Part shown: one piece after another, positions 1 to 33,192 of the stretch
How the letters are laid out: each line of letters begins with the position of its first letter
Position numbering within the stretch: position 1 is the first letter of the stretch
Assembly (NCBI GenBank): GCA_029936965.1
Contig: JAPYRG010000019.1
Span: 6,168 to 39,359 of the forward strand
DNA: 33,192 nt
DNA from: Fidelibacterota bacterium
GTDB taxonomy: Bacteria > Fidelibacterota > Marinisomatia > Marinisomatales > TCS55
Direction of reading: 5' to 3'
Notes under the pieces: model-generated
Seen by the model: the letters and a program-made list of their open reading frames with translations, nothing else
The model's database searches: none
Told to the model about the DNA's origin: nothing
Made by a program: the position numbers and the translations under genes

Positions 1-261
1 AAGAGATTGGCTCCACCTGGATTAAATATGAAAAAGAAATTAAAAGATAGAATTCCTTTGAAACGATTTGGAGAACATTCAGAGTTAGCCAATCTTGCTA
101 CTTACTTAATTAGCGATCATTCAGGGTATATCAATGGAGAGGTAGTTACGATAGATGGAGGAGAATGGTTAAAAGGAGCAGGGCAATTTAATGATTTAGA
201 AAAACTACCTAAAACTTTATGGAAAACGATGCAAGCATTGCGAAAACAATCAAAAAAGTAA
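1..261 (+). CDS. SDR-family oxidoreductase, C-terminal fragment (gene starts outside the window)
   Basis: This is the C-terminal end of a short-chain dehydrogenase/reductase; the open frame runs off the left edge, so the Rossmann nucleotide motif and catalytic Tyr/Lys are not in view. What is visible is the typical SDR ending: a 'PLKRFGEHSELANLATYL' helix, then 'SGYINGEVVTIDGGEWL', the conserved strand that closes the cofactor site. The tail after DGGEWLKGAGQFN resembles bacterial 2,4-dienoyl-CoA reductase-like SDRs, which would reduce unsaturated acyl-CoAs in fatty-acid beta-oxidation. That substrate is inferred from the tail alone. The first in-frame start-like codon (TTG at 7) is internal and not a real start. 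The stop codon (259-261) directly abuts the stop of the convergent ROK gene, with no spacer and no obvious terminator between them. Confidence 0.75.
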   Translation, partial: KRLAPPGLNMKKKLKDRIPLKRFGEHSELANLATYLISDHSGYINGEVVTIDGGEWLKGAGQFNDLEKLPKTLWKTMQALRKQSKK

Positions 262-1143
262 TTAATTAAGTAACGCCGCCCCAAACACACCAGCTGAATC
301 ACCCAATTTATTTGATACTATTGGAGTATCATTTTTATTACTAAATATATTTTTTTGTACAGATAATATACCATCGCTATAAAGAAAATCAATGTTTGAA
401 AGCCCGCCTCCTAATACAATGACATCTGGATCAATTATATTTATTACATTTGAAAGAGCAATCCCAAAGTTTGAAAGAAACTCATTTTTCCATTTAGTAT
501 AATAGTTATTTGGACGATTATTATATAATTCAATAATTTTTTTTAATGGTAAAAATTCATCTGAATTTTTCTCCCATTCTTTTTCTAAAGATGGGCCACT
601 TAAATATGTTTCTACACATCCTTTTTTATTACAATAACATTCCCTACCATTTGGGTATAACACTTGATGTCCCCACTCACCAGCAATAAATAATCTTCCA
701 TGATGGATTTTACGATTTAATACTAAACCGCCTCCGACTCCTGTCCCCATTATTACTCCAAAAACAATCTCATAATTTTTTCCAGATCCCAATAATGCTT
801 CGGCCATAGCGAAACAATTAGCATCATTATCTATAGCAATAGAACATTTTAATTCACTTTCAAGGTCTTCTTTAATTGGTTTTCCAATTAAACAAACTGT
901 ATTACTATTTTTTAAAATACCTGTTTCTATGTCTAAAGCACCTGGTGTACATACACCTATTTGACAGTCTTTAACAGATATTGATTTAATATTATTAATT
1001 AATTTTACAATTCTATGGATAATAGATTCATAACCTTCTTCTTGTTTCGTATGAATACGTATGCGTTCAATAATTTTATTATCTGATGATAATAAAATTC
1101 CTTCAATCTTTGTTCCACCTAGATCTACACCAATACGATTCAT
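262..1143 (-). CDS. ROK-family sugar kinase
   Basis: ATP-dependent sugar kinase of the ROK family (glucokinase, fructokinase or N-acetylhexosamine kinase type), cytoplasmic. The protein has 293 residues, the usual length for a single-domain ROK kinase. Visible motifs are the N-terminal phosphate-binding DLGGTKIEG (residues 7-15), the catalytic Asp of the 'DNDAN' motif (Asp107), the GEWGH segment (155-159), and the ROK zinc site H159, C169, C171, C176 with the canonical spacing. A second glycine-rich loop (VLGGGLSN) lies near the C-terminus. It has no helix-turn-helix extension, so it is a kinase rather than a ROK repressor. The start is five bases downstream of the Nudix gene stop, so the two are probably cotranscribed. 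The exact sugar cannot be told from the sequence. Confidence 0.9.
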   Translation of the reverse strand: MNRIGVDLGGTKIEGILLSSDNKIIERIRIHTKQEEGYESIIHRIVKLINNIKSISVKDCQIGVCTPGALDIETGILKNSNTVCLIGKPIKEDLESELKCSIAIDNDANCFAMAEALLGSGKNYEIVFGVIMGTGVGGGLVLNRKIHHGRLFIAGEWGHQVLYPNGRECYCNKKGCVETYLSGPSLEKEWEKNSDEFLPLKKIIELYNNRPNNYYTKWKNEFLSNFGIALSNVINIIDPDVIVLGGGLSNIDFLYSDGILSVQKNIFSNKNDTPIVSNKLGDSAGVFGAALLN

Positions 1144-1148
1144 AATTA

Positions 1149-1778
1149 TTACTGTTTAATCAAATGTATAATATCTTTGAATTCAGATAATACCATTGAT
1201 GTTGCTCCCCACACTTGATGATTATTTAAACTAAAATATGGGATATTTAAGTTTTTACCTTTTATTTGACGATATGTAATTAATTTATCATTATTAATTA
1301 AATCAAGGATATTCACAGAAAATATGGCAGCTACTTCCGTTGAATCTAACTTAATTAAAGGCCTTTTTGATATAAATCCAATAAATGGTGTCATCATAAA
1401 CCCTGTAACTGGTATAAATAAAGGCGTTATGTTGCCAAGTATTGATATTTCATTTTTATTTATACCAATTTCTTCTTCAGTCTCTCTCAAAGCTGTTTCT
1501 AATAGTGTTTCACCTTTTTCTTTTGAACCGCCTGGCAAAGAAATTTGACCTTTATGGTATTTCAAGCTTTCTGTTCTTTTTGTTAAGTAAAAGTATATTT
1601 TACTATTATTAGGATATAATAATAAAAGTACAGCCGCAGGTTTAGCTTCATTTTTTGAATAAGGGAATTTTATTTTTTCACTATAATTAACTTTCATCTT
1701 TTTATGAGAATCTTTGCCAGGAAGATTAGTATTGATTCTTTTTTTTAGATGGAAAATAAACTTTTCAAATTCCACCAT
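1149..1778 (-). CDS. Nudix hydrolase, CoA pyrophosphatase (NudL/YeaB) type
   Basis: Cytoplasmic Nudix hydrolase predicted to cleave coenzyme A or acyl-CoA into 4'-phosphopantetheine and 3',5'-ADP. The 209-residue protein has a complete Nudix box beginning at Gly84: G84, x5, E90, x7, R98-E99, then the metal-binding E101-E102-E103 and G105. Just before it sits the CoA-pyrophosphatase signature of the NudL subfamily, 'YLTKRTESLKYHKG' leading into 'SLPGG' (about 64-84). That signature separates it from mutT and ADP-ribose types. It lies between the M14 peptidase gene (47-base gap upstream) and the ROK kinase gene (5-base gap downstream) on the same strand, consistent with one minus-strand transcript. 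No functional link between the three is obvious. Confidence 0.9.
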   Translation of the reverse strand: MVEFEKFIFHLKKRINTNLPGKDSHKKMKVNYSEKIKFPYSKNEAKPAAVLLLLYPNNSKIYFYLTKRTESLKYHKGQISLPGGSKEKGETLLETALRETEEEIGINKNEISILGNITPLFIPVTGFMMTPFIGFISKRPLIKLDSTEVAAIFSVNILDLINNDKLITYRQIKGKNLNIPYFSLNNHQVWGATSMVLSEFKDIIHLIKQ

Positions 1779-1825
1779 TAATAATAATCACTTAATTATT
1801 TTTATTTTATATAAAAGAAACTAAT

Positions 1826-4624
1826 TTACCAATTTACAGAAGGACTCGTCCCCATTCCAGGTCCAAGATATATTGCATTTAAGAGCACTCGTTCACTTGC
1901 TTTAAAATATCCACGGAAATGGGGTTCAGTAGCAAAAAGAATTACTTGTCCTTTTCCATGCCTTTCTTGAGTAACCCATGCAGATTCTGCAATACGTGAT
2001 TTTGCTTCAGGCCATAATAAACCACCCAATCTAATATTTTGTTCATCAGCTAGTCGACCCGCAACATTAACAGGTTTTTTTGCCATGAAAACATTTCCAG
2101 TGTTATATAGAACTGGAATAAAATTTCTACAGCCCACGGAAAGCCAATGTTCTTCATCCATATTCACTTTTAAAATAGCACCTTGCGGACGAAATTTTCT
2201 TCCTAATTGATCCAGTTCTTTAATTTTATCAATATTTTTATCGATTTCTTTAACTTCTTGAGTATCATAAATATCGCCACCTTCCCACAGCGCAACGCTA
2301 TCGATAGACAAGTTTTTAGCCTCTTCTAAAATAGATAGATCATTAGCATAGATATCAAGTTTATCTAAAGATTGACGTCTAAGTCTAACAGAACTAATGC
2401 TTACTGATGAATCAGATAAAAATGCAGCACTATTACTATAACTAATTAGAGTTCCACCATCATTTATCCAATTTTTTAATTTTTTAATGCCATTATCTCC
2501 AAGTGTTTTTTTCATCCTACCTCCATTGGGAAGAATAAGAACATTATATTTACTAAGATCCTGCCATGCTAAACTCATTGCATTAATTAATGATGCTCTA
2601 CTTTTCATTTTATAATCTATTAAGTGCCATGTAGCGCCAAAACTATAAGTACTGGTTGGCGGACCAGAAACTATTGCGATCCTGGGCTCAATTAACATGG
2701 TAAAATTACTACTTCCTAGATCTGGACCTTCAGTTGCTAGCGCTGTATTAATCGCAAAAATATTAATTCCATATTCTGAAGCCAGTTCTTTTAATAAACT
2801 AATTTTCATTTTTTTATTAGAATTATTTCTAATAACTATACTTCCATTTGAAAAATATTCTCCTTCAACACTAAAATCCTCTTCAGCGCACCAAACTTTA
2901 ATTTTATTTTCTAATAATCTTCCTAGTAAATGATAAAATTGATCATCATCACTTTTTATTGCCCATCCATATTTTGGATTCTTTCCTATAACCTTCCCTT
3001 TATTAGAAATAGCTCGAAACGGTTCTAAGGATATTTTTGGCATGACTTCCGTATAATAACTATCAGTTCCATAAGCATGAGAAAGAGACCATGCTGTAAC
3101 ATCATATAGTGTCGAACCCTGGTTTTTCAAAAGTTTCTTTCGTTCTTTTTCCATACTTTTTGTATCTAAACGTATATCAAATGATAAGATATTTTTTATT
3201 AGAGTATTCAACGGCTGATCTAAAGGAATAATTAATGATCCAGCAGGAATATTTTTCCTTGTGATGGTTTTACCACTACTGTTAATTGCTTTAGGTAATT
3301 TGAGATCATTTTTATTAGTATAAACTTCAATTGTTTGACGTTTAATTGTTTCCCCAAGTTCATTTAATCTGCTCTTATTTAAATCAGATGAAAAAATGAA
3401 TGCTTTGCCTGAATTTTTGGTTGAGACAGCTTTTTTTCTATTATTATAGTAATCGCTAAGTAGCTCTTCCTTTTGGTTAGAAATTGTTTGAAGGTTTGCC
3501 ATAGAACTAATGAATTGATGATGAACAGTTTCTCTATATGTTGTAATTGTACCATCTTCTTTTTTTACGATAGAACCATCTGCTCCAGATTGTTCATATA
3601 AAATACCTACTAACCCAATATAAATACCCCATGAACTTCCATATCCTGGATATACTTCTTCATTCCAATCACCAGTATAATAACTCCATCCATATTCATC
3701 AAATGCCGCAGCTTGATCTTTTGCAATTTTATCCCACCATGTAAATATAGTTTTTGGCATGTATGGATTAAATGGCGCTCTGGGTGGATTAAATAAGTAT
3801 GTATCCATAGCACCCATTTCATGAGAATCAACAAGTAATTGGGGGTTCCAATCTAAGATGGAAGATACTTTTCCTTTTGTTTCAGGGTGTACAGTAGCAA
3901 ACCAATCACGATTAAGGTCAAATAAATAATGATTACCTCTCCCATAAGGCCAAAGACCCGAATGATCTAAGCTGTTTACATCTGAATTCACAACTTCTCC
4001 TCTCCATTGCAATAATTGCTGAAGATATCGTTCGCGGCCGTCAGGATTTTCTGTCGGATCAATACTAATTACTAGTTCCTTAAGAATTTTTTTAGTGGTT
4101 GTGTCCGTTCCTGCTGCCAGTTGGTATGCTAATTGTACTGCAGCATCAGTACTTGATATTTCATCTCCATGAATACCATATGTCATCCATGCAATTGCCG
4201 GCGTGTTTTTAATAATATTTTCAGTTGATTTAGATTTTTTTATTTTTCTGGGATCAGCTAATAATGAAATAGATTTTTTTATATTTTCAATATTAGCCAT
4301 ATTTTTTTTACTAGATATCATAAGATATACCAAAGGTTTTCCTTCATAGGTATAACCATACTCTGAAAGATTTATATTATCTAATAGTTTATCTAAATAA
4401 TTAAAGTAATCAAGTACTTCATAATGATGAACAGGTCTAGAACCAAGAGTGAAACCTAAAAATTCATCAGGTGGTTGAACATTGGGGTGATAGCTATCTG
4501 CCTTGAAAAACGGAACATTATAATTGCCCACCCCATGAGCAGATTCATCTTCATAAGATTGAGCAATAGATAAAGATAAAATCATTATAGAAATAAGAAA
4601 TAATTTTTTTGGAACTAATAACAT
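1826..4624 (-). CDS. Secreted M14-family zinc metallocarboxypeptidase with C-terminal amidotransferase-like domain
   Basis: Exported zinc peptidase of 932 residues. A signal peptide (about 1-21, cleavage after SIA) is followed by Gln22. The M14 domain keeps its key residues: zinc ligands H152 and E155 in 'GIHGDE', H268 in 'DSHEMG', the substrate-binding N238-R239 pair, and the catalytic glutamate E344 in 'YEQSGADG'. The second half (roughly 640-760) resembles the class-I glutamine-amidotransferase-like domain found fused to this large M14 subfamily; I see no clear catalytic Cys there, so it is probably structural or ligand-binding. The start was chosen as ATG at 4624: a GAGGAGG sequence lies five bases upstream of it, while the in-frame GTG at 4627 is only two bases away. 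It likely digests peptides in the periplasm or outside the cell; the substrate is unknown. Confidence 0.88.
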   Translation of the reverse strand: MLLVPKKLFLISIMILSLSIAQSYEDESAHGVGNYNVPFFKADSYHPNVQPPDEFLGFTLGSRPVHHYEVLDYFNYLDKLLDNINLSEYGYTYEGKPLVYLMISSKKNMANIENIKKSISLLADPRKIKKSKSTENIIKNTPAIAWMTYGIHGDEISSTDAAVQLAYQLAAGTDTTTKKILKELVISIDPTENPDGRERYLQQLLQWRGEVVNSDVNSLDHSGLWPYGRGNHYLFDLNRDWFATVHPETKGKVSSILDWNPQLLVDSHEMGAMDTYLFNPPRAPFNPYMPKTIFTWWDKIAKDQAAAFDEYGWSYYTGDWNEEVYPGYGSSWGIYIGLVGILYEQSGADGSIVKKEDGTITTYRETVHHQFISSMANLQTISNQKEELLSDYYNNRKKAVSTKNSGKAFIFSSDLNKSRLNELGETIKRQTIEVYTNKNDLKLPKAINSSGKTITRKNIPAGSLIIPLDQPLNTLIKNILSFDIRLDTKSMEKERKKLLKNQGSTLYDVTAWSLSHAYGTDSYYTEVMPKISLEPFRAISNKGKVIGKNPKYGWAIKSDDDQFYHLLGRLLENKIKVWCAEEDFSVEGEYFSNGSIVIRNNSNKKMKISLLKELASEYGINIFAINTALATEGPDLGSSNFTMLIEPRIAIVSGPPTSTYSFGATWHLIDYKMKSRASLINAMSLAWQDLSKYNVLILPNGGRMKKTLGDNGIKKLKNWINDGGTLISYSNSAAFLSDSSVSISSVRLRRQSLDKLDIYANDLSILEEAKNLSIDSVALWEGGDIYDTQEVKEIDKNIDKIKELDQLGRKFRPQGAILKVNMDEEHWLSVGCRNFIPVLYNTGNVFMAKKPVNVAGRLADEQNIRLGGLLWPEAKSRIAESAWVTQERHGKGQVILFATEPHFRGYFKASERVLLNAIYLGPGMGTSPSVNW

Positions 4625-4701
4625 CACATCCTCCTCAATTATTATTTGGAAGTTGTTATGCTATTCTAAATTTTAAAAGGAAATTGTTATTCTCACTATT
4701 A

Positions 4702-4711
4702 GATCAAGATC
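4702..4711. promoter_or_regulatory. GATC-N2-GATC core, possible weak CRP-like half-site pair
   Basis: A GATC-AA-GATC core lies upstream of the M14 peptidase start. It has the same core spacing as the much better palindrome at 6215-6236, but the flanks are poor (about 14 of 22 positions match the E. coli CRP consensus). It could be chance in AT-rich DNA; reported only because of the second, stronger site nearby. Confidence 0.15.
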
Positions 4712-4755
4712 AGCATTTTTTAGCTTTGCTAATTATTAATTAAGTTATTTAATAT

Positions 4756-5478
4756 TTATAATTGTAAAGAGAAACCTAAGGAAATATAGGTGTCTTCCTT
4801 ATTATATCCAGCAGGAGGATTACTATTTTGGTTGTAATTATATTGTATACTTAATGAAACGCCAGGTATAACTGTATCTACATATATTGAAAGAATATTT
4901 TCAATTAAATATGAATCAAATTTATATGTAGGTTTGTAGAAAAATTGTTCTTCTATCTCAACGCCCTCTATAGGATATAGTTTTTGTTTTGGCCTAAATG
5001 AATGTCTGAAAAATGAATTTTCTTTATATCCAGTATATTTTTCAATTTCCCATAATCCAGCATAGCTAATGGAGAAACCTTTCCCTAAACGCATTTTTCC
5101 ACCTACCCCAGGGTTAATCCGATAATCCAAAGCTGTTGTGGAATCAAATGTCCACTGAAAGATTAAAAAAGGTGAAAATTTTTGATTTGCATTAAGATCT
5201 GTTTTTAAAACCAAGTTTGCATTATTAGTATATAAATACCCATCATAGACTGATTTGCTATTGCTTAAGTAAATAGAAAATTCAGTATCAGGAAGGTTGA
5301 TTGACCCTTTGTTTATATCTCCAATAATTGAATAAAACCACGATACATCATAATATGCATAATTATAGTTACCACCATAGTTATAATATGATGCACTAAC
5401 TTGATTTGTCACCTCAGAAGAATACACCGTTGAACAAATAAGTATATATATTGATATATTTTTAATTTTTCCCCACAT
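4756..5478 (-). CDS. Outer-membrane beta-barrel protein, DUF481-like
   Basis: Predicted exported beta-barrel of 240 residues. An N-terminal hydrophobic segment ends near 'STVYSS', a plausible signal peptide. The rest is made of alternating hydrophobic and polar strands rich in Tyr and Asn, ending in 'DTYISLGFSLQL', a typical last strand of an outer-membrane barrel. The penultimate 'SIQYNYNQNSNPPAGY' strand and its turn resemble the DUF481 (YdiY-like) family, which has no established molecular function. Unlike most exported proteins in this window, the residue after the likely cleavage site is not Gln. No good Shine-Dalgarno is visible before the ATG. The strong terminator at 5523-5559 lies upstream, so the gene probably has its own promoter. 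Confidence 0.6.
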   Translation of the reverse strand: MWGKIKNISIYILICSTVYSSEVTNQVSASYYNYGGNYNYAYYDVSWFYSIIGDINKGSINLPDTEFSIYLSNSKSVYDGYLYTNNANLVLKTDLNANQKFSPFLIFQWTFDSTTALDYRINPGVGGKMRLGKGFSISYAGLWEIEKYTGYKENSFFRHSFRPKQKLYPIEGVEIEEQFFYKPTYKFDSYLIENILSIYVDTVIPGVSLSIQYNYNQNSNPPAGYNKEDTYISLGFSLQL

Positions 5479-5522
5479 GTTATTTAAACAGTAGAATGTA
5501 TTAATAAAGAAATATAAAATAA

Positions 5523-5559
5523 AAAAAAACAGGGTAAAAAGTATTTACCCTGTTTTTTT
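5523..5559 (-). terminator. Rho-independent terminator, perfect 16-bp stem
   Basis: A perfect inverted repeat has arms at 5523-5538 and 5544-5559, with a 5-base loop. The arms contain CAGGGTAAA / TTTACCCTG and are flanked by A-runs and T-runs, so it can work on both strands. It sits 31 bases past the stop of the minus-strand Ser/Lys/Gly-rich protein gene, whose transcript it should end. Confidence 0.85.
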
Positions 5560-5589
5560 GATAAGCAATTATAAAAATATTAAATCAAA

Positions 5590-6066
5590 TTATGGCTTAT
5601 CCCTTGAATCTGTTTCACCAGGATCACTTTTATCTCCGGATTCTTTAGAATCCCCAGCATTTGATTGTGATCCACTTGGTCTAGCTGATCCTGCGGCAGA
5701 AGATCCAGAAGCTTTAGAAGATTTTTTAGAAGATCTACTGAATAGTCTTCCAAGCAAACCTTTTTTGGCTTTTTTACCTGCTTTTGGTGCAGGAGCGGTT
5801 GTGCCGCTCATTCTAGAGCTATTTCCAGAAGGAGTTGCTTTACCACCACCAGCGCCACCTTTTTTCGATGCACTACTACCAGACCCTGGTGCAGTATCAT
5901 CGTTTTTAAGCCTAGCTGCACTGCCATCAGGAGAACTTTTCTTTTGTTCTTTCTTTACTGAGACTTTTTCGTCATTAGAACCTTTTTTTATACCACTAGC
6001 ATCCTGAGCATATACGAAACTGAACAAGAGGCTCAAAACGAAGATTCGAGAAATGAAATTATTCAT
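5590..6066 (-). CDS. Small secreted low-complexity Ser/Lys/Gly-rich protein, function unknown
   Basis: Exported protein of 158 residues that I do not recognise. A clean signal peptide (1-20, ending FVYA) is followed by Gln21. The mature part has almost no hydrophobic residues. It is dominated by Ser, Lys, Gly, Ala, Asp and Pro, with a basic cluster around 'KKAKKGLLGRLFSRSSKK' in the middle and an acidic, Asp/Glu-rich C-terminus, so it is very likely disordered. The start was set at the ATG at 6066 because AAGGAGGG lies three bases upstream; the frame continues 18 codons further upstream, but that extension would put charged residues before the signal peptide. A strong terminator follows it, and a CRP-like palindrome lies about 150 bases upstream. 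An ORF on the opposite strand here is a shadow created by its codon bias. Confidence 0.7.
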   Translation of the reverse strand: MNNFISRIFVLSLLFSFVYAQDASGIKKGSNDEKVSVKKEQKKSSPDGSAARLKNDDTAPGSGSSASKKGGAGGGKATPSGNSSRMSGTTAPAPKAGKKAKKGLLGRLFSRSSKKSSKASGSSAAGSARPSGSQSNAGDSKESGDKSDPGETDSRDKP

Positions 6067-6214
6067 ATTCCCTCCTTTTATTATGTTTGTTATTCCCTTT
6101 CTTACGCAAATAATATACATTTAAATTAATTATTTACCCTTAATCACGAGGTTTATTTACCATTGTAAAAGCAAACATATTATCATTATTTTGAAAAGGC
6201 AATATATTAAAAAT

Positions 6215-6236
6215 AGATATGATCTAGATCACATTC
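6215..6236. promoter_or_regulatory. CRP/FNR-type operator-like palindrome
   Basis: A perfect 12-base palindrome, TGATCTAGATCA (6220-6231), lies in flanks that extend the resemblance to the E. coli CRP consensus to 19 of 22 positions (mismatches at 6216, 6219 and 6236). It falls in the intergenic region between kdsA (stop at 6246) and the minus-strand secreted-protein gene (start 6066), about 150 bases upstream of that start. It may bind a Crp/Fnr-family regulator of the host; no such regulator is encoded in this window. Confidence 0.45.
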
Positions 6237-6245
6237 TTAAAAAAT

Positions 6246-7061
6246 CTATAATACGGCTTGTTTTACTCTATTTAAACTTTTTAATAGTTGATCTAGTTTT
6301 TCTAATGGCCATTGACTAGCTGCATCTGATTTCGCATTATTTGGATCATCATGCACCTCCATAAATACGCCATTACAACCAGCAGCTACTGCAGCCTTAG
6401 CCAGAGTTGGAATAAGTTCTCTTGCACCACCAGTTGTTTTTCCTAGGCCCCCTGGGCGCTGAACGCTATGCGTTGCATCAAAAATTACTGGTACACCAAA
6501 ATCTTGCATAATAGGAATTGAAGTCATATCTGAAACCAGCCTATTATAACCAAATGAAGATCCTCGTTCAGTAAGTAATAATTTATCTCCATTGCCTTCA
6601 GCTACTTTTTCAATAATATTACTTACATCCCATGGGGCCATAAATTGACCTTTTTTTACATTAATTATTTTGCAGGTTTTTACTGCTGCATTTATTATAT
6701 CGCTTTGACGACAAAGGAAAGCAGGTATTTGAATTATATCAACAATTTCCCCTACAGTATTAGCTTGAGATGCACTATGGATATCTGTAGTTATTGGAAT
6801 ATTGAATGATTGTTTAACATCTGCTAATATTCGAAGACCCTTATCAATTCCAGGACCGCGGAAGGAAGAATGAGATGTGCGATTGCCCTTATCAAAAGAA
6901 GATTTGAAAATAAATGGCAAATTATTCTTATTTGTTATTTTCTTTATTCTTTCAGCCATATATAAAACATGATCTCTGCTTTCAATAACGCATGGACCAG
7001 CAATTATCGGAAGTTCTTCTCCGCCAAATTCTATACCATTAATTTGAAAAATATTTTTCAT
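6246..7061 (-). CDS. kdsA: 3-deoxy-D-manno-octulosonate 8-phosphate synthase, metal-dependent type
   Basis: Cytoplasmic enzyme that condenses phosphoenolpyruvate with arabinose 5-phosphate to KDO-8-phosphate, the precursor of the KDO sugar in LPS inner core. All 271 residues align with the family: 'IAGPCVIES', 'FKSSFDKGNRTS', 'RGPG', 'TTDIHS', 'IPAFLCRQSDI', 'NVKKGQFMAPWD', 'TERGSSFGYNRL', 'DATHSVQRPGG' and 'FMEVHDDPNNAKSDA'. The metal ligands of the Aquifex-type class are all present: Cys24, His198, Glu235 and Asp246. The metal-independent E. coli class has Asn at the first position. A slight deviation from the family is 'NRTSHSS' where 'NRSSIHS' is usual. Its presence implies a diderm with LPS. 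It stands alone; the 198-base region upstream is shared with the divergent lipoprotein gene and shows no clear promoter motif. Confidence 0.97.
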   Translation of the reverse strand: MKNIFQINGIEFGGEELPIIAGPCVIESRDHVLYMAERIKKITNKNNLPFIFKSSFDKGNRTSHSSFRGPGIDKGLRILADVKQSFNIPITTDIHSASQANTVGEIVDIIQIPAFLCRQSDIINAAVKTCKIINVKKGQFMAPWDVSNIIEKVAEGNGDKLLLTERGSSFGYNRLVSDMTSIPIMQDFGVPVIFDATHSVQRPGGLGKTTGGARELIPTLAKAAVAAGCNGVFMEVHDDPNNAKSDAASQWPLEKLDQLLKSLNRVKQAVL

Positions 7062-7259
7062 CGATGACTATTCACAATTATGTTACCAATCTGAAACTAA
7101 TTTAAAGTAGTATGAAATTGATTTTTTCTATCTTCACATCCAAACAAATTATTTTATGCTTTTTTATTTAACTATTTTTCCTGTATTCTATGGGTACTCT
7201 ACATACCGTTAATAAATGAACTTTTACCAGTTTTCAATCTATAGAAATAGTTAAAAATC

Positions 7260-9515
7260 ATGAAAAATAAATTTTTAACTATATTTCTTCTTATATTTTT
7301 GTTTATACCAGGATGCGCAGTTCGCTTACCTTCTCTTCCATCGATTCCAAAATTACCAAAAGTATTTGATCGAATACCTTTTATACCTGACCAATGGATA
7401 TCTGGTTATATGATTGATACTACAATTTATCAACCACCAAAACTTCTAGATTCCATACCCCCTTTTCTTTGGTTAACATATCCTGAAAATGGGGATACTT
7501 TAACAAAGCTACATCCTGTTGCAGGTTTAGCAATAGATGATGGCGGAATCGATTCAGTTATCTTGCATCTAGATTCTTTTTTAATTAAAAAAGAAGTCAC
7601 GGCAGGGTATTATAATTTTTCTTTAAATACAACACACTTTGCTGATACAAGTGAACATATAATTTATGTTTCTGCATATGATACTATTGGTAATAAGTCA
7701 AGTAGTGATAGCGTTTTAGTTTATTTTGACCAATCTCGAGGTTACCCAAGACCAGTAGAAATAACGAATATAGAGTATGACTCATCATTATTTAGGATTG
7801 ATTGGCAACAGTCTTATATAAATGATTTTAGCCATTATCAATTATCTGCCGTTGATTCATTAGGCGGTGACACATTAGAAATTATTAATATAACCACCAT
7901 TGATACGCCTAATGTCATATTGGATAAATTTGACCCTTCACGACCGCGATGGTATTTGATATCAGTTGTTGATACATTCGGATTTTCTGCTTCAGGACAA
8001 CTAACAAAAGTATTGGATTCACCGCCATTACCTTCACGATTCTTATACATTAATCATGATAAACAATCCTTTCATTTAATGTGGTCAAAAAATACTGAAA
8101 AAGATTTTGCTGGTTATATTTTGTATGGAAGATCATCTAATGATACAAGTGGGGTCAAAGAGTTGTGGTCAACCAGAAACGCAAATGATACAGTATATGT
8201 TGAAGAAAATATACCATGGGGAACACACCGAGTTTATACGCTTATAACAAAAGATTATTGGGGATTTCAATCTTCAGATTCAATTAGCGGTGATGCAATT
8301 ACTAAAATATTGTTTTTTGGAGATAGGCATGGACTAAGCGATCAACTGGATATTTTTAGTTTGGATATGAAATATCGTGAAGAAATGTTTTATCAGCAGG
8401 AATTAAGCGGCTCAATCATGCGATTAAGTCTTCAAGATAAGAATCTTTATATTATGGATAATCCAATTCAAGGGCAAAGAGAGATTGATAAAAATTTTAC
8501 TGATCCACCAGTAATGTGGATTGAATCATTAGCTACAAATCCTTTTGATACTACAAATTCTCTCAAATTTGACATGGCAAAGAAATATTATGATGTATTT
8601 AATAAAACAAATGGCAATCCATCTTCAAGACTAGGATACCCAATGCATTTTAGCCCTGATGGTAATATTTTATTTTTTACCGATAATAATTTAGGCGATC
8701 CAAACTTGGTAATGATGGATATAGATAGCGGAGAGGTTTCGGTCATATCTTCAATTCATACAGGTTTATGGTTTGATATGCATCCATTAGGGGATACATT
8801 AGTATTTGTAAAAAATATTGGATACAATACTGCTATATATAGTCTTCCATTAGATAGTGGAGCATCACCTATTAGACTATCCTATGAAACAAATTCAAGT
8901 AATCCAGTATTTTCATCTGATGGATCTTTGGTTATCTATACAGCAAGAGATCAGTTCGGTAGCAAAAATTTATACAGCGTTCGAACGGATGGAACAAATT
9001 ATAAAAAAGTAACTACATTTAATGATCCAGCGGATATTATTTTTCCTGTAGGAGCAGCATCTATTGATTCAACTATTTTATATGTTATGTCTTCACAAGT
9101 TGAAAAAGATCAATTAGAAATTTGGTCTATTCATTTAAATGGTTCAAATGATAGATTTTTATCCATATGCACATTGAATGGAGATGATCGCCCTAGATTA
9201 AGTCCAAATGGGAAAAAAGTTTTATTTCAAAATGATTATAATCTTTGGACGATGGATATTGATGGTTCAGAAAAGCTTCGCTTAACTGATTTTGTAAGAG
9301 GTCACGTAGCATATCATGGTCAATGGTCACCATCTGGAAGTCATATTGTATATATACATAGAACGGGTGAATGGGGGGCAGATAGTTTTATTGAATGGAT
9401 ACGTTCGAATGGAAAAGATTTTTCTCGATTATCTGAATTAAACAATATTATTGTTTCTGGCGGGAGCATTAAGCCAAATAATTCATTTAGATTTTGGCCA
9501 GTTTTTCAGCCATAG
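7260..9515 (+). CDS. Lipoprotein with Ig/FN3-like domains and C-terminal TolB/WD40-like propeller
   Basis: Predicted lipoprotein of 751 residues. The signal peptide ends in a lipobox, I-P-G-C, with the lipidated Cys at 19. A Pro-rich linker follows ('RLPSLPSIPKLPK'). Next come an Ig-like domain (about 65-158, with 'DDGGIDSVILHLD' and 'AYDTIGNKSSSDSV'), two fibronectin-III-like repeats (about 160-350), and a propeller region (about 350-751). The propeller has repeated TolB/PD40-type blades such as 'SPDGNILFFTDN', 'SSDGSLVIYTA', 'SPNGKKVLFQND' and 'SPSGSHIVYIH'. No enzymatic residues are evident; a role in binding proteins or glycans at the cell envelope is likely but not specified. It is preceded by a 198-base intergenic region and followed by an inverted-repeat element, so it is probably monocistronic. 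Confidence 0.8.
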   Translation: MKNKFLTIFLLIFLFIPGCAVRLPSLPSIPKLPKVFDRIPFIPDQWISGYMIDTTIYQPPKLLDSIPPFLWLTYPENGDTLTKLHPVAGLAIDDGGIDSVILHLDSFLIKKEVTAGYYNFSLNTTHFADTSEHIIYVSAYDTIGNKSSSDSVLVYFDQSRGYPRPVEITNIEYDSSLFRIDWQQSYINDFSHYQLSAVDSLGGDTLEIINITTIDTPNVILDKFDPSRPRWYLISVVDTFGFSASGQLTKVLDSPPLPSRFLYINHDKQSFHLMWSKNTEKDFAGYILYGRSSNDTSGVKELWSTRNANDTVYVEENIPWGTHRVYTLITKDYWGFQSSDSISGDAITKILFFGDRHGLSDQLDIFSLDMKYREEMFYQQELSGSIMRLSLQDKNLYIMDNPIQGQREIDKNFTDPPVMWIESLATNPFDTTNSLKFDMAKKYYDVFNKTNGNPSSRLGYPMHFSPDGNILFFTDNNLGDPNLVMMDIDSGEVSVISSIHTGLWFDMHPLGDTLVFVKNIGYNTAIYSLPLDSGASPIRLSYETNSSNPVFSSDGSLVIYTARDQFGSKNLYSVRTDGTNYKKVTTFNDPADIIFPVGAASIDSTILYVMSSQVEKDQLEIWSIHLNGSNDRFLSICTLNGDDRPRLSPNGKKVLFQNDYNLWTMDIDGSEKLRLTDFVRGHVAYHGQWSPSGSHIVYIHRTGEWGADSFIEWIRSNGKDFSRLSELNNIIVSGGSIKPNNSFRFWPVFQP

Positions 9516-9575
9516 TATTTTTGTGATCCCCATCAATGTTTCTTATATAATATATGTGCTACTTTTTGCTAGGGT

Positions 9576-9637
9576 ATAGCCCTGCAAAAAGAAACCCCTT
9601 TCTTGCAAGAAACAAGAGGATAAGCCTGCAGGGCTAT
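9576..9637. repeat. Nested inverted-repeat element in an intergenic region
   Basis: Two perfect 11-base arms, ATAGCCCTGCA (9576-9586) and its reverse complement (9627-9637), enclose 40 bases. Those 40 bases contain a second, perfect 14-base palindrome, TTTCTTGCAAGAAA (9599-9612). The element is locally GC-richer than its surroundings. It lies 60 bases after the lipoprotein stop and 73 bases before the flavoprotein start. It could be an RNA structure acting as a terminator, or a copy of a dispersed extragenic repeat; only one copy is in this window. Confidence 0.6.
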
Positions 9638-9710
9638 TTCCCAATTTCTAATCTCATTGTATATTTTTTGTCCTTAGTATTATTACCAGTAATAATTGTA
9701 AATTTTTATT

Positions 9711-11297
9711 ATGTCTTTAGGCAATCGATATAACTCCAAAATTGCCAATGAAAATTGGGATGCAATAATTATTGGTTCTGGTATTAGTGGTCTTACTTCC
9801 GCGCGCTTATTGGCGGATTCAGGTAAAAGGGTTCTTATATTAGAAAAGCATTTCAAGTTTGGTGGATATACGCACACCTTTAAGCGCAATAATTATGAAT
9901 GGGATGTCGGGATACATTATATTGGAGGGAATCTTCATAATCCAAATTCTTTTTTACGCCGTTTATTTGATTATCTTTCAAACAACAATCTACATTGGTC
10001 AAGAATGGATAATGTTTATGATCAAATTATCTTTCCTGATAAAACCTATGACTTTGTAACAGGTAAACAACCCTTTATTGAGCAAATGATATCTTACTTT
10101 CCTAAGGAAGAGAAAGCTATAATGAAATATATAGAATTGGTTAATAAGGTTTTTAAGTCTAGTCTATCTTATTATTCAAATAAAGCTCTTCCCGGGATTC
10201 TTGGAGCTCTCACATACCCATATATGAGCAAACCGTTCTTGCGCTTTGCAAAAAGATCTACAAAAGATGTTCTATTAGAAATTGGCTGTAGTACAGAGTT
10301 AATAGGCGTCTTAACTGGTCAATGGGGTGATTATGGATTACCACCAGACCAAAGCAGTTTTGGTATCCAAGCAATGATTGCAAGGCATTATTTTGAAGGA
10401 GGGAACTATCCGGTAGGTGGATCAAGAATGATAGCAGAAACAATTATTCCGGGTATTCAGTCTAATGGCGGAAAGGTTATTTTAAGTTGTGGAGTACAAG
10501 AAATAATGATAAAGAAAGGTTCGGCGATAGGAGTCCTTTTAGATAATGGGGATGAAATTAGGTCCAAGATGGTTATCAGTAGTGTAGGAGTAAAAAATAC
10601 ATTTGAAGTATTGGTAAAAAATGAAGATAGAACAATTAATAAATCAGTACCGATAAATCAAGTAGAAGCATCTTCTGGTTATTATTGTTTACATATTGGA
10701 TTAAATAAATCAGCAAAAGAAATAGATCTAAAAAATGCAAATTTATGGGTATATCCAGGTTATGACCATGATAGAAATCTAGAAAACTACTTATCTGATA
10801 ATAAGCAAGCATATCCTGTTGTATTTATTTCTTTTCCTTCAGCTAAAGATCCGTCATGGGATAAAGATCACCCTAATTCTGCGACTATTGAAGTAATTAC
10901 TGTAGCTGAATTTGAAAAACATAAGAAATGGGAAGATAAACAATGGAAAAAGCGTGGGGATGAATATGAATCTTTTAAGGAAACTATTTCACAAAGTTTA
11001 TTAGAATCTTTATATAAACAATCCCCAAAAACCAAGGGCCATGTAGATTATTATGAGTTGTCTACACCGCTAACCAGTAGAGATCTTGCAAACTATAAAG
11101 AAGGTGAATTGTACGGTATCAATCATACACCAAAACGTTTTCAACAGAAATGGTTAAAACCCCAAACAAATATAAAAAATTTATATTTGACAGGTCAGGA
11201 TATTGTTACTGCCGGAGTATCCGCAGCGATGATGTCAGGAGTGATTACTTCATCTGCTATTTTAAAGAAAAATTTGATGAAACAATTTCTCCATTGA
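9711..11297 (+). CDS. FAD-dependent oxidoreductase, retinol saturase/phytoene desaturase (CrtI) family
   Basis: Flavoprotein of 528 residues. The N-terminal dinucleotide-binding motif is intact (GxGxxG at G22, G24, G27, with E45 closing the Rossmann fold). It is followed by 'FGGYTHTF' and 'WDVGIHYIGG', the signature that groups all-trans-retinol 13,14-reductase with CrtI-type carotenoid desaturases and isomerases. The C-terminal FAD contact 'LTGQDIVTAGVSAAMMSG' is also present. The family saturates, desaturates or isomerises polyene or related hydrophobic substrates; the retinol-saturase branch is favoured by the GIHYIGG motif. No carotenoid genes (crtB, crtE) or rhodopsin are in the window, so the actual substrate is open. 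It has no signal peptide. The start codon lacks an obvious Shine-Dalgarno, as in many genes here. Confidence 0.82.
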   Translation: MSLGNRYNSKIANENWDAIIIGSGISGLTSARLLADSGKRVLILEKHFKFGGYTHTFKRNNYEWDVGIHYIGGNLHNPNSFLRRLFDYLSNNNLHWSRMDNVYDQIIFPDKTYDFVTGKQPFIEQMISYFPKEEKAIMKYIELVNKVFKSSLSYYSNKALPGILGALTYPYMSKPFLRFAKRSTKDVLLEIGCSTELIGVLTGQWGDYGLPPDQSSFGIQAMIARHYFEGGNYPVGGSRMIAETIIPGIQSNGGKVILSCGVQEIMIKKGSAIGVLLDNGDEIRSKMVISSVGVKNTFEVLVKNEDRTINKSVPINQVEASSGYYCLHIGLNKSAKEIDLKNANLWVYPGYDHDRNLENYLSDNKQAYPVVFISFPSAKDPSWDKDHPNSATIEVITVAEFEKHKKWEDKQWKKRGDEYESFKETISQSLLESLYKQSPKTKGHVDYYELSTPLTSRDLANYKEGELYGINHTPKRFQQKWLKPQTNIKNLYLTGQDIVTAGVSAAMMSGVITSSAILKKNLMKQFLH

Positions 11298-11366
11298 TAT
11301 ATTCTTTTTCTGAATAATATTTTAGATATTCGGATCAAGTTTAACCAAACCTTATTTACTGTAGTC

Positions 11367-11372
11367 TATAAT
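11367..11372 (+). promoter_or_regulatory. Candidate -10 element (TATAAT) of the TonB-dependent receptor gene
   Basis: A perfect TATAAT hexamer lies 22 bases before the ATG at 11395. No convincing -35 is seen at 17 bases (the nearest T-rich element, TTTAAC, is 21 bases away), and the region is AT-rich, so this is a weak call. Confidence 0.25.
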
Positions 11373-11394
11373 ATTGAATAATAGAAAGGAAAAA

Positions 11395-13923
11395 ATGAAC
11401 GTCACATTTAAATTTATTATATACATAATTTTGATATTTTCAACTATGCTTCTATCTCAGCGTGGTGGAAGAGGAGGTTTCAATCCTGCAAATATGCCAA
11501 AGATTGGAGTATTGCAAGGGATGGTGGTTGATTCTGCATCAACAAATCCTATCCCATATGCCTCTATTTCTATTATAAATATGCGAAGCAATGAAATAGT
11601 TACTGGAGGAATAACAGACGAAACCGGTACATTTAATATCAAAGAAATCCCTATGGGCATGTATAATGTAATTGTGGAATTTATTGGCTATGAGAAAATT
11701 AATATTGGTCCCATAAAGCTTTTTCCAGGTGATGGGGGAGGCGTTGAACAAGATTTAGGAAAAATTGCCATGGAATTATCAGCGGTACAAATGAAAGAAG
11801 TGGATGTTTATGGTGAAATACCCACTATGATATACACCGTTGATAAGAGAATTTTTGATGCAAAGAAAGATATGACCTTAGTTGGAGGAACGGGATCTGA
11901 CGCATTAAAGAAAATTCCTTCAGTTGATGTAGATATTGATGGAAATGTAACCTTAAGAGGGGATGGGAATGTCACCATTCTTTTAGATGGACGCCCTATG
12001 CGTGGTGATAGAAGATCAATGGTAGAGGATCTTCCTGCAGATATGATAGATCGAATTGAAGTGATCACAAACCCTTCGGCAAAATATGATCCAGATGGCA
12101 TGGCAGGTATTATTAATATTATTTTAAAAAGAGGACGATTTGAAGGAATGAATGGATCTGCAACAGTTACTGCAGGTGAATATAGTCGCTATAATCTTTC
12201 AGGAATGTTTAATTATCGAAGAGATAAATTTAATTTTTTTACAAATGGAAGTTATCGATTATGGAATAGCTCTGGTGGAGGGAATAGATTATTTCAATAT
12301 ATTTATCCAACAGTTACTAATGAAACAAGACAACGCACGGAAGGCCAAAGAGAGCCTATATCAAATAATATCAAATTGGGAACAGACTATTATTATGATA
12401 AAAATACTATGTTTACTGTTGCAATGACATACAAAACATATGATAAACAAAATGAAGAAAGAGTATTTTATTATAATCCAGAATACTTGTTTGAATCAGA
12501 GGAATTTGATAAAGGGACAGATTTAGATTTTGAATTTGGTTATTACAAAGATTTTGCTCAAAAAGATAGAAAGCTTGTTTTTGAAGCAAGTAGCACCATT
12601 AATGAAGATGAAGGGTATGAGCATGCGTTTTCTAACTTAGCTTCTTCAAATTTCTATGCGGATGATCATGTGCATAGTGAAGGAGATCCATTTCATAAAG
12701 AAGAAAATAATAACATTATCATCAAAACAGACTATACGCATCCATTTGGTCAATCGTCAAAATTTGAAGCAGGCTTTAAGAGTACAATGAAACAGTTTAA
12801 GACAGATCAATATTATCTTCATTCAATATATGATTCGGATTATAAAGAAGATGTACATGCATTATATACTACATTGTTATATAACTTTACTGATCAATTT
12901 GGAGTGCAACTTGGCGCGCGCGCGGAGCAAGCGCTAACATCTGCAATTTTAGGCAATAGTCAACAGTCAGATGAAGATACTACAAATATTTTTCTGTATA
13001 TGATGGATAACGCGATTAATCAATCGCCATTTAATAATGATTATTTTAAAATATATCCAAGTGTAAATATGTTATATAATTTGAACCCCACACAACGGGT
13101 TCAGTTTGGTTTTAGTAAACGGGTTAATCGACCAAGGAGAAGAACATTAACACCATTCCCTCAAAGCACAAATAACACATCATTCATTCGAACGGGGAAT
13201 CCCTATCTTAAGCCAGAATATAGTGATGTAGTTGATTTGAATTTTTCTAGTAATTCCAGAAAACTTACACTGAATACAGGCGTCTATTATTCTCATTTAA
13301 CAGATAATATCAGCTGGTGGGATAGAGATTATCTGGTTTTCCAGGATACGACTTATGAAGTAATGAATTCTGATAATGCCGGACAATCGGAAAGGAATGG
13401 TATTGAATTTTTTATTAATTATAGACCAATGCCACTCATAATGTTTATGATGAGTTTAAATACATGGAATTCCAGGACTTATGATTCTGGAGAATCTGAT
13501 CTCAATGGAAATTCAAAAGGATATTTTGCATGGGGAAGTTCCATGATAACAATACCCATGATAGGCAGATTAGATATATCAGGTAGATACAGAGGGCCCA
13601 TGGAAATAACAACTGGGAAAATCAATCCTTCTCTTACGCTGAATTTATCGTTTCAGAGAAAATTTATTGATAACAAACTCACAATGACAATAAAAGTACG
13701 CGATTTATTAGATAACAGTAAATTTTCTATTGAAACTGAAGAACAATTAATTGATCAAATTAGTTTAGAATCGTACACAAGAATAATGGAGGCTGATCGC
13801 CGTCGAGATAAAAGGTCAGTGTCTTTATCTTTAAGTTATAGTTTTGGAAAAATGCAACAAAAAAGACGCTCTACAGGCGATAGAGAAGGCTTTGGAGGTG
13901 GTGGAATGGATATGAGTTATTAA
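11395..13923 (+). CDS. TonB-dependent outer-membrane receptor with N-terminal carboxypeptidase-regulatory-like domain
   Basis: Outer-membrane active transporter or receptor of 842 residues, energised by TonB. A signal peptide (1-21, ending LLS) is followed by Gln22 and a short Gly/Arg-rich stretch. Next come a carboxypeptidase-regulatory-like beta-sandwich (about 35-115, with 'PIPYASISIINMRS' and 'DETGTFNIKEIPMG'), a plug domain (about 125-245, with 'DALKKIPSVDVDIDGNVTLR', 'ILLDGRP' and 'IEVITNPSAKYDPDG'), and a barrel of the outer-membrane beta-barrel family common in FCB bacteria. The substrate is unknown; no SusD-like partner is next to it, so this is not a classic SusCD pair. The start was set at the ATG at 11395, preceded by AGAAAGGA; an in-frame TTG 21 bases upstream lacks a ribosome site. 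The C-terminus ends in Gly/Met-rich residues rather than the usual Phe or Trp. Confidence 0.9.
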   Translation: MNVTFKFIIYIILIFSTMLLSQRGGRGGFNPANMPKIGVLQGMVVDSASTNPIPYASISIINMRSNEIVTGGITDETGTFNIKEIPMGMYNVIVEFIGYEKINIGPIKLFPGDGGGVEQDLGKIAMELSAVQMKEVDVYGEIPTMIYTVDKRIFDAKKDMTLVGGTGSDALKKIPSVDVDIDGNVTLRGDGNVTILLDGRPMRGDRRSMVEDLPADMIDRIEVITNPSAKYDPDGMAGIINIILKRGRFEGMNGSATVTAGEYSRYNLSGMFNYRRDKFNFFTNGSYRLWNSSGGGNRLFQYIYPTVTNETRQRTEGQREPISNNIKLGTDYYYDKNTMFTVAMTYKTYDKQNEERVFYYNPEYLFESEEFDKGTDLDFEFGYYKDFAQKDRKLVFEASSTINEDEGYEHAFSNLASSNFYADDHVHSEGDPFHKEENNNIIIKTDYTHPFGQSSKFEAGFKSTMKQFKTDQYYLHSIYDSDYKEDVHALYTTLLYNFTDQFGVQLGARAEQALTSAILGNSQQSDEDTTNIFLYMMDNAINQSPFNNDYFKIYPSVNMLYNLNPTQRVQFGFSKRVNRPRRRTLTPFPQSTNNTSFIRTGNPYLKPEYSDVVDLNFSSNSRKLTLNTGVYYSHLTDNISWWDRDYLVFQDTTYEVMNSDNAGQSERNGIEFFINYRPMPLIMFMMSLNTWNSRTYDSGESDLNGNSKGYFAWGSSMITIPMIGRLDISGRYRGPMEITTGKINPSLTLNLSFQRKFIDNKLTMTIKVRDLLDNSKFSIETEEQLIDQISLESYTRIMEADRRRDKRSVSLSLSYSFGKMQQKRRSTGDREGFGGGGMDMSY

Positions 13924-13936
13924 TTTTAATAATTAT

Positions 13937-13963
13937 AAAAAAGCCCCTTACGGGGCTTTTTTT
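13937..13963. terminator. Bidirectional Rho-independent terminator
   Basis: A-run, GCCCC, 4-base loop TTAC, GGGGC and T-run form an 11-bp stem (13937-13947 with 13952-13962) with U-tracts on both strands. It ends the plus-strand TonB receptor gene (stop at 13923) and the minus-strand tRNA-Phe (3' end at 13965). Confidence 0.92.
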
Positions 13964-13964
13964 G

Positions 13965-14037
<73 letters not shown>

Positions 14038-14053
14038 CCCAAAAATGCCGTGA

Positions 14054-14082
14054 AAATTAGTTTGATGATATCCCTTTTGCAA
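14054..14082 (-). promoter_or_regulatory. Candidate promoter for tRNA-Phe
   Basis: Read on the minus strand, TTGCAA (14077-14082) and TAATTT (14054-14059) are separated by 17 bases, and the -10-like box ends 16 bases before the tRNA 5' end. Each box is only a partial match to the sigma-70 consensus; position is the main argument. Confidence 0.3.
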
Positions 14083-14162
14083 ATGATTAACCTATTTGTT
14101 TTTAATCTTTTAGTTTTTTATCTAATTATATATTTTTTGCCAACCTTTTATTAAATATTAAA

Positions 14163-14753
14163 ATGAAGATAATTCTTGCAACCCATAACCGAGATAAAGA
14201 AAAAGAGTTACAGAACTCATTACAAGGGATAAATATAGAAATTTGTTCTTTATTTGACTTTCCTGAAATAGGAGATATTGAAGAGACTGGTACAACATTA
14301 CTAGAAAACAGTCTATTAAAAGCTAGGACAGTATTTAATATAACAGGAATACCGACAATTGCTGATGACACTGGTTTGGAAGTAGATTTTCTTGATGGTG
14401 CACCAGGCGTATATTCTGCTCGCTATGCAGGTAATAATGTATCGTACCAAGATAATGTTAATAAACTATTGATTAAATTAGATGGGGTTCCTCGTGAAAA
14501 AAGAAAAGCAAAATTTCGTACAGTAGTAACATATATTGATAAAAATGAAGAATTATGGACTGAAGGCCGTATTGATGGAATTATTTCTGAAAGCATAATA
14601 GGAGATGGAGGGTTTGGGTATGATCCAATATTCTTTGTTCCCCATATAGGAAAAACCTTTGCGGAACTTTCATCGGCTGAAAAGAATAAAATCAGTCACC
14701 GTGGGATTGCATTACAAAAACTTCGTAAAATTCTTATAAATGTGCTAAAATAG
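14163..14753 (+). CDS. rdgB: XTP/dITP diphosphatase (RdgB/HAM1 family)
   Basis: Cytoplasmic house-cleaning pyrophosphatase that hydrolyses non-canonical purine triphosphates (dITP, XTP, ITP) to monophosphates, keeping them out of DNA and RNA. The 196-residue length is standard. Family motifs are complete: the substrate-binding N-terminus 'LATHNRDKEKEL' (5-16), the acidic 'IADDTGLEVD' metal and catalytic segment, 'GVYSARYAG', 'GDGGFGYDPIF', and 'KTFAELSSAEKNKISHRG' near the C-terminus. It is 108 bases upstream of sprA on the same strand. The intervening leader carries palindromic and hairpin structure, so it may or may not share the sprA transcript. Confidence 0.96.
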   Translation: MKIILATHNRDKEKELQNSLQGINIEICSLFDFPEIGDIEETGTTLLENSLLKARTVFNITGIPTIADDTGLEVDFLDGAPGVYSARYAGNNVSYQDNVNKLLIKLDGVPREKRKAKFRTVVTYIDKNEELWTEGRIDGIISESIIGDGGFGYDPIFFVPHIGKTFAELSSAEKNKISHRGIALQKLRKILINVLK

Positions 14754-14774
14754 GATAATTATAGTTAAAAATAG

Positions 14775-14784
14775 GAGAATTCTC
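14775..14784. repeat. Perfect 10-base palindrome in the sprA upstream region
   Basis: GAGAATTCTC is a perfect palindrome, extended by ATA and TAT arms if one G (14774) is bulged out. It lies between rdgB and sprA and is an operator or structural candidate of unknown role. Confidence 0.35.
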
Positions 14785-14800
14785 TATAGACCTACCGCTA

Positions 14801-14833
14801 TCGGATTGATGGTTCCCTGAGGGGGCCAACCGA
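14801..14833 (+). promoter_or_regulatory. Possible structured leader (hairpin) upstream of sprA
   Basis: This GC-rich patch in an AT-rich leader can fold as nested stems: TCGG (14801-14804) with CCGA (14830-14833), then TGG with CCA, then CCC with GGG around a TGA loop. It ends 15 bases before the sprA ribosome-binding site (AGGAG, 14849-14853). I do not recognise it as any known riboswitch class. It could modulate translation of the very large SprA protein or end rdgB transcripts; it lacks a T-run. Confidence 0.35.
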
Positions 14834-14860
14834 CATAAATAACAATACAGGAGAAACCCT

Positions 14861-17800
14861 TTGAGAAAAGGGCTTTACGTCATTCTTGCATTTTTCATGA
14901 CCGTAATGTCGAGTCATTATGCTTACGGCCAACAGGAGGAGTCTGCCCTAACGTTACCTATTAGTTATCATATTCAATCTCCTTATGTGGTTTCTGCCTT
15001 CCCGGAAGTACCATTACCATTAAGTGTAATGAAAGACACCTTAGGACCACCAATAAACATATTAAATGTAAGCTATGGTGAACGGATTATTGATATCACA
15101 ATAGATAGCAGTTGGAAAGTTATATCTTTCACAGAATATGTTGATGATGAAATATTGCGGATTCCTTTTACTTGTTCTGTTGATTGGTATTTTAAACATA
15201 TGATTCAAGTAAATAGGGTTATGAACTTTATTGAATCATTTAATAAAGCAAATCAAGGAGATCAACGTTACACCGAACGTCAGGGTGGAAGATATTTGGA
15301 AATGGTTGGGATGGATATGGGAGACTTTGGAAGAGTTTCTCTTCGTGTTAATGGTAACATAAATATTAATGGAAAATTAGTCCAACAAGATCAAGAATTA
15401 GTTCGATCAAGCCTTAGGGAGACACAAAATACTCATTTGGAATTTGATCAGAAACAAGCAGTAAATATTGAAGGGAAAATTGGTGATCGTATAACAGTAA
15501 AAATGGACAGGGATTCTGAGCGTGATTTTGATTGGGAAAATAATATTCGTATTTCATATGAAGGAGAAGAAGATGATATTGTACAAAAGGTTGAGGCTGG
15601 TAATATTTCTTTATCCTTGCCTGCAACCCAGTATGTTACTTTTTCAGGACAGAATAATGGACTTTTTGGATTAAAAGCAATTTCTAAGCTGGGACCAGTG
15701 GATATCACAACTATTGCATCCATAGAGAAAACAAAAAAAGAACAACAAGAATACAAAGGGAGCAATGAATCTGCAGTTGTAAAAATCAAAGATAGTGACT
15801 ATATAAAGAATCAATATTTTTTCATTCATAATTGGTTTCGTAATGGCATAGATACCACACTTAGTGGAACATATATTAATGTTCCGCCATTCTATCCATT
15901 ATATGAAGGGTCTCATTTTGTTGGCAATATTATTATTAGAGATTTTGATTTATATAAGCTTGAATCAGCAAATGATGCAAGTACAGATCCGGGAATAGCA
16001 TATGCAGATCTAAGTAATATTGATAACACCGAAAGTCAGGAAGGTAATTTCAAAAGATTAGAGCCAGGTCAAGATTATTCTATAAGTAATGATCTGGGGT
16101 TTATTCGATTACGTAATCGATCATCAAATGAAGCTTTTGGATGTACATTTGTGTTGGCGAATAGACAGACAGGGGATACGTTGTTAGCGGTTGGAAGCGG
16201 TGTAAACGCTACTGATTCTACATCAAGTTTAATTTTAAAAATGATCAAACCAATCTCGCTAACACCTAGTCACTCAACTTGGGATTTAATGTTTAAAAAT
16301 GTATACTATATGGGCGCATCAAATATTAACAAAGAAGGCTTTGTTGTTAGGATCGTCAATCAACATCAAAATCCTCCATCTGAATATGATCTTGGAGGAA
16401 CACCCTATATTACTCAGTTTGGATTAGATAGTTTAAATGAAACTGGAGTTCGACAATCAGATGAGTTAATTGATATGGAAAACAGCAGTATCATTAATAT
16501 GGGAAGTGGCGAGTTAATGTTTCCAACTTACTATCCATTTGCATATGATTCATTAGATGGAGGTAATAAAAATATAGAACTACAAAGTGTGCTTGGTGAA
16601 GGAAAAATGTATACAACTACAACGCAAACTGAAATTAATAATGATAGTCGTTTTGAAATTCAGGTAGAATACACAAATCAGAGTTCAAATATTAATCTTG
16701 GGTTTATGATAGTCGAAGGAAGCGAACAGGTCTTTGTAGATGGATTAGAGTTAAAACGTGGCGTTAATTATCAGATAGATTATTTTTCTGGAACACTCAT
16801 TATGAATGAAGAATTAAATCCTAATGCAGCTTTAAAAATATTGTTTGATAAACATGAAGTAGTATCCTTTGATAAAAAAACAATTTTTGGAACACGTGCT
16901 CAAATGGATTTTGGTGAACGGTCATTTATAGGGGCAACTGCATTATATTTTAATCAGTCAGTAATGAATGAAAAGATAGAAGTTGGTTATGAACCAACAA
17001 GAAATTTTATTTGGGGAGTTAATGGTCGTTATGATCAACCCATTGACGGACTTACCAGGTTTTTAGATAAACTACCAATTATAAATACGGAAAAAACTTC
17101 ATCATTTTCTATTGAAGGAGAGATTGCACAGGTGATGCCAAACCCTAATTCAATTAATAACGCTGAAACAGGGGACCGCAGTGGTGTTGCTTATATAGAT
17201 GATTTTGAAGGGGCCAAACGCACTACATCTTTTCCTGTTCAACGAAGATTTTGGAAAACCTCATCACCACCATTACTGGGCTCATTAAACACGACTCTAA
17301 GCCATCGAAACAGGGCAAATATGTATTGGTATAATCCATATGTTCAATGGAGAACAAAAGATATTTGGCCTAATCAAGAGACATCGATTCGAGCACAAAA
17401 TGAAACAACAGATATTTTGGTAATGAATTATAAACCATTTAATCATCAATCAAATCTACCGAAGGACTCATTATGGGCAGGTATCATAACAACGTTGTAC
17501 TCAGGGGATTATGATCAAACTCAAACAAAATTTTTTGAGATTTGGGTTCGCAATAAAAATGATGCAAAATCAAAACTTAGCATTGATCTTGGGAAAATAA
17601 GTGAAGATTGGAATGGAGACGGATCTCTTAATACAGAAGATATTCCAGTGGCGGGTATGATTGGCGATGGATTATTGGATGACTCTGAAGATATTGGTTT
17701 AGACGGATGCGCTGATGAGACAGAAGATGGTTGGGGGGGGTGTTTAGAGTTTGGAGGAACATATAATGAATATTTCTCATCAGGAGAATCAGAATTAATA

Positions 17801-20800
17801 AATACAGCTAGCGATATTGATCCTAGTGATCCAAATGGGGATAATTGGAATTATAGCGAGGGAAGCAATGATTATACAAGAATTAATGGTACGGAAGGTA
17901 ATGCATTAGACGCAGGACGATATCCTGATACAGAGGATCTTGATAGGACAGGATTCTTGGATAAAACTAATGATTACTTTACAAAGACTTTTACGCTGGA
18001 TGATACTGCATATTTTTCTGGTGAAACAGTGAATAATGGACAGGCTACAGGTTGGAAACTATTTAGAATACCCTTAAGTCACTTTGAAATGGCAGATAGT
18101 ACCGGCAACCAAGAATGGAATGAAATTAAATTTTGTAGAATACGATTATCCGATACTACACAAACATGGATTCAGGTTGCTAAAATTGAATTAGTAGGAA
18201 ATGAATGGCAAGAACTTGGAATTGCAGCAGACTCATCTGAAGTATATAGCAAAGCAAACTCGGATAGTGTGTTTTCAGTATCAGTTATTAATACTGAAGA
18301 TAATGCCAACTATCAACCTCCAAAGGGAGTAAAAGGAGAATATGATCGTATAAATGAGATTCGTTCAAAAGAGCAATCACTCGTATTGAAATTTGAGAAT
18401 CTTGCGCCTAAACAAAAAGGCGCTGCGTTAAAAACCTTACTTAATTTATCAGGGGATAGAGCAAAAAGTTATCTAACATATGATAAATTGAAAATGTATG
18501 TGTATGGAAATAGCCCATGGATTCAGGATTCTGAAACGAGAGTAGAGTTTTTTATGAGATTTGGTCTTGGGGAAGATTATTATGAACTAATCCAACCTGT
18601 ATACCAAGGGTGGGATGAATCAGAAAATAGAAATACAATTAGTCTTAATTTAAATTGGCTCACCCAACTAAAACTCCACGACTTAACAAATGTGAAAAAA
18701 CTTAATGAAAATGATATGATAACTGATTCATCAGGAATCAAATATTATACATTTTATGATGATGAGGGTGTGCCTACTGGTAAACAGATAAGAATTAAAG
18801 GCAAACCAGCATTATCAAGAATAAAATTTTTTATGGTTGGTATTAAAAATATTTCTGACGAATGGATAAACGGTGAAGTGTGGATAGATGAATTACGATT
18901 AAGTGGTGTTAAAAAAGATAGAGGGGTTGCAATGAGATTAACATCAAAATTAAGTGTTGCTGATATTGCAAATACATCAATTACTTATAGTAGAAAAGAT
19001 GCAGATTTTCATGTGCTCCAACAACGGCTAGGAACAAATCAAACTGGAGAAAACTTTAACCTAAATACAAACTTTCAACTTCATAAATTATTACCAAAAT
19101 CATGGGGAATAAGTATACCTTTGAATTTGTCAATGACAAATTCATCCAATACTCCTAAATACTTTCCTGGTTCAGATGTCTTAGTTAATCAAGGAGAGGC
19201 GCCAGACTCAATACTTACAAAATCAACTGGATTAAATTTTAGTACATCCTTATCAAAATCTAGTAAATCTGATAACAAAATTATTCAGTATACGTTAGAT
19301 AAAATAAAGCCAAGTTTTACTACTAGTAGATCTTTATCATCAAATGAATTAAACAAGGAAGTATTGAATGAAAAATATTCAGGAAAAGTCAGCTATTCTC
19401 TTCCATTTGGCCGTGATAACTATATAAGCCCATTTAAATGGTTTAAACCAATTCCTTTATTAGGACAAAAATTAAGTGAAATACATTTTTATTATACTCC
19501 TTCAAACTTTAATACTTCATTGAACTTTAGTGAAAGTTTGAGCCAAAGAATTAAACGTGTTGGCGGGAAATCTCCTGATACATACAATTTTGGACTCAAT
19601 AGAAATTTTTCAATGGATTATATGTTAACAAATGGAATAAAGACAAAATATACGCGAGCTGTTAAAAGCGATATGCAAGATTATAGAGGGTATGCATGGT
19701 TAGCAATTAAAGATTTAGATCCAGGTATTGTAGAAAATATTAGTGAAAATCTATCAACTTCTTTCAACCCAACAATTTTCTCTTGGTTTAAGCCAAATAT
19801 GAATTATTCATCTGCATACTCATGGAATCAAGATAGAGAAAGCACTATAGGGGGAGCAAACATAGGAACGCAATTACGTTTTTCCTCTAGTATCGCATTA
19901 AGTTTAGCAAACATATTTGAGGTCATTTATAAACCACCTACAAAAGCTTCTACTGCGCCCAAAGGAAGATCTAGAAGAAGGAGGGCAAAACAGGAGGAAG
20001 AAAAAGTAGAAGAGAGGGTGCAAAAAGATATTCCTATCTTAACCTTTGCTCATGGATTTCTAAAGAAGATTAATCCAATTAATTTTAGTTATTCTGAAAA
20101 TCTAACAAGGACGGGCAGGGGCGTTATTGGAGATATCCCATTAGGATATCGATTTGGTTGGGAGCCTGATCATGGTTTACCTCATTCTGAAAAAATAGGT
20201 TCCGATATCGGGGCGTGGGATCACAAGCGCGATTTTTCTTTGCGATCCGGATTTAATCTTACTAGGAGTATTAGTACAAGTTTTAATTATTCACAAAATG
20301 TATCAACGAAAAGGAGCGGATCAGGAACTGAACAGCGAAATATGTCGCGTGATTATTTTGCATATGGTGAGAAATTGGAAAATGGACTTCCGCTTCCTGG
20401 ATGGAGTGTTCGTTGGTCGGGATTAGAAAAACTTCCTATTATTAAAAAGTTTCTGAGATCTCTTTCACTTGAGCACGGCTTTAGCGGAAAGGAAGTACGG
20501 GCTTGGCAATTTGAAAACTTTGCAGGTCCAAATATGCCTTTACTTGATTTAGAAACATTCATATCTGATTTTCAAGAATTTGAAAGATCATCCCGTGTAA
20601 ATACTAATTTTTCCCCATTAATTGGTTTAACCGCAAGTTTACAAAAGGGTATCTCGATGAATTTTAGACATAACCTTTCAAGATCATTGGATCGTGTACC
20701 AACAGGTATAACAGTTCATCGAGATAAAAGTTATACATCCAGCGCTAATTATAGCCATAGAGGAGGGATTACAATTCCACTTCCTTTTATGGAAGATTAT

Positions 20801-21061
20801 AAAATTCAAAATACTGTTAATTTTCAGTTTAACTTTGATATGAATGAGAGCGAAACTTTAGGTAGTAAAAATGGTGGTTTGGAATTTGGACAGACTGCAT
20901 TTAATTCAGGTTGGAAAACCGGTATTAGAATCACGTATACATTTTCTGCCAAAGTGAGTGGAAGTATGATTTATGGATACCATGAAAATGAATCCATGAC
21001 AACTGGAAAGAAAATTGATCGCGATTTTGGATTTGATGTGAATATTGCTATTACAGGATAA
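14861..21061 (+). CDS. sprA: SprA/Sov-family outer-membrane translocon of the type IX secretion system
   Basis: Giant outer-membrane barrel that forms the T9SS protein-conducting channel. It has 2066 residues, somewhat shorter than Bacteroidota SprA/Sov (about 2400-2500). A signal peptide (1-23, ending YAYG) precedes Gln24-Gln25. Recognisable SprA segments are the N-terminal region about 165-310 (with 'NININGKLVQQDQELVRSSL', 'IGDRITVKMDRDSERDFDW', 'VEAGNISLSLPATQYVTFS') and the hallmark 'GVAYIDDFEGAKRTTSFP' near residue 775. An Asp-rich, calcium-binding-like insertion (about 910-1030) includes two closely spaced Cys in 'GCADETEDGWGGC'. Long barrel strands fill the C-terminal half, which also has a very basic/acidic loop near 1700-1724 (RSRRRR then KQEEEKVEE). 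The start is TTG at 14861, seven bases after AGGAG; the next ATG would cut into the signal peptide. It heads a dense operon. Confidence 0.93.
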   Translation: MRKGLYVILAFFMTVMSSHYAYGQQEESALTLPISYHIQSPYVVSAFPEVPLPLSVMKDTLGPPINILNVSYGERIIDITIDSSWKVISFTEYVDDEILRIPFTCSVDWYFKHMIQVNRVMNFIESFNKANQGDQRYTERQGGRYLEMVGMDMGDFGRVSLRVNGNININGKLVQQDQELVRSSLRETQNTHLEFDQKQAVNIEGKIGDRITVKMDRDSERDFDWENNIRISYEGEEDDIVQKVEAGNISLSLPATQYVTFSGQNNGLFGLKAISKLGPVDITTIASIEKTKKEQQEYKGSNESAVVKIKDSDYIKNQYFFIHNWFRNGIDTTLSGTYINVPPFYPLYEGSHFVGNIIIRDFDLYKLESANDASTDPGIAYADLSNIDNTESQEGNFKRLEPGQDYSISNDLGFIRLRNRSSNEAFGCTFVLANRQTGDTLLAVGSGVNATDSTSSLILKMIKPISLTPSHSTWDLMFKNVYYMGASNINKEGFVVRIVNQHQNPPSEYDLGGTPYITQFGLDSLNETGVRQSDELIDMENSSIINMGSGELMFPTYYPFAYDSLDGGNKNIELQSVLGEGKMYTTTTQTEINNDSRFEIQVEYTNQSSNINLGFMIVEGSEQVFVDGLELKRGVNYQIDYFSGTLIMNEELNPNAALKILFDKHEVVSFDKKTIFGTRAQMDFGERSFIGATALYFNQSVMNEKIEVGYEPTRNFIWGVNGRYDQPIDGLTRFLDKLPIINTEKTSSFSIEGEIAQVMPNPNSINNAETGDRSGVAYIDDFEGAKRTTSFPVQRRFWKTSSPPLLGSLNTTLSHRNRANMYWYNPYVQWRTKDIWPNQETSIRAQNETTDILVMNYKPFNHQSNLPKDSLWAGIITTLYSGDYDQTQTKFFEIWVRNKNDAKSKLSIDLGKISEDWNGDGSLNTEDIPVAGMIGDGLLDDSEDIGLDGCADETEDGWGGCLEFGGTYNEYFSSGESELINTASDIDPSDPNGDNWNYSEGSNDYTRINGTEGNALDAGRYPDTEDLDRTGFLDKTNDYFTKTFTLDDTAYFSGETVNNGQATGWKLFRIPLSHFEMADSTGNQEWNEIKFCRIRLSDTTQTWIQVAKIELVGNEWQELGIAADSSEVYSKANSDSVFSVSVINTEDNANYQPPKGVKGEYDRINEIRSKEQSLVLKFENLAPKQKGAALKTLLNLSGDRAKSYLTYDKLKMYVYGNSPWIQDSETRVEFFMRFGLGEDYYELIQPVYQGWDESENRNTISLNLNWLTQLKLHDLTNVKKLNENDMITDSSGIKYYTFYDDEGVPTGKQIRIKGKPALSRIKFFMVGIKNISDEWINGEVWIDELRLSGVKKDRGVAMRLTSKLSVADIANTSITYSRKDADFHVLQQRLGTNQTGENFNLNTNFQLHKLLPKSWGISIPLNLSMTNSSNTPKYFPGSDVLVNQGEAPDSILTKSTGLNFSTSLSKSSKSDNKIIQYTLDKIKPSFTTSRSLSSNELNKEVLNEKYSGKVSYSLPFGRDNYISPFKWFKPIPLLGQKLSEIHFYYTPSNFNTSLNFSESLSQRIKRVGGKSPDTYNFGLNRNFSMDYMLTNGIKTKYTRAVKSDMQDYRGYAWLAIKDLDPGIVENISENLSTSFNPTIFSWFKPNMNYSSAYSWNQDRESTIGGANIGTQLRFSSSIALSLANIFEVIYKPPTKASTAPKGRSRRRRAKQEEEKVEERVQKDIPILTFAHGFLKKINPINFSYSENLTRTGRGVIGDIPLGYRFGWEPDHGLPHSEKIGSDIGAWDHKRDFSLRSGFNLTRSISTSFNYSQNVSTKRSGSGTEQRNMSRDYFAYGEKLENGLPLPGWSVRWSGLEKLPIIKKFLRSLSLEHGFSGKEVRAWQFENFAGPNMPLLDLETFISDFQEFERSSRVNTNFSPLIGLTASLQKGISMNFRHNLSRSLDRVPTGITVHRDKSYTSSANYSHRGGITIPLPFMEDYKIQNTVNFQFNFDMNESETLGSKNGGLEFGQTAFNSGWKTGIRITYTFSAKVSGSMIYGYHENESMTTGKKIDRDFGFDVNIAITG

Positions 21062-21067
21062 TATATA

Positions 21068-21988
21068 ATGAGATTATTAATTAAAAATTTTATATGCTGT
21101 TTGTCAATTGTAGTAATTATTACATGCAATGAGTCAGTGCCAGATTTTGATCAGAATAGTGCCTACCAATTTCTATTAGATCAATGTGATTTTGGTCCTC
21201 GTAATCCAGGGTCTGTGGGATATAATAATTGTAGAGAATTCCTGCTAAAAACGCTTGGTGGTTATTCGGATACAGTTTTTACGCAACCCTTTGTTATAAA
21301 TGATATTGATGATAAAAAGTATGATTTAAGTAATATTATTGCTCAATATAATATAAACAGCAATTCCCATTTGTTAATTGGTGCACATTGGGATACAAGA
21401 CCTTGGGCTGATAATGATTTGAATATCCAAAAACATAATCAGCCAATTATAGGTGCTAATGATGGAGCTAGTGGAGTTTCAGTTCTTTTAGAATTAGCAA
21501 GAATATTTCATGATAATCCTCCGCCAATTAGGGTGTCTCTTGTCTTATTTGATGGAGAAGATATGGGTAGATCTGGAATCCCTAAAAGCTATGCAAGAGG
21601 ATCGCAGTTTTTTGCAAAAAACCTTCCAATAAACACGCCTGATGAAGCAATTATATTAGATATGATCGGAGATAAAGAACTACATATTCCTATTGAGCGC
21701 TATTCATATCAACAAAATAGAGATCTAGTCAAAAAACTTTGGTCTTTAGCAAAAGAATTAAATTTGGAAGCTTTTGAATCAAGAATTATTCACACAATAT
21801 TTGATGATCACGTTCCTCTATGGCAAGAAGCAAAAATACCAGCGATAGATATAATCGATTTTAATTATCCTAACCGATATAGCAACTATTGGCATACATC
21901 GCAGGATACCCCACATAATTGTTCAGCAGAAAGTTTAGGACAAGTAGGCAGTCTTTTAGTTCATTATATTTATGGAAGCAAGAAATGA
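21068..21988 (+). CDS. M28-family enzyme, glutaminyl-peptide cyclotransferase-like, probable lipoprotein
   Basis: A 306-residue exported enzyme with the M28/glutaminyl-cyclase fold. Motifs are 'GAHWDTRPWAD' (105-115), 'GANDGASGVSVLLELA' (with Asp132), 'LFDGEDMG' (E164, D165), 'AIILDMIGD' (D198) and 'YWHTSQDTPHN' (H276). The D132, E164/D165 and H276 set matches the single-zinc site and catalytic acid of glutaminyl cyclases; the length and the 'HWDTRP' motif also favour a cyclase over an aminopeptidase. Such an enzyme converts N-terminal Gln to pyroglutamate. The N-terminus is hydrophobic and ends in I-I-T-C (Cys20), an atypical lipobox with Thr before Cys, so membrane anchoring is likely but not certain. 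It starts six bases after sprA. Many exported proteins in this window begin with Gln when mature, a fitting substrate pool. An M28 aminopeptidase is the alternative. Confidence 0.85.
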   Translation: MRLLIKNFICCLSIVVIITCNESVPDFDQNSAYQFLLDQCDFGPRNPGSVGYNNCREFLLKTLGGYSDTVFTQPFVINDIDDKKYDLSNIIAQYNINSNSHLLIGAHWDTRPWADNDLNIQKHNQPIIGANDGASGVSVLLELARIFHDNPPPIRVSLVLFDGEDMGRSGIPKSYARGSQFFAKNLPINTPDEAIILDMIGDKELHIPIERYSYQQNRDLVKKLWSLAKELNLEAFESRIIHTIFDDHVPLWQEAKIPAIDIIDFNYPNRYSNYWHTSQDTPHNCSAESLGQVGSLLVHYIYGSKK

Positions 21989-22848
21989 GTTTTATCTGTA
22001 AAATATTTAAACATTTTACCATTATTTTTACCTCCATCATTTTTTTTTATGGATGCCCTGGTTCTTCTGATAATAGCGATATAGATACCCCATTAGGTAA
22101 TTTGCAATTTACTTATTTACAGGATGATCGCATTCTTTACTTTGCAATTGAGGTTGAACCAAGTATTAATAGATCTCCATTAGAAAGCACAGTATTATAT
22201 TGGTATGGAACAGATACTACGGTTTCGCCAGATAATTTATTGTTAAATGATGAAGGAGAAAGTGGAGATATAATAAGAGGGGATGATTTATATTCTTTAA
22301 AAATTTTGAATGACACAATATTTTTAGCGAATCCAATCTCATTAGAAGATACAGGAAAAGTTCATATGAAATTTCAAGCTAATTATGGGAATGGTTCTTC
22401 ATTTATGTTTAGAGATTCGTTCTTTTTAGGAAATATTATACCACAATTACAAGACATTATTGCTCCAAATACTATAGTTAGGCCGACGGATAATAGTGTA
22501 ATATTTAAAGTTGTTAAAGCTAAAGCATATGATGCAAATGGACTAGACGATATACGAAGAGTAGGCTTTGTTTCATATCATGTTGAAGGCGATTCTTTTC
22601 TTAATAAAGGGGACTTAATTAATCTTTATGATGATGGCAGCGAAGTTATTATTTATGAACCAAATTTTACTAGCGGCGATTCAATAGCAAATGATGCAAT
22701 ATATAGTTTTCGCGTTCCCATATTTGGTTCAGGGAATGTAGATCCTTCTTTGCAAACGAAAACGGGCACTTTCAATTGGATTTTTGATGCCATGGATATG
22801 TCTAATTCTTATTCGGATACAGTTATTCATAGGGTAATTGTAGAATGA
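21985..22848 (+). CDS. Lipoprotein with two anchor-X-like beta-sandwich repeats, function unknown
   Basis: Predicted lipoprotein of 287 residues, not assigned to a named family. The signal peptide ends in F-Y-G-C with Cys24 as the lipidation site. The mature part is beta-rich and contains two similar motifs, 'LNDEGESGDIIRGDDLYSLK' (about 83-105) and 'LYDDGSEVIIY' followed by 'SGDSIANDAIYSFRVP' (about 212-245). The pattern (DDG, GD, ND/GD, YS/YSF) recalls 'choice-of-anchor X' domains of envelope lipoproteins, so it may be two tandem immunoglobulin-like domains. The ATG overlaps the preceding stop as ATGA, and the gene overlaps the next one in the same way, so all three are translationally coupled. 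Its place between the cyclase and the PorV genes suggests a role in the secretion machinery, but the sequence alone gives no function. Confidence 0.75.
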   Translation: MSFICKIFKHFTIIFTSIIFFYGCPGSSDNSDIDTPLGNLQFTYLQDDRILYFAIEVEPSINRSPLESTVLYWYGTDTTVSPDNLLLNDEGESGDIIRGDDLYSLKILNDTIFLANPISLEDTGKVHMKFQANYGNGSSFMFRDSFFLGNIIPQLQDIIAPNTIVRPTDNSVIFKVVKAKAYDANGLDDIRRVGFVSYHVEGDSFLNKGDLINLYDDGSEVIIYEPNFTSGDSIANDAIYSFRVPIFGSGNVDPSLQTKTGTFNWIFDAMDMSNSYSDTVIHRVIVE

Positions 22849-24539
22849 AGCGATTTATTTTTTATATAGTATTATTATTTAATACAGACCTTATATATGC
22901 TCAAAAGTTGTTTCCTTCTGATTATGCTTATCGTTCTGTAATTGCTGATTCTACAGATTCATTATTATTAAGTACGAATACAATGCTCAGCAATGTAGTT
23001 ACAGAAGTAATACTACAGGCAGACAACTTGGTTTGGTTAGGCACAGGTCTAGGAATTAGCATTATTAGTGACTCACTTTCTGTTAAGACATTACAAGACA
23101 CTTTGGATTTGACTAATGGCTCCTATACCACTAGGATTCCAAGAGGAGGAATATCTGCAATGACAACAGGCGATCAGGGTGGTCCCTATGAAAAATTTAT
23201 GTTTGCAGCAGCAGCAGGTAGTGAAAATGATATTCCAATTGGAAAGGGAATAGTATTCACGACAGATGCGACCGATAGTACAATAAATTGGATCTATTAC
23301 GATCAACCCATAGATGATGCCTTATCAGATACGATACCGTTTGGTGATATTGGTTTTGTGGCCGTTCTTCCTGTTACTGTGCCACAAGCTAATGTTACTT
23401 ATGATATGGATCTTTCCGAAGAATTTGCATGGACAGCAAGTTGGGCAGGCGGACTACGCCGGTTCAAATTTAGTGATCAAGTATGGGAACGAGTTCCTCT
23501 TCCAATGGATAACCAGTATGAATTAACAACCTGCAAGGATACTTCCTATATACGAATAGGAGGAAAATACGTCTTAAAAGATTATTATTTGAATCCCAGA
23601 GATCCACTTGATGGCGGGAATCATAACCATAAAGCATTTTCAGTATTAAGCTATAGTGATACAATTTGGGTTGGTACAGCAAACGGCATAAACCGTGGAA
23701 TTCTTGGATCCGGGAATTGTATTGATTGGAAACATTATTCATACCCTATGGATAATTTATCTGGTAATTTTGTTGTTGGATTAGAAATTCAACGATTGAA
23801 TGGAAAACGAATTATTTGGGCAGCTACTGTAAATGCAGATGACCCAACGGAAAAGCGCGGATTAAGCTATACAATAGATGATGGTTTATCATGGAATACT
23901 GCATTATTAGGTGAAAGGATTTACAATATTGCTGCATTTGATTCTTTAGTGTTTGCTGCATCAGCAAATGGTCTTTGGAAAACAGAGGATGGAATTAACT
24001 GGGCTTTATATAAGCCAGCGCATCAGGCAATTCCTATTCCAAATACGGCTATATATGACCTAGATGAAGTATTGGCAGATGAAGTCTATAGTGTAGCATT
24101 TGATAATCGTTCATATTATGGTGACCGCTCAATCTGGATAGGAACAGGAGATGGTGCAGCTCATTCATATGATCTTGATGGGTTAAGCTGGAAAATCTTT
24201 CGAGCAGAATATGATATCAATGAGGATTATGCCTACCCAAACCCCTTTTCCCCATATACTCATAATGTACTTAATGATAATGGATATGTACGTTTTCATA
24301 CGAATGAATGGTCCGGTACATTTGTTATTGATATTGATATATATAATTTTGCAATGGAAAAAGTGTATGCTACATCATTCGATAAACGTATTTCATCATC
24401 AGGCACATTAAAATGGAATGGTCGTGATCAACAGGGGGTTTATGTTCATAATGGTGTTTATTTTGTAAAGCTTACATATCCTGAAAACCAAAGTAGTAAG
24501 CCATCACCTCATTGGGTTAAACTGATTGTGGTAAAATAG
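22845..24539 (+). CDS. Secreted beta-propeller-like protein with C-terminal FlgD-like/T9SS-type sorting module
   Basis: Exported protein of 564 residues. A signal peptide (1-19, ending LIYA) precedes Gln20. The body (about 20-455) has repeated Trp/Gly blade-like strands such as 'LVWLGTGLGISIISD', 'EFAWTASWAGGLRRF', 'IWVGTANGINRGIL' and 'SIWIGTGDGAAHSYD', as in two-component-regulator or sialidase-type beta-propellers. Residues about 460-564 form a FlgD-Ig-like C-terminal module beginning 'YPNPFSP' and ending 'GVYFVKLTYPENQ...KLIVVK', similar to type A T9SS sorting domains. A propeller plus C-terminal domain encoded inside a T9SS operon recalls PorZ of Porphyromonas, a surface component of the sortase complex; that equivalence is inference, and simple cargo is the alternative. 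It overlaps the preceding gene by ATGA and directly abuts the PorV gene. Confidence 0.72.
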   Translation: MKRFIFYIVLLFNTDLIYAQKLFPSDYAYRSVIADSTDSLLLSTNTMLSNVVTEVILQADNLVWLGTGLGISIISDSLSVKTLQDTLDLTNGSYTTRIPRGGISAMTTGDQGGPYEKFMFAAAAGSENDIPIGKGIVFTTDATDSTINWIYYDQPIDDALSDTIPFGDIGFVAVLPVTVPQANVTYDMDLSEEFAWTASWAGGLRRFKFSDQVWERVPLPMDNQYELTTCKDTSYIRIGGKYVLKDYYLNPRDPLDGGNHNHKAFSVLSYSDTIWVGTANGINRGILGSGNCIDWKHYSYPMDNLSGNFVVGLEIQRLNGKRIIWAATVNADDPTEKRGLSYTIDDGLSWNTALLGERIYNIAAFDSLVFAASANGLWKTEDGINWALYKPAHQAIPIPNTAIYDLDEVLADEVYSVAFDNRSYYGDRSIWIGTGDGAAHSYDLDGLSWKIFRAEYDINEDYAYPNPFSPYTHNVLNDNGYVRFHTNEWSGTFVIDIDIYNFAMEKVYATSFDKRISSSGTLKWNGRDQQGVYVHNGVYFVKLTYPENQSSKPSPHWVKLIVVK

Positions 24540-25478
24540 ATGAGAAGTTATATCATGATCGTCGTTATTTTATTTTCATCAATTTATGGATCAGACTATG
24601 CAAGTTATTCCGGTGCATTTTTACGGATGGGTACTTCTGCTAGATCATTAGCGATGGGAAGTGGTTTTACAGCAGAAATTGATCAGGGGTTTGCTGCGTA
24701 TCATAACCCTGCGACTCTGGCGTTTATTAATAAAAGACAAATTGGGTTTTCTTATCATTCATTAAATCTTGATCGAAGGCTTATGATGTCAAGTATATCT
24801 ACCAGCTTACCTCCTACTGCAGGGCTGGGTGTTGCTTGGATAAGTAGTGGAGTTGATAATATTCAAGGTCGCTCAACTTCTGGATATAAAACGCAAGAGT
24901 TGTCAACAAGTGAAGATGCAATATTTATCAGTTTTGGACAAAGAATTACTCCTTGGCTTTCACTTGGTATCAATGTGAAAATACTAAACCATCAACTTCC
25001 AATGAATGAGAGTCAATTAGCTGGAAAAGGGACTGGATTTGATATTGGATTTATGCTACTATCAGAAGAAAAATTAAACTTTGCTTTTGTTATTAAAGAT
25101 TTAAACACTAATTATCAATGGAATACCGGACAAGTCCTTGAAGGAGAGGGACGTATTTATAAAGAATCTTTTCCAACTATGTATCATTTTGGAACAACAT
25201 TTACTTTTCAACAAATTTATATTGTAGGTGATATTGGCGTTGTAGCTAATCAGAAAGAAATATTAGGCACTAAATTAAGATTGGGTGGAGAATATCGTTT
25301 TTCTGATAAATATTTTATTCGTGGTGGATTTGGTGATTCAAGATTTTCTTTAGGAGCAGGATTAAATTTTACTTTTTTGAAAACAAATGATGCATTTTTT
25401 GATTATGCTGTAGTAGCGGAACCTCATTCCGTTTCCCAAGGATTAATTCATGTGTTTACATATGCTTTTAATTTCTAG
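24540..25478 (+). CDS. PorV/PorQ-family outer-membrane protein (T9SS accessory barrel), PorV-like
   Basis: Outer-membrane barrel of 312 residues, FadL-like in type. A signal peptide (1-17, ending SIYG) is followed directly by the family signature 'GAFLRMGTSARSLAMG' (25-40) and 'FAAYHNPATLAF' (51-62). The rest alternates barrel strands, such as 'QIGFSYHSLNL', 'LGVAWISSGVDNI', 'ISFGQRITPWLSLGINVKIL' and 'LRLGGEYRFSDKYFIRGGFG'. In Bacteroidota, PorV binds T9SS cargo at the SprA channel and shuttles it to the attachment complex, so its presence four genes after sprA fits a dedicated secretion operon. The ATG immediately follows the TAG of the propeller gene. I call it PorV-like because of the FLRMG..AR..AMG motif; orthology to PorV itself is not proven. 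Confidence 0.87.
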   Translation: MRSYIMIVVILFSSIYGSDYASYSGAFLRMGTSARSLAMGSGFTAEIDQGFAAYHNPATLAFINKRQIGFSYHSLNLDRRLMMSSISTSLPPTAGLGVAWISSGVDNIQGRSTSGYKTQELSTSEDAIFISFGQRITPWLSLGINVKILNHQLPMNESQLAGKGTGFDIGFMLLSEEKLNFAFVIKDLNTNYQWNTGQVLEGEGRIYKESFPTMYHFGTTFTFQQIYIVGDIGVVANQKEILGTKLRLGGEYRFSDKYFIRGGFGDSRFSLGAGLNFTFLKTNDAFFDYAVVAEPHSVSQGLIHVFTYAFNF

Positions 25479-26337
25479 ACATATTTTATATTTATTTATC
25501 TTTGTTAGTTTTGGATACAGCTTAGGCACACAATTTTTATCTGTTCCATCAAGTGCAATAGAATTAGCATTTGGCCCCAGTCCTCTTTTTGGTAGTTTAA
25601 CGCTAAATAATCCTGCATTGCTTAATGCTCCATCCCAAGGAGTTGCATTGAATATTTCTTATGGATCTTGGTTGAATAATATTTCAAACTCATCTTTTTC
25701 TTTAGCATCAAAAATAGGTCGTGGAAATATTGGGTTAAATATCAGGCATATGGGGGTCAGCGATCTTGAGCTTAGAAGCAACCGGCCCACAGATCACCCA
25801 TTAGCAACTTTTAGCTCAAGTTCATTCGCTGCGGCTAGCAGTTATTCCCAAACTTATGGGGCTATAACCATTGGAGCCACTGTTCGCTATATATTAATTC
25901 AATTATACACAGAAAATGTTTCTGGAATGACATTTGATGGAGGGATTACACGTTCTTTTGGCAAGAACATTGATTTAGGTTTTTCTATATTAAATACAGG
26001 ATTTATTAATAATACAGATAGTTATAACCCAGTTCTTCCACTTCGTTTTTTATCAGCACTATCCTATCAATTTCCTGCATCAAAATGGGGACATAAAATT
26101 TGTTTATCAGCGGAAAAATCGTCGCTTGTTAATGGATCAATTATTCGAGTTGCCAGTGAAACAAAATTTGAAAAGTTTGATCTTCGCTTTGGAACGCAGT
26201 CTTCAAATGAAGTAACAGTTGTTTCTGGTGGTTTTGGGATTCGATTAGGATTATTAAATTTTCATTATGGTATTCAGATTGGATCTCAGCATTTAGGTCT
26301 TCCGCAAATGCTTGATATTTCAATAAAATTACCATAA
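25450..26337 (+). CDS. Second PorV/PorQ-family outer-membrane barrel protein, PorQ-like
   Basis: Exported barrel of 295 residues related to PorV/PorQ proteins. The N-terminus is a hydrophobic signal (to about 25). It is followed by 'LSVPSSAIELAFGPSPLFG' and 'LNNPALLNAP' (NNPA at 53-56), the degenerate counterpart of the PorV signature. Strands such as 'GVALNISYGSWLNNIS', 'NIGLNIRHMGVSDLEL' and 'GAITIGATVRYIL' complete the barrel. In Bacteroidota, PorQ is part of the PorU-PorV-PorQ-PorZ attachment complex. The gene overlaps the preceding PorV-like gene by 29 bases. The start at 25450 is favoured because AAGGA (25438-25442) lies seven bases upstream; an in-frame ATG at 25462 is the alternative. 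The stop overlaps the next start by one base (TAATG), so translation is coupled in both directions. Confidence 0.78.
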   Translation: MCLHMLLISRHILYLFIFVSFGYSLGTQFLSVPSSAIELAFGPSPLFGSLTLNNPALLNAPSQGVALNISYGSWLNNISNSSFSLASKIGRGNIGLNIRHMGVSDLELRSNRPTDHPLATFSSSSFAAASSYSQTYGAITIGATVRYILIQLYTENVSGMTFDGGITRSFGKNIDLGFSILNTGFINNTDSYNPVLPLRFLSALSYQFPASKWGHKICLSAEKSSLVNGSIIRVASETKFEKFDLRFGTQSSNEVTVVSGGFGIRLGLLNFHYGIQIGSQHLGLPQMLDISIKLP

Positions 26338-27149
26338 TGCTGTTTAATCGTTTAAAAATCCTTTTTGTTTTAATTATTGTATTATTGTCCGTTTGTATTC
26401 TTCTTGTATTGAAGTCACGAACTGAAGAAACAAAAACCCTTACGGTACCCCTTCCTCAATCAACGCCTATTATTGAAGAAATAACGCTTGGAAATATTAT
26501 CATTATTATTGATGATTTTGGATATAGAAATGATGAAGTGTCTGAAGGGTTTTTAACTCTTGATGCGGATATAACCCTTGCCGTAATTCCAGGACACAAA
26601 AATAGTAAACTATTCTCCGAAAAAGCAAATAAGAGGGGTTATGAGGTTATAATCCATATGCCCATGGAATCTACTGCCGATACGCGTGGTGAGATAGAAT
26701 ACATACTTACTGAGTCTATGACTAGTAGTGAAATTGAACAAAGAGTAGAAAAAGTAATTTCCGAATTCCCAGAAGCAGTGGGGTTAAATAATCACCAAGG
26801 GTCAAAAGCAACTGCTGATAAAAGAATAATGAATATTGTAAGCAATGTATTAAAACGTCATGGAAAATATTTTGTTGATAGTCGAACTACTACCCAAACA
26901 GTTGCGGAGGACATTATGCGTACAAGAGGCGTCCCCACAGCAAGAAGACACGTATTTCTCGATAACGATGATGACATAAATAAGATTCGTGAACAACTAT
27001 ATAAGTTGGTTGATAAAGCAGAAACTAAAGGCAACGCGATAGGTGTTGGTCATGCAAAAAATTCAACTCTTCAAGTATTAAAAAATGAGATTCCAAAGTT
27101 GAAAAAGAATGGCTTTAAATTTCAATTTGCATCTTTCGCTGTAAAATAA
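26337..27149 (+). CDS. Divergent polysaccharide deacetylase family protein (YibQ-like)
   Basis: A 270-residue protein with an N-terminal transmembrane or signal-anchor segment (about 5-25) and a periplasmic domain of the divergent polysaccharide deacetylase family. Family motifs are 'NIIIIIDDFGYRND' (about 53-66), 'ADITLAVIPGHKNS', 'YEVIIHMPMES', 'GLNNHQGSKAT', 'FVDSRTT' and 'FLDND'. The Asp-Asp and His residues correspond to the metal site of NodB-type deacetylases, but the biochemical activity of this divergent group is not established. Relatives often sit beside the periplasmic EnvC/CtpA genes, which are absent here. Its start overlaps the PorQ-like stop by one base, so it is expressed with the secretion genes and may act on cell-wall or surface glycans. 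Confidence 0.88.
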   Translation: MLFNRLKILFVLIIVLLSVCILLVLKSRTEETKTLTVPLPQSTPIIEEITLGNIIIIIDDFGYRNDEVSEGFLTLDADITLAVIPGHKNSKLFSEKANKRGYEVIIHMPMESTADTRGEIEYILTESMTSSEIEQRVEKVISEFPEAVGLNNHQGSKATADKRIMNIVSNVLKRHGKYFVDSRTTTQTVAEDIMRTRGVPTARRHVFLDNDDDINKIREQLYKLVDKAETKGNAIGVGHAKNSTLQVLKNEIPKLKKNGFKFQFASFAVK

Positions 27150-27152
27150 CTC

Positions 27153-28127
27153 ATGCCAATACTATGTAAAGTTCATCGTGGAGATTTTATTGAAAGCATG
27201 CATGTTGGGTTTGTTGTAGTTGTTGATGCGAAAGGTGAAATCCTTTATAGCAATGGTGATGCACATTATTTAACCTGCGTACGTTCTTCATTAAAGCCCT
27301 TTCAGGCTTCTGCATCAGTGAAAGCTGGAGCTACAAAGCATTTTAATTTTACTAAAGAAGAAATTGCGCTTATGTGTGGATCGCATAATGGTGAAGATGT
27401 ACATGTAAATACGGCAATGAGCATGTTGCAAAAAATTGGATATGATATATCGTATTATGAATGTGGCGCTCATTCTCCATATGATAAAGAATCTAAAAAG
27501 GCATTATTATATAATGAGGAGAAACCAAATCCTTTACATAATAATTGTAGCGGTAAGCATGCGGGTATGCTCTCCTTAGCTAATTATTTACAAGAAGATC
27601 CCAAAGGATATACTGATGAAAATCATCTTGTACAAAAGAAAATAATAGAGCAAGTAAAACGTTTTTCTGAACTAGAAGAATTTCCTATTACTATTGATGG
27701 ATGTAGCGCTCCTGTTCCCTTTCTTCCATTATATAATCTTGCTCTTATGTATCAAAAATTTGCCAGCACTGATTATGATGAATTAAATATATTGTATGAT
27801 GCTATCATATCTAATCCATATCATATTGCTGGTAAAGATCGATTTGATACAGATTTTATTAAAGCAATGAACGGGAATGCTGTTACCAAAGTTGGAGGAG
27901 AGGGAGTCCGCGGACTTGGAATTCGAACTTCCAAAGGCGATGCATACGGGATAGCAATAAAAATAATAGATGGGAACCAGCGATGTAATCCAATAGCTAC
28001 AATAGCAATATTGAAAGAACTAAAGTTGATTAGTGAAGAACAAGTAGAAGCTTTACAGATTTATGATAATATCAAATTACAAAATCATCGAGGGATTGAA
28101 GTCGGATCGATTCAGGTAGAATTATAA
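27153..28127 (+). CDS. L-asparaginase II family amidohydrolase (Rhizobium-type)
   Basis: A 324-residue enzyme of the asparaginase II family typified by Rhizobium etli, unrelated to the E. coli AnsA/AnsB fold. It hydrolyses L-asparagine to aspartate and ammonia. Conserved elements are 'VRSSLKPFQASA' with the Ser45-Lys48 pair, 'MCGSHNGED', 'HNNCSGKHAGML' with the Cys-x-x-Lys pair, 'TIDGCSAPVPF' with the third conserved Cys, and 'GGEGVRGLGI' near the C-terminus. These match the catalytic Ser/Lys and the metal-linked Cys/Lys residues described for the Rhizobium enzyme. No signal peptide is present, so it acts in the cytoplasm. It follows the deacetylase-like gene by three bases and precedes the nuclease by two. 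Being in the operon of secretion genes it is functionally out of place, probably a metabolic passenger. Confidence 0.93.
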   Translation: MPILCKVHRGDFIESMHVGFVVVVDAKGEILYSNGDAHYLTCVRSSLKPFQASASVKAGATKHFNFTKEEIALMCGSHNGEDVHVNTAMSMLQKIGYDISYYECGAHSPYDKESKKALLYNEEKPNPLHNNCSGKHAGMLSLANYLQEDPKGYTDENHLVQKKIIEQVKRFSELEEFPITIDGCSAPVPFLPLYNLALMYQKFASTDYDELNILYDAIISNPYHIAGKDRFDTDFIKAMNGNAVTKVGGEGVRGLGIRTSKGDAYGIAIKIIDGNQRCNPIATIAILKELKLISEEQVEALQIYDNIKLQNHRGIEVGSIQVEL

Positions 28128-28129
28128 TA

Positions 28130-29902
28130 ATGTATATAAAATATTTTTTTATAATATGTTATGTTGTAGTAAGTAGTGTTTTATCGCAGTCCAATCATAC
28201 AATTTTGACATACAATCTTTTGAATTATGATGATGAGGATGATCGAGAACCCTATTACCAATTAATTATTAATGAGATTCAGCCAGATATTATTGTTTGT
28301 CAAGAGGTGAATACGGATAATGGATTTAATCATTTTTTAAATGATGTATTAAATATTGCCCAACCAAATGAATGGATGGGAGCTGAATTTACTAATCAGT
28401 CTGCAAGTCAAGATATTGCACTATATTATAAGTCACAATATTTTAATTACATTAGCACATCACTTGTTAATACAGCCCAAGGATCAGGCACAAGGAATGT
28501 GGTGGAATGGGTTCTCGAACATGTAGAATCTTCTGTTCAATTCCGCGTGTACGGAGTCCATTTGAAGGCCAGCTCTGGACAAAGTAATGCCCAGGAACGA
28601 CTTGCTGAAACTACAATCCTACGTAGTTATTTGAATAATTTGTCATCAGGGGCTCATTTTATTGTATGTGGTGATTTTAATATTTATAGCAATAGTTCCA
28701 CATCAGAACCTGCATTTGATATGCTAACAGTTGCTGGAGATAATGTTATTGGTCAACTATTTGACCCTATTAATCGTATTGGTGAATGGCATGCGCCTAC
28801 AAGCGAAACAGGTTCAGAATGTGAATTTGCAGATGTACATACTCAATCTCCTAGAACTACGCAATTTGGAGGTGGAGCAAATGGAGGAATGGATGATCGG
28901 TTTGATTGGATATTTGCTTCCTCTTCTGTGATGGAAGAATCCTATGAAATGACATATATTGAAAATACATATACTGCTTTTGGTAACGATGGTCAGCATT
29001 GTAATGAAGCAATTAATAGTGGTACCAATAGCGCTGTAAGTGAAGAAATGGCCAATGCTATACATGCAGCATCTGATCATTTACCTGTGTTTGCTGATTT
29101 TCAATTTCCAAGCGGAGATGAATCAGATTATCATGTAGTTATTTCGGAAGTAATGCCAAATCCTTCTGCCGTATCTGATTCGTATGGAGAATGGTTTGAA
29201 ATTATTAATATGGATTCTATTACAATTGATTTGAATGGATGGACTGTTATGGATGGAGAAAATGACTCGCATGTAATCAGTTCTAGTATTGAAATCCAAC
29301 CAGGTCAGTATATGGTGTTAGGCCGAAATGGAAATGAAAGTGTAAATGGTGGTTATGTTTCTGATTATACTTATTCATCATTTGCATTAGCAAATAGTGA
29401 TGATGAGATTATATTATTGGATCAAGATGAAAAGGTTGTAGATGATATTTCTTATGGAGAAACATTTCCCTATTCAAGCGGTGTTTCCATGTATCTGATC
29501 GATCATACTAGCGATAATACTATCGATTCTAATTGGGTAGCATCATCAATGTTGTATGGTGATGGAGATTTGGGTACACCTGGAAGAGCTTGGAATGATA
29601 GCATTGTAGTTTCTACAATAAATGATCATTTATTGCCTAATGAGTTTGAATTATACGCACCATATCCTAACCCATTTAATTCAACTACTCAGATTTCATT
29701 TTTAGTAAATCATACAACTTTTGTTTCACTAAATATCTACGATATTAATGGAAGATTAGTGCAAAATATTTATCATGCAAAAACGACTCCTGGATATTAT
29801 CAATCCATATGGGAAGCAAATAATGCACCAAGTGGTATATACTTTCTTTCACTTGAATCTGAAAAGAAAATAATAACACATAAATTGATGTTAATGAAAT
29901 AA
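28130..29902 (+). CDS. Extracellular endonuclease/exonuclease/phosphatase-family nuclease with lamin-tail and T9SS sorting domains
   Basis: Secreted nuclease-like protein of 590 residues. A signal peptide (1-19, ending SVLS) precedes Gln20. The EEP domain (about 22-325) keeps its metal and catalytic motifs: 'TYNLLNY', 'VCQEVN', 'YGVHLKASSG', 'VCGDFNIY' and 'SDHLPVFADF'. A lamin-tail domain (about 335-450, 'ISEVMPNPS', 'EWFEIINM', 'LNGWTVMD') follows, as in many extracellular nucleases. The C-terminus (about 505-590) is a type A T9SS sorting module: 'LYAPYPNPFNSTTQISF', 'SLNIYDINGRLV' and 'SGIYFLSLES...KLMLMK'. It is therefore a likely cargo of the SprA channel, probably degrading extracellular DNA or phosphodiesters for nutrient gain. 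It is the last gene of the dense sprA cluster; an 83-base gap follows. Confidence 0.9.
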   Translation: MYIKYFFIICYVVVSSVLSQSNHTILTYNLLNYDDEDDREPYYQLIINEIQPDIIVCQEVNTDNGFNHFLNDVLNIAQPNEWMGAEFTNQSASQDIALYYKSQYFNYISTSLVNTAQGSGTRNVVEWVLEHVESSVQFRVYGVHLKASSGQSNAQERLAETTILRSYLNNLSSGAHFIVCGDFNIYSNSSTSEPAFDMLTVAGDNVIGQLFDPINRIGEWHAPTSETGSECEFADVHTQSPRTTQFGGGANGGMDDRFDWIFASSSVMEESYEMTYIENTYTAFGNDGQHCNEAINSGTNSAVSEEMANAIHAASDHLPVFADFQFPSGDESDYHVVISEVMPNPSAVSDSYGEWFEIINMDSITIDLNGWTVMDGENDSHVISSSIEIQPGQYMVLGRNGNESVNGGYVSDYTYSSFALANSDDEIILLDQDEKVVDDISYGETFPYSSGVSMYLIDHTSDNTIDSNWVASSMLYGDGDLGTPGRAWNDSIVVSTINDHLLPNEFELYAPYPNPFNSTTQISFLVNHTTFVSLNIYDINGRLVQNIYHAKTTPGYYQSIWEANNAPSGIYFLSLESEKKIITHKLMLMK

Positions 29903-29985
29903 TCCATCCATCCAATCCATTGGTAAATTCGAATACGTTTCATTAATTTGACTTAGAGTATTAGTAGTCCAAAACCGGGGAGAGG

Positions 29986-32127
29986 GTGAATAGATTTTTT
30001 TATATTATAATTGTTGGTATTGTATTGCCATATTTTATTGTGGCACAATCAGTCTCTGATGTGTATGATAAATATACTTCGGTTGGTCAATTAGGCCTTA
30101 CGGTAACTAACTTTGGTGTATTGGGAAATGGGTGGAATAAAATTGATGGAAGAATTCTACCTTCTTGTCAATACAAACAGAATACGGAAATTCTAAGAGA
30201 TCAGGTGGAGCATTTTTCTTATGCTGGTTTATGGGTGGGAGGCATTGTGAATGGACAACGCCGTGTTTCATCCGCAATTGTGGATGGTGTATTTGAATCA
30301 GGTCAGGAAGGGTTTGAATTTTCCGCAGTTAAAAATATTGATATTGAATCTTCTATATCTTCGACTTCTTTGGATTCTATCGCTCAATATTTTTCTCCTT
30401 ATGCCACATCGCATCAGGATTTTAAAACTATGTTTCGTGATTATGGTGCCGAACCATCCGATGATATGAATATTCCAAATCATACACCGCTAGGAATTGA
30501 TGTTAAACTTACATCCTACGCTTGGAATTTTTCTTTTGCTGATGCATTTGTTATTCTGAGCTATACAATAAAAAACCAATCAGATCAGACTATTCAAAAT
30601 TTACATGCAGGCTTATGGACGGATGCTTCTGTTGCTAATATGAACTATACGAATATATATGAGCCTGGAGGAGGTTTTACTTGGTACGATAATTTGGATG
30701 GCTATGATGTTTCAAGCGATGATTCTCAATTTAATCGAGATATTGCATATCAATATGATGTCGATGGTGATGATGGCTGGGCGCAAAGCTATATTGGAAT
30801 AACTTGGCTTGGAGGGAATGTTCCCCGTCCGTATGTGCGATCAAATTATAATCAATGGGTGTGGACTAATTCCAATAATTCATCTTATCCAGTATACAGT
30901 ATGCCATTAGATGATAACGAAAGGTATCAAAAATTATCTAGTTCCGTACCACAGGGAACTGGCCCTGAGTACGGACCAGATGGATATCCAAATGAATCAA
31001 ACAGTTGGATTTTCTTATTTTCAGCGGGACCATTTGGAAGTATTCCGACTGAGGCTGATTCATCATCTTGGGAATTACCTCCAGGTGACTCTTGTAATAT
31101 TGTAATGGCAGTCGTTACTGCAAAATGGAATGGTACTGGGGAAGATTCACCGGAACGAAGAAAAAATTTATATGTGAATGCAGACTGGGCTCAACGAGCC
31201 TATAATGGGGAAGATAAGAATCGTAATAATATTCTTGATCCCGATGAAGATTTAGATGATAATGGCATAATTGATCGATATATACTTCCGGAGCCACCTC
31301 CAGTACCAAATATGGCAATCGATGTAGATGATCAAATGGTTACTGTGTACTGGCAAAAGAATGCGGAAAGTTTTATCGATCCGATTAGTCGTGAGATGGA
31401 TTTTGAAGGGTACCGCGTATACGGTGCTAGAAAAACAATGAATGACTCTAAGGATGAATTTACTTTATTAGGAGAATATGATTTATCTCACCCAAATCAT
31501 ATGGATATTGGATATAATACAGGCTTTGAAGTTATAGAGATTATCAATGAATTTGGAGAACCTGATAGTGTTCAAATTAATGGCTCATTTTATCATTATA
31601 AGTTCGTAAATGATCATGTGAAAAATGGTTGGCTAAATTATTATACTGTTACTGCATATGATCGGGGTGACACAGATGCAAATCTAGAAAGTTTGGAAAG
31701 CTCTATTTATGCAAACAGAAGATATGTATATCCAGGAGTAAAACCTGACCCTGATGATTGGGATGGAGAACCTAGTGTATATCCAAACCCATATAAAGGA
31801 CAGGCGAAATGGGATGGGTATGGAAGCAGATCACAGATGATATGGTTTACTAATTTGCCGGGCAAAGCAGAAATACGGATTTTTACACTTGCAGGTGATT
31901 TAGTAGATATACTTGAACATAATATTGACTATAAAGGAAATGATGTATATAATATTGATGAGTACAAAGCCCCACAATTAAGCGGAGGAGAACATGCATG
32001 GGATTTGATAACAAAAGACAATCAGGCTATTGCATCAGGATTATATTTATTTACAGTGAAAAATTTGGATAAAGAAACTTTATCTTATGGAAAGATAAAG
32101 GAAGGTAAATTTCTTATTATAAAATAA
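29986..32127 (+). CDS. Large secreted protein with calcium-binding-like motif, FN3-like domain and C-terminal sorting module
   Basis: Secreted protein of 713 residues, not assigned to a characterised family. A signal peptide (1-20, ending FIVA) precedes Gln21. A beta-rich N-terminal region (about 30-400) begins 'LTVTNFGVLGNGWNKIDGR'. This is a pattern I associate with large surface proteins of Marinimicrobia and other FCB bacteria, rich in Trp/Tyr/Asp. An EF-hand/dockerin-like Asp repeat, 'DKNRNNILDPDEDLDDNG', lies near residue 409, followed by an FN3-like segment (about 430-560, 'VTVYWQKNAE', 'FEGYRVYGARK'). The C-terminal module (about 595-713) starts 'VYPNPYKG' and ends 'GLYLFTVKN...GKFLIIK', a variant sorting domain. 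The start is GTG at 29986 with GGGGAGAGG just upstream; no in-frame ATG gives a complete signal peptide. Probable T9SS cargo. Confidence 0.75.
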   Translation: MNRFFYIIIVGIVLPYFIVAQSVSDVYDKYTSVGQLGLTVTNFGVLGNGWNKIDGRILPSCQYKQNTEILRDQVEHFSYAGLWVGGIVNGQRRVSSAIVDGVFESGQEGFEFSAVKNIDIESSISSTSLDSIAQYFSPYATSHQDFKTMFRDYGAEPSDDMNIPNHTPLGIDVKLTSYAWNFSFADAFVILSYTIKNQSDQTIQNLHAGLWTDASVANMNYTNIYEPGGGFTWYDNLDGYDVSSDDSQFNRDIAYQYDVDGDDGWAQSYIGITWLGGNVPRPYVRSNYNQWVWTNSNNSSYPVYSMPLDDNERYQKLSSSVPQGTGPEYGPDGYPNESNSWIFLFSAGPFGSIPTEADSSSWELPPGDSCNIVMAVVTAKWNGTGEDSPERRKNLYVNADWAQRAYNGEDKNRNNILDPDEDLDDNGIIDRYILPEPPPVPNMAIDVDDQMVTVYWQKNAESFIDPISREMDFEGYRVYGARKTMNDSKDEFTLLGEYDLSHPNHMDIGYNTGFEVIEIINEFGEPDSVQINGSFYHYKFVNDHVKNGWLNYYTVTAYDRGDTDANLESLESSIYANRRYVYPGVKPDPDDWDGEPSVYPNPYKGQAKWDGYGSRSQMIWFTNLPGKAEIRIFTLAGDLVDILEHNIDYKGNDVYNIDEYKAPQLSGGEHAWDLITKDNQAIASGLYLFTVKNLDKETLSYGKIKEGKFLIIK

Positions 32128-32149
32128 TGCTAGGTAGGAGGAGTTTAAT

Positions 32150-33192
32150 ATGAGGAAAGTTCTATTTATACCCTTGTTCATTACAGTCATAGTTGCGCAA
32201 ACAGTAGACTATGATACTCAAATTCAACCATTATGGAATGGTAATTGTACCAGTTGTCATACGTATGGACATAGCTCTTTGTTAGATTTAACATCTGGAC
32301 AAAGTTATAATAATTTGGTAGATGTGTCCTCTTCTGGGAATGACTATGGTAGTGCCTTACGAATAGCAAGTGGAGATCCTGATAATTCAGTACTGTATGA
32401 TAAGATAACGAATGGCGGAACCTATGGTGGGCAAATGCCTCCAAGTGAATTAATGTCTTCTGCAAATAGAACGTTAGTACAAACATGGATTTCACAATTA
32501 AGTACGTATATGACAATTGCTGAAGCACGGACCCAGGATGAAGGTGCTAGTGTTACAGTTCGCGGTATAGTTACTACACCGAACTTCCAAACATCTAATA
32601 CAGAATATGGTTTGCAAGATGGTACCGGAGGGATGGTTATTTTTCACTTTAGCGCACCGTATGTTGAGCTTGCTGTTGGTGATAGTGTAGAAGTAACTGG
32701 AGAGTTAGATATTTATAATGGCAAATTAGAAATTATTCCTGGAAGCGCTGATGACATAACATTAATTAGTCAGAATAATCCTCTCCCAGCTTTCCAAGTT
32801 GTAACCGTTGCTGATTATGTTGCGAATGGAGAGGATTATGAATCTGAATTAATCAAGATTAACGGTGTTAGCATTTCAGAGGGCACCTGGCCAACAGGAG
32901 GCAGTTCTAATCTTACCATAACTGATGATGGAGGTACTTCTACTGTAACCATGCGTATTGATAGTGATATGAATATCATTGGGAATGATGAACCAGATGC
33001 ACCGTTTGATGTAAAGGGGATTGCTGGACAGTTTGACTCTACAGATCCTTTTGATTCAGATTACCAAATCCTCCCAAGATATTATACTGACTTTACTCCA
33101 GCGGAAGATGTAGTGGAAGCGCCAGAGCTTGTTATTAATGAATTTCTAGCAGCTACGGATTTATGTTGTGATGATGGCAATGGTGAGATGGA
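32150..33192 (+). CDS. Secreted cytochrome c-like / OB-fold / lamin-tail protein, C-terminus beyond the window
   Basis: Open to the right edge: 347 codons are visible. The ATG follows a very strong Shine-Dalgarno (AGGAGGAG, 32136-32143, six bases away). A signal peptide (1-16, ending VIVA) precedes Gln17. Residues about 20-120 form a small c-type cytochrome-like domain with one heme motif, C33-T-S-C36-H37 ('IQPLWNGNCTSCH'), and a candidate axial Met96 in 'GGQMPPSE'. Residues about 120-315 look like tandem OB-fold domains ('SVTVRGIVTTPNF', 'YGLQDGTGGMVIF', 'GDSVEVTGELDIYNGKLEI'), as in DUF5689-like or nuclease-associated regions. At about 325 a lamin-tail domain begins ('APELVINEFLAATD'). It lies 22 bases after the previous gene and is probably cotranscribed. 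The end, where a sorting module would be expected, is not in view. Confidence 0.8.
   Translation, partial: MRKVLFIPLFITVIVAQTVDYDTQIQPLWNGNCTSCHTYGHSSLLDLTSGQSYNNLVDVSSSGNDYGSALRIASGDPDNSVLYDKITNGGTYGGQMPPSELMSSANRTLVQTWISQLSTYMTIAEARTQDEGASVTVRGIVTTPNFQTSNTEYGLQDGTGGMVIFHFSAPYVELAVGDSVEVTGELDIYNGKLEIIPGSADDITLISQNNPLPAFQVVTVADYVANGEDYESELIKINGVSISEGTWPTGGSSNLTITDDGGTSTVTMRIDSDMNIIGNDEPDAPFDVKGIAGQFDSTDPFDSDYQILPRYYTDFTPAEDVVEAPELVINEFLAATDLCCDDGNGEM

Follow-up and report, generated by a model that had tools for sequence, protein, structure and literature searches.

Which part of a type IX secretion system (T9SS) is encoded when sprA, the gene of its outer-membrane translocon, heads a run of six genes in a member of the Fidelibacterota, and what could power export there? 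The T9SS is usually described as a machine of the Bacteroidota, in which export is powered by the GldLM/PorLM motor. Our window, the whole stretch of 33,192 nucleotides that was analyzed, corresponds to bases 6168-39359 of contig 8 of a genome of 2.14 Mb (50 contigs, 96.65% complete). Searches of open-access papers found none combining T9SS and SAR406, and one incidental match with Marinimicrobia. We propose that the six genes are probably the T9SS outer-membrane operon of the Fidelibacterota, in which a core of SprA and glutaminyl cyclase (QC) is joined to a PorZ:PorQ-type anchor with an Ig-domain lipoprotein, in a setting where GldL and GldM were not found.

The six ORFs are all on the + strand and are separated by gaps of 6, -4, -4, 0, and -29 bases, values that agree exactly with the ORF coordinates (Table 1). 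The tightly coupled run described in a first-pass annotation of the sequence was thereby confirmed in its positions and gaps, and it is longer than claimed, extending past barrel 2 to 29902 with gaps of -1 (deacetylase), 3 (asparaginase), and 2 (endonuclease). The order of deacetylase and asparaginase is retained at many loci, and in the window's order the deacetylase gene extends the operon in tight linkage. The endonuclease-like protein scores 46.5 bits against TIGR04183 (cutoff, 23), which identifies it as a CTD-bearing T9SS cargo, and the ORF after it has a weak C-terminal match (21 bits) to the PorZ model and no match in a Pfam search. Upstream, the rdgB-like gene is the constant neighbor of sprA, separated from it by a median of 71 bases across 71 loci; it is linked to sprA but is probably not a part of the T9SS.

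Table 1. Features of the sprA operon and its flanks, in window coordinates
Feature	Position	Strand	Basis
rdgB-like (XTP/dITP diphosphatase-like)	14163..14753	+	name from sequence
sprA/sov, T9SS outer-membrane translocon, 2066 aa, TTG start	14861..21061	+	TIGR04189, F. johnsoniae SprA homology
type II (bacteroidal) glutaminyl cyclase QC (predicted)	21068..21988	+	Pfam M28, nearest PDB, zinc ligands
lipoprotein, two Ig/FnIII-like domains, ATG start	21985..22848	+	alignment, AlphaFold, Foldseek
single beta-propeller + C-terminal sorting-type (CTD/FlgD-like) domain, PorZ-like	22845..24539	+	AlphaFold, Foldseek, profile
PorV/PorQ-family outer-membrane barrel 1	24540..25478	+	NF033709 above cutoff
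PorV/PorQ-family outer-membrane barrel 2	25450..26337	+	NF033709 below cutoff
divergent polysaccharide deacetylase	26337..27149	+	PF04748, 233 bits
asparaginase II-like	27153..28127	+	PF06089, 348 bits
secreted endonuclease-like, lamin-tail domain + type A CTD, cargo	28130..29902	+	PF03372, PF00932, PF18962, TIGR04183
probable further exported protein, CTD-like C-terminus, Gln after signal peptide	29986..32127	+	weak PorZ-model match

The operon is real and phylum-wide. In the SprA tree, the window falls among the Fidelibacterota, beside a genome of the same genus (SprA 92% identical), and the named relatives that share the arrangement are Candidatus Neomarinimicrobiota/Marinimicrobia records, in agreement with the Marinimicrobia origin initially suspected. 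SprA is above cutoff in 221 of 245 Fidelibacterota genomes, and some SprA match is found in all 94 near-complete ones. The common order is rdgB-sprA-QC-(prmA)-lipoprotein-propeller-two barrels, with rdgB-sprA-QC at the cluster head in the 41 loci read, apart from a few exceptions (L042 is without QC), and with the propeller gene present in 36 of these 41. The linkage between sprA and the propeller gene is more than chance, since the latter lies downstream, on the same strand and within 12 kb in 93/93 genomes listing both on one contig (they are on separate contigs in 16 further genomes), and since the lipoprotein/propeller junction is exactly -4 in 40/58 loci, drawn from two collections in which a few genomes are counted twice. 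A PrmA-like gene is often found between QC and the lipoprotein; the unlabelled ORF of ~280 aa seen there in several families looks PrmA-like by its sequence motifs and was not counted as a T9SS part. Within the phylum, three exceptions depart from the order, namely f25, where the propeller gene lies away from sprA, f8, where no lipoprotein was found at locus L059, and f9, discussed below. The annotation had called for a check of this order across Marinimicrobia and other FCB genomes; these counts show it conserved in the former, and parts of it recur in the latter: two Calditrichota loci have the lipoprotein-propeller-barrel-barrel block after sprA (L098, also with QC, and L121), and a KSB1 locus (L086) has sprA-QC. 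The neighbors of sprA in the Bacteroidota loci read are different, as had been supposed.

Several components tie this locus to a T9SS. The sprA assignment stands, with 810 bits against the TIGR04189 equivalog (cutoff, 200) and a match to the F. johnsoniae SprA structures 6h3i and 6h3j (E about 1e-72); the protein has a signal peptide followed by Gln (YAYG/QQEE). The genome searches that the annotation had called for located a PorU sortase elsewhere (G000:C10:88665-91904; 608 bits, cutoff 420; C25 domain, 247 bits) and further cargo, with about 45 CTD-region matches. Among 40 genomes sampled, PorU is above cutoff in all Fidelibacterota outside f9, f16, and f19, as well as in Calditrichota, KSB1, and Zixibacteria; in f16 and f19, the matches are weaker and below cutoff. 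The likeness to the Bacteroidota systems (P. gingivalis Por, F. johnsoniae Gld/Spr) thus comprises SprA/Sov, the C25 sortase PorU, PorV-family barrels, and type A CTD cargo; the differences are that sprA here shares an operon with QC, lipoprotein, propeller, and barrel genes and that GldL and GldM were not found. In some bins, the gene content crosses these lines: locus L009 (G164) has a Bacteroidota-like SprA (2362 bits) in a Fidelibacterota bin, loci L079-L082 (G166, G102) are GldM genes in Fidelibacterota bins, and L119 (G263) is a Fidelibacterota-type sprA locus in a bin labelled Flavobacteriales. These are probably mixed bins, or else cases of transfer.

The two barrels were thought to include PorV, the cargo shuttle. 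Kinship with the PorV/PorQ family holds, barrel 1 scoring 95.4 bits against NF033709 (cutoff, 90) and barrel 2 scoring 56.2 bits, below the cutoff but with an E-value of 4e-15. The PorV label does not hold: the barrels score 44 and 17.8 bits against the PorV equivalog (NF033710; cutoff, 250), and the best PorV-like protein tested, at 187 bits, is encoded at another locus (L240:2183-3538). Both are also below the PorQ cutoff (NF033711; 48 and 39.5 bits versus 220), their profile scores placing them far from PorV and slightly nearer PorQ, and a PDB sequence search with both gave no match. We propose a PorQ-like role for barrel 1. The genome has 17 PorV-family matches. Most of the paralogues directly follow a large gene whose CTD match is weak (L241, L243, L244, L247, L248, and L249, own genome), as if each barrel had its own cargo, and these pairs resemble the type B cargo/PorP-SprF shuttle pairs of F. 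johnsoniae (PMC12618676). The PorV-like genes of L240 and of the f9 genome G058 both lie beside an apparent TRAP transporter gene.

The f9 genomes, mostly of 0.7-1.0 Mb, branch inside the window's order in the SprA tree and provide a natural deletion series in which the core is kept and the anchoring module is lost. They retain rdgB-sprA-QC, and we found a propeller match in 0/24 and a full-length PorU in 0/10 of them; in G058, which was read whole in pieces, neither the lipoprotein nor the operon barrels were found, and two PorV-family barrels are present, one PorV-like (150 bits) and one beside a CTD gene. This joint loss, our strongest evidence, comes from one lineage and perhaps from one event; it suggests that the export core (SprA and QC) is separable from an anchoring module (lipoprotein, propeller, and barrels) lost together with PorU. 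At 1.0 Mb, G058 (L186-L239) keeps a 6.1-kb sprA though only three CTD proteins were found in it: one has a metalloprotease domain, one has LVIVD/FG-GAP repeats, and the gene of the third stands in line with one for a TonB-receptor-like protein and one of the PorV family.

The point likely to surprise specialists is the motor. Of the two absences that the first-pass annotation had named as telling against a T9SS, motor genes and further cargo, the first was seen for GldL and GldM, whereas cargo and a sortase were found. GldL was above cutoff in 0/57 near-complete Fidelibacterota genomes, with five weak matches of at most 24 bits and none in the genome of the window, while 4/4 Bacteroidota controls were positive; two Calditrichota, two KSB1, one Zixibacteria, and one Rhodothermales genome were also without a match above cutoff. 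GldM was found in 2/245 Fidelibacterota genomes, G102 (at the end of a small contig) and G166 (5% contamination), which are probably contaminants, and in 5 of 21 named genomes, namely four Bacteroidota and the mixed-looking bin G263. The search covered two components, GldL and GldM, with models built on Bacteroidota, which strongly divergent homologs could escape. At the level of these models, the Fidelibacterota have a type IX system without a recognizable GldLM motor, so the energy source would be some other proton-channel complex, a GldLM pair that has diverged beyond recognition, or none.

That the phylum has an ordinary Bacteroidota-type T9SS, with a GldLM motor and a GldKN ring too divergent for the family models, seems to us unlikely, and it is the rival that survives best. 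In its favor, SprA, PorU, and cargo were all found, GldL and GldM are short and could drift, and the SprA of the window shares only about 25% identity with the Bacteroidota-like SprA of L009; moreover, the GldM model may be narrow, because the SprA-bearing genomes G253 and G254 (labelled Bacteroidetes) and G255 (Rhodothermales) gave no match either. The low ceiling of the GldL scores across all 57 genomes argues against it. So, non-decisively since GldL is beyond the reach of that Pfam family, does the count of MotA/TolQ/ExbB proteins: three in the window's genome and one each in the tested f9 genomes, the G058 protein belonging to an ExbB-ExbD-ExbD set. Should SprA in f9 draw its power from a proton channel of this family, that single protein is the only candidate, a role that it may hold by elimination and within the reach of the family models.

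A more tentative reading, possible though short of probable, is that the whole phylum, and probably the Calditrichota too, has a sortase-bearing T9SS without a GldLM-type motor, in which SprA would be driven by a shared ExbB-ExbD or other rotary complex, such as the phylum's non-flagellar FliF/FliG-MotAB cassette, or would do without a dedicated motor, the streamlined relatives being near-minimal (SprA, PorV-like shuttle, QC, and the three cargo proteins found). A channel, sortase, and cargo found phylum-wide without a recognizable motor would, if true, separate the essentials of SprA export from additions for gliding or power. The cassette (L171:12408-19890, or G000:C42:110407-117889, and L258-L277) reads LP(CarboxypepD_reg)-TPR-outer-membrane barrel with TPR-MotA-MotB-C-terminal part of FliF-FliG, with a FliG of about 312 aa, and it is complete or nearly so in 19/20 loci from many Fidelibacterota families; gliding and T9SS power are guesses as to its use. 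A role for it as an obligatory T9SS motor is not supported, because f9 and f8 have SprA and the genomes listed for them have no FliG match.

The gene after sprA had been called a glutaminyl-cyclase-like T9SS enzyme, and its identity holds. It matches Pfam M28 and has a lipoprotein-type signal (IITC/NES), and its nearest PDB structures (3gux, 3tc8, 6qro, and 4fuu) are Bacteroidota glutaminyl cyclases. D132, D165, and H276, which were equated with the zinc ligands Asp149, Asp183, and His299 of PgQC from motifs and alignment rather than from superposed models, are invariant in 65 relatives, and W275 is conserved in 60/65. The single-zinc Asp/Asp/His set, including the bacteroidal-specific second Asp (PgQC Asp183), the Trp before the ligand His, the lipoprotein-type anchor, and the Gln after signal peptides all liken it to PgQC. 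As predicted from these residues, it is a bacteroidal type II glutaminyl cyclase, and the zinc ligands and nearest structures rule out an M28 aminopeptidase. Whereas the PgQC gene shares a three-gene operon with PG_2158 and hemG (PMC10653852), this one directly follows sprA.

Its part in the T9SS is another matter. With one crude signal-peptide rule applied alike to all groups, Gln follows the predicted cleavage site in 35% of cases in the window's genome, 38% in an f9 genome, 27% in other Fidelibacterota, and 34% in Bacteroidota, our positive control, figures of which only the between-group comparison counts because the absolute values are underestimates (~71% for Bacteroidetes according to Bochtler et al. 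[PMC5837995]). Neighboring positions gave 0-11% in the same groups, and Gln after the cleavage site was found in 0/10 cases in four f16-type loci and in 0/5 in E. coli. The Q-rule, reported as a feature of Bacteroidetes and not common to the whole FCB group (PMC5837995), thus appears to hold in Fidelibacterota, here with its enzyme encoded beside sprA. QC acts on exported proteins generally (PMC5837995, PMC10653852), and because it stays beside sprA in f9 without the anchoring module, it is probably the general Q-rule enzyme rather than a part of the T9SS.

The operon nominates the propeller protein and the lipoprotein as two partners of the SprA channel. The propeller protein, predicted by AlphaFold (pLDDT 88.9, pTM 0.85) to consist of a single propeller and a CTD-type domain, has by eye a signal peptide followed by Gln (IYA/QKL). 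Foldseek ranked two-component sensor propellers first and PorZ (5m11) 13th (E 8.6e-11), and an alignment profile gave 72 bits to sensor propellers, in many short stretches, and 34 bits to 5m11, over the last blade and CTD. The nearest folds by both methods, the double propellers of the hybrid two-component sensors BT4663 and BT4673, differ in that ours is single, secreted with a CTD, and without a sensor kinase. In P. gingivalis, PorQ anchors PorZ, which co-purifies with Sov (PMC5562754, PMC8754138), and our locus resembles that pair in that a CTD beta-propeller protein is encoded beside a PorV/PorQ-family barrel, with the extra feature of a lipoprotein gene overlapping the propeller gene. A true PorZ was rejected: the score against NF052228 is 21 bits, in the C-terminal part only (cutoff, 260), and the model has one propeller where PorZ has two seven-bladed propellers and a CTD. 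Given the single propeller and this score, we call the protein PorZ-like; the likeness is in the predicted fold, and its function may be PorZ-like as well. The candidate component of the annotation is therefore a propeller with a sorting domain, as proposed, but not of an unknown kind. The lipoprotein had no family-model match above cutoff; its lipobox Cys24 is invariant in a 30-sequence alignment, and its AlphaFold model (pLDDT 92, pTM 0.60, with the relative domain placement uncertain) gave FnIII/Ig folds in Foldseek.

PorZ is itself exported by the T9SS, and the CTD-type C-terminus would equally suit a propeller protein that is plain cargo co-expressed with the channel. This we judge improbable, for the gene is single-copy in most of the phylum and conserved in 80/84 genera, while cargo genes vary widely, and it is overlap-coupled beside the lipoprotein and two barrels in nearly all; the cargo and component roles are in any case compatible. 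That the lipoprotein, propeller, and barrels are unrelated to the T9SS and merely share a stable operon with sprA, as the linked rdgB, prmA, deacetylase, and asparaginase (for which we know of no T9SS role) and the general action of QC might suggest, is very improbable given the overlapping junctions retained across two phyla, above all that of lipoprotein and propeller, the absence of both propeller and PorU in f9, and the coincidence that a PorV/PorQ family and a PorZ-like fold beside sprA would then represent.

Our proposal of a Fidelibacterota outer-membrane operon is based on gene order, families, predicted folds, sequence signatures, joint loss, and two motor models without a match. Against it stand the low PorZ score of the propeller and its sensor-like nearest folds, the barrels below the PorQ cutoff, the restriction of the joint loss to one lineage, and the separate propeller of f25. 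From this basis, we infer complex formation, the roles of the partners, glycolipid delivery, and the energy source. SprA would be the channel exporting CTD proteins, on which QC would cap the N-terminal glutamine exposed by signal peptidase (the Q-rule). PorV, encoded at another locus, would extract the CTD cargo, and PorU, also encoded elsewhere, would cleave and attach it. The propeller-CTD protein would be held by one or both barrels in a PorZ:PorQ-type surface subcomplex and may supply the anchor glycolipid to PorU, as PorZ does in P. gingivalis. The Ig-domain lipoprotein would be its close partner, bridging or perhaps tethering the propeller near the channel.

Two further ORFs of the window, outside the operon, encode exported or lipoprotein-like products. 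One (7260-9515, +) specifies a lipoprotein-like product of 751 aa that combines a bacterial Ig domain with propeller repeats of the WD40-like (PD40) type. The other (5590-6120, -) specifies a small exported low-complexity protein, rich in Ser, Lys, and Gly, with Gln after its signal peptide; a long open frame (5558-6007) lies on the opposite strand.
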